Part shown: positions 1 through 64,000 of the stretch, piece by piece
Layout: every line of letters begins with the position of its first letter
How positions within the stretch are numbered: the first letter of the stretch is position 1
Virus record (IMG/VR): IMGVR_UViG_3300017917_001687
Coordinates: 1-64,000 of that record
Source: a virus
Length of the DNA stretch: 64,000 nucleotides
Reading direction: 5' to 3' (one strand)
The notes under the pieces: model-generated
Databases searched by the model: none
What the model saw: only the letters and a program-made list of their open reading frames with translations
What the model was told of the DNA's origin: nothing
Position numbers and translations under genes: made by a program

Positions 1-3000
1 CAAGTGGTACATCAGGAATTTCTGGAATCAGTGGATTATCTGGCACTTCAGGTATAAGCGGTTTATCTGGTACATCAGGAATTAGTGGTTCAAGTGGAAT
101 TTCTGGAATCAGTGGTCGTTCAGGTATTAGCGGTTTGAGCGGATTATCTGGTACATCGGGAACTTCAGGTATCTCTGGTTTAAGTGGCACATCAGGTATT
201 TCAGGTCAAAGTGGTACTTCTGGTATAAGTGGTTTATCTGGAACATCAGGACTTTCTGGTATAAGTGGATTGAGTGGAAACTCGGGAACATCAGGTATTA
301 GTGGATTATCAGGAACCTCTGGAATCAGCGGTACGTCTGGTATCTCCGGTTCAAGTGGAACCTCAGGTATCTCTGGTTTATCAGGTACAAGCGGTATAAG
401 TGGATTAAGTGGAACATCTGGTATCAGTGGTCTGAGTGGTACGTCTGGTCTTTCAGGTACAAGCGGAACATCTGGTATATCGGGATTATCAGGAACTAGT
501 GGAATTTCAGGTTTATCTGGTACAAGTGGAATAAGTGGCACATCAGGAATTAGTGGAACCAGTGGTATATCTGGATTATCAGGTACTTCGGGTATTAGTG
601 GAACTAGTGGATTAAGTGGAACATCAGGACTTTCAGGTCAAAGTGGTACTAGTGGTATAAGTGGATTGTCAGGAACTTCTGGTATCTCAGGATTAAGTGG
701 TCAATCGGGAACTTCAGGAATTAGTGGAATATCAGGACAATCTGGAACATCTGGTATTAGTGGTTTGAGCGGTCAATCAGGTATCTCTGGATTGAGTGGT
801 ACTTCAGGTTTATCTGGTACAAGTGGTTTAAGTGGTACGTCAGGAATTTCTGGATTAAGTGGAAGATCTGGTATCTCAGGACTTTCGGGAACAAGTGGGT
901 TGTCTGGTACTTCGGGTATAAGTGGAACATCTGGTTTGTCAGGAACATCCGGTACTTCAGGTATAAGTGGATTAAGTGGACAATCTGGTACATCGGGTAT
1001 CTCTGGATTAAGTGGACAATCTGGTACATCGGGTATCTCTGGTACTTCAGGTATCTCTGGATTGAGTGGACAATCTGGTACATCAGGAATTAGTGGTTTA
1101 TCTGGTCAATCAGGAACATCAGGACTTTCGGGTCAATCTGGTACTAGTGGTATTAGTGGAATCTCAGGAATTAGTGGTATAAGCGGATTATCTGGTACTA
1201 GTGGAATAAGTGGAACTTCAGGAACATCGGGAATATCAGGTCAAAGCGGTACTAGTGGTTTATCTGGTACATCAGGTACTTCTGGTATAAGTGGATTGTC
1301 AGGAACTTCAGGTTTATCTGGCACATCTGGATTAAGTGGAACTTCTGGTACGTCAGGTATTAGTGGTTTGAGTGGACAATCTGGAATTAGCGGATTATCG
1401 GGGACTTCTGGTATAAGCGGAACTTCTGGTATTTCAGGTTCAAGTGGTACATCAGGAATTTCTGGAATAAGTGGAATTAGTGGTCGTTCAGGTATAAGTG
1501 GATTAAGTGGAAACTCAGGTACTTCGGGTATCTCTGGTTTATCAGGAACTTCGGGATTGTCTGGAAATAGTGGAATATCAGGACAATCTGGTCTTTCAGG
1601 TACCAGTGGAACTAGTGGTGTTTCAGGATTATCAGGACAATCTGGAACATCAGGAATCTCAGGACTTTCGGGTATAAGTGGATTAAGTGGTACATCTGGT
1701 CTTTCGGGAACATCTGGTACCTCTGGATTATCAGGTCAAAGTGGTACATCAGGAATAAGTGGATTATCTGGAAACTCGGGTTTAAGTGGAACATCAGGTA
1801 TCTCTGGATTTTCAGGTACTTCAGGTATTAGTGGTACATCCGGTATAAGTGGTTTATCAGGTCAATCAGGAACTTCAGGTATATCAGGATTAAGTGGTAC
1901 GTCTGGTGTATCAGGTATCTCTGGTCTTTCAGGTACTAGTGGATTATCGGGTTCAAGCGGAACTTCTGGTCTTTCGGGAACAAGTGGAACTTCTGGTATA
2001 AGTGGTTTATCAGGAACTTCGGGATTGTCTGGAAATAGTGGAATATCAGGACAATCTGGTCTTTCAGGACAATCTGGAACATCTGGTATCTCAGGACTTT
2101 CGGGAATAAGTGGGTTGTCTGGTACTTCAGGTACATCTGGTCTTTCGGGAACATCTGGTACAAGTGGATTATCTGGTCAATCTGGAACATCAGGTATTAG
2201 TGGTTTAAGTGGAGTATCAGGACAATCTGGTACTTCAGGTATATCGGGATTATCTGGTACATCAGGAATCTCTGGATTGAGTGGTAACTCAGGAATAAGT
2301 GGATTGTCAGGAACTTCAGGTTTATCTGGTACAAGTGGATTGTCAGGAACTTCAGGTTTATCTGGTACAAGTGGGTTGAGTGGAATATCAGGACTTTCGG
2401 GTCAATCTGGAACTTCAGGAGTAAGTGGTTTATCAGGACAATCTGGTACATCAGGTATTAGTGGTTTAAGTGGTACTAGTGGAATAAGTGGATTATCTGG
2501 AACCAGTGGAATTAGTGGTCGTTCAGGTATTTCTGGACTAAGTGGTACATCAGGTATTTCTGGGTTATCAGGAACTTCGGGATTGTCTGGAACCAGTGGA
2601 TTATCAGGAATAAGTGGATTATCAGGTCAATCTGGCACATCAGGAATCTCAGGACTTTCAGGTACTTCAGGTACATCTGGTCTTTCGGGAACAAGTGGAA
2701 CATCGGGTATTAGTGGTCAATCGGGTACTTCAGGTATTAGTGGGTTATCTGGTACTTCAGGTATATCGGGTACGTCAGGAACCTCTGGATTATCAGGTCA
2801 AAGTGGAACATCGGGTATTTCTGGAATTAGTGGACTTTCTGGTACAAGTGGTACTTCTGGTATCTCGGGACAATCTGGATCCTCAGGTATCTCTGGTTTA
2901 TCAGGAACATCCGGAACTTCAGGTATATCAGGATTAAGTGGTGTTAGTGGAACATCGGGTATTTCAGGACAATCTGGTACTTCTGGTCTTTCAGGTTCAA

Positions 3001-5051
3001 GTGGAACATCAGGTATTTCTGGATTAAGTGGAACCTCAGGTACATCAGGATTGTCTGGAAATAGTGGAACATCAGGATTATCAGGAACATCTGGAACATC
3101 GGGATTATCAGGAACTAGTGGAACATCAGGTTTATCAGGTCAAAGCGGTACTTCTGGTATATCGGGATTATCAGGAACTTCGGGAATCTCGGGCGTGTCA
3201 GGTATTAGTGGACGTTCTGGTATCAGTGGTCTTGTGGGTGAATCGGGATTAAGTGGAAGAAGTGGTATTTCAGGATTATCTGGTACTTCGGGAACTTCAG
3301 GTATTTCTGGATTAAGTGGAACCTCAGGTACATCAGGAATCAGTGGTTTATCTGGTACTAGTGGTACATCAGGTATTAGTGGAACTTCAGGATTATCTGG
3401 TACTTCGGGAACTTCAGGTATTTCTGGATTATCTGGTTCTTCGGGATTGTCTGGAACTAGTGGTTTATCAGGTACGAGTGGAATATCGGGATTAAGTGGT
3501 ACTTCTGGCATCTCAGGATTATCTGGTAATAGTGGAACATCGGGAATTAGTGGAATATCAGGACAATCTGGAACTTCAGGTATAAGTGGATTAAGTGGTC
3601 GTTCTGGTATCTCTGGTATAAATGGTACTAACGGAACCAACGGAACCAACGGAGCATTATCATTAACGTGGGATCTGAATACATCTTCATCGTCTAGTCC
3701 AAGTACTGGAGAATTTAACACATATAACGGATCAACGTATGGTACATTAACATTTAGTTTAATTCAAAAATTAGTAATTAATGAAACATCAATACAGGGT
3801 ATTGCCACATCATTATTAGATACGATAAGTACGGCATTATCTAATAATCAAAAAGTATACCTTCAGATTACTGAATCTGATGACAACACAACTACGAGTT
3901 CTTTTCAAGTAACCGCCATTAGTTTATCCTCTGGTGTTTACACTCTTGACGTTACTGCATTATATGCAAATGGTACGATGACAAACGGAGATCGTTATGT
4001 AATCTCTACTAGTATAGGTGGATTATCTGGAACTAGCGGATTGTCAGGAACAGCGGGTAGTGCAGGTAGTGCGGGTACATCAGGTATCAGTGGATTGTCA
4101 GGAACAGCGGGTAGTGCGGGTACATCAGGTATCAGTGGATTAAGTGGACAATCTGGAACTTCAGGATTAAGTGGAACATCTGGCACATCAGGTATTAGTG
4201 GTGTATCAGGAAGAAGTGGAATTTCAGGTTTAAGTGGAATTTCAGGTTTAAGTGGAATTTCAGGTTTAAGTGGAATTTTACCGGCAGGTGTGAGCGGTTC
4301 GGTACCATATCACAATGGAACAAGCTGGGTTGTTAACAGTTTAAACTTATTCCATAATGGTTCTGTTGTTGGTGTTGGATTAAGTGCCCCAACCGCAGAA
4401 TTACATGTTAGAGGTTCGGGTTCAACAAGTGGATCAACCACATTAAGAATTGAAAATAGTGGGGCAACACCATCATTAGTGGTTAGAGATGATGGTAATG
4501 TTGGTATCGGTACAGCATCACCAACATCAAAATTATTAGTGTCGGGAACAACAAACGTAGTAAGTATTGTTGGTAGTGGAAGTACATTACCATTATTCAC
4601 GGTTCAAGGGTCGTTAGGTGAGTTATTTTCTGTTACAGATAGTTTAACCGGTTCGTTATTTAGTGTTAACGATATATCAGGATTACCAATATTAGAAGTT
4701 TTCTCTGATAACACAATAACCGCAGGTGATTACGCGGCACCTGCATTGATTACAACAGATAAACTAACGATAGCGGCAAGTGGAACCACATATGATTTAT
4801 TCACAATACCATCTACTTACGACACTGCATTTGTTGATTACACAGTTAGAAACTCTGCAGGCACAAGAGCGGGTCAAATCGCAGCAACATGGAGTGGCAC
4901 AACAATTGTTTTCAGTGAAACAACGACAACCGATATTGGTAGTACAACACCTGTTTCGGTGTTTGTGAGAATGTCAGGATCAACCGCAATAGTATCAACA
5001 TCGGCAACAACAACTAACTGGGTGGTTAAAACAATTTTAAGGGGTATTTAA
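1..5051 (+). CDS. Giant collagen-like tail fibre protein (5' end outside window)
   Basis: The reading frame is open from the first base (first complete codon at base 3), so the gene begins upstream; the visible part is about 1682 residues. Bases 3-3620 encode about 400 tandem Gly-X-Ser triplets, X mostly Thr, Ile, Leu or Gln with some Asn, Arg, Val. They are collagen-like in Gly periodicity but lack Pro. A short Gly-Thr-Asn run (3621-3653) leads into a Thr/Ser-rich globular segment (3654-4016). A second Gly-X-Ser/Ala stretch follows (4017-4278), then a C-terminal beta-rich tip. The tip includes [12 protein letters not shown], a motif common in phage fibre heads. No S74 endosialidase-type chaperone domain is seen at the C-terminus. 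Long, thin trimeric fibre shafts are typical for Gly-X-Y phage proteins; adhesion to the host is inferred from this and from the adhesin genes that follow. Confidence 0.88.
3..3653 (+). repeat. Gly-X-Ser coding tandem repeat (9-base unit, degenerate)
   Basis: The DNA is built from 9-base units encoding Gly-X-Ser, with TCA, TCT, TCG, AGT and AGC serine codons and GGA/GGT/GGC/GGG glycine codons intermixed. The peptide periodicity is almost perfect while the DNA copies are heavily scrambled in synonymous positions, so selection acts on the peptide. Longer near-identical DNA blocks recur, such as the pair around 970-1065, showing local duplications. A rare interruption reads Gly-Leu-Val-Gly-Glu-Ser near 3230-3245. 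Confidence 0.9.
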
Positions 5052-5055
5052 TAAT

Positions 5056-5769
5056 ATGGCATTTAATTATTCACCAAAAATAATAACAGATGGTTTAGTA
5101 TTGTATTTAGATGCGGCCAATACTAAAAGTTACCCAACTACTGGAACAACTTGGAGTGATATTTCAAGGGTGGGTAATAACTGTAGTTTAACTAATGGTC
5201 CAATATTTAATAGCCAAAATGGAGGAAGTATTGTGTTTGATGGTACCGATGATTATGGTTTAATGAATAACGTCATAAATCTATCCAATAGATTTACTAT
5301 AAATGCTTGGGTTAGATTAAATTCTACCACACCACAACCTACAAACTTTTCTAATAGGGTAATATTAATATCTAATTGTTATCCTTATCAAGCAAACAAA
5401 GGATTCTTAATGTCGGCATCTGGGAACAATGGATCTGATTTTTGGATTTCACTAGGTGCCGACCAAAAATTTGCAGTTTCAACAACTGGTTATACTTCAC
5501 CAAATACTAACATCATGTTAACCGCTACAGTTAATGCTGGAGATAGTAATATAAAATTATTTTTCAATGGACAAGAGGTTTCTTACAACACCAGAACTGA
5601 TGGAAACATTAGTTTAGCATATGATGTGGGCAGTACACAAATTGGTTTTAGATCGACTGGTGATATTATGAACGGAAGATTATATTCGATGCAGTTATAT
5701 AATCGAGCACTATCAGATTTAGAAGTATTACAAAACTATAACACGACAAGAACAAGATTCGGATTATAA
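5056..5769 (+). CDS. LamG/concanavalin A-like adhesin, copy 1
   Basis: This 237-residue protein has the signature of phage LamG-like (concanavalin A-like jelly-roll) proteins. It has an N-terminal ITDGLVLYLDAANTKSY, a middle IVFDGTDDY strand, the INAWVRL strand, and a C-terminal YNRALSDLEVLQNYN helix region. Such domains bind carbohydrate or protein ligands and are frequent in tail fibres. It starts 5 bases after the collagen-like fibre stop with no SD sequence, in one transcription unit with it. It is the first of three related genes (with 5774-6445 and 6700-7473), probably created by duplication. Exact ligand unknown. Confidence 0.82.
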   Translation: MAFNYSPKIITDGLVLYLDAANTKSYPTTGTTWSDISRVGNNCSLTNGPIFNSQNGGSIVFDGTDDYGLMNNVINLSNRFTINAWVRLNSTTPQPTNFSNRVILISNCYPYQANKGFLMSASGNNGSDFWISLGADQKFAVSTTGYTSPNTNIMLTATVNAGDSNIKLFFNGQEVSYNTRTDGNISLAYDVGSTQIGFRSTGDIMNGRLYSMQLYNRALSDLEVLQNYNTTRTRFGL

Positions 5770-5773
5770 AATT

Positions 5774-6445
5774 ATGTCAGCAACAATTGCACCAAATATG
5801 ATAACAGATGGTCTAATATTCTACTTAGACGCAGGAAATACCAAAAGTTATATTGGTACTGGAACAACATGGAATGATTTAGGTAGTACTAATTTAAAAG
5901 GAACCTTAACCAATGGTCCAACATTTAGTAGTGCTAGTGGTGGTACCATTACATTTGATGGTACAAATGATTATGTATCAATGTCTTCACTTTCTCTCGT
6001 AATAACAGGTGGTACTTTTATTGTATGGGTAAGAAGAAATGGTATTCAGGTTAATTTTACAGGATTACTATATAATAGAGTTAGTTTAGGTACAGGTTTA
6101 TCTTTAGCTGCTGATATGATTAATTATAGTTGGAATAATGAACCTAATACTTATAATTGGGTGAGTAACCTAACCATACCAAATTTACAATTTTCTATGT
6201 GTGCAATATCAGTGAATAGTACATCTGCAGTTGCCTACTTATGCCAATCCTCAGGAATTTCGTCAGCAACTAATAATGTAAGTCACGGAAGTGCAACATT
6301 AGAAACGTTGTGGGTTGGTTACGATGGTATTGACCCCAGATATTTTAAGGGTAATATTGGTCAAGCATTTATATATAATAGGGATTTATCATCCACAGAA
6401 ATAGAACAAATTTTTAGAGTAACAAAAATAAGATATGGATTATAA
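5774..6445 (+). CDS. LamG/concanavalin A-like adhesin, copy 2
   Basis: This 223-residue paralogue of the preceding protein shares ITDGLIFYLDAGNTKSY at the N-terminus, ITFDGTNDYVSM in the middle and YNRDLSSTEIEQIF followed by RYGL at the C-terminus. The central strands differ strongly from copy 1, as expected for diverging ligand-binding loops. It begins 5 bases after copy 1 and its last codons overlap the start of the next small gene (tATGgattataa). Role inferred as a fibre-associated receptor-binding or adhesion subunit. Confidence 0.82.
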   Translation: MSATIAPNMITDGLIFYLDAGNTKSYIGTGTTWNDLGSTNLKGTLTNGPTFSSASGGTITFDGTNDYVSMSSLSLVITGGTFIVWVRRNGIQVNFTGLLYNRVSLGTGLSLAADMINYSWNNEPNTYNWVSNLTIPNLQFSMCAISVNSTSAVAYLCQSSGISSATNNVSHGSATLETLWVGYDGIDPRYFKGNIGQAFIYNRDLSSTEIEQIFRVTKIRYGL

Positions 6446-6698
6446 CAATAGAGAATATATGATTTTTAGCATAACGGAGTTATCTAAAATCGATTTTAGT
6501 CAAGTACTGGAAACATCATCAGAAACTGTTAGAAAATCAGTTGATGGTACAAAAACATTTGTAAAATGGGTTGGCGAAACCATTCCCTCAAGCGTAGAAA
6601 GTTTAATAACAAAAGAGGGTCCTTACACTCACGATGAGATTATTGTAATTTTATCAACATCTGAGTGGATTGATCCTAATATGTTTATGGGAGGTTAA
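6435..6698 (+). CDS. Small hypothetical protein between LamG genes
   Basis: This 87-residue protein is not recognised. It overlaps the end of LamG copy 2 by 11 bases and stops one base before the next ATG, so it is embedded in the adhesin operon and probably translationally coupled. An internal Met at residue 9 (start of MIFSITEL) is an alternative start. It has no transmembrane segment and no obvious motif. The C-terminal part (YTHDEIIVILSTSEW) looks globular and mixed alpha/beta. Position suggests a fibre-assembly or accessory protein, but nothing in the sequence proves it. Confidence 0.6.
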   Translation: MDYNNREYMIFSITELSKIDFSQVLETSSETVRKSVDGTKTFVKWVGETIPSSVESLITKEGPYTHDEIIVILSTSEWIDPNMFMGG

Positions 6699-6699
6699 T

Positions 6700-7473
6700 A
6701 TGAGTAGTGTTGGAAATTGGAGGGGTCCGGATATAGTAAAAGATGGGTTGGTGTTCTATTTTAATGCAGCATCCCCCAATTCATTTTATTCCCCCTCATC
6801 AAGCACATTGGTAAAAAATATTGTGGATTTTTCTACCACTTCTTCATTAACCGGATCTTTAGTAAATGGTGCTTCATTTAGTAGTGGATTTGGTGGTACT
6901 TTTAATTTTGATGGTGTGGATGATCATATTGCTTTAGGTACATTTCCATCTATTAGTTTTGCAAATGGTATAACAATAGATGTTGTGGTTAGGTTTACAG
7001 CACTTGGAGGTGGTGGTTGGGAAAGGTTCATAGATTTAACATCACAAACAGGTACTTTAATTCAGTTTGGACGACATTCTGTTTTTTCAAATGTGTTTTT
7101 TTCTTGTAAGAATATCACAGGGGGCGATGCAGCACTAAATCGACGCTTTCAAAGTACTGGAACAACCATAACAACCAATCAAATAACAATGTATTCGGTC
7201 ACCCTACCCGCTGGTACACCAGGTGATGTTACCCCAGGTTGTGTACTTTATAGAAACGGGGCGGTGATAAATGGTCAATTAGCAACCGCCAACGAAAACC
7301 CCAGATTACCATCAACACAATCCAGAGAGATTGGATATATTGCAAGATCACCATTTGCAGGTAATTCTTTTTTAAATGGATCTGTATACCAATTAAAGAT
7401 ATATAATAGACAATTAACTGCCACGGAAGTTCTTAAAAACTACAACGCAATAAAAGGTATATTCGGTATATAG
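6700..7473 (+). CDS. LamG/concanavalin A-like adhesin, copy 3
   Basis: This 257-residue product starts at the ATG at 6700, directly after the upstream stop; an in-frame ATG 30 bases earlier lies inside the preceding gene and is less likely. It keeps the family landmarks: VKDGLVFYFNAAS at the N-terminus, TFNFDGVDDHIALG in the middle and YNRQLTATEVLKNYNAI then FGI at the end. It is more divergent than copies 1 and 2. Its middle carries a longer loop region. It completes a tandem array of three jelly-roll adhesins behind the collagen-like fibre. Confidence 0.8.
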   Translation: MSSVGNWRGPDIVKDGLVFYFNAASPNSFYSPSSSTLVKNIVDFSTTSSLTGSLVNGASFSSGFGGTFNFDGVDDHIALGTFPSISFANGITIDVVVRFTALGGGGWERFIDLTSQTGTLIQFGRHSVFSNVFFSCKNITGGDAALNRRFQSTGTTITTNQITMYSVTLPAGTPGDVTPGCVLYRNGAVINGQLATANENPRLPSTQSREIGYIARSPFAGNSFLNGSVYQLKIYNRQLTATEVLKNYNAIKGIFGI

Positions 7474-7477
7474 TTAA

Positions 7478-7485
7478 TATTTATA
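7478..7485 (+). promoter_or_regulatory. Putative late promoter TATTTATA
   Basis: The box TATTTATA (context AATATTTATAAT) lies 22 bases before the ATG at 7508 in an intergenic gap. It is one of 14 such boxes found before genes in this window, mostly structural ones. Confidence 0.5.
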
Positions 7486-7507
7486 ATAAAACAAAAATAA
7501 AATTAAT

Positions 7508-8323
7508 ATGCCAAACGAATTGAAAATAAATAATGGTGCCGAGGTTATTGGTAGTATTTCATTGGGTAGTGGTACAACAACAAATGCCGTTATACAAAGA
7601 AGACAGACACCAGCAGTATCATCAGGTAGTGGTGCAACAATATACTCAACTATTTTTGCCGCTGGTAATGGAATAGGAAACACATCCCCATATACCATGA
7701 GAGATGATCATGGTGCAACCATAGAATTAAGAGCGGGTACTCCAACATCAGATCAGTATGGTGGTGGTATTTTTATTAGTGCAAACGGTCATACAAGTGC
7801 ATTGGGTAATGGTAACGCTATTGTATTTAGGAATCGTACAGGTGTTGATACATACACAGAACGCATGAGGATTGCGAAAGATGGTAAAGTTGGTATAAAC
7901 AGTAGTTCCCCAAACGCACAACTTACAGTTCAAACTAGTGTGGGTGGGCTTGGGTTAAATGTGACAGATGCAACTGGTAGTGATCTTAATGTGACCCCTG
8001 GTGTTTCTTCAGGTGTTGTTAGGGTAGGACCAAGTGTGGGTCAAATGGCATTTTACGCCAATGGTTCCGAAGCCATGCGTATTGATACTGATCTACAGGT
8101 GGGTATAGGTGTTACCACCATAGGTGCAAGGCTTCATGTAAATGGATCTATAAGGGTAGATAATCAAGCATATGTTAGTGTTCTTGGAACAAATACCGGT
8201 ACTCCAACCCAATATTATGGTAGTGATGGTTCTATTTATTTAAGCGACCCCGCATATTGGTTAAAAATATTCTTAGATGATAGTAGTACTAATTATTACA
8301 TACCCGTTTATATATCAACATAA
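7508..8323 (+). CDS. Tail fibre / virion surface protein with fibre-head repeats
   Basis: This 271-residue, Gly/Ser/Thr-rich protein has two copies of a fibre motif. One is TERMRIAKDGKVGINSSSP, the other SEAMRIDTDLQVGIGVTTIG, each followed by a strand ending in LTV or LHVNGSIRV. The VGI motif with flanking strands also occurs in the C-terminal tip of the collagen-like fibre, so both belong to the same beta-rich fibre architecture. It has its own upstream TATTTATA box. It ends the adhesin block; the next gene is a glycosyltransferase. No S74 autoprotease domain is visible. Fibre role is well supported by motif and context; receptor unknown. Confidence 0.75.
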   Translation: MPNELKINNGAEVIGSISLGSGTTTNAVIQRRQTPAVSSGSGATIYSTIFAAGNGIGNTSPYTMRDDHGATIELRAGTPTSDQYGGGIFISANGHTSALGNGNAIVFRNRTGVDTYTERMRIAKDGKVGINSSSPNAQLTVQTSVGGLGLNVTDATGSDLNVTPGVSSGVVRVGPSVGQMAFYANGSEAMRIDTDLQVGIGVTTIGARLHVNGSIRVDNQAYVSVLGTNTGTPTQYYGSDGSIYLSDPAYWLKIFLDDSSTNYYIPVYIST

Positions 8324-8338
8324 CCAACATAAATTTTG

Positions 8339-8346
8339 TATATTTG
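8339..8346 (+). promoter_or_regulatory. Possible Bacteroidota-type -7 box (TATATTTG)
   Basis: TATATTTG fits the Bacteroidota housekeeping -7 consensus TAnnTTTG and lies in the 70-base gap before the glycan block. No good -33 TTTG is seen at the usual distance, so the call is tentative. If real, the glycan genes would be read from a host-type promoter rather than the late box. Confidence 0.3.
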
Positions 8347-8393
8347 GTTTACTATTGTTTTTTTTTAGGTTATTTTTTTAACCAAAAAAGATA

Positions 8394-9665
8394 ATGGATA
8401 CAACTGTTGTGATTCATAGTGAATCAAACGAAAAATTATTAACCATATTAAAAAAAATGGATAAATTTAGGATTCAAAGAAACCTATCCATTTTTGTACA
8501 TTCAAAAAATTATTTTCCAGAAGACGATTGTAAAAAATACGTTGTAAATTACAAAACGTATGCCATTTTCCCAACAGAAAAAAACACAATAGATTCTATC
8601 GTTGAGATGCTTTTAAGGGTAAAAACCAAAAACGTATTAATTGTTAATGAAGATTCACCAGATTTTTCTTTTGAAAAGTGGGACAATAAAAACCACAACT
8701 ATCTGTTTGGTGATTTACAAGATATTTTAAAACTAAAATTTGACACCAAATATGAGGGTTTATACAATTTCGTTATAGATTTAAAATCACAATACAATAA
8801 AACAAAATACGAAACCGATTTATCTACCAAAGACGGACTAAGATATTCAAACAAAATAAAAAATCCATTATTTGATGAAAACATAATTTACATTGATGGT
8901 GGTTTGGGTGATCATATTATGGCACTTCCATTATTGGAGAGTATGGGTGGTAATTTATATATTTCATGTAAGTATCCATTTGTTTTTAATCACATAAAAA
9001 ATAAAGGTTTTATCGATTGGAACGATGAGTTGTTTGGTGGTTATAACAGGTTTGTTTACGAATATGGATCAAGAAATAACTCCAAAACAATTATCGATGC
9101 GTTTTTTGAGTTATATGGTAAAAAAAGAACAGAAAAAGACATTCTAAAATACAATGGTGAATCAACAATTGTACAAGAATTATTAAATAAAAAATTGGCA
9201 TTAATTTGTACAAGTGCCGCCAAAATACAAAACCAAGACTCAAATAAAGATTGGAGAGATATTAGGTGGTTCAAACTTATTCATGAATTAAAAAAAATGG
9301 GTTATTTTGTTGTACAAGTGGGTACCACAAAAGACAATCAAATACCAAATGTGGATTACAAATTTTTAGATAAACCATTATCTGAATTAAAATTTGTTAT
9401 TGAAAACTCATCATTATGGATTAGTGTTGATACTTTTTTTCACCACTTTGCATCTGCAATAAAACCAAACGTTGGTATTTGTTTAACTCCTTTTTATAAT
9501 GACCACGCTAAACATCCCGGAGTAACATACATTGAAAAAGATTGTGGTAAAAATTTCTCGGACAGAAAATGGTGGCTGGACTTACAACAACCAGAAAGAA
9601 AAGAATGTATGGATTTAATAATGGTTGATGATGTTTTAAAAAACATAGAAAAAAGATATGAATAA
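8394..9665 (+). CDS. GT9-like (heptosyltransferase-fold) glycosyltransferase
   Basis: This 423-residue protein has an N-terminal region of about 165 residues without a recognised domain, followed by a GT-B fold resembling family 9 (ADP-heptose-type) transferases. The landmarks are IYIDGGLGDHIMALPLLESM (start of the first Rossmann half) and DWRDIRWFKLIHELKKMGY leading to FVVQVGTTKD (second half). The later segment LWISVDTFFHHFASAI matches the GT9 nucleotide-sugar-site SxDTxxxHxA pattern. It overlaps the next glycosyltransferase by 8 bases. The acceptor is not shown; the position after fibre genes suggests virion glycan, but modification of host surface glycan or DNA cannot be excluded. Confidence 0.72.
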   Translation: MDTTVVIHSESNEKLLTILKKMDKFRIQRNLSIFVHSKNYFPEDDCKKYVVNYKTYAIFPTEKNTIDSIVEMLLRVKTKNVLIVNEDSPDFSFEKWDNKNHNYLFGDLQDILKLKFDTKYEGLYNFVIDLKSQYNKTKYETDLSTKDGLRYSNKIKNPLFDENIIYIDGGLGDHIMALPLLESMGGNLYISCKYPFVFNHIKNKGFIDWNDELFGGYNRFVYEYGSRNNSKTIIDAFFELYGKKRTEKDILKYNGESTIVQELLNKKLALICTSAAKIQNQDSNKDWRDIRWFKLIHELKKMGYFVVQVGTTKDNQIPNVDYKFLDKPLSELKFVIENSSLWISVDTFFHHFASAIKPNVGICLTPFYNDHAKHPGVTYIEKDCGKNFSDRKWWLDLQQPERKECMDLIMVDDVLKNIEKRYE

Positions 9666-10650
9666 AATAAAGGTTAAAATCCATTCGAATGATTTTGATA
9701 TAGATAATTGTTCTAATTGGAGATCCAATTTACAATATAATGGGGAAATTGAAGATGTGGAAATAACTTTCTACAAATCACATGTTTATTATTTTGAAGA
9801 TGATTTAAATTACGATGTGATTGTATTTATTAGACCACTACTAGGTTATGCCGAATACATCAAAGCACTAAAAAACGCAGGAAAAATAGTGATTGTGGAT
9901 TTTGACGATCCACTTCCAATGGTTTTTGATAAATCACTAGTGAAAGAAAATATAATACAAACATTATCAATATTTGATAGTTGTGATTTAGTTACAACAA
10001 CAAATGAAAGTATGAAAACATATTTTTATTACCATACATATAAAGATAAAATTGAGATATTACCCAATGTGATAAATAAAAAATTTGTTAATAAGAATAA
10101 AAAAAACAACTCTGATAAAATTATTTTAGGTTGGTTTGGGAATGGTGGTCACATAAGCTCTTTACAACAGATTAATGATATTATCTTAAAAATTTTAAAT
10201 GAGAATGAAAACGTTTTTTTAAACTTATATTCAGATAATAATAATATTTTTGAGTTATTTAATCACCCAAAAACGAATAAAATAAACTATGTTTATAATT
10301 TTGAAATTTTTCAAGATAGTTTGAATGATGTTGATATAAATTTAGCACCACTAGATGAAAATTATTTTAATTTAAATAAATCAAACATAAGAATCATTTT
10401 ACCCGGATATAAAGGTATACCTTCAGTTGCAACCAATTTTGGTGAATATAAAAAAATAGGAAAGGATAACATACTTTTATGTGATTCTGGTGAAGATTGG
10501 TATAATAATTTAATGTTGTTAATAAATGATTCAAACTTAAGAAAAAACATGGGATACAACATTCAAAAATATGTTGAGGAGTATTTTTCTTTTGAAAAAT
10601 GGTCAACGATTAAAAGTAAAATGTTTAAAAATCTAATAAACAAAAACTAA
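9658..10650 (+). CDS. GT-B glycosyltransferase (GT4-like)
   Basis: This 330-residue product fits a GT-B glycosyltransferase. An N-terminal half carries VIVDFDDPLPMVFD and DLVTTTNESMKTYF. A linker ILPNVINKKF sits where GT4 enzymes have the N/HGVD-type turn. A C-terminal half has IILGWFGNGGHISSLQQI and a weak donor-binding segment around YKGIPSVATNFGEYKKIG. The final helix region EEYFSFEKWSTIKSKM is typical of GT4 ends. The canonical E-x7-E donor motif is poorly conserved, so donor and linkage are unknown. It overlaps the upstream GT9-like gene by 8 bases and lies 4 bases before the giant multidomain gene. Confidence 0.68.
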   Translation: MNKIKVKIHSNDFDIDNCSNWRSNLQYNGEIEDVEITFYKSHVYYFEDDLNYDVIVFIRPLLGYAEYIKALKNAGKIVIVDFDDPLPMVFDKSLVKENIIQTLSIFDSCDLVTTTNESMKTYFYYHTYKDKIEILPNVINKKFVNKNKKNNSDKIILGWFGNGGHISSLQQINDIILKILNENENVFLNLYSDNNNIFELFNHPKTNKINYVYNFEIFQDSLNDVDINLAPLDENYFNLNKSNIRIILPGYKGIPSVATNFGEYKKIGKDNILLCDSGEDWYNNLMLLINDSNLRKNMGYNIQKYVEEYFSFEKWSTIKSKMFKNLINKN

Positions 10651-10654
10651 TAAT

Positions 10655-13600
10655 ATGGTAATAGTACAGCTGGGTTCAAACAAGGGTAATGATAAATTAA
10701 CCGAATACATTAAAAATAACAACATAAATTTAGAACTGGGTTTGTTTGTTGAAGCAATTCCATTCCATATAGATGAATTAAAAGAGTGTTATAAAGATTA
10801 TCCTAATGCGGTGATAGAAAATAATGCAATAAAACTACCACGGGATGAAAAAACTGAAATGGTTATTTATTACCACTTAGATGACGGACCAAAATATGAG
10901 GTTGCATCTTTTGATAAGAACCATATATTAAAACACTATACAACCGATAATATCGAAAGTATTAAGGTACCATCAATGACCTTGGAAGAAATTTTGGATA
11001 AACACAACATAACAAAAATAGATTGGTTATTGATTGATGTTGAAGGTTTGGATGCCGAAATAGTTGAAACATTTAATTGGTCAAAATACGATATTGATAG
11101 AGTTGATGTTGAACATATACATTGGGGTATAAAAAGAGATTATTTATTCCAAAAGTTTTACGATATGGGGTATAAACATGTAGTGGCGAACGATGATAGA
11201 TATGATGTTGCGTTTGAAAAAATTATTGTTAATGATCAAAAAATAGAACATTTTTATCAAAACATTGGGGAGGATTGGTTTGGACATTCCAATTTTTATA
11301 GTGAAATTGTAAATAAATTCCCTGATGACTCACATTTTGTGGAGGTAGGTGTATGGAAAGGTAGGGGTGCTGCTTATATGGCCACAGAAATTATTAATTC
11401 TGGTAAAAAAATAAAATTTGATTGTGTGGATAATTGGGAGTATTCTGATTTACAAAAGGACATTCCTGAAAATTTATATGAAAATTTATATGAAACATTT
11501 TTAGAAAATGTAAAACCTGTTAAACATATGATTAACCCAATTAAGTTATTATCTCATGATGCATCTAAATTATATGAAAACAATTCTTTAGATTTTGTCT
11601 TTATTGATGCGGCACACGATTATGAAAATGTTAAAAGAGACATTGAATCTTGGTTACCAAAAATTAAGGTTGGTGGTATCTTAGCTGGTCACGATTATGA
11701 GACATCAATTGATGGTGTTAAAAGGGCTGTTGATGAAGTTTTTAAAAATAAAGAAATAACAAATAAAGAAAATTGTTGGATATACGAAAAAAAAAATAAT
11801 ATGAAAAATTATAAAGTAATAGACACCTTTATTTTTGGTGGAGAACTAGAAATTCTAAAAATGAGATTGGATTATTTATATGATTCAGTTGATTATTTTG
11901 TTTTTTCTGAAGCAAATAAAACACATACTGGTGAACCAAAAGAACTAACTTTTTTATCAAACATTGAAATGTTTGAAAGTTATAAGGATAAGATTCATTA
12001 TGTGATTTATGAACCAGACATTACAAATTTAAATCTTAAGGTTACTCCAGAAGATATTTTTAAATCTGATCTATGGAAATTAGAAAGAACTCAAAGAAAT
12101 CAAGTTCATAGTAAAGTTATGGAATTATCCGATCAATCAACTATGATTTTACATTCCGATTGTGATGAATTTCCTGATAAAACAAAATTTGACGAATTAA
12201 GAGAAATGACCAAAGATTTATTTTTAGAGGTCGTATCTCTTGAACAACCAACATACTATTACTCCCCTATAAATTTATTAGAAATGAGTTGGTATGGAAC
12301 GGTTGCTTTCAATCACCAAACATTAATTAATTTATCGGATTATTTTTCTGTTAGAGAAAATAGATTTCAATCAAAACACCTTGAAAATGCTGGTTGGCAC
12401 TTTTCATTTTTTGCAACACCAGAAAAAATTAAACATAAAATACAGACGTATACTCACCAAGAATATAATACACCAGAAATTGTTAATATAGAAACGATTA
12501 AAAATAAAATTTATAATGGTTTAGATGTATTAAATAGATCTGATGTTAAAATTAACAAATTAAGTGAAATCAGCTCAGAATTCCCGATGGAATTTCATAG
12601 ACATGAATTATTTTTTAAAAATACATTTGATAGGGGTTATCTAAAACCGCAACAGGTTTATAGAAAAAACATATCGATGCAAATACCATTAGAAATTGAA
12701 AATCTTCAATTAACTGTTACAAATCATAATCCTAAAGTTATTGTTGAAATTGGTACTGCCAATGGGGGTACACTCGCAAGATGGTTAGAAATACCATCAT
12801 CAGAAACAATAATTTCGATTGATTACCCAGTAGGTATACATGGTGGTCAAGGATTTGAAGAAAGAACTTATGTAATATCTGATGCTGTAGAACAATCAAA
12901 TTTGACTAAAAAAGAATTTTATGCGGTAAATGGTAATAGTAAAGATCCATATTTAATTAATCGTGTTAACGAATTATTAAACGGAAGAAAAATTGACTTC
13001 TTATTCATAGATGGTGATCACACGTATGAAGGTGTAAAAGGTGATTTTGAAATTTACAAACAATTTTTATCGGATGATGCTATTGTTGGATTTCACGATA
13101 TTATCAATAGTGAATACCATATTCAACATAATTGTTATGTATCAAAGTTTTGGAACGAACTAAAAGAAGAATACGAGTGTAAAGAATTTATTCATACTGA
13201 ACATATTGATTTAAAGATGTTACCACATTTGGGACAAACAAAAAAAGATGGTGGATTTGGTGGTATCGGTTTAATTGAATATAGAAAAAAAAAAGATTTA
13301 ACGGATAATTTATCAATCATTGTCCCAATTTATGGAAATGTGGACGACACCATAAATAATTTAAATATAACATTATCACACTCAAAAAATGTTGATGATG
13401 TTATATTGTATTCAAATGGTACTGATGATGAAGGTGTTAATAAATTAAAAAATTATGCATCGTTTGATAGTAGAATTAAATTATTCACTATTGACAAACC
13501 AATTGGGTTTGTAAAAGCGGTAAACGAATCATTAAAGAAAACAAAGAATGAATTTATTTTATGTTTAAACTCCGATGCTCATTTGTTTGGTGACTGGGAG

Positions 13601-16600
13601 AATAGATTACTACCTCTTTTTAAGAACGACAAGTATGGTGTTGTTGGACCAGTTATGGCACGTGATTTCATTCTTGGTTGTTGTTTTGGTTTTAAAAAAT
13701 CGGTAATAAACAAGATTGGTATGTTAGATGAGGGGTTTGGTTTGGGGTATGAGGATGATGTTGAGTACTCGGAAAGAGTTAAAAATTGTGGGTATGAGTT
13801 AGGGTATTGTGAATATAAAGACGACTTTGGTTGGAATCCCATGATTAATTTTCCAATTTACCACAAACAGGGTGACTCATTTAACAAAATAAGTAACAAC
13901 ATAATTGAAGATCTAGTAAACGTAAACTCAGAAAAAAGACTAAAATTTAAAACATTACAAAATGTAACGTTATTAAAAAATTTAAATTATGAAGACGTAT
14001 TACCATATTTAGAGACCAATGATAATTTAATAGTAATTAATAAATCAGGATCCGAATTTGAAAAAATTAGAAACGATGAAAATATAATTAGAAAATGTAG
14101 AGTGTTTGAAATAACCTCAAGTATGGATATAAACCAAGTTATTGATTCACTTACAAAAGGAAAATCTTATGAAATAGTTGATTATAATTACGATGAGAAA
14201 ATATCTTTGGTGGTTCCCATTTTTAATAATGTTGAAATTGCAATTGATAATATCAACACAACTCTACAATCTTCAAAAAGAATAAATGAAGTTATTTTAT
14301 TTTCAAATGGAACTAGTGATGAAGGTAATTCTTTACTAACGGACTTTGCAAATTCAAATAAAAATATTAAACTTTATTTCTCTAAAAACCCAATTGGTTT
14401 TGTTAAAGCAGTAAATGAAAGTTTCAAATTATGCACCAATGAATTAATTTTGTGTTTGAATAGTGATGCTAATCTATATTATGATTGGGAAGATAAACTA
14501 ATGATTCTATTAAAAGATAGTTCAAATGGTTTAATTGGTCCTGTTGCTGTTAATTGTAATACAATATTAGGTTGTTGTTTTATAATAAGAAAAAGTTTAT
14601 TAAATAAAATTGGAATGTTAAATGAAGGACTTGGAATGGGGTATTTTGATGATGCTGATTTAAGTTTTAGGGTTACGAATAACGGATTAAATTTAGGTTA
14701 TCACCATACAATAAACTCATGGGATAATAACACAATGGTAATTGATTTTCCTTTTAATCACTCACAAGGATTAAGTTTTTCCCAATTAAATATAGAATCC
14801 ACCAATAGTGAATTAAAAAGAAATGAAAAAAAATTAAAAAATTATTTTACATCTAATAAAGTTTTAATTTTAAAGGATTTAACACAAGATAAAATAAAAT
14901 CAATTATAGATGAGAATGGTGTCTACTTGGTTGTGAATAATAGCGGAGAAGAGTTTGAAAAAATTAGATATGATGAAGATATCGTATCAAAAACACATAT
15001 TTTTGAATGTACAAATGAAATGAATATTGATGTGTTGATAGATTCTCTCACAAAAAATAAAGAAAAATTTATTATAGACGATACTAACTACGAATCAATC
15101 AAAAGTGAAACAGATAAATTAATAATGAGGTATGATATAATTAACAGTTTAATTAAAAAAAATAATTATAAATCATATTTGGAAATAGGTGTAAGAATAC
15201 CTGACAATTGTTTTGATTTGATTGAATGTGAAACTAAACACGGGGTAGACCCTATGGTTGAAGTGGATTATCCTGTTACATTTAAATTAACCTCTGATGA
15301 TTTTTTTGATCAGAATACAAACACATATGATATAATTTTTATTGATGGATTACATTTAGATTATCAAGTAGAAAAAGATATCATCAATAGTTTAAAAATT
15401 TTAAATGACGGAGGAACCATTGTTTTACACGATTGTAATCCACCAGATGTTTATCACCAGAGAGAAAATTATTATGACATTACAACGCCAGCAAATTGGG
15501 GTTGGACAGGAACTGTATGGAAAGCCGTTGTTAAAGTTAAGTCTGAAATTGATAATATAGATCTCTGTGTTGTGGATACGGATTATGGGGTTGGTATATT
15601 ACAAAAATCAAATAATTCAAATAAAATAATTAATGACAATCCAAATTATTCTTTTGAAATCTTTGAACAAAATAAAAAATATTATTTAAATTTAATTTCT
15701 AGATTAGAGTTTTATCTAAAGTATATTTACGAACCCATAGAATTAAAAAAAAAATTAACTTGGTTAGCGAAGTATGATGATTATTCATCTATGGGTATTT
15801 TATCACAAAAAGTTTTAGAAAATCTTAAAAACACTGATATATCATGTAAAGAGATTATTGGTAAAACAGAAACAGATAACAAACTTATCTTAGATTCAAT
15901 TAAAAAATCAATTAATCATGAGTTGGGTATAATGTTTGCGTACCCTGACATGATAAACGAGCTAAACACCTTTAAAACTAAAGTAATTTATACGGGTGTT
16001 GATACAACAGGTGGTATTCCAAACTTTGCGGAAAATTGTAATAAGGCAGATTTTTTATTAACACCTTCAAATACATCAAAAGTTATGATGGAAAATCTTG
16101 GTGTAAAAAAACCAATTTTTGTTTTTCCACATGGTGTTGACACTGATTTATTTAAATTTAAAGAAAGAAAAAAATCGGATGTGTTTAAATTCTTATATGT
16201 TGGGGAGTGTTCTGACAGAAAAGGTATATTTTCTTTATTATCTGCATTTACATATCTTTTTACTAATAATTTAAATGTTGAATTACACATAAAATCAAAT
16301 ACTGCAATGTTATTCTATGGTTCAGATAAAATAAACGAAATTATAAACACACATAAAAACATTATTTGGCGCGTGAGTAACGAAGGTCACGAAAAGGTGA
16401 TTGAATTATATGACGAATGTAATGCATATGTTTACCCATCAAGAGCAGATACTTTTGGAATGACCTTAATTGAAGCAATGTCTTGTGGTTTACCGATAAT
16501 ATCAACAAACAACCCGGGTTCAACCGAATTAATTAAGGGTCGTTACTTTGAGGTTTCAAGTAAAAATGTTCCAGTTCAAAACCATCCATGGATGTTAGGT

Positions 16601-17518
16601 GAATGGGGTGAACCAAGTGTCACTGAGTTAATAAGACAAATGAAATATGTTTATAATAATTACACCCAAATAGTTGGGTCTAACATTTTACCAAATAATT
16701 CAAAACATATTCAGGAAAACTACTCATGGGATAAGGTTGTTTTGAAGTTTGAAAAAGAAATATTACCAAACCTTAAAAAAAATAGAAAAGTAATTACATT
16801 ATTAACATCTTTTAACAGACCACACCACATAAAAAATGTAATAAACTCACTAAAAGACATTAGAGAAAATGATGTGGAAAATGTTATATATGTTGTGGAA
16901 AACTCAAACCAAGAAAATAAAGAAGAAATTTTAAACATAATCAAACAAAATATTGATGATTTATTCATGATACATGTTTCTGAATTTAATTTAGGGCAGA
17001 GAGGTGCGTTGTTACAACTATTAGAGGATATTAATGTTGATGATTATGATTATATCCAATTTACCGACCAAGACAACATATTCAACGAACCAATAAGTAC
17101 GTTTTGTGATATTTTAGATGAAAACCCAGATATGTTCTTCACAACAGGATATATGAGTAAAGAACACCCTGAACTTGGTTGGAGAAAAACTCGGTTTGGT
17201 AATCTTTGTGAAAAAAGGACTTTACGAGCAGGACACATGGTAATGAGAATTAGTGATTTAAAATCATTGTTTCCAATACATTTAGACTCACAATATGGTA
17301 AAGAACACAACTCAACGTGGAATGCGGGGTTAGACTGGGAATTATCTTGTTGGAATGCAAAATCACCAGGTAGAAGATTTGCTGGTAATATTGCTTTGTG
17401 TGTTCCAGGTGGTGTGTTACACAAGGGTATTGATAGTACAATGCATGAGTGGAATGTTGAAGAATATGAATATAAATTAGAAGAATTGATTAATTTAAGA
17501 AATAAAACCAACCATTAA
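10655..17518 (+). CDS. Giant nine-domain methyltransferase-glycosyltransferase protein
   Basis: One uninterrupted 2287-residue frame appears to contain nine enzyme domains. (1) FkbM-like SAM methyltransferase, about 1-170, with WLLIDVEGLDAEIV. (2) Class I methyltransferase, 205-375, with FVEVGVWKGRGA and FIDAAHDYENV. (3) GT17-like transferase, 386-650, with VIDTFIFGGELEIL, HSDCDEFPD and AGWHFSFF. (4) CmcI/Methyltransf_24-like, 675-880, with VEIGTANGGT and FLFIDGDHTYEGV. (5) GT2, 886-1085, with SIIVPIYGN, NSDAH and YEDDVEYSERV. (6) GT2, 1183-1385, a duplicate of (5) with NSDAN and YFDDADLSFRV. (7) Methyltransferase, 1490-1660, with YLEIGVRI and IIFIDGLHLDY. (8) GT4, 1750-2040, with YVGECSDRKGIFSLL and FGMTLIEAMSCGLPII. 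(9) A second type of GT2, 2045-2287, with LLTSFNRPHHI and FTDQDN. Boundaries are estimates. No signal peptide or membrane helix is seen, so a cytoplasmic role in building a methylated glycan is inferred. Confidence 0.85.
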   Translation: MVIVQLGSNKGNDKLTEYIKNNNINLELGLFVEAIPFHIDELKECYKDYPNAVIENNAIKLPRDEKTEMVIYYHLDDGPKYEVASFDKNHILKHYTTDNIESIKVPSMTLEEILDKHNITKIDWLLIDVEGLDAEIVETFNWSKYDIDRVDVEHIHWGIKRDYLFQKFYDMGYKHVVANDDRYDVAFEKIIVNDQKIEHFYQNIGEDWFGHSNFYSEIVNKFPDDSHFVEVGVWKGRGAAYMATEIINSGKKIKFDCVDNWEYSDLQKDIPENLYENLYETFLENVKPVKHMINPIKLLSHDASKLYENNSLDFVFIDAAHDYENVKRDIESWLPKIKVGGILAGHDYETSIDGVKRAVDEVFKNKEITNKENCWIYEKKNNMKNYKVIDTFIFGGELEILKMRLDYLYDSVDYFVFSEANKTHTGEPKELTFLSNIEMFESYKDKIHYVIYEPDITNLNLKVTPEDIFKSDLWKLERTQRNQVHSKVMELSDQSTMILHSDCDEFPDKTKFDELREMTKDLFLEVVSLEQPTYYYSPINLLEMSWYGTVAFNHQTLINLSDYFSVRENRFQSKHLENAGWHFSFFATPEKIKHKIQTYTHQEYNTPEIVNIETIKNKIYNGLDVLNRSDVKINKLSEISSEFPMEFHRHELFFKNTFDRGYLKPQQVYRKNISMQIPLEIENLQLTVTNHNPKVIVEIGTANGGTLARWLEIPSSETIISIDYPVGIHGGQGFEERTYVISDAVEQSNLTKKEFYAVNGNSKDPYLINRVNELLNGRKIDFLFIDGDHTYEGVKGDFEIYKQFLSDDAIVGFHDIINSEYHIQHNCYVSKFWNELKEEYECKEFIHTEHIDLKMLPHLGQTKKDGGFGGIGLIEYRKKKDLTDNLSIIVPIYGNVDDTINNLNITLSHSKNVDDVILYSNGTDDEGVNKLKNYASFDSRIKLFTIDKPIGFVKAVNESLKKTKNEFILCLNSDAHLFGDWENRLLPLFKNDKYGVVGPVMARDFILGCCFGFKKSVINKIGMLDEGFGLGYEDDVEYSERVKNCGYELGYCEYKDDFGWNPMINFPIYHKQGDSFNKISNNIIEDLVNVNSEKRLKFKTLQNVTLLKNLNYEDVLPYLETNDNLIVINKSGSEFEKIRNDENIIRKCRVFEITSSMDINQVIDSLTKGKSYEIVDYNYDEKISLVVPIFNNVEIAIDNINTTLQSSKRINEVILFSNGTSDEGNSLLTDFANSNKNIKLYFSKNPIGFVKAVNESFKLCTNELILCLNSDANLYYDWEDKLMILLKDSSNGLIGPVAVNCNTILGCCFIIRKSLLNKIGMLNEGLGMGYFDDADLSFRVTNNGLNLGYHHTINSWDNNTMVIDFPFNHSQGLSFSQLNIESTNSELKRNEKKLKNYFTSNKVLILKDLTQDKIKSIIDENGVYLVVNNSGEEFEKIRYDEDIVSKTHIFECTNEMNIDVLIDSLTKNKEKFIIDDTNYESIKSETDKLIMRYDIINSLIKKNNYKSYLEIGVRIPDNCFDLIECETKHGVDPMVEVDYPVTFKLTSDDFFDQNTNTYDIIFIDGLHLDYQVEKDIINSLKILNDGGTIVLHDCNPPDVYHQRENYYDITTPANWGWTGTVWKAVVKVKSEIDNIDLCVVDTDYGVGILQKSNNSNKIINDNPNYSFEIFEQNKKYYLNLISRLEFYLKYIYEPIELKKKLTWLAKYDDYSSMGILSQKVLENLKNTDISCKEIIGKTETDNKLILDSIKKSINHELGIMFAYPDMINELNTFKTKVIYTGVDTTGGIPNFAENCNKADFLLTPSNTSKVMMENLGVKKPIFVFPHGVDTDLFKFKERKKSDVFKFLYVGECSDRKGIFSLLSAFTYLFTNNLNVELHIKSNTAMLFYGSDKINEIINTHKNIIWRVSNEGHEKVIELYDECNAYVYPSRADTFGMTLIEAMSCGLPIISTNNPGSTELIKGRYFEVSSKNVPVQNHPWMLGEWGEPSVTELIRQMKYVYNNYTQIVGSNILPNNSKHIQENYSWDKVVLKFEKEILPNLKKNRKVITLLTSFNRPHHIKNVINSLKDIRENDVENVIYVVENSNQENKEEILNIIKQNIDDLFMIHVSEFNLGQRGALLQLLEDINVDDYDYIQFTDQDNIFNEPISTFCDILDENPDMFFTTGYMSKEHPELGWRKTRFGNLCEKRTLRAGHMVMRISDLKSLFPIHLDSQYGKEHNSTWNAGLDWELSCWNAKSPGRRFAGNIALCVPGGVLHKGIDSTMHEWNVEEYEYKLEELINLRNKTNH

Positions 17519-17520
17519 AA

Positions 17521-17528
17521 TATTTATA
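17521..17528 (+). promoter_or_regulatory. Putative late promoter TATTTATA
   Basis: TATTTATA (context AATATTTATATT) ends only 4 bases before the ATG at 17533. A transcript started here would be leaderless or nearly so. Confidence 0.45.
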
Positions 17529-17532
17529 TTTA

Positions 17533-17901
17533 ATGGAATTTTATATTAGACAAGGTTCTTCTGAACCAATTTTAAAATTAAGACTCGTTGATGATGGTAA
17601 AAATGACAAATCATCATTCAATGATAAATTAGAAAATTGTGATATCACCTTTGATATGTACGATATTGAAACCGGTGAACCCGAAATATTGAATTCTGCT
17701 TGTCAGATAACAACAAGGGATAAAAAATATAATCAAACAACCGATGAATATTACATTGTTCATCAGTTTACTGAGACCCAAACATCAAAATTGGGTAAAT
17801 ATGAGGGTAAAGTTACTGTACAATTCCTTGATACTAACCTAAATCCCACAACAAAACTGATTTTACCAATCAAAGAAAAATTATTTATCACAATTTTTTG
17901 A
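17533..17901 (+). CDS. Small predicted virion protein, beta-rich
   Basis: This 122-residue protein starts with MEFYIRQGSSEPILKLRLVD and alternates strand-forming segments (CDITFDMYDIETGEPEI, GKYEGKVTVQFLD), suggesting a single beta-sandwich domain. The arrangement is reminiscent of the N-terminal domain of BppU-type baseplate proteins, but similarity is too weak to name it. The late-type box 4 bases upstream supports a virion role. It is separated from the DNA polymerase gene by 86 bases and therefore probably belongs to the structural, not the replication, programme. Confidence 0.55.
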   Translation: MEFYIRQGSSEPILKLRLVDDGKNDKSSFNDKLENCDITFDMYDIETGEPEILNSACQITTRDKKYNQTTDEYYIVHQFTETQTSKLGKYEGKVTVQFLDTNLNPTTKLILPIKEKLFITIF

Positions 17902-17942
17902 TAATTACATATTTTTTTACTATCATTCTCCTATAAGACTAA

Positions 17943-17959
17943 TTACGGGTGTTCCGTAA
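17943..17959 (+). promoter_or_regulatory. Hairpin in DNA polymerase leader
   Basis: TTACGG (17943-17948) pairs with CCGTAA (17954-17959) around loop GTGTT, about 28 bases before the polymerase ATG. T4 and RB69 polymerases repress their own translation by binding a leader hairpin. This stem-loop is a candidate for a similar operator, but the T4 loop sequence is not present. The 86-base gap otherwise shows only T-rich sequence. Confidence 0.3.
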
Positions 17960-17987
17960 GCTAATGTGTCATTTAATTTAATTAATT

Positions 17988-20885
17988 ATGGGAGAAGTTA
18001 TTTCACAGGAAGTCATTGAGAACTTTCTTAACGGTTGGGACCCCGAAGAGTACATCGTGGGTGTTGAGTATGATTACCGAACAAACAAAATCTACAAAAT
18101 CATTCAAGATCCCGAAAGAGGGAAAATCATCAAAGAGGATTCGTTTACACCATTTCTATGGGTTTCAGACTTAAATGGTCTTAATTTTTATCAAAAGAAC
18201 AAGGCCATACAAAAGAAAAAAATGGGTGAGTATGGTATTTTAATTGAAAAATTAGAAACCCACGGAAATGAAAGGTTAGAATCAGGTATGTCTTACCTTG
18301 TTAAATCTATTAAGGGGTATACCGAATTGGTAAATTTCTTTAGACAAGGTGGTATTGATCCGTGGGGTGAGAATTATAAACAATATTTTACACTATTGTC
18401 CCCAGTTGAACAATACCTAATTCAAAAAAAGAAAAGACTATTCAAAGGGATTGATGAATATTCAGGGGTTTATCGTTTTGTATTCGATATCGAGACCACT
18501 GGACTTGAACCTGAAAAGAATGAAATAATTCTTATTGGTGTTAAAGACAACAGAGGTCTACAAAAAACAATACCAGCATTTGGTGAAGATGGTGAGAAAA
18601 AATGTATAGAAGAATTCTTTAAAATCATAAGAGAAAAGAAACCCACAATTATTGGTGGTTATAACTCAGCCTCTTTTGACTTTCCTTTTATATTAAAAAG
18701 AGCAGAAATTCTTGGTGTTGATACTCAAGGAATAACAAATGTGTTTGGTAATGGAGGTATAAAACAAAAAGAGGGTATATTAAAACTAGCCAATGAGGTT
18801 GAACCATATACCCAACACACAATATGGGGTTTTAATACTGTTGATATTGCACATGCCGTTAGAAGAGCACAAGCAATCAACTCAGAAATCAAGTCGTGGG
18901 GTTTGAAATACATCACAAAATATCTTGAAAAAGAAAAACCTAATCGTGTTTATGTTGATGGTGCTTTCATTTCAAAAATTTATTTGGATAACGAATTACA
19001 TTATATGAATCCAAAAACCGGTAAGTATAAAAAAATTGGTGAACCGGGTACTGAGAACTTATTAGAGAAATACCCTAACAAATATGAAATATGGTCGGGT
19101 AAACAAATTGTTGAACAATATCTTGATGATGACTTGTACGAAACAATGATTGTTGACGATTCATTCAGTCAATCAACATTCTTACTTTCAAAACTTGTAC
19201 CAACAACATATGAAAGAATAGCAACAATGGGTACCGCAACATTATGGAAAATTATCATGTTAGCGTGGTCTTACGAGAACAATCTTGCAATACCAACCAA
19301 AGATGAAAAAAGACCTATTACGGGTGGATTATCTCGTTTATTAAATGTGGGATATGCCAAGAACATTGTTAAGTTTGACTACGCATCACTTTACCCATCA
19401 ATCCAACTTGTGTATGATGTGTTTCCTGAATGTGATGTTATGGGTGTACAAAAATCGATGTTAAAATATTTCCGTAACATTCGTATCAAATATAAACGAC
19501 TTGCTGGTGAACTTAAAGATAAGGACCCGGTACAAGCGGAGATGTATGATCGTAAACAATTACCAATTAAGATTTTCATTAACGCATATTTTGGTTCATT
19601 ATCCGCACCACATGTATTTCCGTGGGGAGATATGAACAAAGGTGAAACAATCACATGTACAGGTCGTCAATGTCTTCGTATGATGATTATGTTCTTTGAG
19701 AAAAAGGGTTATGTACCTTTGGTTATGGATACGGATGGTGTTAACTTTTCAACACCTGACGATATTGATTCTCATACATACATCGGTAAAGGTTTAAACG
19801 AATTGGTTGAGGAAGGTAAAGAATATAAAGGAATCGAAGCAGACACCGCTGAGTTTAACGATATTTTCATGAGAGATGAAATGGGTCTTGACATTGACTA
19901 TACCGCACCTGCGTGTATTAATGTTTCAAGAAAGAACTACATCATCAAATTACTTAAGAAAGGTAAAGAAAAGATAAAATTAACCGGTAATACCATTAAG
20001 TCTAAAAAGTTACAACAATATGTTGTTGAGTTCTTAGACGAGGGTTTTAAACACCTTTTAAATGGTGATGGTTTATCGTTTGTTGAACTTTATTATGAAT
20101 ACGTAAATAAGATTTACAATAAAGAAATTCCTTTATCTAAAATTGCTAACAAATCTCGTGTTAAACAATCTGTGGAGGATTATAGAAAACATATTAAAAA
20201 GACAACCAAAGCAGGAACATTAATGTCTCGTCAAGCACATATGGAATTAGTTTTACTAAACAACTATCCGGCATCTCTTGGTGAAACGATTTATTATGTG
20301 AACAACGGGACTAAGAAGTCTTCAGGTGATGTACAAAAAATAACAAAACCAACAAAAAAATACCAAGAAGAATATTTCCAAAAACATGGTAAGTCAATAC
20401 CAAATGATTATTTGGAAATAAATTGTTACATGATTTCAGAAAAGGATATTCAGAACAATCCTGATATGACTGGTGATTATAACGTTGCTCGTTACTTAAA
20501 CATGTTCAACAAAAGGATTGAACCTTTATTGGTGGTGTTTAAACCTGAAATACGTGAAGATATATTGGTTGAAAATCCTGCCGATAGACAATATTTTACT
20601 AAAATACAATGTGATTTAGTTAATGGTTTTCCATTAAAAGAGGATGGTCAGGATAAATACGATGAAGTAATGACCTTATCGGATAGTGAGGTATTATTTT
20701 GGAATAAAGTAAGTCGTGATCCATTCTATATGTATGTTGAAGATAGTATCAAATACGCTGACCCGTATTGGGTTGAACACAATAGAAAGGTGGTTTCTTT
20801 AGAAGCGGAAAGTATTCGTAGTAATGAAGACGAAATAATTGAAAATAACGGACATGATTATGCTTATCATGCTGTTGAGTCTTAG
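17988..20885 (+). CDS. DNA polymerase, family B (T4 gp43-like)
   Basis: This 965-residue replicative polymerase is slightly longer than T4 gp43 (about 900). The 3'-5' exonuclease motifs are present: FDIETTG with D167 and E169, YNSASFDFP at about 225-233, and YLDDD near 378. Polymerase motif A is DYASLYPSI (464-472), motif B is KIFINAYFGSL (from 528), and motif C is MDTDGVNFS with D581 and D583. All catalytic carboxylates are intact, so the enzyme should be active in both synthesis and proofreading. The C-terminus, expected to contact the sliding clamp, is acidic. The gene runs convergent to the gp13-like gene with a 4-base stop overlap. Its leader lacks the late box and carries a hairpin. Confidence 0.95.
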   Translation: MGEVISQEVIENFLNGWDPEEYIVGVEYDYRTNKIYKIIQDPERGKIIKEDSFTPFLWVSDLNGLNFYQKNKAIQKKKMGEYGILIEKLETHGNERLESGMSYLVKSIKGYTELVNFFRQGGIDPWGENYKQYFTLLSPVEQYLIQKKKRLFKGIDEYSGVYRFVFDIETTGLEPEKNEIILIGVKDNRGLQKTIPAFGEDGEKKCIEEFFKIIREKKPTIIGGYNSASFDFPFILKRAEILGVDTQGITNVFGNGGIKQKEGILKLANEVEPYTQHTIWGFNTVDIAHAVRRAQAINSEIKSWGLKYITKYLEKEKPNRVYVDGAFISKIYLDNELHYMNPKTGKYKKIGEPGTENLLEKYPNKYEIWSGKQIVEQYLDDDLYETMIVDDSFSQSTFLLSKLVPTTYERIATMGTATLWKIIMLAWSYENNLAIPTKDEKRPITGGLSRLLNVGYAKNIVKFDYASLYPSIQLVYDVFPECDVMGVQKSMLKYFRNIRIKYKRLAGELKDKDPVQAEMYDRKQLPIKIFINAYFGSLSAPHVFPWGDMNKGETITCTGRQCLRMMIMFFEKKGYVPLVMDTDGVNFSTPDDIDSHTYIGKGLNELVEEGKEYKGIEADTAEFNDIFMRDEMGLDIDYTAPACINVSRKNYIIKLLKKGKEKIKLTGNTIKSKKLQQYVVEFLDEGFKHLLNGDGLSFVELYYEYVNKIYNKEIPLSKIANKSRVKQSVEDYRKHIKKTTKAGTLMSRQAHMELVLLNNYPASLGETIYYVNNGTKKSSGDVQKITKPTKKYQEEYFQKHGKSIPNDYLEINCYMISEKDIQNNPDMTGDYNVARYLNMFNKRIEPLLVVFKPEIREDILVENPADRQYFTKIQCDLVNGFPLKEDGQDKYDEVMTLSDSEVLFWNKVSRDPFYMYVEDSIKYADPYWVEHNRKVVSLEAESIRSNEDEIIENNGHDYAYHAVES

Positions 20886-22000
20886 ATTACGTTATATGGT
20901 GATTGGAAAGGTCTGAACTTTAAAGCCTTGTTTAGGTTTTCTGCTTCATTGGCCTTTCTTTCCATCATTTTATCGGGTCTTAATCTTTCAAGTTTTAAGT
21001 TTAATTCTTCCAATAGTTTTAATTTTTCGTCTTTAGCCTCTGTAAGTAAAGAATTATAGTCTAATTTTACTTGACTATCAGGTACTTGTAAATCACCAGA
21101 GAATTTACCCCAAATACGACCTAATCCTTCTTTAGCATAAGCGATTAGGTATTTTCTAACCCAATTTTGTGATGGTCTATTCATCATGTCCCATGTCAGT
21201 TGCTCTATTTCAACATCAGAAGGTAGTTTTACAATATCTTTATTTTTTTGTAAACAATCGTCCCTATCTTCGGTTTCATAATACCAATACCAAACCCTAC
21301 TTCTATTGTTTTGTATTGAACCGAAATCAAATCTACCACCCGGAACATTATGAAGATGTACTATCTTTGTTCCGTTTGGTCCTGCGGTTACTCTATATGT
21401 TAATTCACCACCAATCAAACGATTTTTAATATTTCTATCTTGCATCCTTAATAAAAGGTCAAATGCGGGTAATAAGAAATATGAACCCGACGCACCTTGT
21501 TGTGCAAAACCACCCACACCACCAAATGCAACACCACCTAAACCACCGAAACCACCTAAGAATGGGTCAACAATAGAGTCAGTTAATTCCGCCCTTGTGA
21601 ACCATAGTATTTCATTTATTTCCCTACCAGCAGGAATAACATAAGTTTGGGTATTCGCCGATAAAGTAATATAGTCTTTCTTTAACTCGTGTGGTCCAGC
21701 TGTTTGTAAACCAACAATTTTTGAATATGCATATGTGTATTGAGTTTCAAAATCTAAGCTTCTTGTTGTGAATGCTCTTGTTAAAGATTGTGTATCAACA
21801 TTAATACCAATTAACGATGACCATTGTGATTCAATCAACCAATCGTTAACATGTTGTTCATATTCAGATATTGCTAGTTCCAAGAAGGTATCCATTTGTT
21901 CTTCTGTTAACTCAATACCTCTAACAGGTAATCCTAATAGATGGAAAACCTGTGTGTATAGTTTTTGTTTTTCGGGGTTTGAAATTACTGTGATTGACAT
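20882..22000 (-). CDS. Neck / head-tail connector protein (T4 gp13-like)
   Basis: This 372-residue protein resembles T4 gp13-type neck proteins. The N-terminus (LYTQVFHLLGLPVRGIELTE) starts a helical region. The conserved block WVRKYLIAYAKEGLGRIWGK is followed by an acidic helical tail and the ending FRPFQSPYNVI. A Gly-rich insertion, near residues 145-170 (FLGGFGGLGGVAFGGVGG), lies in the middle and is not typical of T4 gp13 (309 residues). It is read from the minus strand with a TATTTATA box 12 bases upstream of its ATG, a late gene in opposite orientation to most others. Family assignment rests on recalled motifs, so the gp13 name is moderate. Confidence 0.62.
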   Translation of the reverse strand: MSITVISNPEKQKLYTQVFHLLGLPVRGIELTEEQMDTFLELAISEYEQHVNDWLIESQWSSLIGINVDTQSLTRAFTTRSLDFETQYTYAYSKIVGLQTAGPHELKKDYITLSANTQTYVIPAGREINEILWFTRAELTDSIVDPFLGGFGGLGGVAFGGVGGFAQQGASGSYFLLPAFDLLLRMQDRNIKNRLIGGELTYRVTAGPNGTKIVHLHNVPGGRFDFGSIQNNRSRVWYWYYETEDRDDCLQKNKDIVKLPSDVEIEQLTWDMMNRPSQNWVRKYLIAYAKEGLGRIWGKFSGDLQVPDSQVKLDYNSLLTEAKDEKLKLLEELNLKLERLRPDKMMERKANEAENLNKALKFRPFQSPYNVI

Positions 22001-22012
22001 GTTTCTTTTTGT

Positions 22013-22020
22013 TATAAATA
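22013..22020 (-). promoter_or_regulatory. Putative late promoter TATTTATA (minus strand)
   Basis: On the minus strand the sequence reads AAAGATATTTATAAC, ending 12 bases before the ATG of the gp13-like gene. Its orientation agrees with the minus-strand gene. Confidence 0.5.
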
Positions 22021-22024
22021 TCTT

Positions 22025-22032
22025 TATATTTG
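22025..22032 (+). promoter_or_regulatory. Possible Bacteroidota-type -7 box (TATATTTG)
   Basis: TATATTTG matches TAnnTTTG and lies 4 bases before the ATG at 22037, back-to-back with the minus-strand late box. The -33 element is not convincing. Confidence 0.3.
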
Positions 22033-22036
22033 AATT

Positions 22037-22258
22037 ATGGAAAATTCAAGACCCGAACAAAAAATAATTCAACTCGCATTGTTTTGTTACAGAAACAAAA
22101 TTGAGTTCATTTTTCAAAAAGAAGATGAAGGAAATTATGTGAAGTATGAATCTGAACCAATTAAAAAAGTCACTTTAAACATTTCTGACCCTGATGATTT
22201 GGACTTTGAATCGGTATTAGACGAAAAGATAAATGAATTAAACCAACTCTTTCAGTAA
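22037..22258 (+). CDS. Small acidic hypothetical protein
   Basis: This 73-residue protein is not recognised. It starts MENSRPEQKIIQLALFCYRN and ends in an acidic helical tail (DDLDFESVLDEKINELNQLF). It is divergent from the gp13-like gene across a 36-base spacer and overlaps the 3' end of the minus-strand helicase gene by 21 bases. It is predicted soluble and may be an early regulatory or host-interaction protein, but only its coding-like composition and compact placement support it. Confidence 0.58.
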   Translation: MENSRPEQKIIQLALFCYRNKIEFIFQKEDEGNYVKYESEPIKKVTLNISDPDDLDFESVLDEKINELNQLFQ

Positions 22259-23992
22259 GGACTCTGCAAAACTTTCAGAGTATTCCCCATCACCCATAAC
22301 CTGATCAATAACACTCTTTTTCTTTTGTAAAATATTGTAAACTATTCTTTCAACAGTATTTTCAAAAATAGGATAATAAACAAGTACACTATTTTTTTGT
22401 CCGTATCTATATGCCCTATCTTCTGCTTGTGAATGGTCCGCAGGAACAAAAGAAAGGTCATTCATAATAACAGTTTCGGCTGCGGTTAAGGTAATACCAA
22501 CACCACCAGCCTTTATGTTAGATATGAATATTTTTATCTTATCTTCGGTTTGAAATCTATCAACAGATACTTGTCTTTTTTCTTTTGACATTCGCCCGTC
22601 CAATACTACGGAATTCTTTTTATACTTTTCATGTAACATATCCAAGGTCATTGTAAAGTTTGTAAACACAATAACTTTTTTACCCTGTTCTATGAATTTA
22701 TCAATCAATTCACATGTGTATGGTACTTTTTCATAAGAAATTATTTGTCTTATTTTCATTAGACGATTTATAGTTACACTGATAGATTCCTTGTTTTTAT
22801 TATCTGATGTAATTCTCATAAAGTTTTCAAGTTCCTCATCGTAGAATGTACTTTTCAAATCCAAAAATACAGGTGTAATAATTTTTTCGGGTAGGTCCAA
22901 AATATCCGTTTTCATTCTTCTTAATACAATATTTTTGGTTCTTTCCCTTAACTCATCTAAATTACTTGCACCATTAGTGTTCCATATTCTTTTACCACCA
23001 ACTTTAAACTGATAACCCGCACAATATCTTTTTACATAACTCTGCCAATTTAGTGTTAAAGGAGAATCAACAATTTTTAACAAATTATAATAATTTATCG
23101 GTCTTGATGTCATTGGTGTACCAGTTAGTAACCAAACCTTTGGTATTTTTACAAGTAAATCATTAATAAGTTTGGTTCTTTGTGCTGTTGGGTTTGAAAT
23201 ATAATGAGCCTCATCAATTATACATAAATCAAATTTTTCATTAACAATTTGTTGGTTAATTTCTTCACCCAATTCGGATTTTTCCGTTGAGTGGTAGTTC
23301 TTTATAATGTCGTAATTAATAATATAGAAATCAAATGTTGACCCCCACTTTCTACCCTCAACAATTAAACATTTCCTATTTGAATAATTCTCAATTTCCC
23401 TTTGCCAGTTAATTTTTAAAGATGCAGGACAAATGATTAATATTTTCTTGGCACCACTTTCCAACGCACCGATTACGGCAGATGTTGTTTTTCCCAAACC
23501 CATATCATCTGCTAATATAAACCTATCATTTGCAAGTAGTTTTTCAATTGCAATTTTTTGGTGATCCATTGGAGGTCTTTTGTGGTATGGAGAATAATCA
23601 ACAACTCTGTTAAGTTTCTTTTCTTCTTGGATTATTGCCGCTTTTGGTAACCACATTGCGTAGTTATTCTCGGTATCAACAACCTTACCCCATATATGAT
23701 ATGCTTTATCACTTTCACATAATAACTTTTCACACCAAATTTTTTCTGGTGGTTTGGTCAAATGTCTATCATCCATTATTTTTTCACCAAAAGTGTTTAC
23801 GATACTAATATATTTTTTAGCAACTCTTGGTACTATTTCATGATACCTTAATACGTAATCACATTGTGGGCGTGTTAACTTAAAATTCTTAACTTCTAAG
23901 AACTTTTTTTTCCAATCTAATAGTTGGTTATTAAAACCTGTATAGTTTAATAATATGTCTCTTGCTTCAATTTCAGGAATTTTTGTTTCCAT
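22238..23992 (-). CDS. SNF2-family DEAH helicase/ATPase
   Basis: The protein from the ATG at 23992 has 584 residues; a longer frame to 24331 would run through the divergent plus-strand gene and is rejected. A SNF2-type SF2 core is clear: ILADDMGLGKTT (Walker A, about 158-169), CIIDEAH (about 257-263), WLLTGTPMTSR (motif III), VIVFTNFTMTLDML, and IKAGGVGITL plus QAEDRAYRYGQ (motifs V and VI, about 520-530). It is closest in layout to SMARCAL1/HARP-like annealing or fork-remodelling ATPases. T4 uses the SF2 helicase UvsW for fork reversal and recombination; this protein may fill that role. The N-terminal 130 residues carry no named domain. Confidence 0.85.
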   Translation of the reverse strand: METKIPEIEARDILLNYTGFNNQLLDWKKKFLEVKNFKLTRPQCDYVLRYHEIVPRVAKKYISIVNTFGEKIMDDRHLTKPPEKIWCEKLLCESDKAYHIWGKVVDTENNYAMWLPKAAIIQEEKKLNRVVDYSPYHKRPPMDHQKIAIEKLLANDRFILADDMGLGKTTSAVIGALESGAKKILIICPASLKINWQREIENYSNRKCLIVEGRKWGSTFDFYIINYDIIKNYHSTEKSELGEEINQQIVNEKFDLCIIDEAHYISNPTAQRTKLINDLLVKIPKVWLLTGTPMTSRPINYYNLLKIVDSPLTLNWQSYVKRYCAGYQFKVGGKRIWNTNGASNLDELRERTKNIVLRRMKTDILDLPEKIITPVFLDLKSTFYDEELENFMRITSDNKNKESISVTINRLMKIRQIISYEKVPYTCELIDKFIEQGKKVIVFTNFTMTLDMLHEKYKKNSVVLDGRMSKEKRQVSVDRFQTEDKIKIFISNIKAGGVGITLTAAETVIMNDLSFVPADHSQAEDRAYRYGQKNSVLVYYPIFENTVERIVYNILQKKKSVIDQVMGDGEYSESFAESLLKELV

Positions 23993-24030
23993 AGATATTA
24001 AATATATACAAATACATTTGATGTTTAAAG

Positions 24031-24038
24031 TATTTATA
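24031..24038 (+). promoter_or_regulatory. Putative late promoter TATTTATA
   Basis: TATTTATA (context AAAGTATTTATAAG) ends 3 bases before the ATG at 24042, again implying a leaderless or very short leader. Confidence 0.5.
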
Positions 24039-24041
24039 AGT

Positions 24042-24554
24042 ATGAAAAACAAGTTACCTATTACAAGAATTAGTAAATTTTGGTCTGAAACCGATTTTGA
24101 CCTTAATGTACAAATAGGACAAGAATATTTACATGGGGATATTGGTATGAAATTGGTTCTTTTTAGAGTTAATAGACAAACTACCGATACCGATGAAGTA
24201 TATGCTGAAGTTGGTAAAGACGACATTAAATTTTTATCACCAGTTGAATTTTTTGGTTTAGTTAAAATAGAGGAACCTAAAAATTCTTCATACACAAAAG
24301 GTGTAAATAGGTATTTGGAACCTGGAAACATGACTGTTTCTGTTTATATTACACATTTACAAGAATTAGGTGTTGATATTCGATATGGTGACTACATAGG
24401 TTACCCTGAGTCAGAAGAAAGAGTTAGGTATTATACTGTCACAAACGATGGAAAGGTAACTTCAGATAATAAACATAGTATGTTCGGTTATAAACCACAT
24501 TATAGAACAATAACTTGTGCACCAGCACAGGAAGTTGAGTTTAGAGGAATTTAA
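24042..24554 (+). CDS. Neck/tail-completion structural protein (gp14 position)
   Basis: The start at 24042 gives 170 residues; the in-frame upstream extension crosses the late box and the helicase start and is rejected. The C-terminal part contains GVDIRYGDYIGYPESEERVR then YYTVTNDGKV and GYKPHYRTITCAP. The GD-I-YP turn followed by a strand-rich end is reminiscent of T4 gp14-type neck proteins, but only faintly. It lies at the place expected for gp14/gp15 between the gp13-like and sheath genes. TAATG links its stop to the next tiny ORF. Head-tail joining is inferred from position. Confidence 0.6.
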   Translation: MKNKLPITRISKFWSETDFDLNVQIGQEYLHGDIGMKLVLFRVNRQTTDTDEVYAEVGKDDIKFLSPVEFFGLVKIEEPKNSSYTKGVNRYLEPGNMTVSVYITHLQELGVDIRYGDYIGYPESEERVRYYTVTNDGKVTSDNKHSMFGYKPHYRTITCAPAQEVEFRGI

Positions 24555-24601
24555 TGTCTAAACAAGATGGATTTATAAAAAAAATTAAATACGGAAAATA
24601 A
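24554..24601 (+). CDS. 15-residue micro-ORF coupled by TAATG on both sides
   Basis: MSKQDGFIKKIKYGK (15 residues, strongly basic) starts on the last base of the upstream stop (TAATG) and its own stop again overlaps the next ATG (TAATG at 24599-24603). The double overlap suggests translation by re-initiation from one structural gene to the next. It may be a real micropeptide or simply a coupling device. Confidence 0.4.
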   Translation: MSKQDGFIKKIKYGK

Positions 24602-25752
24602 TGTCAATACCTAAAAGAAAAAATAATATAAAAGTTTATGGTGTAAATATTGATACCGATGGTCCTGCGGTTACCGGTAGAAGGAAAGAATTGCTAGAAA
24701 GAATAACAAAATCTGATTCTTTTCTACCTGATTCTATTTTACACGATGATCTTGATTTGGGTATGTTAGATTTTGTTAAAGAAAATTTCAAAGTTATTTC
24801 TGATGGGAATCAAATACCAATTATACCAAAAATTTTAACAATACAAAGATGGGGTGAGTTTACAAACAATTGGACTTTTTCGGATGAAGATGGTAATATG
24901 AAATTACCATTTGTTGCGGTGGTTAGAAAACCAGACGCACAACCCGGATCAAATCCAGCAATTCAAAGAACTATACCCGATAGAAGAGATTTCTTCTATG
25001 CTTCAGTCCCAACATGGGATGGAAATAAAATGGGTGCGGATGTTTATAAAATTCCACAACCCGTAGCAATTGATTTAACTTTCGATGTTACTATTGTTTG
25101 TACTAAATTTAGAGATGTAAACAGGTTTAACAAAATCGTTTTACAAAAATTTGCATCTCGTCAAGCCTATACAAGTGTTAAGGGTCATTATATTCCTATC
25201 GTTTTAGATAGGATTGAGGATAGTACTCCAATGGACACCTTGGATGGAAGAAGATTTTACATACAAAACTACACATTCACATTATTGGGGTTTTTAATAG
25301 ATGATGAAGAATTTGAAGTTAAACCCGCAATTTCAAGAATATTGAAAGTTGCGGAAACAGATGTAACAACAAAGAAAAAATCACCAATACTTGTAGAAAA
25401 TGAAATTACAATCCAAAGTCTTTATGGTCCGGGTTCAATTGTTGCTAATTACTCTGCAACAACAACATTTGCTGCTGATAGATTTGTTGAGGTGTCTTTC
25501 GTTGATCAGTTGGGAACACTATCTGGTGATACTATTGACATACCTGTTAAATTATTTATAGAAAAAAATAGTAGAACAGGATCTACAACAACAACATTAA
25601 GTGATGAATATTCAGAATTAAACAAAACCAATCAATTTAGTGGGTTAACAATAACAACCAGTAAAAAATCTAAATACGAATATATACCAATTACAACATC
25701 GGAATTTTTACCAGAGGTATCACCAACACCAACACACCTACAAACACCATAA
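24601..25752 (+). CDS. Tail/neck structural protein, frame-broken at a Thr/Pro linker
   Basis: The 383-residue frame encodes a virion protein with conserved-looking blocks ILTIQRWGEFTNNWTFSDED, DRRDFFYASVPTWDGNKMGA and NKIVLQKFASRQAY. It is followed by a beta-rich region and an abrupt end in SPTPTHLQTP. By position it may be the gp15/gp3-like tail terminator, but I cannot confirm the family. The last residues are the beginning of a Thr/Pro/Asn repeat that continues without stop in another frame for 1.2 kb, showing that the natural product is probably longer. See the next entry for the continuation. Confidence 0.65.
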   Translation: MSIPKRKNNIKVYGVNIDTDGPAVTGRRKELLERITKSDSFLPDSILHDDLDLGMLDFVKENFKVISDGNQIPIIPKILTIQRWGEFTNNWTFSDEDGNMKLPFVAVVRKPDAQPGSNPAIQRTIPDRRDFFYASVPTWDGNKMGADVYKIPQPVAIDLTFDVTIVCTKFRDVNRFNKIVLQKFASRQAYTSVKGHYIPIVLDRIEDSTPMDTLDGRRFYIQNYTFTLLGFLIDDEEFEVKPAISRILKVAETDVTTKKKSPILVENEITIQSLYGPGSIVANYSATTTFAADRFVEVSFVDQLGTLSGDTIDIPVKLFIEKNSRTGSTTTTLSDEYSELNKTNQFSGLTITTSKKSKYEYIPITTSEFLPEVSPTPTHLQTP

Positions 25753-26996
25753 CAAATACACCAACCAACACATCTACGCCAACACAAACCCCAACCAACA
25801 CACCCACAAACACCATAACAAATACACCTACAAATAGTGTAACACCGACAGAAACTCCAACCAACACACCAACAAATAGTGTTACCCCAACACCAACAAG
25901 TATAATTCCTTTTGATATTTTAGTCGGCGGTAACTATAATATATATAGTGGTGTTTCGTCTCAGTGTTTCATTGTATTAAATTCAAATGGTTCAATAAAT
26001 AAATCACTTAATTTTAATGATGGTTTTGGTAATGTCGTGTTTAATACTGTACAACAGATTGATAATAAAATAATTGCAGTGGGTAATTTTACATCATTTA
26101 GTGGTGTTACAACAAATAGAATTGTTAGGTTAAATTCTGACTTAACAAGAGATAACACATTTAGTATTGGAACTGGTTTTAATGGTTTAGTTCATTCTAT
26201 ACAACTCCAATCTGATGAAAAAATAATAGTCGGCGGTACTTTTACATCATATAGTGGTGTTACATCGAACAGAATTATTAGATTAAATACTGATGGATCA
26301 ATAGATAATACATTTAATATTGGTACTGGTTTTGGTGGTACTGTTTATGTCACAAAAATACAATCTGACGGAAAAATAATAGTAGGTGGTAGTTTTGCAT
26401 TGTATAGTGGTGTTACATCAAACAGAATTATTAGATTAAATACTGATGGATCAATAGATAATACATTTAGTGTTGGTACTGGTTTTGGTGACGTATCTCC
26501 ATGGACATATTCATTTGATGTACAATCTGATGGAAAAATAATAGTTGGTGGAGATTTTACATCGTATAGTGGGGTTTCATTAAATAGAATTGTTAGGTTA
26601 AATACTGATGGGTCAATAGATAATACATTTAGTATTGGAACTGGTTTTGATAATCTTGTTTATGTCACAAAAATACAATCTGATGGAAAAACATTAGTAG
26701 GTGGTAATTTTACATCGTATAGTGGTGTTACATCAAACAGAATTATTAGATTAAATACTGATGGATCAATAGATAACACATTTAATATTGGAACTGGAGT
26801 TGATGATTCTATTTATGACATAGTGATTCAATCTGATGGAAAAATAATGCTTGGTGGAGAATTCATATCTTATAATGGAACAACAAGCAATTACATTATT
26901 AGATTAAACACCAATGGTTCAATAGATAATACATTTAGTATTGGTACTGGATTTAATGGTACTGTTCGTGAGATAAATTTAATAAGGGAAATATGA
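25674..26996 (+). CDS. DUF5122-type seven-blade beta-propeller, -1 frame continuation
   Basis: This frame is open from 25674 but has no ATG; the first possible start (GTG at 26037) would cut off the first blade. From about 25715 it encodes a Thr-Pro-Asn linker (TNTPTNTITNTPTN), then seven repeats of about 50 residues. The repeats follow the pattern SDGKIIVGGxFTSYSGV, NRIIRLNTDGSIDNTF and IGTGF. This is the delta-60/DUF5122 propeller repeat common in Bacteroidota surface proteins. Near-identical DNA copies show recent repeat expansion. The linker begins in the preceding gene (SPTPT), so the two frames should be one protein joined by a -1 shift near 25730-25745. The break could be programmed frameshifting, repeat-slippage phase variation, or an assembly indel. 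Confidence 0.72.
   Translation: MRIYTNYNIGIFTRGITNTNTPTNTITNTPTNTSTPTQTPTNTPTNTITNTPTNSVTPTETPTNTPTNSVTPTPTSIIPFDILVGGNYNIYSGVSSQCFIVLNSNGSINKSLNFNDGFGNVVFNTVQQIDNKIIAVGNFTSFSGVTTNRIVRLNSDLTRDNTFSIGTGFNGLVHSIQLQSDEKIIVGGTFTSYSGVTSNRIIRLNTDGSIDNTFNIGTGFGGTVYVTKIQSDGKIIVGGSFALYSGVTSNRIIRLNTDGSIDNTFSVGTGFGDVSPWTYSFDVQSDGKIIVGGDFTSYSGVSLNRIVRLNTDGSIDNTFSIGTGFDNLVYVTKIQSDGKTLVGGNFTSYSGVTSNRIIRLNTDGSIDNTFNIGTGVDDSIYDIVIQSDGKIMLGGEFISYNGTTSNYIIRLNTNGSIDNTFSIGTGFNGTVREINLIREI
25725..25905 (+). repeat. ACA/CCA-rich low-complexity repeat coding Thr-Pro-Asn
   Basis: Short CCAACACA-type and AACACCATAACAAATACACC-type units recur, encoding a Thr/Pro/Asn linker. The frame break between the two halves of the propeller gene falls at its beginning. 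Confidence 0.7.
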
Positions 26997-27220
26997 CAAT
27001 ACAAGAATTTTTAAACGAAAACACATTATCTGCAATTGAAAAGACAGATACTTTAATAATCAACTTAGTGGTTGGTGAATCAACTTATGGTTTAGATGTG
27101 GACACCTCTTCAATTGAAGCAGGTACACCATTAATCAGAACAACAAATTTCCAAATTGATGAAAATTTATTGGTAAGTGAAGAATTATCTTTGGATATAA
27201 CCACAACAAACATGTTGTAA
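26993..27220 (+). CDS. Small acidic hypothetical protein downstream of propeller
   Basis: This 75-residue protein is unrecognised. Its ATG overlaps the propeller stop (ATGA), so it is co-translated with it. It is acidic, has no Cys, and alternates Thr-rich strands (LIINLVVGESTYGLDVD). It is followed by a convergent minus-strand gene. It may be a small virion or assembly partner of the propeller protein; only context supports this. Confidence 0.55.
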   Translation: MTIQEFLNENTLSAIEKTDTLIINLVVGESTYGLDVDTSSIEAGTPLIRTTNFQIDENLLVSEELSLDITTTNML

Positions 27221-27400
27221 TTAGTCACCATAGATATCTCTTTTTTTAGGTTCGTGGGTTGGTTTATTGTTTTTACAATTTTCATCAATCCACTTTTGAA
27301 CCACCTTATACATTTTAAGTCCATTTACATCACAATACTCTTTTAAAATTTCGTGGTGTTTTTCACTAATCTTTAGGTTTTTTTTACTATTTGAATTCAT
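27221..27400 (-). CDS. Small ribbon-helix-helix-like DNA-binding protein
   Basis: A 59-residue frame, stop directly after the plus-strand gene end, begins MNSNSKKNLKISEKHHEILK and continues EYCDVNGLKMYKVVQKWIDE. The pattern of one short strand (NLKIS) followed by two amphipathic helices is that of Arc/CopG-type RHH proteins, which bind DNA as dimers. The tail is polar and basic (KPTHEPKKRDIYGD). A TATTTATA box lies 27 bases upstream on the minus strand, in an inverted repeat shared with the sheath gene promoter, so it could act on the local divergent promoter region. Fold assignment is by eye. Confidence 0.6.
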   Translation of the reverse strand: MNSNSKKNLKISEKHHEILKEYCDVNGLKMYKVVQKWIDENCKNNKPTHEPKKRDIYGD

Positions 27401-27427
27401 GATGATATTAAAAGATAAACTTTTATC

Positions 27428-27435
27428 TATAAATA
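27428..27435 (-). promoter_or_regulatory. Putative late promoter TATTTATA (minus strand)
   Basis: On the minus strand the box reads AAAGATATTTATAG, 27 bases before the ATG of the RHH-like gene. Confidence 0.5.
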
Positions 27436-27485
27436 TCTTTTTTTAAAAAATCAAGGAAATCTTTGATAAAAACAAAGATATTTAT
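27429..27485. promoter_or_regulatory. Inverted repeat holding two divergent late boxes
   Basis: Arms 27429-27440 (ATAAATATCTTT) and 27474-27485 (AAAGATATTTAT) are perfect 12-base inverted copies around a 33-base centre. Each arm contains one divergent late box. This 127-base gap before the sheath gene contains no other feature I can see. Confidence 0.6.
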
Positions 27486-27486
27486 T
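27479..27486 (+). promoter_or_regulatory. Putative late promoter TATTTATT (sheath)
   Basis: AAAGATATTTATTAG lies 40 bases before the sheath ATG (27527), leaving an A-rich leader without SD sequence. Confidence 0.5.
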
Positions 27487-27526
27487 AGTAAAGTAATAAA
27501 AATCATTTAATAAAAAAAATCAAAAA

Positions 27527-30382
27527 ATGGCAAATTCAAACAGAGTTTTTGTGTCACCGGGTGTGTATACATCTGAAAAAGATTTAACATTTGTAGCACA
27601 AAGTGTAGGGGTGAGTACGTTGGGATTAGTGGGTGAAACACTAAGAGGTCCAGCTTTCGAACCAATTTTAATAACAGACTTCGATGAGTTCAAATCATAT
27701 TTTGGTGGAACTTTACCTGAAAAAGATGGTAATGGCAACCCAAAATATGAATTACCTTATTTCGCTAAGGCTTATCTTGAAGAATCTAATCAATTATTCG
27801 TAACTAGAATACTTGGATTAACAGGTTATAAACCAGTAAAAACATTCGCAATTCAAACTATAGGTGGTGTTGAAGTTGATACTACAACGTATACAGGTAC
27901 AACGTATACAGGTACAACAATGACAGTTACAGGTATTACCGGATCATCATTTTATAACATATTATCAGGTGTCACATCTTACGATGGACAATCTATGTTA
28001 AATTATTTCACAACCAATTATAGCGGTCTAACCTCGGGTCAAACTGGTACTTGGTTTGTTATGGGTCTTGTACCTGAAAGTGCAACAAGTGGTTTAACAG
28101 CAGGTTTAGAGGTTATTTCACCTTTGACTGGTTTAAATAATGCCGATAATAACAACACCAAAGAATGGTACAATGTATTAGTAAACAGTACATACGATAA
28201 TGTTTATTCGTATTTGTTTGTTTACAATAGTGGAACCACGTCATTTAATTACACTGAATTTGAGTATTCAGCAACACAATACACTGAATATAACAATAGA
28301 GTAGTTGCGGCTTTAAGATCAAGAGGTTCTTATGCGGGACAAACATTAACTCTTGAAACGACATCTAATTCTAATTTTAACATTTCAGGTTCAGATTTAT
28401 CGGTTAATCCACTTTCTGAATTTACACTTAATGTTACAGGTTCAACAAGTAACTCTAAAACATTTACTTGTAGTTTAGATACATCATCATCAAAATACAT
28501 TACTAAAGTATTGGGTACAGATGTTTATGATAAATTAAGATCTGAAATTCCTGTTTATGTTTACGAAGTTTACCCTAATTACTTAAAAGCAGCATTTGAA
28601 CAAGGTTTCATAAAAGGTTTAAGTTTAACTGAAGTTTATAACACCGAAAATAATTCATTCTTAAGAGGATGGGATACACCGGTATCACCAATGGTGGTAT
28701 CTGAAGTTAGAGGTGGTGAAGTTTCAGACTTATTTGAAATTGTAACCATATCTGATGGTGATGGTGCAAACTACGATGTTAAAGTTTCATTTATTAATAT
28801 TGATATTGAAACAGGTGAGTTTGATGTAATTGTTCGTGATTTTAACGATACCGATGATAACATTGTTGTACTTGAGAAATTTACAAGATGTTCAATGAAT
28901 CCTGACGTAACTGGTTATGTTGGAAGAAAAATTGGTACTGTTGATGGTGAATATGAATTACGTTCAAGATACATTATGTTACAAATGAACGAAAATCACC
29001 CGGTAGATGCGTACCCTGCAGGTTTTAAAGGATTTGTTAGTCACACATCATTCGGTGGTAGTTCACCATTAGGTTCAGTAATGTATAAAACACAATACTA
29101 CACCGCTGGTGACACTACAGGATATCAAGTGGATGGTACACCTATTTTATCAGGTGGAGACAAATTGAGAAGAAGTTACTTAGGTGTATCAAGTCAAGTT
29201 GGTCTTGATAGAGACTTATTGAAATTCAAAGGTACATCGGCAGTTGGTGTAACCAAAGGTTTCCACTTATCAACAAATGCTTCAACAATCACAGGAACAA
29301 CCTTTATTACAACTCCTTACGATTTAGAAGGACAAACAGGAACAGATAATTTCTTAACAACTTTAGGTAATCGTAAATTCACAACAGTTGTTTGTGGTGG
29401 TTTCGATGGTTGGGACATTTACAGAAATGTAAGGACTTATGGTGACGAATACATTTATGGTAAGAAAACTTACGTGAGTGGTGACACCAACAATGGTGGT
29501 GTATTTAGTACTTCATCTACAAGTCCTAATTCTGACTACTACGCATACATTAAAGGTATCGATACGTTCGCTAACCCTGAAGCTGTTGATATTAACATAT
29601 TTGCAACCGCAGGTATTAACTTCTACGACCATAGTTCATTGACAACATACGCAATTGACACAATTGAAGAAGATAGAGCGGATTCATTATATGTGATATC
29701 TTCACCAAATTACCCAACATCTGATGAAGTGTTAGACGCATTGGACACTGTTGAATTGGATAGTAACTATTCAGCAACATACTGGCCATGGATTCAAATC
29801 AGAGATGTTGATAATGCAACACAAATATATGTTCCACCAACAGGTGAAGTATTAAGAAATATTGCATTAACCGACAACGTATCGTTCCCATGGTTCGCAG
29901 TGGCTGGTTACTCAAGAGGTTTAGTTAACTCAATCAAAGCGGTTAAGAAATTAACTCTTGATGAACGTGATGACCTATACAAAGGAAGAATCAATCCAAT
30001 TGCAACTTTCTCAGATACAGGAACAATTATTTGGGGTAACAAAACTTTACAAGTTAGAGAATCTGCACTTGATAGAATAAACGTAAGAAGATTGTTGTTA
30101 AGAGCAAGAAAATTAATTTCAGCAGTTGCGATTAGATTGTTATTTGAACAAAATGATGAGATTGTACGTAACGAGTTCTTGAGATTAGTTAATCCTATTC
30201 TTGAATCAATTAAGAGAGAAAGAGGTCTATATGAGTTTAGAGTAACAGTATCTAACGATCCGGAAGATATTGACGCTAACACATTAAGAGGTAAGATTTA
30301 TATTAAACCAACTCGTTCTCTTGAATTCATAGATGTTGAATTTATAATTACACCTACAGGTGCATCGTTTGATAATATCTAA
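27527..30382 (+). CDS. Tail sheath protein (gp18-like)
   Basis: This 951-residue protein starts with the sheath hallmark VFVSPGVYTSEKDLTF and STLGLVGETLRGPAFEPILI. It ends with the conserved sheath C-terminal domain (RINPIATFSDTGTIIWGNKT, NVRRLLLRARKLISAVA, LRGKIYIKPTRSLEFIDVEF). It is about 290 residues longer than T4 gp18 (659). The extra Thr/Ser/Tyr-rich material lies around residues 120-320 and 640-700, probably surface-exposed domains facing outward on the contracted and extended sheath. It has its own late box and is followed by a strong terminator, fitting a highly expressed monocistronic unit. Confidence 0.93.
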   Translation: MANSNRVFVSPGVYTSEKDLTFVAQSVGVSTLGLVGETLRGPAFEPILITDFDEFKSYFGGTLPEKDGNGNPKYELPYFAKAYLEESNQLFVTRILGLTGYKPVKTFAIQTIGGVEVDTTTYTGTTYTGTTMTVTGITGSSFYNILSGVTSYDGQSMLNYFTTNYSGLTSGQTGTWFVMGLVPESATSGLTAGLEVISPLTGLNNADNNNTKEWYNVLVNSTYDNVYSYLFVYNSGTTSFNYTEFEYSATQYTEYNNRVVAALRSRGSYAGQTLTLETTSNSNFNISGSDLSVNPLSEFTLNVTGSTSNSKTFTCSLDTSSSKYITKVLGTDVYDKLRSEIPVYVYEVYPNYLKAAFEQGFIKGLSLTEVYNTENNSFLRGWDTPVSPMVVSEVRGGEVSDLFEIVTISDGDGANYDVKVSFINIDIETGEFDVIVRDFNDTDDNIVVLEKFTRCSMNPDVTGYVGRKIGTVDGEYELRSRYIMLQMNENHPVDAYPAGFKGFVSHTSFGGSSPLGSVMYKTQYYTAGDTTGYQVDGTPILSGGDKLRRSYLGVSSQVGLDRDLLKFKGTSAVGVTKGFHLSTNASTITGTTFITTPYDLEGQTGTDNFLTTLGNRKFTTVVCGGFDGWDIYRNVRTYGDEYIYGKKTYVSGDTNNGGVFSTSSTSPNSDYYAYIKGIDTFANPEAVDINIFATAGINFYDHSSLTTYAIDTIEEDRADSLYVISSPNYPTSDEVLDALDTVELDSNYSATYWPWIQIRDVDNATQIYVPPTGEVLRNIALTDNVSFPWFAVAGYSRGLVNSIKAVKKLTLDERDDLYKGRINPIATFSDTGTIIWGNKTLQVRESALDRINVRRLLLRARKLISAVAIRLLFEQNDEIVRNEFLRLVNPILESIKRERGLYEFRVTVSNDPEDIDANTLRGKIYIKPTRSLEFIDVEFIITPTGASFDNI

Positions 30383-30387
30383 TAAAA

Positions 30388-30424
30388 AAATAAGGGGGGA
30401 TTTTCGTCCTCCCTTATTTCTTAA
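30388..30424 (+). terminator. Rho-independent terminator after sheath gene
   Basis: AAATAAGGGGGGA (30388-30400) pairs with TCCTCCCTTATTT (30407-30419), 13 pairs with one G-T, loop TTTTCG. The 3' arm supplies T-rich sequence. It lies 6 bases after the sheath stop. Confidence 0.8.
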
Positions 30425-30430
30425 AAAATT

Positions 30431-30536
30431 TACCCAGTATAATACTAGAATATTATAAACTAGTATATTTTAATCTAGAACTAGACTAGAAATATTTAAT
30501 ACTAGATTAATTTATTCTGGAACTGGATACTGGGTA
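30431..30536. ncRNA. Possible structured RNA or cruciform between sheath and tube genes
   Basis: A perfect 10-bp outer stem (TACCCAGTAT at 30431-30440, ATACTGGGTA at 30527-30536) encloses two internal inverted repeats. These are ATACTAG/CTAGTAT (30442-30448, 30460-30466) and TTAATCTAG/CTAGATTAA (30470-30478, 30502-30510), giving a three-way-junction layout. Six CTAG tetramers occur in about 60 bases. No ORF of note lies here. It follows the sheath terminator and precedes the tube promoter, so it may be a processed RNA, a protein-binding site or a recombination/replication element. The class is unknown. Confidence 0.4.
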
Positions 30537-30603
30537 TGTAAAAAATAAGAAAAAAAAATAACAAAGTCAAGCAACACAATAAAAATATTTTTCAAATACG
30601 TAG

Positions 30604-30611
30604 TATTTATA
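30604..30611 (+). promoter_or_regulatory. Putative late promoter TATTTATA (tube)
   Basis: Context AGTATTTATAGG, 38 bases before the tube ATG, with an A-rich leader. Confidence 0.5.
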
Positions 30612-30649
30612 GGAAAAGAAAATAACTAAAAAAATTAAGAAATAAAAAA

Positions 30650-31138
30650 ATGGCAGATTTATTAATGAAAATGCCGGTTCCATACGAACCGAAAAGAGTT
30701 AACAGGTTTATACTAAGATTCCCTTCAAGTTTGGGTATAAATGAATGGTATGTAGCATCAGCAGCTAGACCAAGTGCAAAAATTAATGCGGTTGAAATTC
30801 CTTTCATCAACACTTCAACTTTCGTTGCAGGTAGATTTAATTGGAACGAAATTAGGGTTAAATTCAAAGATCCAATCGGACCTTCGGCCTCTCAAGCGTT
30901 GATGGAATGGTTCCGTTTACATGCGGAATCAGTTACAGGACGTATGGGTTATGCTGCTGGTTATAAGAAAGACATTGAATTGGAAATGTTAGACCCAACA
31001 GGTGTTGTGGTTGAAAAGTGGATTCTTCAAGGTACTTTCATTACCGATTTGAACTTTAATGAATTAGATTACAATAATGATGCGTTGGCGTCTATTGATT
31101 GTTCTCTTCGCATGGATCGTTGTATCCAAGTTTACTAA
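30650..31138 (+). CDS. Tail tube protein (gp19-like)
   Basis: The 162 residues match the size of T4 gp19 (163). The protein starts with PVPYEPKRVNRFILRFPSSL and carries the NEWYVASAARPS segment. The ending NDALASIDCSLRMDRCIQVY is the typical final strand pair of myovirus tube proteins. Hexamers of this family form the inner tube inside the sheath encoded just upstream. It has its own late box and its own terminator (31167-31199), as expected for a highly expressed structural gene. Confidence 0.93.
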   Translation: MADLLMKMPVPYEPKRVNRFILRFPSSLGINEWYVASAARPSAKINAVEIPFINTSTFVAGRFNWNEIRVKFKDPIGPSASQALMEWFRLHAESVTGRMGYAAGYKKDIELEMLDPTGVVVEKWILQGTFITDLNFNELDYNNDALASIDCSLRMDRCIQVY

Positions 31139-31166
31139 TATTTACAAAAATACATCTGTCAACATA

Positions 31167-31199
31167 AAAGGTCTCTCAAAAGGAGACCTTTACTTTTTT
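31167..31199 (+). terminator. Rho-independent terminator after tube gene
   Basis: AAAGGTCTC (31167-31175) pairs with GAGACCTTT (31183-31191), 9 bp, 7-base loop, followed by AC and six T residues. Confidence 0.85.
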
Positions 31200-31245
31200 A
31201 TATAAGTTTTGTAAATTGATATAGTTATATAAAAAAATAATCAAT

Positions 31246-31995
31246 ATGGAAGAATATAGAATAGATCCAACAATTTCTTATGATGTGGTTGAATTACCAA
31301 GTAGAGGTATACACTACCCAAATAACAAAAAATCAGTAAAAGTTTCTTACTTGACAGCATCCGATGAAAACATACTTTCATCTCAAAATTTAATTGCAAC
31401 AAATGGTGTAATGGAAGAGTTGTTGAAAAGAAAAGTCTTGGATAAAGATATTGATACAAATGATTTGGCGGAAGAAGATAAACAAGCAATTCTTTTATTT
31501 TTAAGAAACACCGCATTTGGTCCCGAATATAAATTTTATTTAACCGACCCAAAAACCGAAAAAGAATTTACATCCTCGGTTGATTTAAGTGAAGTTAAAT
31601 TCAAAGATTTCACACTTGTTCCTGATGCGAATGGTGAATTTAATTACCACATGAGTAAATGTAATGTTGATATTACGTTTAAATTCTTAACACCAAAACA
31701 AAAAGAAGATATCAAAAAAATTGAAGAAAGTTGGAATGGTCTTGGTGTTGCACCAATTATTACCAAACAACTTGAAATGATGATTAAATCAGTTGCAGGT
31801 AATAAAGATATGATGAACATACACAATTTTGTTGAGAAATTACCAATAAAGGACTCACAAGATTTTAAAAAATATGTTAAAGATAATACACCAGGTTTAG
31901 ACCTTAAAAGAACAGTTAAGACCCCGTCAGGAGATGACATCCAAGTTGAAGTTGGATTCGGGGTAGAGTTTTTTCGCCCTTTCTACGGATTATAA
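31246..31995 (+). CDS. Tail assembly chaperone / T4_baseplate-family (gp26-like) protein, 0-frame
   Basis: This 249-residue product has the block VELPSRGIHYPNNKKSVKVS followed by LTASDENILSSQNLI, then helical segments and FGPEYKFYLTD. This matches the T4 gp26-type family (T4_baseplate). The gene lies between tube and tape measure, where tail-assembly chaperones (gpG/gpGT in lambda) usually lie. It ends in VEFFRPFYGL. Within that end the sequence TTT TTT CGC allows a +1 shift into a 50-codon extension (next entry). The 0-frame codon CGC is an Arg codon expected to be rare in this AT-rich genome, favouring pausing at the slip site. Confidence 0.75.
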   Translation: MEEYRIDPTISYDVVELPSRGIHYPNNKKSVKVSYLTASDENILSSQNLIATNGVMEELLKRKVLDKDIDTNDLAEEDKQAILLFLRNTAFGPEYKFYLTDPKTEKEFTSSVDLSEVKFKDFTLVPDANGEFNYHMSKCNVDITFKFLTPKQKEDIKKIEESWNGLGVAPIITKQLEMMIKSVAGNKDMMNIHNFVEKLPIKDSQDFKKYVKDNTPGLDLKRTVKTPSGDDIQVEVGFGVEFFRPFYGL

Positions 31996-32128
31996 AAAAG
32001 GTCAATTAGACGAAATACTTTTTTTGGTTAAAAGAGGATTCTCTTATGGAGACATTCTTTCAATGCCCGTCTTTATTAGAAGGTATTATGTTGAGTACAT
32101 TTTGGAATTGGAAAATGATCCAAGTTAA
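31976..32128 (+). CDS. +1 frameshift extension of the chaperone gene
   Basis: From the shift site the +1 frame encodes about 50 residues: ALSTDYKKGQLDEILFLVKR, then GFSYGDILSMPVFIRRYYVE and a short acidic end. The peptide is clearly protein-like (amphipathic helices), stops one base before the tape-measure promoter box, and has no usable start of its own except a late ATG (MPVF). A stop (TAG, 31964-31966) lies just before the slip point in that frame. Together they would form a 293-residue fusion analogous to gpGT. An assembly error in the T6 run is the alternative. Confidence 0.65.
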   Translation, partial: ALSTDYKKGQLDEILFLVKRGFSYGDILSMPVFIRRYYVEYILELENDPS

Positions 32129-32136
32129 TATTTATT
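32129..32136 (+). promoter_or_regulatory. Putative late promoter TATTTATT (tape measure)
   Basis: Context AATATTTATTAG, 3 bases before the ATG at 32140. Confidence 0.45.
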
Positions 32137-32139
32137 AGT

Positions 32140-34023
32140 ATGCCAGACATTAGTAAAATAAAAAAAGGTCTAAGTGAAGACGCATTTAAAAACGAATACG
32201 ACAAACTATTAATACAAGAAAAAGGTACTTTTAACTTAAAAAGTTTTCAAAACTCTTGGAATATTTATAGAACGCCGTTAGATCGTACAAGCATACCAAC
32301 AATTAGTAGTGTTACAAGTAGTTTATCGTCTGGTTTTGAAAAGGCGATAGGTGCTGGAGAAAGTTCAGGATATTTTCCGGATGAGAGTAAGCTATCGGAA
32401 AAAGTGGGTGAATTCGTAAAAAATATAGGATTAATAACCCAACCATTAGAACTAGGTAAAAAACTATTAGGTGATGTGGTTGATGAAACTTTATTTTTTT
32501 ATAAACAACAATCAGAATTAGTTAGATCTATTAATAGAGAGGCTGGTTTAACTGGTGATTTTGCAGCCGCTGTTAGAGAAGAATTGACAATGGCAAATCC
32601 AGAATTATTAAGATTTGGTATTTCATTTCAAGAATTATCTAACTCAGCTAAAAGTGTTGTTGATAATAGTGGTAGGTTTTTAGCTCTTAATAGAAGTACA
32701 TGGAAAGAAACGGGTGTGGCGGCTTCCGCATACGTTGGTACTCTTAGTGAGTTGACCGCAATGTTTCCACAATTTGAAAAAATTGGTATTGGTGCAGGTG
32801 ATGTTTCAAAACAAATTGAAATGGTTGGTAAGAGATCAATAGAATTGGGTTTACAATCACAAAAAACAACAAAAGATTTAAGTATGAATTTAAGTAAGTT
32901 AAACGAATATGGTTTTAAAAATGGAACACAAGGTTTGGCTGAAATGGTTAGGAAATCAACAGAATTAAGATATAACATGGGTGAAGTATTTAAAATTGCT
33001 GAAAAAGTGTTTGAACCAGAAGGTGCTATTGATTTGGCCGCAAATTTACAAGCAATTGGTGGAGCAATTGGTGACTTTAATGACCCATTAAAACTTATGT
33101 ATATGGCGACTAATAATGTTGAGGGATTGGGTACCGCTCTTGAGGGTGTTGCTGGTTCATTGGCGACATATAACGAAGAACAAGGTAGATTTGAGATAAC
33201 AGGTGTTAATTTAAGAAAAGCAAGAGCATTAGCAAAAGAATTGGGTATAGAATATGGTGAACTTGCAAATATGGCAACAGCATCTGCCGAAAGAGCGTCA
33301 GCTGCTGCTGATTTAATGGCGACTGGTTTATCGTTAGATGAAGATCAAAAAAGATTTATCACCAACATAGCAACCATGAAAGATGGTAAAATGCAAATAG
33401 AATTACAAAGTGATAAATTAAAAGGTATTTTTCAGACAGATAGAATCGCTCTAGAGGATTTAAGTAAAACACAAGTTGATGAATTAATTAGTTTCCAAAA
33501 CGAATTTAAAAAATTATCCAAGGAGGAAATTGTACAAAAACAAGCCACGGATATTGAAAACATTGGTAGAAATATTCAATTTTTGACTGCGGTGGCTAGA
33601 GAAAGGTTAGTTAGGGAAAGTAAAGATATCTTAGGAACAATAGTAAAAAAACTTGGTTACGATCCTGAAACTGTCTATAAAGACATTAATGAAAAACTTA
33701 ATAAAGGTATTGTTGATTTAGGAAACACAATAAAATCAAAACCCGACTTAAATAAAGAAAACAATCGTTCAAAATCTGAGATACAACCAACAACCAAATT
33801 GACTGAAGATAAAATGAAATCTGGTTATGATCGTTTAAAGGAAACATATGATGAAATACGTACATCAATAAACAATAAAGAGACACAACCAAAAAAACTT
33901 GATATAAGCTTGAATTACAATTCACCGAATATGTTAGATAATCTTAGTAGAGGGTTATTTAGAAGTCCTGAATTTGTTGACACCATTAAAAATGGGATAA
34001 TTGATGATAAATCATATGTTTAA
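32140..34023 (+). CDS. Tape measure protein
   Basis: This 627-residue, largely alpha-helical, Ala/Lys/Glu-rich protein lies directly after the tube and chaperone genes, the standard position. It contains a compact central helical domain (FAAAVREELTMANPELLRFG through LATYNEEQGRFEITGVN) with Gly-rich turns and a polar C-terminal region with Lys-rich repeats. At roughly 0.15 nm per residue a helix of this length would span about 94 nm, close to the T4 tail (T4 gp29 is 590 residues). The length estimate is inference. No peptidase or lysozyme domain is visible. Confidence 0.75.
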   Translation: MPDISKIKKGLSEDAFKNEYDKLLIQEKGTFNLKSFQNSWNIYRTPLDRTSIPTISSVTSSLSSGFEKAIGAGESSGYFPDESKLSEKVGEFVKNIGLITQPLELGKKLLGDVVDETLFFYKQQSELVRSINREAGLTGDFAAAVREELTMANPELLRFGISFQELSNSAKSVVDNSGRFLALNRSTWKETGVAASAYVGTLSELTAMFPQFEKIGIGAGDVSKQIEMVGKRSIELGLQSQKTTKDLSMNLSKLNEYGFKNGTQGLAEMVRKSTELRYNMGEVFKIAEKVFEPEGAIDLAANLQAIGGAIGDFNDPLKLMYMATNNVEGLGTALEGVAGSLATYNEEQGRFEITGVNLRKARALAKELGIEYGELANMATASAERASAAADLMATGLSLDEDQKRFITNIATMKDGKMQIELQSDKLKGIFQTDRIALEDLSKTQVDELISFQNEFKKLSKEEIVQKQATDIENIGRNIQFLTAVARERLVRESKDILGTIVKKLGYDPETVYKDINEKLNKGIVDLGNTIKSKPDLNKENNRSKSEIQPTTKLTEDKMKSGYDRLKETYDEIRTSINNKETQPKKLDISLNYNSPNMLDNLSRGLFRSPEFVDTIKNGIIDDKSYV

Positions 34024-34039
34024 AATTAGGTATTATACC

Positions 34040-34047
34040 TATTTATT
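34040..34047 (+). promoter_or_regulatory. Putative late promoter TATTTATT
   Basis: Context CCTATTTATTATA, 14 bases before the ATG at 34062. Confidence 0.45.
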
Positions 34048-34061
34048 ATAAAAGAATTAAG

Positions 34062-37000
34062 ATGCCAACATATTTAGATTTTGATACAACGAAAACCTTT
34101 AGGAATTCTTTAATTGCAAGAACATTACAAAGACCGAATGGTCCACAAACATTCACTGCAACAAATTATATAGTTCAAAATTTGAATGATTTATCAAACG
34201 TGGATCCTGGAGATGTTGATGACGACAGACCTCAACAACTTCAAAAAACCTCTTCAATAAACACATTTAAACCAAATTTCTACAATATAGTAGAAAACTT
34301 GAGAGTATTACCAAGAAGAGCTAATTTGGGATTATATCCATATTTTACTTCGGGAAATTACAATCTTGTTGGTATAATGTCAAGAAGTGATTACGAAAAC
34401 GAATCTGAGTTATTTAAGTTTGCGGCTTCAAATATACGTAACAATGAACAAGGACCAGTATTTGGTAGATTAAGTCAAAATCTATACACTGCAACAGCGG
34501 GAAGGGCGAGGTTTTTAGAAATATTTGATAATACGGGTAATCAATTATCAACATTAACAAATATAATAACAGGTAGAGAACCATTAGTTGAAAAAAACTA
34601 TAAAATCACCGTTGCAAGTACGTTACTTGGAAAAGGTGTTGATTTTTTACAAACTGTTGCGGGTGTAGAATCACCTTTTAGTGAAATACCCGGTGATTAT
34701 TTAACAAACCCAAGAAACCCTATTAACAACAGACCACCGGCAACAACCGAAGCAGGTGCTGTTTTACAGGATGTTACTGGTGTGTTGGGTTCACTTATTG
34801 GAATACAAAGAAGACCAAAACCAACAAGAAAACCTTCCGATTTATTCATTGAATATATGGGTCAGGGTCAAAGACAAGTGTTGTACGATAACCTTTCATA
34901 TTCAAGATATGCCCCTAATTACACAACAACGGCAAGGTCACAAAATTCATCTAAAATTTTTAATTTTATAGATAAAGCCGCTCAAGGTGTAAAAAACTTT
35001 TTAGGATTAGAAGCACCTGAAGGTACTGCATATATTGGTGATGATAGGGCTGAAGATGTTAAATACACAATGTCCGATTTTAATGATAATACAGTAAAAA
35101 GTAGTTATTATCTTAGTTTATTGTTTGACCCTGTTCAAGCAAATCTATTTGAAAGACAAAGAAACGTAAGTCAAGGCGGACCAATATCGGGTAAGTTAAC
35201 GTGGTTAAGTAAAAACTCAAGAAACAAAATAGGTTTACATAACGAAGAGTTTCAACAATTTGAAAGTAATCAATTTAATGATTCTAAATCAACAGATAAA
35301 ACGTTTAGAGGAGGGTCTATTCTATCAAAAACACAAGAATTACTTGATTCAATGCCTAAAGATGGTATTGGTTCAAGAACACATGTGGGTAATGCGATAG
35401 ATCAAACAAGTAGAATCTTCAAAGAAGGGGATTCAATGTTATCAAGAGGTTCTGCAATAAAATATGTTGATCAATTTAACCAAGAGACTGGTGCGGAGTT
35501 TTGTAGGGTTTGGACAAAAGACAGATCCTACTTCAACTATTCTGACACTATGAAAAGAACTGCCAATATAAGAAATTTTGATGGTAGTGTTTTAGGTGGT
35601 GATAGTAGACCATGGAATATTAACTACGCACCAATGTCAAGCGGTGTGTATGATCCAACAGGAAAAAATTCGTTTGGTGCAAAAAATTCAACAAACATAT
35701 TACAAGGTCCCGACCAAGCAACAACATATGGTGGTAATGAGTTTTATGCTAAGAAATACATGTTTTCAATTGAAAACTTAGCGTGGAGAACATCAACATC
35801 ACCCGGATTCACGTATTTTGATTTACCATATTGTGAAAGAGGTTCAAATGGTGGTAGAGTAATGTGGTTTCCACCATACGATTTAAAAATTAGTGAAAAC
35901 AATAGTGCTAGATGGACAGATAATACCTTTTTGGGTAGACCTGAACCAATCTACACATATCAAGACACATCAAGAAGTGGACAATTATCGTTTAAAGTTG
36001 TTGTCGATCACCCAAGTATTTTGAATTTATTAGTTAGAGAGGTTTTTAAAGGTATGTCAGACGATGAGGCTGATAACTATATTAATGCTTTCTTTGCTGG
36101 ATGTGAAGAAGTTGATTTTTATGATTTAATAACAAGATATTCTACGTTATCTGCTAGTGACGTTCAATTGGTTCAATCCTATTTGAATAGTGGAAAAGAC
36201 CCACAACAGATTAAAAAGTATAAAGCAACGACAGAGGACGTTACACTACCAAATCCAAATCAAGATCAATCAAATAATACACCCGACAAGGTAAGTATTA
36301 AAAAAGTATCATTAAAGTATGATAATGATTTACCTGGACCAAACCTAACTATTCTTACATCACCTATTAAATACACTGATCTATACACAGCATATTCTGG
36401 ACAACAATCAACACATGTTGTTGGATTAAAAGATGGTTTGATTTTACTTTCAGGTGCAACAAAAACAGAACAAAGGAAAGAAGAGATTTCACATATTTTT
36501 AATAACCCTAATGCCGTAATTGATAACACATCAATAACTGAACAACAAACTAAATTAACTGATTACTTTTATAGTGCAAACACCTCATATAACACATATT
36601 ATAGTGGTGTAACAACATTAAAACAAAATTTAGAGAATAAAACGGCACAGAATATTACTATAAAAATAGAATCATCAGCTTCTTCGGTTGCAAAAACAGA
36701 TTATAATGAAAAATTGGCATTAAGAAGAAGTCATAGTGTTATACAAGATGTTTTTAATTTATTGGCTAAGAGTGGTACAAAACCACCAACACCAAAATGG
36801 ATTTCAAGTATTAGTGAGTCTGAAACTAAAGGTAGTGGAAATGATTTAGTTATTGTTGAAAAGGGTAAACCAATACAAATTACCAAAGAATACTCATTTA
36901 AAGATTTTGGTTATGATTATGATGGTAAACTGGTTGTGACATCAACAAATTATGGTGAGGTCTTCACTGGACCACAACCAGATTCTCAATGTATTAATAA

Positions 37001-38891
37001 AGAGTTCGAGAATTATGAAAACACCCCAAATCCTTTAAAAATATATGCTCCAATAGCTTTCTTTTGTAGACAATCAACATTTGAAATGGATTATGATGTT
37101 GCACCACAACCACAACCAACACCTTTACCACAACCAACAATTACTGAAATAAATTCACAAACAAGTCCAACAAAAAAACCACCTATAGATGCGTTAAAAC
37201 GTATTATTATGAAAACGTTGTCGGAGTGTTTTTATTTTAAAAAGTTAGAAGAAAGCGATCCTGTACAATTTAAATCATTGAGAGATAAATTAAAATATTT
37301 TCACCCAGGGTTCCACTCAACAACACCTGAGGGATTAAATGCTCGTTTAACATTCTTATTACAATGTATTAGACCTGGTGATACAATACCTATTAAGGGT
37401 ATTGCCGATGATACGGATGTAAATGCAAGAAATACATCATTTGGTCCACCACCAATTTGTGTATTAAGAATTGGTGATTTTTATCACTCTAAAGTTGTTA
37501 TTAGAGATGTTAATATAAGTTATGACGAGAATGTTTGGGATTTAAATCCTGAAGGTATCGGTGTACAACCTATGATTGCAACTGTTCAAATGTCATTAAA
37601 TTTTATTGGTGGTCAAGGATTGGAAAAACCAATTGAAAGACTACAAAATGCATTATCATCCAATTTCTTTGGAAATACTGAAATGTATGACGACAGATCA
37701 ATACCAACAAATACAACATTTAATGGTATTCCTGCGGAGAAGTTTACCCAAGATACATTAAATTCTATTCTGGCTAATAAAGGATTGACGGCAAATCCAA
37801 AAGAAGATAATAATAAAAACACTAACAATAAAAATAAAAGTAGTTATATTGGTGAACAATCTGGTGATACTTTAAATTACACCAAACTTGTTGATGATGT
37901 GTACAAAAAGACTGATGAGTATTTTAAACAATTCCAAAGTACATATAATACTCTTTATACTAAATTTGGTAAAGACATAACAACATTACAATTATCTGAA
38001 ACGTATAGACCAATAAAAGAATATGGAGTATTTACCATACTCTCACCGACACCGGGTAGAACTATATCGTTATTTGGTGTGCCAAATCAAGGTAGTGAAA
38101 TACAAACTTTGAATGAAAGATTAAAAACCTCAATAGATTTATATGTTTCTGACAACACAGATAATATTCATTTGACAAAAATATTTGGGTTTGATAAGGT
38201 GTTGGATGGTTCTAAACAAGTTAATGCGAACTTATTTTTACAAAAATTCTTTACAAAATTCACACAAGATAAATTCATTGAGTTGTCTAATACTACAGCA
38301 GTAAAAGAACTTGAGACAAAAAGAAATGAATTAATATTGGCAATCGATAAAGTTAATTTTGTTGTTAAATATTTTAAAGACTCATCCTTAACTAGTAGTG
38401 GTGAAAATGTAAATTCAAGTATTTTAAGTGGATTTACCTCTGACTTTTTGTACAAAGAATATGAAACCGCCATTGATTATGTGGAAAAAAACACATCAAG
38501 AATGTATGAAGATTTGGGTAGTAACATTAATTTTAAATCACCAATAATAGATGCGATATCTTTTGAATCTATTATGAGTGAGCTACTTTATAGTGATGTA
38601 TCTAAATTTGAATCTAGTTTAAAAGTTGAAGACACTAAAATATTTCCTTCGGATGTTGTAAACAGAATGATGAAAAAAGTTAACAACTTTATTTTAGAAC
38701 CAAAAAATAAAACATTTAAACTTACTAAATTTAAAAACAGATCAAAAAGTAACCCAATAATTTTTGGGTATTCATCAAGAATTAATGAAACCGATAATAA
38801 TGTTATTATCGATGCAAATCTTTTACATACGGTTAAATCAAATACTGGATTCCCAATTAATAATAAACTTAATTTTTATAGGCCAAAATAA
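34062..38891 (+). CDS. Very large baseplate/tail structural protein
   Basis: This 1609-residue virion protein follows the tape measure and precedes the gp53-like gene, so a baseplate hub or wedge role is inferred. The middle (around 570-700) has a recognisable block: KYMFSIENLAWRTSTSPGF, then NGGRVMWFPPYDLKISENNS and a strand pair SRSGQLSFKVVVDHPS. The C-terminal third contains FYHSKVVIRDVNISYDENVW and PMIATVQMSLNFIGGQG, a pattern seen in LysM-associated baseplate proteins. A Pro/Gln-rich linker (about 1010-1030) splits the chain. No enzymatic motif is apparent. The stop overlaps the next ATG (TAATG). Confidence 0.72.
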   Translation: MPTYLDFDTTKTFRNSLIARTLQRPNGPQTFTATNYIVQNLNDLSNVDPGDVDDDRPQQLQKTSSINTFKPNFYNIVENLRVLPRRANLGLYPYFTSGNYNLVGIMSRSDYENESELFKFAASNIRNNEQGPVFGRLSQNLYTATAGRARFLEIFDNTGNQLSTLTNIITGREPLVEKNYKITVASTLLGKGVDFLQTVAGVESPFSEIPGDYLTNPRNPINNRPPATTEAGAVLQDVTGVLGSLIGIQRRPKPTRKPSDLFIEYMGQGQRQVLYDNLSYSRYAPNYTTTARSQNSSKIFNFIDKAAQGVKNFLGLEAPEGTAYIGDDRAEDVKYTMSDFNDNTVKSSYYLSLLFDPVQANLFERQRNVSQGGPISGKLTWLSKNSRNKIGLHNEEFQQFESNQFNDSKSTDKTFRGGSILSKTQELLDSMPKDGIGSRTHVGNAIDQTSRIFKEGDSMLSRGSAIKYVDQFNQETGAEFCRVWTKDRSYFNYSDTMKRTANIRNFDGSVLGGDSRPWNINYAPMSSGVYDPTGKNSFGAKNSTNILQGPDQATTYGGNEFYAKKYMFSIENLAWRTSTSPGFTYFDLPYCERGSNGGRVMWFPPYDLKISENNSARWTDNTFLGRPEPIYTYQDTSRSGQLSFKVVVDHPSILNLLVREVFKGMSDDEADNYINAFFAGCEEVDFYDLITRYSTLSASDVQLVQSYLNSGKDPQQIKKYKATTEDVTLPNPNQDQSNNTPDKVSIKKVSLKYDNDLPGPNLTILTSPIKYTDLYTAYSGQQSTHVVGLKDGLILLSGATKTEQRKEEISHIFNNPNAVIDNTSITEQQTKLTDYFYSANTSYNTYYSGVTTLKQNLENKTAQNITIKIESSASSVAKTDYNEKLALRRSHSVIQDVFNLLAKSGTKPPTPKWISSISESETKGSGNDLVIVEKGKPIQITKEYSFKDFGYDYDGKLVVTSTNYGEVFTGPQPDSQCINKEFENYENTPNPLKIYAPIAFFCRQSTFEMDYDVAPQPQPTPLPQPTITEINSQTSPTKKPPIDALKRIIMKTLSECFYFKKLEESDPVQFKSLRDKLKYFHPGFHSTTPEGLNARLTFLLQCIRPGDTIPIKGIADDTDVNARNTSFGPPPICVLRIGDFYHSKVVIRDVNISYDENVWDLNPEGIGVQPMIATVQMSLNFIGGQGLEKPIERLQNALSSNFFGNTEMYDDRSIPTNTTFNGIPAEKFTQDTLNSILANKGLTANPKEDNNKNTNNKNKSSYIGEQSGDTLNYTKLVDDVYKKTDEYFKQFQSTYNTLYTKFGKDITTLQLSETYRPIKEYGVFTILSPTPGRTISLFGVPNQGSEIQTLNERLKTSIDLYVSDNTDNIHLTKIFGFDKVLDGSKQVNANLFLQKFFTKFTQDKFIELSNTTAVKELETKRNELILAIDKVNFVVKYFKDSSLTSSGENVNSSILSGFTSDFLYKEYETAIDYVEKNTSRMYEDLGSNINFKSPIIDAISFESIMSELLYSDVSKFESSLKVEDTKIFPSDVVNRMMKKVNNFILEPKNKTFKLTKFKNRSKSNPIIFGYSSRINETDNNVIIDANLLHTVKSNTGFPINNKLNFYRPK

Positions 38892-39217
38892 TGAGTAGAC
38901 AATATTTTAATAGATACGAGTTTTTTATTGATGATGATAGTTTTAGTATCGTTCCGGGTATTGAAATACCAATCAAAACAACAGATAAATACCAGTTTTT
39001 TAAAAGGGGTAAAGACAGGTTGGATAAAATGTCACAACAATATTATGGAACACCTGTTTTTGGTTGGTTAATATTGCAAGCGAATCCACAAGCGGGTAGT
39101 TTAGAATTTGAAATACCTGATAATTATGTTTTAAGGATTCCATTTCCATTAATCGTGTCTTTACAAGATTACAAAAGAAATGTAGAATTGTATAAGTTAT
39201 ATTATGGAGAACAATAA
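38891..39217 (+). CDS. Baseplate wedge protein, gp53/LysM-like
   Basis: This 108-residue product is small beside T4 gp53 (196) but has the core: RGKDRLDKMSQQYYGTPVFG followed by WLILQANPQAGS. That is the LysM-like fold pattern of gp53 and related baseplate proteins (YG-x-P-x-x-WLI-x-x-x-N). LysM folds here serve structural contacts between wedge and hub. It starts on the last base of the preceding stop and overlaps the following giant gene by 14 bases, indicating tight coupling with both giant neighbours. Confidence 0.75.
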   Translation: MSRQYFNRYEFFIDDDSFSIVPGIEIPIKTTDKYQFFKRGKDRLDKMSQQYYGTPVFGWLILQANPQAGSLEFEIPDNYVLRIPFPLIVSLQDYKRNVELYKLYYGEQ

Positions 39218-42200
39218 GGATTTAACAAATAGTGAAAATATACTTGTCAAAGTTGACCAAAATAACTTAATTTTTATTGACCCAAATAGTGTAATTGATC
39301 CAGATGGACAAATACAACCAAGAGGTGTCAAACAAGAAAATTTGGTTATGTATGTCAATTTAGAGGCGGATCTTGTACCTAGAACAACCCTAATTTCAGA
39401 TAATGACAGGGGAAACACCCTAACACAAATAGCCAAGGGAAACCTCAACTTTTTAAAAAACCAAACTGGTGATGGTAATTTTGACACTAGTTGGACCGAT
39501 TCGTTTATTCCAAAACCAAAAGAATCTGAAAATTCGGATACCCTAAATGGAAAAGACCTGTCTTTTAGTCAAGGTCAATTTACCGACCCGTCAGCACAAA
39601 CTTTCGGAATAGAGTCAATTAGTATTGTCGTTAAGGGTGCTAACTTTGTTCCTCAAGTTAATATTAATTTCGTTGACGTTAGGGGTAAAACATTGTTTGA
39701 ATCGGGTAATAATTCACCATATAACGCATTTTTTCATATTCCGTGGCCAATATTTTATTTAACAGTAAAAGGTTACTATGGTAAAGCAATAAGGTATAGA
39801 TTACATTTGGTTAAGTTTAGTTCTAAATTTAACGATTCAAATGGTAATTTTGAAATCTCAACATCATTTGTTGGATCAACATATGCGTATTTGAATGACA
39901 TTCCATTGTCCGCTGTTATTAATGCACCCTACATGTATGTAAACGAGGTAAACGAAGATAAAGAATTTGATGAAAAAAGGGGTCTTTATGTTAAAAAAGC
40001 AACACAAAGTTCAAAGGGTTATTCAATATTAAAATCTGTTTATCAACAATATAAACAAAAAGGATTAATACCAAACGATTTCCCCGTTAAAACTCTAATG
40101 GATTTGGGATACATTGCACAAACATTAGATAAAATTTTGGAACAACAGGTTTTTAGTTCTGTTGACATGGGGGTTTTTAAAGGTGTAAAAGATCTTGATA
40201 CTGCACTGAATGGGTTTGAAAATGAAACAAAAGCGTGGGCTAAGAAAAATTTGTCAAACACCGAATATGCTGTTGTGAACAAAAACGGATCAACAACAAA
40301 TGAAATAGAACCCGATGAATTAAATAAATGGTATTTTTTAAATGGTTCGAGTGACAAAAGAACAAGTTTTGACAAAATAACTGGCACAACAAAAACAGGT
40401 ACTCTTGAATTTTTACTTGAAAATAATAAAACTAAAATAAATAATGCTGTTAACTTTTTAAAAGAGTATAAAAAAACATCAGATGCCAATTTTACAAAAT
40501 TATCGGTATCTACAATAAAAGATATAAATGAGTATGTAACGAATAAAACGACAGGTAAATTTGTTGCAGTTGGTATAAATCAACTATTTGCTGACATTTT
40601 TGAGATTAGAAAATCTTTTGAAGAACAAAATCGAAAATTAGAAGATGCTGTTGAAAAAAGAATGAACGAAATCATTAGAAGTCCAAATGCTTTAGGGTTT
40701 GAACCAACAATTAGAAATATTTTTGCCGTTTTATTGGCAAATGCCGAAGTTTATATTAGATTAATGAAAGATGTTCATAACAGGGCATTTGAAAAATCAA
40801 AAGAAAGGGTTAAACTAATTGGTAACTTATCAAAAGAAAGTAAGGGGGAATCAATATACCCATGGCCTGAGGTTAAAAAACCAGTTTCTGCTGGAAAACA
40901 AAATGTCATTGCGTATCCAGGAGAACCTGAATTATTAAGTAAGTTAAAATCAACCAATAAAAATTTATGGCCAGAGGTTGATTTTGTTGAAACGTATGTT
41001 GACACTGTTACAAACAAAATTGAAACAAACGTAAAAGACGAACCAACAAGAAATGAAGTTACATATGTTTTTGAAACTAATGGTGATTTCAATGCCGTTG
41101 AAGATTTATCAACGATGGATTTATTAACAAATTCATTACCATATATTGATAAGTCATATGCTGGATTTGTTTATGAAATATACGAAAGAGCGAAGTACGT
41201 AACTTTGTTTGATTCTTTTAGTAATGACTTTTTAATTGCTTTAGCTAATGAAGAATTCAAAAACATTGAACAAATTATAAAAGAAGATATTGATTTAGTG
41301 GATTTTGTTAAAAATATAACAAGTGTAAATTCATTAATCAATACAACATATACAAGTACGGAATTAGATAATGGAAAGGTTACCTCAAATGTGACTTATG
41401 GTGGTTATTTGTATAGTTTATCACCATACGAAAGATTTAGTTACTTTAAAGATAATTTACCAACTGTTGATTACATAAGATCAATAATTGATGAACCATT
41501 CAAATTTGAACCATATCAATTCACTAATTTAGACAAGTTAACCAAAAAGGGAGATTTGGGTGATAGTGAAGAAAAGTTTAACAATGAGTTACTAAAATAC
41601 GAACCAGAAAACTATAGAATGAAAATTTACCCATTTAGTTCAAATACGTATTTGAATTATATTGGTAAAGAAAGTTTTACAAGAGATAACTTTAAATTTA
41701 ATGGTATCTTTAAAATAAATACCTCAGAGGGATTTATCACGACACCAGTTAAAACAACTTCTTGGGTAAAAAATGGTTACACAGACAATATGTTCACACA
41801 AAACATGACTATTGGTAAAAGTAGTGTAAATGTTTTAAATACACCCTTTTTCCATAATCAATTGTTTAGTGATTTCACAAAAACATCAACATACGGAAAA
41901 TACACTGGTTCTGCTTACCTTTTATTAAATTCATTACCATTTATTGATTTAGATGAAACTATAACATTTGATGATAAATCAATTTTAACATCGTCTATAT
42001 TCAGAGAAATATCAGGAACACATTTTGTACCTTACCATTTAATTTTAAAGTGGGGTTCAATATATCATAGGTATAAAAGATATATCACCGAGGGTGTTGA
42101 TATTTTAAATGGTTGTTTAAACACTAATGATATTACACAACCAATAACAGGTTCTACATTTTTTGATAATGATAGTGGATTGACATTTACGGTTTTAACT

Positions 42201-45026
42201 AGAACGGGTACAACCACAGGATCAACTGAGTCTGTAACATATTCTAATAAAAATAATGTCGGATTAAATCCATTTTATCATGCAATATTTAATCAGGTGG
42301 TAAATGGTTATAATCACTATAACACGTCACTTGGTAACTTATCTTATTCATCACAAACAATAACCAATAAGATTATACACAGGGTAAGACAAGAAAATCA
42401 AAGAAACCATTGGTCTGTTTTTATTGATAACTCACAATACGTTAGTGGTGATGATAATTACACACTTCTACCATCAAACAATTTGGGTACTCTAACAAGG
42501 GGCGAATCATTTGATGTTTCAGAACAAAACAATTTTAAAACATTATGGTGGACCAATGACACAACAACAGATACTTTATCGGGTTATACTTTTTCATCAT
42601 ATAAAGATTATCTTAGAAGTACTGGAAACACGTTTTCATTAACAACAAACTATAAAAAAGTAATTGATTTGATAGGTACTTTCAGTCCAAAAATATTAGA
42701 TACTTTTGAAAGTTACTTCTTAGACTTTGCTTCACAAACATCAAACAATGAAGTTAATTACCAAGTTTTTAATGGTACTGTTTATGATAAATTTCAAGAC
42801 TTGTTAAAAGATTTGTGTGTCGTTCCAAAAGGAAATGATCCTTCAGATATTGAGTTGTTAATAAACAATTTAAAAACCAAACAAAAAACAAATGCGGAAT
42901 TTGTTACTTCCTTCCTTTTAAGCAATTCTAATTTGATTAAATTTACATTGGCAAACCCAAAAGAATTAGATGCTTACATATTGTATGGGATGGGTAACTA
43001 TGGTGATTTAACAACATATGGTGTTGAACCATTTAGTATTTCAGATGTAAACACACAAACTCAAAATTTAATTGAGTTGTACATTGGTGAAGATATTGAT
43101 GGTCACTATTTAAATTTCTTCGGTGTTAATGATATTAAACTAACTGAGGAAAATATTATAAATTACAGACCGATAGCTCTTATATATGCTGGTTATGTTA
43201 ACGCCGGAAACACAAACACAAAAACAGCGTTTAGTGATTATTTGAGAAACGAAATTATTGCAAGAAGTGTAAACACAACTTCAACTGAAGGTGTGAAAGT
43301 ACCACAAGCTGGTTCAGATATAAGATTAATAAACTATCTAAACATTTTATTACCAAAACTAAGTACAATAAGAGTGGCAAACGATACATTCGTGGATCGT
43401 AAGTATAGGGGTTATAATACCAGTGACACAAAATTGGAATTATACAATACCTTCAAGTCATTTAATGATAAGTGGACTGCGGGTAACTCAATTGGACAAA
43501 GGTTACTACTTGAAGAATTTTTATTTTTAGATAAAGCAAACAAAGATATTGGTGACAATTTTTATCTAAACATTGATAGGATTAAACCTTTACTTGATCC
43601 TAAAAATAGTAAAACCAACTTATATGGTGCAATATCTATGTTAATACAGGGAACTGAATTAGATATGAGGGCACTACCAGCATATGTTAATTTTTACGGA
43701 ACCCCAATGACGAACAATAGATCAAGAATAACACCATCTAAAAATGTTGCAAAAAACATATTTGGTACGTTCTTGGATGTTGATTATCAAGAATCCACAC
43801 CAAAAATTATTATACAATATGTTGGTGGGGCATCTAAGAGACCCGACATGTCTGATAGTAGGGCGTATAAATTTAATGATGATGGTTTTAATATTGGATC
43901 AATAAATAACAATCCAATAGTGATAACATCGCTAACTGATTTTAATAATGTTGATTTAACCAAGTCAAACAGGGCAGTTGCTTTTGAAGTTAGTTTTGGA
44001 GATCAAAACCAAGGTATATTCAAAGGATTACAATTAGACCAAGCATCTTTAAAAAACACATCTGAAAGTTTTGTAGTAATGGAAAACTTAGCAAGGTCAT
44101 CGTCTGGTGCAGGTGCATATAATGTTGACGTTGGATTATTTGATTTATATAAAACACAATCATATAAATGTGATGTAACATCCATGGGTAATGTTATGAT
44201 ACAACCAACCATGTTCTTTTATTTGAAAAACATACCTATGTTTAGGGGAACATATTGGATTACTGAAGTTAGTCATAATATTAGGGGTAATAACATCACT
44301 ACATCATTTACTGGTACAAGAATACCTTTTACTTCATTACCCGATCCAAAAGACTCTTTTGTTTCAAGTTATAGAGTTTTATTTGATAAAATAGCAGCGA
44401 AAGCGGTTGCATTATTTAAACAAAGAGAAGAAGATAGAAAAACAAATACAACTGAACCTATTGAATATGATGGTGTGACTTTTATTACTGATAGGGGTCC
44501 CGAATCTAACCGAATTACTGGTGAAGAGATTACAAAGACATCACCAAAAGTAGGTATAACCGAGTTTGGTTTACCATATAATGGTTATGAAGAAGAAAGA
44601 TTAATACAAAAAATTGACAATCCAAACTATGGTGGTACATGGTTAAGAGCCGTTGTTGCAAAAATAAATGGTAAGAACTATAAAATTGAGGATGACAAAA
44701 CAATGAACATTGTTAACAATTTGACTTGGTCACAATTGAATCCAAAAACAAATAAATTTTATAGTACAAGATTTAGAGTATCTCAAAAATACTCGGCAGA
44801 AAAGATACGAACTGCAACAACTACATTTTTAAACCCACTAAATAAAAAACAAGTAGTTTTAACACCAAATTACCAATTAGACCCTACTTTGGGTAATATT
44901 CTAACTCAAGGACCTGTTAGTTCGGGACCCGATTCTAAAGAGTATGGTATAACGATGTCTGAGTCTTTAATGAGTGAATTGGGATTATTTGATGGTAATG
45001 TGGTGTATTTTAGAATGAATAGTTAA
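39204..45026 (+). CDS. Giant baseplate hub-type structural protein
   Basis: The 1940-residue protein is the second largest in the window. The N-terminal region carries IESISIVVKGANFVPQVNIN and a block FHIPWPIFYLTVKGYYGKAI, with the strand pattern of a hub/wedge module. A long Asn/Thr/Tyr-rich middle follows. The C-terminal part (PTMFFYLKNIPMFRGTYWIT, then VSHNIRGNNITTSFTGTR) resembles the terminal strands of gpD/gp27-type hub proteins. It ends with a separate, basic beta-rich domain. No lysozyme (gp5) motif is seen. Its size suggests several T4 baseplate functions fused in one chain; this is inference from position and domain layout. Confidence 0.72.
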   Translation: MENNKDLTNSENILVKVDQNNLIFIDPNSVIDPDGQIQPRGVKQENLVMYVNLEADLVPRTTLISDNDRGNTLTQIAKGNLNFLKNQTGDGNFDTSWTDSFIPKPKESENSDTLNGKDLSFSQGQFTDPSAQTFGIESISIVVKGANFVPQVNINFVDVRGKTLFESGNNSPYNAFFHIPWPIFYLTVKGYYGKAIRYRLHLVKFSSKFNDSNGNFEISTSFVGSTYAYLNDIPLSAVINAPYMYVNEVNEDKEFDEKRGLYVKKATQSSKGYSILKSVYQQYKQKGLIPNDFPVKTLMDLGYIAQTLDKILEQQVFSSVDMGVFKGVKDLDTALNGFENETKAWAKKNLSNTEYAVVNKNGSTTNEIEPDELNKWYFLNGSSDKRTSFDKITGTTKTGTLEFLLENNKTKINNAVNFLKEYKKTSDANFTKLSVSTIKDINEYVTNKTTGKFVAVGINQLFADIFEIRKSFEEQNRKLEDAVEKRMNEIIRSPNALGFEPTIRNIFAVLLANAEVYIRLMKDVHNRAFEKSKERVKLIGNLSKESKGESIYPWPEVKKPVSAGKQNVIAYPGEPELLSKLKSTNKNLWPEVDFVETYVDTVTNKIETNVKDEPTRNEVTYVFETNGDFNAVEDLSTMDLLTNSLPYIDKSYAGFVYEIYERAKYVTLFDSFSNDFLIALANEEFKNIEQIIKEDIDLVDFVKNITSVNSLINTTYTSTELDNGKVTSNVTYGGYLYSLSPYERFSYFKDNLPTVDYIRSIIDEPFKFEPYQFTNLDKLTKKGDLGDSEEKFNNELLKYEPENYRMKIYPFSSNTYLNYIGKESFTRDNFKFNGIFKINTSEGFITTPVKTTSWVKNGYTDNMFTQNMTIGKSSVNVLNTPFFHNQLFSDFTKTSTYGKYTGSAYLLLNSLPFIDLDETITFDDKSILTSSIFREISGTHFVPYHLILKWGSIYHRYKRYITEGVDILNGCLNTNDITQPITGSTFFDNDSGLTFTVLTRTGTTTGSTESVTYSNKNNVGLNPFYHAIFNQVVNGYNHYNTSLGNLSYSSQTITNKIIHRVRQENQRNHWSVFIDNSQYVSGDDNYTLLPSNNLGTLTRGESFDVSEQNNFKTLWWTNDTTTDTLSGYTFSSYKDYLRSTGNTFSLTTNYKKVIDLIGTFSPKILDTFESYFLDFASQTSNNEVNYQVFNGTVYDKFQDLLKDLCVVPKGNDPSDIELLINNLKTKQKTNAEFVTSFLLSNSNLIKFTLANPKELDAYILYGMGNYGDLTTYGVEPFSISDVNTQTQNLIELYIGEDIDGHYLNFFGVNDIKLTEENIINYRPIALIYAGYVNAGNTNTKTAFSDYLRNEIIARSVNTTSTEGVKVPQAGSDIRLINYLNILLPKLSTIRVANDTFVDRKYRGYNTSDTKLELYNTFKSFNDKWTAGNSIGQRLLLEEFLFLDKANKDIGDNFYLNIDRIKPLLDPKNSKTNLYGAISMLIQGTELDMRALPAYVNFYGTPMTNNRSRITPSKNVAKNIFGTFLDVDYQESTPKIIIQYVGGASKRPDMSDSRAYKFNDDGFNIGSINNNPIVITSLTDFNNVDLTKSNRAVAFEVSFGDQNQGIFKGLQLDQASLKNTSESFVVMENLARSSSGAGAYNVDVGLFDLYKTQSYKCDVTSMGNVMIQPTMFFYLKNIPMFRGTYWITEVSHNIRGNNITTSFTGTRIPFTSLPDPKDSFVSSYRVLFDKIAAKAVALFKQREEDRKTNTTEPIEYDGVTFITDRGPESNRITGEEITKTSPKVGITEFGLPYNGYEEERLIQKIDNPNYGGTWLRAVVAKINGKNYKIEDDKTMNIVNNLTWSQLNPKTNKFYSTRFRVSQKYSAEKIRTATTTFLNPLNKKQVVLTPNYQLDPTLGNILTQGPVSSGPDSKEYGITMSESLMSELGLFDGNVVYFRMNS

Positions 45027-45046
45027 CATTTTTTGGGATTACATGA

Positions 45047-45054
45047 TATTTATA
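45047..45054 (+). promoter_or_regulatory. Putative late promoter TATTTATA
   Basis: Context TGATATTTATAAAG, 13 bases before the ATG at 45068. Confidence 0.5.
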
Positions 45055-45067
45055 AAGAAAAAACATT

Positions 45068-45271
45068 ATGAGTAATTATAATTTAAACAAGACGTTAGAC
45101 AACTTTGTGTCACCAAAACAGGTGAGAAACGTTTCTAATGACGGGATGGAAAGAGAAGAATGTGACTTACAAACCGGAGAATGTTATGTAATCAGATCTA
45201 AAGACGGAATTGTTGAAAGAATCAACAAGAAAGTCATAACCGAAGATGGAAGACAACTTTTACAAGACTAA
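45068..45271 (+). CDS. Small hypothetical protein with Cys pair
   Basis: This 67-residue unrecognised protein contains a C-x6-C pair in EECDLQTGECYVIRSKDG and alternating strands. It starts with LNKTLDNFVSPKQVRNVSND. It has its own late box, so it may be a virion or morphogenesis protein. The following gene starts 4 bases after its stop. Confidence 0.6.
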   Translation: MSNYNLNKTLDNFVSPKQVRNVSNDGMEREECDLQTGECYVIRSKDGIVERINKKVITEDGRQLLQD

Positions 45272-45275
45272 TAAA

Positions 45276-45917
45276 ATGAAACAACTTGAAAAAAAATTAT
45301 TAGAGGAAGTTAATCGTTTTAGACAGATTAACAAATACACCGCAAACTTACTTAAAGAACAAGAAGCGGCACCTGCGGGTGAACTACCCCCACCACCAGG
45401 TGATGAGGCTTTACCAGCACCAGACGAAGCCTTACCTCCAACAGACGTACCTGCAGAAACCTCTGCAGACGTACCACCAGTTGAAGAGGATAATACTGAA
45501 GAAATCGATATCACTGATTTAGTTAATATGACAAAATCAATTAAGAAAGATATTGATGACAACAAAAATGAACATGGTGATGTTTTAAATAAAATGGACG
45601 ATGTTTTCACCAAACTAAGTGATTTAGAATCAAAACTATCACAAATGGATTCTATCATAACTAGAATTGATGACTTAGGTAACAAAGTGGAAAACATGAG
45701 GGAAAAAACACCCGAAGAAAAATTGGAACTTCGTTCATTAGATTCATACCCATTTAACCAAAACCCTCAAGAGTTCTTTTCACAAAAACAAGGTGAAATG
45801 AGAGCTTCAGGAAAAAATGAATACGTTATCAATAAACAAGACATCGGATCGTACTCATTAGATACGATTAGAGATACTTTTAATCCTGAAAACGAAGAAG
45901 ATGAATTTACATACTAA
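45276..45917 (+). CDS. Acidic, Pro-rich and coiled-coil structural or scaffold-like protein
   Basis: The start at 45276 (MKQLEKKLLEEVNRFRQINK) follows the previous stop by 4 bases; an in-frame ATG 30 bases earlier would overlap that gene. The 213 residues comprise a basic helix, a Pro/Ala/Asp/Glu-rich linker (about 32-85), and a coiled coil with heptad-like spacing (about 95-145, LSDLESKLSQMDSIITRIDD). A C-terminal segment contains DSYPFNQNPQEFFSQKQ. Function is unknown; the layout resembles scaffolding or internal virion proteins. It overlaps the Dps-like gene by 17 bases. Confidence 0.6.
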   Translation: MKQLEKKLLEEVNRFRQINKYTANLLKEQEAAPAGELPPPPGDEALPAPDEALPPTDVPAETSADVPPVEEDNTEEIDITDLVNMTKSIKKDIDDNKNEHGDVLNKMDDVFTKLSDLESKLSQMDSIITRIDDLGNKVENMREKTPEEKLELRSLDSYPFNQNPQEFFSQKQGEMRASGKNEYVINKQDIGSYSLDTIRDTFNPENEEDEFTY

Positions 45918-46272
45918 AGTAAACTTATTATTAGGTATCCATGCACAATTGAAGGTATTTCATTGGCAAACAAAAGGATATGCAAGACATAATGCATTTG
46001 CACAAACCAGAGATGAATTGGAGGACTTAATGGATTCATTTATTGAGGAGGCGATGGGTAAATATGGTAGATTCACGTTAGATGATGAAACTAATACATT
46101 GAAATTGTTTAACTTATCTGAGTTAAAACCTGCCGAAATGGTAGAAACCATATGTCAATCATTTATTGGTTTTACAGAAGAATTAGACCCCGTTGATACA
46201 AATTTATTGAATATTCGAGACGAAATGTTAGGTTTATTCCAAAAATTAAAGTATCTTTTAACATTGGAATAA
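45901..46272 (+). CDS. Dps/ferritin-like small protein (DUF5856-like)
   Basis: This 123-residue protein contains KVFHWQTKGYARHNAF followed by a helix with D45 and E49. The spacings H30-x14-D45-x3-E49 match the Dps ferroxidase set (E. coli H63, D78, E82). The first His (H21) of the HW motif lies 9 rather than 12 residues before H30, a three-residue deletion relative to Dps. The rest is helical and shorter than Dps (about 160-170). Such proteins may bind iron or DNA; in phages related proteins are annotated only as DUF5856. The iron-site prediction is an inference from spacing. It overlaps the preceding acidic gene. Confidence 0.65.
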   Translation: MNLHTKVNLLLGIHAQLKVFHWQTKGYARHNAFAQTRDELEDLMDSFIEEAMGKYGRFTLDDETNTLKLFNLSELKPAEMVETICQSFIGFTEELDPVDTNLLNIRDEMLGLFQKLKYLLTLE

Positions 46273-46303
46273 CCACCGAAAAAATATTTTAAAAAAAAGA
46301 AAG

Positions 46304-46330
46304 GTCAGATTTTGTAATCTGACTTTTTTT
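46304..46330 (+). terminator. Rho-independent terminator
   Basis: GTCAGAT (46304-46310) pairs with ATCTGAC (46317-46323), 7 bp, loop TTTGTA, followed by seven T residues. Flanking A-rich and T-rich runs can extend the stem. It separates the structural set from the SSB operon. Confidence 0.85.
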
Positions 46331-46365
46331 GTTTATACTTTATCTACAATTTAATTAAATAATAT

Positions 46366-47211
46366 ATGTCAACATTTGATGCAGTACTGGCTCAGTACGA
46401 AAAAAACAAAAACGCTGCAAGCAGCAACAAAGTATCTCAAGAAGATAGACTAAAAAAGTATTTTACAACTCTTTTACCTAAAGGTGCTAGAAGTGGTGAA
46501 AAACGTATCCGTATCCTACCTACCAAAGATGGTAGTTCTCCCTTTGCCGAATCTTACTTTCATGAAATCCAAGTAGATGGTAATTGGGTAAAACTTTATG
46601 ACCCTAAACAAGAAGGTAAACGTTCACCATTAAATGAAGTTTATGAGGGTCTTATGATGACCGGTGTTGAAGCCGATAAGGTTTTGGCTCGTCAGTATCG
46701 TGCTCGTAAATTCTACATTGTTAAAGTTATTGATCGTGAAAACGAACAAGATGGTGTTAAATTTTGGAGATTTAAACACAATAGTAAAGGTGAGGGTGTT
46801 TTAGACAAAATTTTCCCACTTTTCAAAAACAAAGGTGATATTACCGATTTAGAAAAAGGTCGTGATTTAATTATCACTTTAGGATTAACTAAAGCGGGAA
46901 ATGGTCGTGAATACACAACAATCACCTCTATTATCCCTGAAGACCAATCACCACTACATGTGGACAAGGAAACTGCTCAATCATGGGTTAATGATGAATT
47001 AACATGGTCAGATGTTTACTCAAAGAAACCTGAAGAGTATCTTGAAATGATTGCCAAAGGTGAAGTACCTAAGTGGGATTCTGAAACCAAAAAATGGGTA
47101 TCAGGATCTACAGAAGAGACAACATTAATGTCTCCTCCAGCATCAAGCACAAAAGTACCTGATTACGATCCACAAGAAAATGATTCTGAGGACGATGATC
47201 TACCTTTCTAA
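46366..47211 (+). CDS. Single-stranded DNA-binding protein (gp32-like)
   Basis: The 281 residues fit a gp32-type SSB. A basic N-terminal segment with helices (FDAVLAQYEKNKN) is followed by the OB-fold region with RIRILPTKDGSSPFAESYFH and QYRARKFYIVKVIDREN. A Pro/Ser linker and an acidic tail ending in DSEDDDLPF complete it. The tail is the site through which T4-type SSBs recruit helicase and recombination partners. There is no Cys in the entire protein, so the zinc site of T4 gp32 is missing. It leads the recombination-replication cluster; no late box precedes it, in keeping with early or middle expression. Confidence 0.85.
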   Translation: MSTFDAVLAQYEKNKNAASSNKVSQEDRLKKYFTTLLPKGARSGEKRIRILPTKDGSSPFAESYFHEIQVDGNWVKLYDPKQEGKRSPLNEVYEGLMMTGVEADKVLARQYRARKFYIVKVIDRENEQDGVKFWRFKHNSKGEGVLDKIFPLFKNKGDITDLEKGRDLIITLGLTKAGNGREYTTITSIIPEDQSPLHVDKETAQSWVNDELTWSDVYSKKPEEYLEMIAKGEVPKWDSETKKWVSGSTEETTLMSPPASSTKVPDYDPQENDSEDDDLPF

Positions 47212-47223
47212 AAAATAACTAAC

Positions 47224-47258
47224 AACTTGGACACTTAGACATAAAAAGTGTCCAAGTT
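47224..47258 (+). promoter_or_regulatory. 13-bp hairpin between SSB and recombinase genes
   Basis: AACTTGGACACTT (47224-47236) pairs perfectly with AAGTGTCCAAGTT (47246-47258), loop of 9 bases. It is followed by only a weak T/A tract, so it could be an attenuator/terminator or an RNA processing or stability element between two differently dosed genes. Confidence 0.6.
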
Positions 47259-47273
47259 TAAAATTAAAATATT

Positions 47274-48263
47274 ATGGCAATTAAGAAAAAAGAATTTAAA
47301 CCACTTGATTTTAAGGAAAAGTTTTCCACTAAAACAAAATACAAAGAAACCAATTTCTACTTCTGTGGTGATGCGGTATTGAAAGCGTGTGGAATGCCAG
47401 GTCCGGTTATGGGTGGTGTTAATATGTTATTAGGACATAGTAACTCATCAAAAACAACCGCAATGATTTTGGCGGCAGCAGATGCTCAGAGAAAGGGTCA
47501 CCTTCCGGTATTCATTATTACCGAGAAAAAATGGAGTTGGGAACATGCTGTTGAATTAGGATTACAGGCGGAAAAAAATGCGGACGGAGAGTGGGATGGT
47601 CATTTCATATTTAACGATAGTTTTGACTATATTGAACAAGCAACCGATTTTATTAATGAAATATTGGATACACAAGAAAAGGGTGAATTACCATATTCAT
47701 TATTATTCTTATGGGATTCTGTTGGTTCAATACCATGTAAGATGACATTTGAAGGTAAAGGTGGTAAAATGCACAACGCATCTACTTTATCTGACAAAAT
47801 CGGTATGGGAATTCACTCAAGAATATCAAAGTCTAAAAAGGAAGATTACCCATATTACAACACATTAGTCGTTGTTAACCAACCATGGGTTGATTTACCG
47901 GATAATCCATTTGGACAACCTGAAATTAAGGCTAAAGGTGGTGAGGCATTATGGTTGGCGTCTTCAATAATTTTCTTGTTTGGAAATCAGAAAAAGTCAG
48001 GTATAAACCACATTACCGCAACCAAAAATGGTAGAACAGTATCATATGCAATCAGAACCAAAATATCAATTATTAAAAATCACGTAAATGGTTTACAATA
48101 CAAAGATGGTAAAATCATTGCGACCCCACATGGTTATATTGATGATGATAAAGACGCATTGGATGCTTACAAAAAGGAACATTCCGACTACTGGAACGCA
48201 ATATTATCGGGTACCGGAGAGATGACTTTTGGAGAAACGGCTGACGAGTATATTGAGGACTAA
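47274..48263 (+). CDS. UvsX/RecA-family recombinase
   Basis: This 329-residue ATPase has Walker A GHSNSSKTT (G54 to T62; S replaces the usual second G, as T4 UvsX also departs from consensus) and Walker B LLFLWDSVGS near 141-150. It also has the RecA-like MAW region FIITEKKWSWEHAVELG and L2-like loop ending in VVNQPW. It forms presynaptic filaments for strand exchange and recombination-dependent replication in T4. It is placed 62 bases after the SSB gene with the hairpin between. The acidic C-terminal end (ETADEYIED) is typical. Confidence 0.88.
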   Translation: MAIKKKEFKPLDFKEKFSTKTKYKETNFYFCGDAVLKACGMPGPVMGGVNMLLGHSNSSKTTAMILAAADAQRKGHLPVFIITEKKWSWEHAVELGLQAEKNADGEWDGHFIFNDSFDYIEQATDFINEILDTQEKGELPYSLLFLWDSVGSIPCKMTFEGKGGKMHNASTLSDKIGMGIHSRISKSKKEDYPYYNTLVVVNQPWVDLPDNPFGQPEIKAKGGEALWLASSIIFLFGNQKKSGINHITATKNGRTVSYAIRTKISIIKNHVNGLQYKDGKIIATPHGYIDDDKDALDAYKKEHSDYWNAILSGTGEMTFGETADEYIED

Positions 48264-48281
48264 CCTATAAAAACAAACTAA

Positions 48282-49304
48282 ATGTCTAACGTACTATTAG
48301 TAGATGGAGATAACTTATTAACGATTGGTTTTTTTGGTTTAAAAAATCATTTTTATAAAGGACAACACATTGGTGGACTATTTCATTTTATCAACACAAT
48401 TCGTAAAATGATTGAAGTCCACCATCTTGATAAAGTTGTTGTTTTTTGGGATGGTGAAGAAGGATCTGAAACGAGAAGAAAATTTTATCATCATTATAAA
48501 CAAAACAGAAAATCAAGAATCAGGACCGAAGAAGAGATGAACTCTTATGGTCACCAAAGAAATAGGGTAAAACAATACTTAGAAGAACTATTTGTTCGAC
48601 AAGGTGAGTTTGAATTTTGTGAGACAGATGATGCAATCGCATATTACTCACAAAACTCACCAAAAGAAAAAAAGATTGTTTTTTCATCAGATGGGGATTT
48701 AACACAATTAGTGTCTGAAGATACAAAAATCTATAACCCATCATTTTCAAAAATGTATCAACCAAATGATATGTTCGTATATGACCACGAAGAAGTTTTA
48801 ATTGAGAACATTAAAATTGTTAAAATACTTTGTGGTGATAAATCCGATAATATTGCTGGCATTAAAAATCTTGGAATAAGAACACTTATAACTAATGTAC
48901 CTGAAATAAGAACAGAGAGAATAACATTAGAGTATGTTCGTAATAGATTCAATGTTCTATTCGAGGAAAACAGAGACAATCGTGTTATAAATAACTTCTT
49001 AACAGGTGTAACCAAACACGGGGTTTTAGGTGAAGAGTTTTTTGATGTGAACAATCGTATTGTAAGTTTAGATAATCCTTTTTTAACCGACTATGCAAAA
49101 TCGTATATAGAGGATTTAATAAACGAAAATATGGACCCGGAGGGTAGGTCATATAAAAACACAATGAAAATGATGGTGGAAGATGGAATATTCCTTCTAT
49201 TACCCAAATCTGATGATGCGTGGATTAGATTTTTAAATCCTTTTTTAAGGTTAACAAGAAAAGAAAAAAATAAAAAAACAATAAAAATTAGAAACAATGA
49301 ATAA
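48282..49304 (+). CDS. RNase H / 5'-3' flap exonuclease (T4 Rnh-like)
   Basis: This 340-residue FEN-family nuclease has acidic active-site residues in LLVDGDN (N-terminus), VVFWDGEEG, ETDDAIAYY and VFSSDGDLTQL. The helix-hairpin-helix-like metal/DNA motif CGDKSDNIAGIKNLG starts near 184. T4 Rnh is 305 residues; here the C-terminus is slightly longer. It removes RNA primers and flaps on the lagging strand. It overlaps the next small gene by 8 bases and sits between recombinase and helicase genes in the replication operon. Confidence 0.87.
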   Translation: MSNVLLVDGDNLLTIGFFGLKNHFYKGQHIGGLFHFINTIRKMIEVHHLDKVVVFWDGEEGSETRRKFYHHYKQNRKSRIRTEEEMNSYGHQRNRVKQYLEELFVRQGEFEFCETDDAIAYYSQNSPKEKKIVFSSDGDLTQLVSEDTKIYNPSFSKMYQPNDMFVYDHEEVLIENIKIVKILCGDKSDNIAGIKNLGIRTLITNVPEIRTERITLEYVRNRFNVLFEENRDNRVINNFLTGVTKHGVLGEEFFDVNNRIVSLDNPFLTDYAKSYIEDLINENMDPEGRSYKNTMKMMVEDGIFLLLPKSDDAWIRFLNPFLRLTRKEKNKKTIKIRNNE

Positions 49305-49740
49305 TCAAGACTTAACAAAATTTGAGTTTATTTTAACTCTACAAAACAACATCGTATGTCAACGTTTCTTCAACGTTAGAGAACACAATTTGGTAGCAAA
49401 AAAATCTATGGATTTATATTACTACGTAAAAAATATTTGTGACGAAATCAGTGAAGATTTGAAAATAAAAACTTTGGATTATCTACATGAAAATCGTGAT
49501 TATTTTTACGCTTTAGATGAATTGGGTAATAACGAAACAGAAGAAAAAGAAAACTTTTTGTTGAAGATTAAACTCGGTGACGAAGTATTTATTCAAAGAA
49601 TGTTTCCCGCAAATATCTATCATCCAAAAGTTAGATATACGGTAGATATTCGTCCCCACTTGAAAAGATATTTATCAGATCTAACGATCATACTATCTTC
49701 TCATGAATTGGAAACAACATATTTAAATTACGAACTATAA
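49297..49740 (+). CDS. Conserved-type hypothetical protein between nuclease and helicase
   Basis: This 147-residue soluble protein starts inside the end of the flap nuclease gene and lies 15 bases before the helicase gene. It begins FEFILTLQNNIVCQRFFNVR and has a long acidic helical middle with a YLHENRDYFYALDE segment, then a basic end (RYTVDIRPHLKRYLSDLTII). Its operon position suggests a replication accessory, for instance a helicase loader or modulator in the place of T4 gp59; no sequence motif supports gp59 itself. Unknown function. Confidence 0.6.
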   Translation: MNNQDLTKFEFILTLQNNIVCQRFFNVREHNLVAKKSMDLYYYVKNICDEISEDLKIKTLDYLHENRDYFYALDELGNNETEEKENFLLKIKLGDEVFIQRMFPANIYHPKVRYTVDIRPHLKRYLSDLTIILSSHELETTYLNYEL

Positions 49741-49755
49741 AAAAGGAAAAAACAC

Positions 49756-51132
49756 ATGGCAGAAAAGAATTTTGGATTTCTCGGGGCATCGTTCCAACAA
49801 TCACTATTAAAATCAATCATCGAAGATAAAAAATATGGTGAGCAGATTATAGATGTTATCGAGAGTAAATATTTTGACAACAATTCTTTCAGATTTATAG
49901 TTGAAAACATCAAAGAATATTACAACAAATATAACAAAACACCCAACTACGATTCATTATCACAAAAAATAATACTTGAAATGGGTTCCAAGGAAGGATC
50001 AATGATACACCTTGACACCATTGAAAATATTAAAGAAAACACCCAAGATTCACAATTGGTTAGGGATGAGGCGTTAAATTTTTGTAAACAACAAAACCTC
50101 AAAAAAGAACTAAAAAAAGTTCAAACAATTATTGACAACGGGGCTTTTCAACAATACCACGAAATTGAAGGTATTATTCAAAAAGCATTACAAGTTGGGT
50201 TACCGCCACAAGAGTCTATGGACGTTTTTCACGATATTGATGGTGCCCTTGAACCGGATAATAGAAACCCAATTCCAACAGGTGTCAATGGTTTGGACTT
50301 AGCATTAAAAGGTGGTTTAGGTAAGAGAGAGTTAGGTGTGGTTTTAGCACCAACAGGTACAGGTAAAACAACATTATTGACCTTGTTCTCAAATACTGCA
50401 TACAATCACAATTTCAGTGTTTTACAGATATTTTTTGAAGACAATCCAGCAAATATTAAAAGAAAACACTTTACTATTTGGACTGGAATTGAACCCGATG
50501 AACAACCTGAAAGAAAAGAAGAGGTAAAATCTATGGTTGAAGACATTAAACTTAACAACCCAGCAACACTGGACATAGTTAAGTTACCGAGTGATTCGGT
50601 TACAATATCTGAAATCAAATCAAGAATCAGAAAACATCTTTCTGATGGTAAAAAATTAGACCTATTAGTAATTGACTATGTTGATTGTATCTCACCTGAA
50701 AGATCCACATTTGGTGAAGAGTGGAAAGGTGAAGGTTCTGTAATGAGAAGTCTTGAGGCAATGACCGATGAATTCGGAATAGCAATATGGACCGCTACAC
50801 AAGGAAATCGAGATTCGATTTCATCTGAAGTTGTTACAACAGACCAAATGGGTGGTTCGATTAAGAAAGCACAAATTGGTCACGTAGTTCTATCTGTTGG
50901 TAAGACGTTAGAACAAAAAGAGCACAATTTAGCCACAATGACATTATTAAAATCAAGAATCGGTCAAGATGGGATTATATGGTCTAATTGTAAGTTTGAC
51001 AATAAGTTTTTAGTTATTGATACTGAAAGTCAAACAACACTTCTTGGTCATCAAGAAGAAAAAGAAAAAACCCAAGCAACACGAGCTAGGGACGCATTTA
51101 TGAATAGACAGAAAATGCTTAATCGTGGATAA
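49756..51132 (+). CDS. Replicative DNA helicase (gp41/DnaB-like)
   Basis: This 458-residue RecF/DnaB-type helicase has an N-terminal helical domain (about 1-150). The motor domain follows: GVNGLDLALKGGLGKRELG, Walker A APTGTGKTT (about 198-206), Walker B DLLVIDYVD (about 303-311) and WTATQGNRDSISSE with the sensor QGNR. It matches T4 gp41 (475). It unwinds the lagging-strand template as a hexamer. The spacer AAAAAAGGAAAAAACAC before the ATG contains only a weak purine run. It is the last gene before the reductase. Confidence 0.9.
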   Translation: MAEKNFGFLGASFQQSLLKSIIEDKKYGEQIIDVIESKYFDNNSFRFIVENIKEYYNKYNKTPNYDSLSQKIILEMGSKEGSMIHLDTIENIKENTQDSQLVRDEALNFCKQQNLKKELKKVQTIIDNGAFQQYHEIEGIIQKALQVGLPPQESMDVFHDIDGALEPDNRNPIPTGVNGLDLALKGGLGKRELGVVLAPTGTGKTTLLTLFSNTAYNHNFSVLQIFFEDNPANIKRKHFTIWTGIEPDEQPERKEEVKSMVEDIKLNNPATLDIVKLPSDSVTISEIKSRIRKHLSDGKKLDLLVIDYVDCISPERSTFGEEWKGEGSVMRSLEAMTDEFGIAIWTATQGNRDSISSEVVTTDQMGGSIKKAQIGHVVLSVGKTLEQKEHNLATMTLLKSRIGQDGIIWSNCKFDNKFLVIDTESQTTLLGHQEEKEKTQATRARDAFMNRQKMLNRG

Positions 51133-51177
51133 TAAACAAAAAAATTTTACTAACTAAAAAAAAATAAATTTATCACT

Positions 51178-53037
51178 ATGGATGAATCACAAAAAATATT
51201 GTCAGACTTAACGGTCTACATGAAGTACGCTAAGTTTGTTCCCGAATTACAGAGAAGAGAATCTTGGGAAGAATTGGTCACTAGAAACATGGACATGCAC
51301 ATTAAAAAGTACCCTAAATTAAAAGATGAAATAACTAAAGTGTACAAATTTGTGTATGATAAAAAAGTATTACCATCAATGAGATCAATGCAATTTGGTG
51401 GTAAACCAATTGAAATTTCACCAAATAGAATTTACAATTGTGCTTACTTACCAATCGACCATATTGATGCGTTTTCAGAAACGATGTTCTTATTATTAGG
51501 TGGAACAGGTGTTGGATATTCAGTTCAAAAACACCATGTTGATAGACTACCTGAAGTAAGAAAACCAAACCCAAATAGGGTTAGAAGATTTTTAATTGGG
51601 GATTCAATTGAGGGATGGGCAGACGCAATAAAAGTGTTGTTTAAATCATACTTTGGTCAACAATCATCAACACCTGAATTTGACTATTCAGACATTAGAC
51701 CTAAAGGTGCACAATTAGTTACCTCTGGTGGTAAAGCTCCGGGACCTCAACCATTAAAAGATTGTATCCATAAATTACAAGGAATGTTGGATTCAAAAGA
51801 AGATGGTCAAAAACTAACACCAATTGAAGTACATGATATGGTTTGTCATATTGCGGATGCGGTTCTTGCTGGCGGTATTCGTAGAGCGGCATTAATTTCG
51901 TTATTCTCGGCAGATGACCACGAAATGATTTCATGTAAGTCAGGCGCTTGGTGGGAACAAAACCCACAACGTGGTAGAGCAAATAACTCAGCAGTCCTTG
52001 TTAGACACAAAGTGACCAAAGATTTCTTTATGGATTTATGGAAACGTGTTGAAGCGTCAGGAGCGGGCGAACCTGGAATTTATTTAACCAATGACAAAGA
52101 TTGGGGAACAAACCCTTGTTGTGAAATTGCGTTGAGACCAAATCAATTCTGTAACTTATGTGAAGTAAATGTATCGGATATTGAATCTCAAGAAGATTTA
52201 AACGCTCGTGTTAAGGCGGCTGCGTTTATTGGAACACTACAAGCTGGTTATACTGATTTCCATTACTTAAGAGATATTTGGAAACGTACAACAGAAAAAG
52301 ATGCGTTAATTGGTGTATCAATGACCGGTATCGGTTCTGGTGTTGTTTTAGGTTATGATATGAAAGAAGCAGCTAAAATTGTTAAGGAAGAAAACTCAAG
52401 AGTGGCTGAATTAATCGGTATTAATAAATCTGCGAGAACAACAACAGTAAAACCAGCAGGTACCACATCATTAACATTGGGTACATCATCAGGAATACAC
52501 GCATGGCATAACGATTATTACATTAGACGTGTTAGGGTTGGTAAAAATGAGGCGATTTATAATCACCTTGTAACTAATCATCCAGAACTAGTTGAAGACG
52601 AGTTTTTCAGACCACATGATACTGCAGTAATATCGGTTCCACAAAAAGCTCCTGAAGGTGCTATTTTAAGGACAGAAAGCCCATTCCAATTGTTGGAACG
52701 TATTAAAAAGATTACACAAGAATGGGTTAAACCTGGACATAGAAGTGGTTCTAATTCACACAACGTCTCTGCAACTGTTAGTTTAAAACCCGAAGATTGG
52801 GAACTAGCTGGTGAATGGATGTGGGAAAATAGAGATTACTACAATGGATTGTCTGTTTTACCATATGATGGTGGTACATACATACAAGCACCATTTGAGG
52901 ATTGTACAAAAGAAGAATTTGATAAACTTTATACTAAGTTACACTCAATTGATTTAACTAAAGTTGTTGAAATCAATGATGAAACAAATCTTAGTGGTGA
53001 ATTGGCTTGTGCTGGTGGTGCATGTGAGATTAAGTAA
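51178..53037 (+). CDS. Class II (B12-dependent) ribonucleotide reductase
   Basis: This 619-residue single-chain reductase resembles Lactobacillus RTPR rather than T4 NrdA. The N-terminal redox Cys is C88 (NRIYNCAYLPID). The thiyl motif is NPCCEI (N312, C314, E316; NxCxE), with redox partner C325, 11 residues after C314 as in C408/C419 of RTPR. Radical-loop and substrate residues lie in KSARTTTVKPAGTTSLTLGT. The C-terminal C-x4-C (C611, C616; CAGGAC) can re-reduce the active site. It needs adenosylcobalamin, so dNTP supply would be oxygen-independent but dependent on host B12. It is coupled by TAATG to the DUF5522 gene. Confidence 0.88.
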   Translation: MDESQKILSDLTVYMKYAKFVPELQRRESWEELVTRNMDMHIKKYPKLKDEITKVYKFVYDKKVLPSMRSMQFGGKPIEISPNRIYNCAYLPIDHIDAFSETMFLLLGGTGVGYSVQKHHVDRLPEVRKPNPNRVRRFLIGDSIEGWADAIKVLFKSYFGQQSSTPEFDYSDIRPKGAQLVTSGGKAPGPQPLKDCIHKLQGMLDSKEDGQKLTPIEVHDMVCHIADAVLAGGIRRAALISLFSADDHEMISCKSGAWWEQNPQRGRANNSAVLVRHKVTKDFFMDLWKRVEASGAGEPGIYLTNDKDWGTNPCCEIALRPNQFCNLCEVNVSDIESQEDLNARVKAAAFIGTLQAGYTDFHYLRDIWKRTTEKDALIGVSMTGIGSGVVLGYDMKEAAKIVKEENSRVAELIGINKSARTTTVKPAGTTSLTLGTSSGIHAWHNDYYIRRVRVGKNEAIYNHLVTNHPELVEDEFFRPHDTAVISVPQKAPEGAILRTESPFQLLERIKKITQEWVKPGHRSGSNSHNVSATVSLKPEDWELAGEWMWENRDYYNGLSVLPYDGGTYIQAPFEDCTKEEFDKLYTKLHSIDLTKVVEINDETNLSGELACAGGACEIK

Positions 53038-53240
53038 TGAACGATAAGATAAAAATAAATGAGGGGGAGGATAATACTTCCCCTTTAGATTTTTACACTG
53101 AAAATGGTAATAGGGTTTTTACCGAACATTACCACAAAAAAAGAGGATTTTGTTGTGGTAATCGATGTCGTCATTGCCCTTACGAACCCAAATATCAAAA
53201 ATATAACATGACATTATTAGAAAATAAAGAACCACGTTAA
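53037..53240 (+). CDS. DUF5522 Cys-rich small protein
   Basis: This 67-residue protein has NRVFTEHYHKKRGFCCGNRC followed by RHCPY, the DUF5522 signature with four Cys that probably bind a metal. The family is common in Bacteroidota. The ATG is one base into the reductase stop codon (TAATG), so production is coupled to the reductase. A redox or metal partner role is speculative. The stop codon lies in the loop of the terminator that follows. Confidence 0.82.
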   Translation: MNDKIKINEGEDNTSPLDFYTENGNRVFTEHYHKKRGFCCGNRCRHCPYEPKYQKYNMTLLENKEPR

Positions 53241-53253
53241 TCGTGGTTTTTTT
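53231..53253 (+). terminator. Rho-independent terminator overlapping a stop codon
   Basis: ACCACG (53231-53236) pairs with CGTGGT (53242-53247); the loop TTAAT holds the TAA stop (53238-53240), and the following run is six T residues. The hairpin ends the replication/reductase unit. Confidence 0.8.
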
Positions 53254-53256
53254 GTA

Positions 53257-53264
53257 TATTTATA
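53257..53264 (+). promoter_or_regulatory. Putative late promoter TATTTATA
   Basis: Context TATATTTATAG, 4 bases before the ATG at 53269. Confidence 0.45.
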
Positions 53265-53268
53265 GTAT

Positions 53269-53598
53269 ATGAAAAATATTAGTTTTGAACATGAACACTT
53301 GGACCACTACGATGGTCAAGATAACTATGAACTTGGAATCTATGAAGATGGTGAAGTTATGGGCTATGTTCAATATGTTATCTTTGACAACGAAATCACA
53401 GTTAGTGATATACTGGTTAGACCAAACAGAAGAAGAGAGGGTTTCGGTTCCATGTTAATAAAAAAGATGAAACAATTACACCCAGAAGCAACATACAGAC
53501 CATCACTAAAAACCGATTTAGGATCTAAGTTTATTCATAAAGATGTTGAATTAAACGAAGAAGTAGATCGAATAAAGAAACTAATAAATCTATTATAG
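53269..53598 (+). CDS. GNAT-type acetyltransferase
   Basis: This 109-residue compact GNAT fold has the acyl-CoA motif A segment ITVSDILVRPNRRREGFGSM (R/Q-x-x-G-x-G/A) followed by helix LIKKMKQLHPEA. It starts with DGQDNYELGIYEDGEVMGYV and lacks the C-terminal strands of larger family members. The late box upstream suggests production with virion genes; substrate unknown. Acetylation of a virion or host protein, or of a small molecule, is possible. Confidence 0.8.
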   Translation: MKNISFEHEHLDHYDGQDNYELGIYEDGEVMGYVQYVIFDNEITVSDILVRPNRRREGFGSMLIKKMKQLHPEATYRPSLKTDLGSKFIHKDVELNEEVDRIKKLINLL

Positions 53599-53628
53599 TT
53601 TTATTCACACCCATTTCGTTATTTCCTA

Positions 53629-53636
53629 TATTTATA
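53629..53636 (+). promoter_or_regulatory. Putative late promoter TATTTATA (gp25)
   Basis: Context TATATTTATATG, 3 bases before the ATG at 53640. Confidence 0.45.
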
Positions 53637-53639
53637 TGT

Positions 53640-54095
53640 ATGGCAGTAACATATGGTATAGATTTTCCTTTTAGGAATAGCTTAAAGGGTGATTTCCTAA
53701 CAATGACCGAAACACCCGAACAAGAGATCAGGGCGAACCTGATACATCTTTTATTGACTCGAAAGGGTTCTAGATATTATTTACCCGATTTTGGTACAAG
53801 ATTATATGAGTTCATTTTTGAACCTAATGATGCTGTTACTTGGGGTCAAATAGAAGATGAAATAAGGACTGCGGTTAAAACTTATATACCAAACTTAGAA
53901 ATCAAAAAAATTACTGTTGTTGGTGCGGAACAAGATACCGATGGTGAAGGTGTAAGTGTTAGTGAGGATGAAGATTCTCGCTTATTTAGAATTTCAGACG
54001 CATCTAGTAAACCATACACCGCAAAAGTTAGAGTGGATTATGAGGTTAACGACTCACCATTTGTATCATCAGATTTTATAATTATAAACATTTAA
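53640..54095 (+). CDS. Baseplate wedge protein gp25-like
   Basis: This 151-residue member of the gp25/W (lysozyme-like fold) family has IRANLIHLLLTRKGSRYYLP followed by DFGTRLYEFIFEP, then strands including KVRVDYEVND. T4 gp25 is 132 residues. gp25 clamps the wedge core (gp6-gp53) and initiates sheath polymerisation. It is followed after 1 base by the gp6-like gene, preserving the T4-type wedge module. A short acidic insertion (DGEGVSVSEDEDSR) is not in T4. Confidence 0.88.
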   Translation: MAVTYGIDFPFRNSLKGDFLTMTETPEQEIRANLIHLLLTRKGSRYYLPDFGTRLYEFIFEPNDAVTWGQIEDEIRTAVKTYIPNLEIKKITVVGAEQDTDGEGVSVSEDEDSRLFRISDASSKPYTAKVRVDYEVNDSPFVSSDFIIINI

Positions 54096-54096
54096 T

Positions 54097-55929
54097 ATGG
54101 CTAAGAAAATATCATACGCAACAAGAGATTTTGCAGGGTTAAGACAAGAACTTGTTAATTTAACTAGACAATACTACCCTGATTTAATCAAGAATACAAA
54201 CGATGCATCAATATATTCTGTATTGTTAGATTTAAACGCTGCGGTTGCAGATAATTTACATTTTCACATTGATAGGGTTTGGCAAGAAACAATGTTGGAT
54301 TTTGCACAACAAAGACAATCATTATTTCACATTGCAAAAACATATGGTATAAGATTACCTGGTAATCGTCCATCGGTTGCTTTGTGTGATTTTACAATAA
54401 AGGTTCCTGTTAGGGGGGACAAAGAAGATGAAAGATACTTAGGTACTATTACCGCAGGTGCTCAACTATCAGGTGGTGGACAAGTTTTTGAAACAATTGA
54501 AGATATTGATTTTTCAAATCCTTTTAATAGTAGAGGTGAACCTAATAGACTTAAAATTCCAAATTTTGATGCTAACAATAGGTTGATATCATACTCAATA
54601 GTTAAAAGAGAGGCTGTTGTTAATGGTTTAACAAGAATTTATAGAAGAGTAATTAATCAAACAGATCAAAAACCATTTTTAAAACTTTATCTACCGGAAC
54701 AAAACGTATTGGGTGTAACATCAATAATACATAAAGAGGGAACAAACATTGTTGCTAATCCAAGTAATTCTGAATTTTTATCTTCACCAAATAAGTGGTA
54801 TGAAGTTAAATCGTTAATACAAGATAAAATTTTTATTCCAGATCCAACAACCGCTTCAGATAAAGAAAATTTTGTGGCGGGCACATATGTTCCTGTTACA
54901 AACAAATTTATTACAGAATACACCCCTGAGGGATATTTCTCAGTTACTTTTGGTTCGGGAAATGTTAATCCGCTTGATAATTTAGATAACTATAATCAGG
55001 GGTCTTTAAGAGTCAGTTTAGGTACCTATCTAAATAATTTATCATTAGGTGCGGTACCAGGTCCAAACACAACAATATTTGTAAAATATAGAGTTGGTGG
55101 TGGTGCCGATACAAATATAGGTGTTGATGTAATTACAAACGTTGATAATGTTGATTTTGTAATCAATGGTCCTAATAGTAATATCAATAACCAAGTTCAA
55201 CAATCATTAACAGTTTCAAACGTAACACCTGCAGTAGGTGGTGCTGACCAACCCACAATAGAAGAGATTAGAAATTTAATTGGATATAATTTTGCAGCAC
55301 AAAACAGGGCGGTTACATTAAACGACTATAAAGTTTTGATTGAAACGATGCCATCCACATTTGGTGCACCAGCTAAAGTTAGTGTAATGGAAGAAGATAA
55401 TAAAATAAAAATTAAACTTCTTTCATATGATGAAAATGGTAATTTAATTGACACCGTTTCAAACACTTTAAAAAATAATATAGTAACATATCTATCAGAA
55501 TATAGAATGGTTAATGACTTTCTTGAGATTGAAAGTGCTGAAGTTATTGATATGTCATTAGAGATTGACCTTATAATCGATAAAAATAATAATCAAACCG
55601 AAATAATTAGAACATGTATACAAGATGTCGTTGATTATTTTTCGGTAGATAAAAGAAAAATGGGTGACCCATTATTTGTTGGTGATTTAAATAGAATCAT
55701 TAATGATGTTAATGGTGTTGTCAATGTTGTTGATATAAGAGTTTTCAACATGATAGGTGGGGAATACTCAACCGCAGAAGTAGCTCAATCATATGTTGAT
55801 AACACAACAAAAGAAATCCAACAATCAGATATGACTATTTTCATGAAATCAAATCAAATATATCAAGTAAGATTTCCAGAAAAAGATATTAAAATCAGAG
55901 TTAAAACTATAGGAACAACTACATTCTAA
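54097..55929 (+). CDS. Baseplate wedge protein gp6-like (baseplate J family)
   Basis: This 610-residue protein starts YATRDFAGLRQELVNLTRQY, the usual N-terminal helix of gp6/J-type proteins. The later core has VTLNDYKVLIETMPSTFGAP, and the segment SVDKRKMGDPLFVGDLNRII leads to the final strands. T4 gp6 is 660 residues. Dimers of gp6 form the inner ring of the baseplate and link neighbouring wedges. It follows gp25 in the same unit. The downstream gene is separated by a 55-base gap with a late box. Confidence 0.85.
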   Translation: MAKKISYATRDFAGLRQELVNLTRQYYPDLIKNTNDASIYSVLLDLNAAVADNLHFHIDRVWQETMLDFAQQRQSLFHIAKTYGIRLPGNRPSVALCDFTIKVPVRGDKEDERYLGTITAGAQLSGGGQVFETIEDIDFSNPFNSRGEPNRLKIPNFDANNRLISYSIVKREAVVNGLTRIYRRVINQTDQKPFLKLYLPEQNVLGVTSIIHKEGTNIVANPSNSEFLSSPNKWYEVKSLIQDKIFIPDPTTASDKENFVAGTYVPVTNKFITEYTPEGYFSVTFGSGNVNPLDNLDNYNQGSLRVSLGTYLNNLSLGAVPGPNTTIFVKYRVGGGADTNIGVDVITNVDNVDFVINGPNSNINNQVQQSLTVSNVTPAVGGADQPTIEEIRNLIGYNFAAQNRAVTLNDYKVLIETMPSTFGAPAKVSVMEEDNKIKIKLLSYDENGNLIDTVSNTLKNNIVTYLSEYRMVNDFLEIESAEVIDMSLEIDLIIDKNNNQTEIIRTCIQDVVDYFSVDKRKMGDPLFVGDLNRIINDVNGVVNVVDIRVFNMIGGEYSTAEVAQSYVDNTTKEIQQSDMTIFMKSNQIYQVRFPEKDIKIRVKTIGTTTF

Positions 55930-55969
55930 TTTTATTTTTGATTATTATTCTGGAAATTATATAAAATTC

Positions 55970-55977
55970 TATTTATA
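55970..55977 (+). promoter_or_regulatory. Putative late promoter TATTTATA
   Basis: Context TCTATTTATATAG, 7 bases before the ATG at 55985. Confidence 0.5.
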
Positions 55978-55984
55978 TAGAAGT

Positions 55985-58900
55985 ATGCAGAAACATAGAA
56001 TTTCCACAAATATAGGTGTTGACAATAAAGTAGTTGTTGAATTAAAACAAGATTATGATTTATTAGAAATCTTGTCACTTAAATTCACCCAAACAGAGGC
56101 GTATTCCTCAATGTGCTCCGATTATGGGGTTGTTTGTGGTAGAATATCAGTAAATAATGGTTTTGGTGTACCTAACATCCGGGTATCAATTTTTATACCA
56201 ATACAAGATGAAGATATTGACGATCCTGTCGTTTCTGCTCTTTACCCATACACAACCGTTGACGATAAAAATGAAGATGGTTATAGATATAATCTATTAC
56301 CCGCTAGAAGACAACATGGTGGTCATGCACCGACAGGAACATTTCCTGATCAAACAGACGTATTAACAAGAGAAGAGGTACTTGAAGTATATGAAAAGTA
56401 CTACAAATACACAGTAAAAACAAACGAGGCTGGCGACTTCATGATATGGGGTGTTCCTGTTGGTTCACAAACATTACATGTTGATACCGATCTTTCTGAT
56501 ATTGGTTGTTTCTCATTAAGACCAGATGATTTTATCAGACAGGGAATGGGTGTTGATAAATTCAAAAATAACTATGAATTTAAAAACTCTAATGATATTG
56601 ATTCGTTACCACAAATCGTTTCTTTCAATCAAACAATTGAAGTGTATCCATTTTGGGGAAATGAAGATTTATGTGAGATTGGGATAACCAGAACCGACTT
56701 TGATTTGTCTAGTCGAGGTGTTAAGATTGAACCCAAGGCTTATTTGTTAGGGTCCGTATATTCCGATCAAGGTAATATAACTGTTAATAAGAATTGTACA
56801 CCGAAAGGTAAGATGGGTAGAAAGTGTGACCTAACGACTTTTGGGTGTAATGTTGAAATTATAAGATTTAATAGTTTAAGAGACTCTAAAGGTAGACCTG
56901 GTTTGGAATTTTATGAATTTCAAGAAGATGTTGATGATGATGGTTCATTTGTTATACCATTACCGATGAATATGGATTATGTGTTCACAAATGAATTTGG
57001 GGAAAATGAAGTTACTAACGACCCAAATAAAGGAATACCAACATCTGCATGTTATCGTTTTAGGATTTCACCAAAAGACCAAGGGGTAACTGATGGATTT
57101 TTTGGTAGTAGTAGGGTTTTGGGTAGTTATCTAATACCAAACTTAAGAGAATATAGCGCAAATGATACCGAAATAAACAAATCATATGCTTGGTCATTAA
57201 ATTGGGATGATTATCCAACAGCGGCAATAAATGATAGTGTTGTGTTTAAAAACGTTTTGGGTAGTTATTATCCTGAAGATTATTTTTATAGATTTACCTA
57301 TAATAAGGTGTATGCGATATCTTCTTTTATGGGTGTACACTTTTCAAAAGGATTTTTAAGTGGTAGAGACAATTTCTTGGGATTAAAAGACATATCACCA
57401 AAAGATGATGAAGATTGTCAAAGTGAGGTTTTAACACCACCGACAAATTGGGGATGGAGGAAGTTTACTTTTCCAATTTTATTAACATTAGTTATTAATT
57501 TCTTTGAGAGGTTAATTTACAAAGCGTTCGTAGGTGCGGTACAGATAATAATAACACCATTTCAAATAATGTATGAAGAAGTAAGGTTTACAATTGATTT
57601 AGGTTTTACAACATTTACATTCGCACCCTTTAATAGTTGGGATGAATTAATTATTGAACCATTACAAAGTTTCGGGACACTAAACTTAGGTACGGTTGTT
57701 TACCCTGAATGTGAATCTTGTGGTGATGTTGAAATACCAAATCCAGATCCTGTTACAGGTTCCGTAATTGATACCGATCCTGCACTTTTATATGAAAAAG
57801 TTGGTGAAGGTAAAGCGGTTAGGGATACTGTTGATGTTTATATTGATTGTGAAACTTGGAGTTTACAACCACCAACAACATCAGGATCAACAATTTTTGC
57901 ATACAATGATTGTTCGACAAACGCACTAACGAGTGTGACCTTAACTAGTGGTAGTTCTGTTACAAATGTTTGTATTAGACCACTTTCTTTGTCTATTACT
58001 CAGGTGGGTAATGGTGATGGTAGTGGATCGGCAATTGGTCAATGTGATAGTCTTATAACACACACACCAATTTACGATCCCGATAATACCAAAGAAGAAT
58101 TTATACTTAGTGATGTTTACACGGGAGCAACAATTCCGTTAACATCTTATAGTGCCTTTACCGTTTCGGGTAACACATATACATTTCCATTCATTAAATC
58201 TAATCAAAGTGCTTTCCGTAAATTTTTAATAAAATTAACGGGTTATTTACCACACGGTGATGTTGTTTCTTCTGGATCAACGGCGATATCAAATTTAAAC
58301 ATAACATCGACTGGAAGATCCGATTTATTAAATTTAACCACATATAGTGTTGCGATACCAATCACAATAAATGGATATAAGGGTACTGTAGTAAATAATT
58401 TAAATAATTGGGTTAGATACGTTGATGATAACGGCAATGATTTTCCGTGGACAGGATTTACATATGAGATATATGATACCTTTTTATTAAAACCATTACC
58501 ACCAGAAGATTCTTTTAGTTCTGCGGGGTTACCAGATGGTTGTTTATCAAGAAATACAATTTACAAAGAAAGCATCGTTAAAGGTAGCTATTGTGGGACC
58601 GGTGTAACACAATCATACAATACGTTAACTTATATTGAAGGTGCGAATTCATGTAAACCATATAATTTATTAACGGTGGGACAATCCGCATACGAACAAA
58701 AAATAAATGGTTGTACTATTGTTTGTTCACAAAGAAGTGGTTTTTCAGAATTAAGAAACGGAATTTATAGTGTCGTACCAGCGGCAAGTAGTAGTAATTG
58801 GAGAATTCAATTTGATTTAATTGATGAGTATGCCAGAACAAAACTTGTTAACAAGTTATTTTGTGAAGGTATTGTTAGTTATTCGTTTATTGACAATTGG

Positions 58901-60181
58901 TTAGCCGGATCTTTATATATGTTCCCATTCAAAGCAAAAGTTAGGTGGGACAATGAAGAACAATTAGACTTAAATTTTAGATGGACAAAATATTGTCCTA
59001 ATTTGGTTTATTTCAAAGTAAGTGAATCAACAACAAATTCACCAGTTAAGAGATTTTATTATAGATCCACAAAGTTTAATGGTTCTGATTTTACTAGATA
59101 TGATGGTTTTGGGGATGATTATGGAACTTTAGCACATCCAACAACTGTTGTGGATTTAGGACCAAGAGACGAGTTCATAAAAGAAATTTGTGTTGACCCA
59201 TCTTTGGATCCTAATTGTTCTGTTGTTAGAAGTGTCAGCTCAACATCATTCCAAAATTTTAAAGAATTGTTGGGTTTATATATAAATTATAGGTTGGACA
59301 CTGGTGGCGACAACTATTCATATAAAAACTTTTTTGACAATACTGGTTTTGTTTTTAATGACGATAACCGACAAGTTTTAAATGGTGATGTTTTACAATT
59401 ACTATCAATCAATAATGAAGCAGGCATTGAAGAGTTTGATTTACAAAACAAAAGTTATGGAGCGTATTCACCATCTGTTTTAGATCCTGAAGATTATCCT
59501 AATTTATTTAAAGATTCATTAGGTGGTTCAAATGGACCACTACCTGTAAACTTTATTTTAGACACCGATGGGTTTAGGGTTAGAACTTGTTTAAACGAAC
59601 CCGGAAGATTAACTGAATCATCACAAATGGTTCCATTTTTTTATTGGGATAAAAAGGCACCAGGTTTTGGTTCAGGTATTAGTCAATCATGGGATTATGC
59701 AACGGTTAGAAGTGAAAAATTACAAGGGATGACATATCAATACTCATTTACGGGTGATTCGAGTTACAATTATGTATTATTCCCAATGACAAAAGAATAT
59801 AGTGGAGAGACAATAACTATAGGTGGTGTACAATTAAACGATGTTGGTTTTGACATTGAAACAACAGGTTCAACAGTTTACCTATCTTACAGTAATCAAG
59901 AAGAAGGGTTCACTGTGTTATACATTACGTCAGGAACAACCAGTAACCCATTGGCAGGAACATTATATACAAGAACAGGAAGTACAGGTAATTGGGTTTC
60001 AAGATCATGGAACAATGACATTGATTTTATTATTAAACCAACAGGAACCAACTATACGGGTAATTTACAAATACTTTCAACTCCGTTCTTATTTTATTTT
60101 GGTTTGAGACCCGGTAAAACCGCGGTTGATAAATTTGTTGCTAGGTTTGGACCTGCAGGTGTTTTTCCAAGTGCTGAATAA
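55985..60181 (+). CDS. Large baseplate wedge protein (gp7 position)
   Basis: This 1398-residue chain follows gp6 where T4 has gp7 (1032). The N-terminal part contains an Ig-like/carboxypeptidase-regulatory pattern: RISVNNGFGVPNIRVSIFIP and TNEAGDFMIWGVPVGSQTL. A hydrophobic segment around 500-540 (FPILLTLVINFFERLIYKAF) is unusual for a virion protein and could be a membrane-active or buried helix pair. The C-terminal half is Gly/Thr/Ser-rich, strand-rich and carries many Cys. The product is probably a wedge protein with extra surface domains; gp7 homology is by synteny only. Confidence 0.7.
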   Translation: MQKHRISTNIGVDNKVVVELKQDYDLLEILSLKFTQTEAYSSMCSDYGVVCGRISVNNGFGVPNIRVSIFIPIQDEDIDDPVVSALYPYTTVDDKNEDGYRYNLLPARRQHGGHAPTGTFPDQTDVLTREEVLEVYEKYYKYTVKTNEAGDFMIWGVPVGSQTLHVDTDLSDIGCFSLRPDDFIRQGMGVDKFKNNYEFKNSNDIDSLPQIVSFNQTIEVYPFWGNEDLCEIGITRTDFDLSSRGVKIEPKAYLLGSVYSDQGNITVNKNCTPKGKMGRKCDLTTFGCNVEIIRFNSLRDSKGRPGLEFYEFQEDVDDDGSFVIPLPMNMDYVFTNEFGENEVTNDPNKGIPTSACYRFRISPKDQGVTDGFFGSSRVLGSYLIPNLREYSANDTEINKSYAWSLNWDDYPTAAINDSVVFKNVLGSYYPEDYFYRFTYNKVYAISSFMGVHFSKGFLSGRDNFLGLKDISPKDDEDCQSEVLTPPTNWGWRKFTFPILLTLVINFFERLIYKAFVGAVQIIITPFQIMYEEVRFTIDLGFTTFTFAPFNSWDELIIEPLQSFGTLNLGTVVYPECESCGDVEIPNPDPVTGSVIDTDPALLYEKVGEGKAVRDTVDVYIDCETWSLQPPTTSGSTIFAYNDCSTNALTSVTLTSGSSVTNVCIRPLSLSITQVGNGDGSGSAIGQCDSLITHTPIYDPDNTKEEFILSDVYTGATIPLTSYSAFTVSGNTYTFPFIKSNQSAFRKFLIKLTGYLPHGDVVSSGSTAISNLNITSTGRSDLLNLTTYSVAIPITINGYKGTVVNNLNNWVRYVDDNGNDFPWTGFTYEIYDTFLLKPLPPEDSFSSAGLPDGCLSRNTIYKESIVKGSYCGTGVTQSYNTLTYIEGANSCKPYNLLTVGQSAYEQKINGCTIVCSQRSGFSELRNGIYSVVPAASSSNWRIQFDLIDEYARTKLVNKLFCEGIVSYSFIDNWLAGSLYMFPFKAKVRWDNEEQLDLNFRWTKYCPNLVYFKVSESTTNSPVKRFYYRSTKFNGSDFTRYDGFGDDYGTLAHPTTVVDLGPRDEFIKEICVDPSLDPNCSVVRSVSSTSFQNFKELLGLYINYRLDTGGDNYSYKNFFDNTGFVFNDDNRQVLNGDVLQLLSINNEAGIEEFDLQNKSYGAYSPSVLDPEDYPNLFKDSLGGSNGPLPVNFILDTDGFRVRTCLNEPGRLTESSQMVPFFYWDKKAPGFGSGISQSWDYATVRSEKLQGMTYQYSFTGDSSYNYVLFPMTKEYSGETITIGGVQLNDVGFDIETTGSTVYLSYSNQEEGFTVLYITSGTTSNPLAGTLYTRTGSTGNWVSRSWNNDIDFIIKPTGTNYTGNLQILSTPFLFYFGLRPGKTAVDKFVARFGPAGVFPSAE

Positions 60182-61941
60182 TGAAAAATAAAAATATATT
60201 ACTTCCATCAAAAAGATTTTTCGGATCAATAGATGAGGATTTAACGTTAAGGGTTGAACTTGATGAAACAAGAAATTTATTAAGAGAAGGTGATAGAACT
60301 ATAATTCTCGATAATACAGTATTATTTGATAAAGAAAGAAACGAAAGTAACAACTATAAAATACATGGTAAACTAAAAATGGTTTTTAGAAACATGTATA
60401 GTGGTAATACCGATTACACGCCATTAAAAGAATTGTTATATTTGGTTGGAGATGGTAGTGATAATGACTTTACAGGATTTTTACCATACAACGAATTGGC
60501 ATTACTAAGAAAAGATGTTTTAAGAGAGGTTAACCAAGCGGTACCGACAGACGAATTAAATTTCTATCTACCAAACATAGTTGTAAGTGGACAAAGTCAA
60601 CACATGTCAATAACATCCATTGAAGCACCATACCATAATTGGAACATATATTTGAGTTATGTTTATTCGGGGGACACACAACACCCTATGAAATATACCT
60701 TAAGTGGTGGTACGGTTTTTGATTTTATTGCTGGTGACGGAATACCATTTAGAATTAGTGACAATGGAAGTACATATCGTTTAACAAGTCCAGTTGAACA
60801 TGGTTTTACTGATGGTGAATATATCACCATATCGGGAGGAACATTAAACAATACCATACCTGTTTCAGGAAGAACTTTTTTAGTAACATCCGTGGGTTCT
60901 GAAATTTATAACTCTGAAAAATATGTGTTAGATATCTCAAAATCAGAAGTACCATCAGGAACAACATTTAGTACTGTGGTGTTTGGGAAAAGGTGTATTG
61001 ACGTTAGAAATATATCGGGAACAACATCAACATATTATGTACATAAACACAAAACACTAACATCTGAAAAAGATTATATTCTTGATAAGGTTGGTTTTGA
61101 ATCACCTATTTGGGAAAATGAAAGAAAACTAGTGTTTGAAAATAGTTCAGGGGTTAACGATTTTTTAGTTGAGAGAAATAGAATGGAGTCATTGATTTAT
61201 GACTTTAAATCATCGTTTGTTTTGACAGGATTAACCAATAATTTGGGATACACACCAACAGATGTTTATGTCACTGTTGTTTTCATAAACGGCAATGGAT
61301 TTTTTGAATATCCACCTAAAGTTGGTTGGAAATTTAATTTTCACGACACATGGATTGACGAACATTTTGATGGATCAAATAGTATTGAAACAACAATACC
61401 AACAACAGCATTCACAAGAACCGATAATGCAATAGTGTATAATTTTACTGGTGGAACAGAATTACCATTAGGTACAATATTAAATGGTGCCTTTGTTGAA
61501 TATAACGAATCTGAATTGAAGGAAAGAATTGTTAGTGAGGCTTTTCATAGAATATCTAATCCTGTAAACATTTTTGATTATGGTCAAGATGGAAATACGT
61601 CTGGTTTCTCGGGAGCATCCCCAACAAACTTATTTGGATTATATTACCAACCACACAATAGGATTAAATTAAGACAATTATCACCATACATTGAAACTTC
61701 AACAACAAAAGAAGTATATAATTTACCACAAAACGCAAAATATTCTGAAGATGAAAAACTTTGGAAATGGAGAGATTTGTATGATCATGGATTTATTGAC
61801 CCTGATGGTTTCGGAACAAATTATCCATTCATTAATAATATTCACTACGTAAAAAATGATATTAATTTCTATTTACGTAATGAGAACTTATACACAAATA
61901 AACAAGATTTAATCAAAACGGTAACTAGCTTTAAATGTTAA
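60181..61941 (+). CDS. Baseplate/tail structural protein (gp8 position)
   Basis: This 586-residue unrecognised virion protein is linked to the preceding gene by TAATG. Sequence blocks include EDLTLRVELDETRNLLREGD near the start and YHNWNIYLSYVYSGDTQHPM. A region of repeated Gly-Ser-Thr-rich strands follows, with the ending INFYLRNENLYTNKQDLIK. It is strand-rich with no enzymatic motif. It begins the last block of co-transcribed wedge genes before the window end. Confidence 0.62.
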   Translation: MKNKNILLPSKRFFGSIDEDLTLRVELDETRNLLREGDRTIILDNTVLFDKERNESNNYKIHGKLKMVFRNMYSGNTDYTPLKELLYLVGDGSDNDFTGFLPYNELALLRKDVLREVNQAVPTDELNFYLPNIVVSGQSQHMSITSIEAPYHNWNIYLSYVYSGDTQHPMKYTLSGGTVFDFIAGDGIPFRISDNGSTYRLTSPVEHGFTDGEYITISGGTLNNTIPVSGRTFLVTSVGSEIYNSEKYVLDISKSEVPSGTTFSTVVFGKRCIDVRNISGTTSTYYVHKHKTLTSEKDYILDKVGFESPIWENERKLVFENSSGVNDFLVERNRMESLIYDFKSSFVLTGLTNNLGYTPTDVYVTVVFINGNGFFEYPPKVGWKFNFHDTWIDEHFDGSNSIETTIPTTAFTRTDNAIVYNFTGGTELPLGTILNGAFVEYNESELKERIVSEAFHRISNPVNIFDYGQDGNTSGFSGASPTNLFGLYYQPHNRIKLRQLSPYIETSTTKEVYNLPQNAKYSEDEKLWKWRDLYDHGFIDPDGFGTNYPFINNIHYVKNDINFYLRNENLYTNKQDLIKTVTSFKC

Positions 61942-62769
61942 ATGGAAATTTTACGTAAAAATATCGATCAGAATATCACATTATCTCAAGATTTATCGTT
62001 TAAAACCGATTTGGGGTGGACGGAAGGTGCTGAACAAATGGATAAAGAAATACTTTATTCAATTATAAACCCAACCGAAAACTATGAAACCGTTAGATAT
62101 ATTCATTCGCCTTACACATCAACAACAACAAACATACTTCAAACAGATATTTGGTATGAATTTAACTTTTTAGCAAATACAACAACAGCGTCAACATATA
62201 CCCAAAATTATGAAGTGGTTGGAATTTCATTAACTGAAAATGCTAAGATGTTAAGACAATCAACAGAAAGTTTTTTCAGATTAGAATTTTATAAAACCTC
62301 TAATGATGAACCACCACTACAAACAAATAGACGATTGGTTTTTACAAAAAACTTAACATTACCTCTTGGTGAAAAAGTTTTTTATACCGGAACAACATCT
62401 GGCGGAACAATACCAATTAACGATTATATATATTTTCCTGTTTTCACAGGATCCAATTATAGAAATACCGAAAATATGTATCTTTTTTGGTTTGCTGACG
62501 ACACACCTTTTGATGAAACAAATTTAACGGGTAATACTTTTTATATGACTGCCAAATTTTATAATGCTAAAGACGGAACTGTTGTTGATTTTGTCAACAA
62601 ATCTTTGGGATATGGTCAAAATATAAACGAACAAAACGATTTATATTTTAAAGTTATAATTGATAGGACGGATTTTTCATATCAGATTTTCAGATTTAAT
62701 AATTCAACTCTTGGACAAAGAATTGGAGAAAGGGTTGACCCAATAAAATTCTATGAAAGAAGAAAATAA
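61942..62769 (+). CDS. Baseplate/tail structural protein with ILRKNI start
   Basis: This 275-residue protein starts MEILRKNIDQNITLSQDLSF; the ILRKNI segment recurs near the start of the next gene product, indicating a shared N-terminal attachment module. The body is a beta-sandwich-like protein (DIWYEFNFLANTTTASTY) with no catalytic motif. It begins directly after the previous stop, without any spacer, and its own stop overlaps the next ATG. A wedge-associated fibre-attachment role is inferred from position. Confidence 0.6.
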   Translation: MEILRKNIDQNITLSQDLSFKTDLGWTEGAEQMDKEILYSIINPTENYETVRYIHSPYTSTTTNILQTDIWYEFNFLANTTTASTYTQNYEVVGISLTENAKMLRQSTESFFRLEFYKTSNDEPPLQTNRRLVFTKNLTLPLGEKVFYTGTTSGGTIPINDYIYFPVFTGSNYRNTENMYLFWFADDTPFDETNLTGNTFYMTAKFYNAKDGTVVDFVNKSLGYGQNINEQNDLYFKVIIDRTDFSYQIFRFNNSTLGQRIGERVDPIKFYERRK

Positions 62770-63872
62770 TGCAAAACAAAGAAAAAAATAGTTACCAAAT
62801 ACTTAGAAAAAATATTCAATCGGTTAAGTTAGATTCATTAACCGAACAATATTGGTATGATAGTGATGGTGATAAAATATACTGGTCCGGATCAACAACA
62901 TTACCCCCATCAAATGGGTATGTTATATACAATGATAGTGGTTTACAAACAAATGGTTACTATAAATGGTCGGGATCAACATGGGTACAAATAACAAAAG
63001 CCGAGGCTTATGGGGATTATTATTTACCTGTCTTTTTAGAAACGTCTGTTGATGAAATGGGTGTTATGGTTGGTTTTGATGGTGAGATGGAACAAGTGGA
63101 ACAAATATGTAATTTTAGTTATACACAGACAGGAAATACTGTACAAGTTTACAACACGGTTAACACATCAAAAACATCACAAATAAACGATGTTGTTTTT
63201 GTTGTTAATTGGGGTGATGGTAGTACGAGTGGTTTATCAACAACAAATATTACAACAACACATACTTACGTAAGTTCATCTGGTTATACAGTTTCAATAT
63301 CTATTGATACACCATGGACACAATTTGTAACCAAAAAAATTATCACAGTACCATCAAATACGACAGTAACAAACCCACTTGGTACATTTAGTGGTTTTAC
63401 AATACCATATACTACGATTACAGGACAAACTATAGATTATTTAAATAATTTAGACTACACGAATAACACAGGATATACTACTTTTAATTACGCCTCAGTC
63501 GGAAAAAGTAGAATTAGTGAAAAGAAATTGTATGGTAGTAACACATATTCAGGTGTAACAACCGGTACAACTAGTGGTGTTGCATATAGTGCATATACCA
63601 TAGATGGTTTATACTATCAAGACTTTGAAGATGGAATTACAACAATAACGGGTGCAACATCAGGTTACACTAAAGAAGAAGTCTATAATTTGGTGTTAAC
63701 AAGAAATGAACATTTTATAGGGTTTATAGATGAACCAGTAATTTATTCAGACATTTTTGTTGAAAGAGGAAAACAAGGTGTTCTTGAGAAAAGTTTAAGA
63801 TTATCCGAAATAGATAGTACAGGTGAAATAGAAATTTACGGAAATGGATATTTTAACATACGAAAACAATAA
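62769..63872 (+). CDS. PKD-domain structural protein
   Basis: This 367-residue protein begins with a copy of the attachment segment (YQILRKNIQSVKLDSL), followed by a small Trp/Gly-rich beta module (YWYDSDGDKIYWSGSTTLPP). A PKD domain then follows, with VNWGDGSTSGLSTTNITTTH and YTVSISIDTPW. The C-terminal region ends RGKQGVLEKSLRLSEIDSTG then IEIYGNGYFNIRKQ, which looks like an assembly or docking end. PKD domains mediate surface protein contacts. It probably decorates the baseplate or attaches fibres. Confidence 0.7.
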   Translation: MQNKEKNSYQILRKNIQSVKLDSLTEQYWYDSDGDKIYWSGSTTLPPSNGYVIYNDSGLQTNGYYKWSGSTWVQITKAEAYGDYYLPVFLETSVDEMGVMVGFDGEMEQVEQICNFSYTQTGNTVQVYNTVNTSKTSQINDVVFVVNWGDGSTSGLSTTNITTTHTYVSSSGYTVSISIDTPWTQFVTKKIITVPSNTTVTNPLGTFSGFTIPYTTITGQTIDYLNNLDYTNNTGYTTFNYASVGKSRISEKKLYGSNTYSGVTTGTTSGVAYSAYTIDGLYYQDFEDGITTITGATSGYTKEEVYNLVLTRNEHFIGFIDEPVIYSDIFVERGKQGVLEKSLRLSEIDSTGEIEIYGNGYFNIRKQ

Positions 63873-63878
63873 AATTTA

Positions 63879-63886
63879 TATTTATT
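63879..63886 (+). promoter_or_regulatory. Putative late promoter TATTTATT
   Basis: Context TATATTTATTAAT, 11 bases before the ATG at 63898. Confidence 0.45.
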
Positions 63887-63897
63887 AATAAAAAACT

Positions 63898-64000
63898 ATG
63901 GCAATAGGAAGTTACGGAATTATAAGACCAGCAGATGTATCTCCAGAAGATGTAGAAATATATTACCACTACGTGGCAAATAGAACATCTACCTCTGAAG
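63898..64000 (+). CDS. Structural protein, 3' end outside window
   Basis: ATG at 63898 opens a frame still running at the window edge: MAIGSYGIIRPADVSPEDVE, then IYYHYVANRTSTSE. It has its own late box and continues the wedge/fibre block. Only 34 residues are visible, so no family can be assigned. Confidence 0.65.
   Translation, partial: MAIGSYGIIRPADVSPEDVEIYYHYVANRTSTSE

What the first reader, a model, noticed from the sequence alone, without database searches (positions are those of the whole stretch)
10655..17518. Nine-domain single-chain methyltransferase-glycosyltransferase in a phage
One open frame of 2287 residues contains, by motif, four SAM methyltransferase-type and five glycosyltransferase-type domains of different families (FkbM, Methyltransf_24/CmcI-like, GT17, GT2 of two kinds, GT4). 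The layout resembles an assembly line that would build and methyl-cap one oligosaccharide. I know of no described phage enzyme of this composition; novelty is inference.
Basis: partly seen in the sequence, partly recalled or inferred. Interest (0 to 1): 0.87.

Follow-up and report, generated by a model that had tools for sequence, protein, structure and literature searches.

The report
Phage sugar-chain assembly-line protein
A phage gene encodes, as one very long protein, nine sugar-adding and methyl-adding enzyme domains, and its relatives carry shorter, nested versions of the same protein next to a collagen-like tail-fibre gene, which suggests that these phages build a methylated sugar coat on their own fibres.

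Summary
The 2287-residue frame (10655-17518) has nine domains, each above Pfam's cut-off: FkbM, MT24, GT17, CmcI/MT24, GT2, GT2, MT24, GT4, GT2. The middle GT2 pair are 46% identical tandem duplicates.

What I add: it belongs to a family of nested poly-GT genes in uncultured myovirus-like contigs: GT2c alone; GT4-GT2c; GT2-GT4-GT2c; GT17-CmcI-GT2-GT4-GT2c; the same plus MT24; and this one, the longest (nesting p~0.002). All share a C-terminal GT2; where upstream sequence exists they follow a GT9-type gene whose model resembles heptosyltransferases, highest TM to the protein O-heptosyltransferase TibC. Upstream is nearly always a collagen-like (Gly-X-Ser)n fibre gene. Two relatives carry ADP-heptose-type genes in between. 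The isolated Microcystis phage Mel-JY01 fuses GT4, a methyltransferase-like region and a true TibC domain.

Best reading: fibre O-glycosylation, primed by GT9, extended and methylated by the long enzyme.

Caveat: joining of the first two domains rests on an A10 run in one assembly; a relative has a stop there. Activity, acceptor and sugars are inferred.

The parts
3..5051 (+). collagen-like tail-fibre gene, cut by the contig start; 435 Gly-X-Y triplets, Ser in Y in 423, no Pro in them; proposed acceptor
   Evidence: (PHROG tail fibre); frame open from base 3, first TTG at 135
5056..7473 (+). three LamG/ConA-like tail proteins (5056-5769, 5774-6445, 6670-7473)
   Evidence: Laminin_G_3 on the first
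7508..8323 (+). tail-fibre tip-like protein
8394..9665 (+). GT9-type glycosyltransferase with extra N-terminal domain; proposed initiating (hepto)syltransferase
9658..10650 (+). glycosyltransferase (phrog_7162), overlaps the GT9 gene; fused to GT9 in L004 and L015, to MT24 in L002
10655..17518 (+). nine-domain methyltransferase-glycosyltransferase, 2287 aa
10655..11254 (+). D1 FkbM methyltransferase
11240..11803 (+). D2 Methyltransf_24 (MT24a)
   Evidence: 79% to the end of separate gene L002:6811-8130
11787..11803 (+). fusion junction: A10 run plus internal ATG (M383); stop codon in L002
11804..12640 (+). D3 GT17
12617..13300 (+). D4 CmcI/Methyltransf_24
13292..14179 (+). D5 GT2a
14177..15094 (+). 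D6 GT2b, tandem duplicate of D5 (46%)
15086..15754 (+). D7 Methyltransf_24 (MT24b), degenerate glycine loop
15722..16774 (+). D8 GT4
16757..17515 (+). D9 GT2c, invariant C-terminal domain of the family

Best explanation
The cassette 8394-17518 is a virion-glycosylation machine of a myovirus-like phage. SHOWN by sequence: nine transferase domains in one frame; a nested series of homologues; near-constant neighbours. INFERRED: the GT9 gene product attaches the first sugar, probably a heptose, to Ser (or Thr) in the (Gly-X-Ser)n collagen-like fibre, in the way TibC O-heptosylates autotransporters. The C-terminal GT2c, present in every version, adds the second sugar; GT4, GT2 and GT17 extend the chain; the methyltransferase domains O-methylate residues along it, the N-terminal FkbM/MT24a likely being caps. 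Having the enzymes on one chain would keep them in fixed proportion and close together on a fibre with hundreds of sites. The glycan may stabilise a proline-free collagen-like helix, hide the fibre or alter binding. Gain, loss, duplication and fusion of modules would change the glycan from phage to phage.
For: Nine domains over Pfam cut-offs. A GT9-only search gave 14 loci; all 13 whose contig goes on have GT2c as the last domain downstream, and 12 of 13 with upstream sequence have a collagen-like (Gly-X-Ser) fibre gene there. Nested architectures: 0 violations in 15 loci versus 3.4 expected (p~0.002; phylogeny not corrected). GT9 model (pLDDT 86) matches heptosyltransferases; highest TM with TibC (0.42-0.45 vs 0.27-0.34 for WaaC/WaaF). 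Homologues of HldE kinase (6e-34), heptose adenylyltransferase (4e-25) and capsule phosphatase (4e-27) between fibre and GT9 in L002, with the same four genes in L005/L018. Independent parallel: the Microcystis phage Mel-JY01 1226-aa protein ends in a genuine TIGR04414 O-heptosyltransferase (317 bits, cut-off 200) after GT4 and MT-like regions, next to a structural gene; huge phage LR756501 has GT4-TibC 3.7 kb from a Gly-X-Ser fibre gene. Precedents A064R, WsaE and collagen glycosylation by L230. No clear transmembrane segment.
Against: No biochemical evidence; the acceptor rests on gene neighbourhood, and tail-fibre loci are common insertion sites. The GT9 protein fails the TibC family model and lacks the iron finger. 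Heptose genes found in only two relatives, and no CTP_transf_like gene in this 74-kb, incomplete record. MT24b lacks a canonical glycine loop. L004 has no Gly-X-Ser fibre upstream. The second model is of modest confidence (pLDDT 73), and residues 1-1174 were not modelled.
Confidence: 0.55

Rival explanations
1. The enzymes alter host-cell polysaccharide (O-antigen, capsule or lipid-linked glycan), for example to block superinfection.
For: GT2, GT4, GT17 and FkbM domains are common in such pathways (family knowledge); acyltransferase and sugar dehydratase genes stand in L003.
Against: No clear transmembrane segment in the 2287-aa protein; the cassette sits among virion structural genes beside fibre genes in nearly every relative; TibC-type enzymes act on protein.
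Confidence: 0.2
2. The enzymes hypermodify phage DNA, as other phage glycosyltransferases do.
For: Phage glycosyltransferases that glycosylate DNA are known (cited in PMC12619734).
Against: No thymidylate-synthase-family gene in the record (record incomplete); FkbM/CmcI-type O-methyltransferases and heptose genes do not fit; tied to fibre genes, not DNA-modification genes.
Confidence: 0.04
3. The cassette glycosylates another virion protein (LamG proteins, tail tube or capsid) and not the collagen-like fibre, as mycobacteriophages do.
For: Capsid and tail-tube glycosylation reported in mycobacteriophages; three LamG genes lie between fibre and GT9 here.
Against: LamG genes are not seen at this place in all relatives, the Gly-X-Ser fibre nearly always is.
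Confidence: 0.15
4. About the chain, compatible with any function: two genes, not one. The FkbM-MT24a part (1-382) is a separate protein, and the 10-A run is an assembly error or a slippage site; the real long enzyme has seven domains from M383.
For: L002 has TAA then ATG at the same place; one A fewer gives an ATGA overlap here; L019 keeps upstream methyltransferase genes separate.
Against: The frame is open as assembled; viral loci L040/L041 carry an FkbM homologue (50%) and a GT17-like stretch on one 999-aa chain; A-runs are no more frequent than synonymous-codon shuffles give, so slippage is not needed to explain them.
Confidence: 0.25

Closest known systems
PBCV-1 A064R (chlorovirus; PMC9614988)
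   Same: virus-encoded single chain with glycosyltransferase and methyltransferase domains that builds and methylates the end of a virion glycan
   Different: three domains, 638 aa, eukaryotic virus, N-glycan of the capsid; activity proven. Here nine domains, phage, function inferred
WsaE of Geobacillus stearothermophilus (PMC2943079)
   Same: soluble chain with an N-terminal methyltransferase that caps and two glycosyltransferases
   Different: bacterial S-layer glycan made on a lipid carrier; three domains
TibC/Aah autotransporter O-heptosyltransferases (PMC4358343)
   Same: heptosyltransferase-like fold of the neighbouring GT9 protein; repetitive Ser-bearing protein acceptor proposed
   Different: no TIGR04414 match, no iron finger, different N-terminal domain
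Microcystis phage Mel-JY01 WWT39291.1 and huge phage LR756501
   Same: glycosyltransferases fused on one chain with a protein O-heptosyltransferase, near structural genes
   Different: other domain order; true TibC domain on the same chain; not homologous along the length
Mycobacteriophage Che8 gp110 / Corndog gp38 (PMC12363180)
   Same: phage glycosyltransferases needed for virion glycosylation
   Different: capsid glycosylation; not compared by sequence here

Membership tests
SAM methyltransferases (MT24, FkbM, CmcI) | profile match over curated cut-off | tested here: met
   D1, D2, D4, D7
SAM methyltransferases (MT24, FkbM, CmcI) | intact SAM-binding glycine loop | tested here: inconclusive
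   readable in D1, D2, D4; D7 has EIGVRIPDN
Glycosyltransferases GT2, GT4, GT17 | profile match over cut-off and donor-site residues | tested here: met
   D3, D5, D6, D8, D9; GT4-type and GT-A-type folds are the matches of the 1175-2287 model
TibC/Aah O-heptosyltransferases (BAHT), for the GT9 gene | TIGR04414 match | tested here: not met
TibC/Aah O-heptosyltransferases (BAHT), for the GT9 gene | four-Cys iron finger (Cys339/342/358/370 in TibC) | tested here: not met
   conserved Cys are 363, 384 and nearly 405; TibC
TibC/Aah O-heptosyltransferases (BAHT), for the GT9 gene | heptosyltransferase-like GT-B fold with catalytic Asp | tested here: inconclusive
   TM 0.42-0.45 to TibC; invariant GGxGD (D173), its role argued from the motif only
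GT9 family | PF01075 match over cut-off | tested here: inconclusive
   window gene 18.8 bits, below 22; homologues L004 28.6 and L015 24.9, above it
A064R-like multidomain virion glycan synthases | two or more GT domains and an MT domain on one viral chain | tested here: met
   joins inside 383-2287 repeated in independent contigs
A064R-like multidomain virion glycan synthases | product is a glycan on a virion protein | not testable with these tools
   gene neighbourhood only

The most novel reading that the evidence does not exclude
A colinear, module-by-module glycan assembly line in phages: one chain whose N-terminal side gains and loses modules, each added domain adding one step to a heptose-primed, methylated oligosaccharide repeated hundreds of times along a proline-free collagen-like fibre; domain order would predict glycan sequence, as in modular polyketide synthases.
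Probability: 0.25. Interest if true: 0.9.

Novelty: new variant of a known kind. Interest (0 to 1): 0.72.

Why it matters
If right, some phages carry their own protein O-glycosylation line for tail fibres, with a natural series of one- to nine-domain enzymes in which the number and order of domains can be tested against the glycan made. It would explain how a proline-free collagen-like fibre is stabilised or protected, give compact tools for glycoprotein synthesis, and add a hidden layer (fibre glycans) to the way phages meet their hosts.

Tried and rejected
Programmed slippage at A-runs in the domain linkers: runs of 8-10 A lie near several junctions and recur in relatives, but their number equals that of synonymous-codon shuffles, so lysine-rich linkers explain them. 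Junction pattern in viral contigs for an independent assembly: none. Cellular homologues of GT4-GT2c and of GT9: none confirmed in genome contigs (short-pattern searches, so distant ones can be missed). Sequence search of GT9 in PDB: nothing; only the fold comparison helped. Huge-phage loci first found by MT24/GT17 similarity (L035, L036) hold no ORF above 900 aa. Closest isolate by tail sheath, Mel-JY01, is only 33% and by DNA polymerase a Salinibacter phage, 24%, so the host is unknown. 'Accretion' as a direction was not adopted: on the GT4-GT2c tree GT17-CmcI changes at least 4 times, GT2 5, MT24b 3, so gains and losses cannot be told apart.

Full report
OBSERVATION. The frame 10655-17518 is open over 2287 residues. 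Cut into nine slices, each slice passes Pfam's curated cut-off: FkbM, MT24, GT17, CmcI/MT24, GT2, GT2, MT24, GT4, GT2. GT2a and GT2b are 46% identical over 292 residues, a tandem duplication. The window is 64 kb of a 74-kb virus record with tail sheath, tube, baseplate, DnaB-type helicase and ribonucleotide reductase genes, i.e. a myovirus-like phage. No phage record in the 50,697 held has one place covering 80% of the protein.

NEIGHBOURS. Upstream in the same direction are a collagen-like fibre gene (435 Gly-X-Y triplets, 423 with Ser in Y, no proline in them), three LamG-like genes, a fibre tip, a 423-aa GT9-type gene and a 330-aa glycosyltransferase gene (phrog_7162). The last two overlap, and the long gene starts 4 bases after the previous stop: an operon by layout.

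RELATIVES. Searches with the long protein, with the GT9 family and with the GT4-GT2c part gave about 18 distinct loci. Domain maps show the same order everywhere: GT2c alone (L009, L010, L016); GT4-GT2c (L011, L013); MT24b-GT4-GT2c (L015, L024; split in L004); GT2-GT4-GT2c (L006, L008, L012); GT17-CmcI-GT2-GT4-GT2c (L003, L005, L019; L022, L023 and L030 are cut by the contig edge); the same with MT24b (L002; L033 cut by the edge); and the window with FkbM-MT24a in front and GT2 doubled. Outer domains never occur without the inner ones (0 violations in 15 loci, 3.4 expected, p~0.002; shared ancestry is not corrected for). The GT9-only search is independent of the long gene: 13 of 13 continuing loci still have GT2c downstream. 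Parsimony on the GT4-GT2c tree needs at least 3-5 gains or losses per module, so the gene is modular rather than growing in one direction.

FUSION. L002 has MT24a at the end of a separate gene, a TAA, one codon, then the ATG of the GT17 gene in the same frame. In the window the corresponding stretch reads through, and the old start is M383. This looks like a before-and-after pair for a gene fusion. But the window has ten A's there; nine or eleven would end the frame at once. The nine-domain chain therefore rests on one assembly at this point; the seven-domain part from M383 has joins that recur in other contigs. A viral FkbM homologue (50%) on the same 999-aa chain as a GT17-like stretch (L040/L041) shows that such a joining occurs elsewhere.

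MECHANISM. The GT9 protein was modelled (pLDDT 86). Foldseek's first matches are heptosyltransferases. WaaC/WaaF rank first by E-value, but TibC, a protein O-heptosyltransferase, has the highest TM-score (0.42-0.45) at 5.6-6.9 A. It is not a TibC family member: no TIGR04414 match, no iron finger. In L002 and L005/L018 four genes lie between fibre and GT9, three of them related to the HldE kinase, heptose adenylyltransferase and capsule phosphatase; these would supply an activated heptose. Two unrelated phages support the theme with true TIGR04414 domains: Mel-JY01 (1226 aa with GT4, a methyltransferase-like stretch and the TibC domain, beside a structural gene) and huge phage LR756501 (GT4-TibC, 3.7 kb from a Gly-X-Ser fibre gene). 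I therefore propose fibre O-glycosylation primed by GT9 and extended and methylated by the long enzyme. Stabilisation of collagen by glycosylation, on threonine, has an animal precedent in Riftia (PMC10141479). All steps after domain assignment are inference.

KNOWN AND NEW. A064R (PMC9614988) and WsaE (PMC2943079) show that GT and MT domains on one chain can build and methylate one glycan; L230 of mimivirus glycosylates collagen-like proteins; mycobacteriophages glycosylate their virions (PMC12363180). New here are the size, the nested family, and the linkage to a GT9/heptose-type priming gene and a collagen-like phage fibre. I found no paper holding 'phage', 'tail fiber', 'glycosylated', 'collagen-like' and 'glycosyltransferase' together in the library searched; most subscription papers are not in it.

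Noticed in passing
L034:4750-8430 (PP395634.1): WWT39291.1 of Microcystis phage Mel-JY01, deposited as 'methyltransferase FkbM', gives no FkbM match in Pfam; it holds GT4, a methyltransferase-like stretch and a C-terminal TIGR04414 protein O-heptosyltransferase.
   Followed up: partly
L038:3116-11083 (LR756501.1) and L039:9983-11149 (LR756504.1): Two huge phages of 735 and 636 kb also encode TIGR04414 O-heptosyltransferases; in the first it is fused to GT4 and close to a Gly-X-Ser fibre gene.
   Followed up: partly
L041:1726-10940: Another viral contig carries several multidomain glycan-type proteins: FkbM with a GT17-like stretch and DUF6445, GT2-MT24, and FkbM with radical SAM/SPASM.
   Followed up: no
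L003:1487-4127: The GT9 gene is itself tandemly duplicated in this relative.
   Followed up: no
8394-8870: The N-terminal ~160 residues of the GT9 protein form an extra alpha/beta domain with no Pfam match; its start resembles GT2 enzymes.
   Followed up: no
34062-38891 and 39204-45026: Two very long ORFs (1609 and 1940 aa) in the tail region were not analysed.
   Followed up: no
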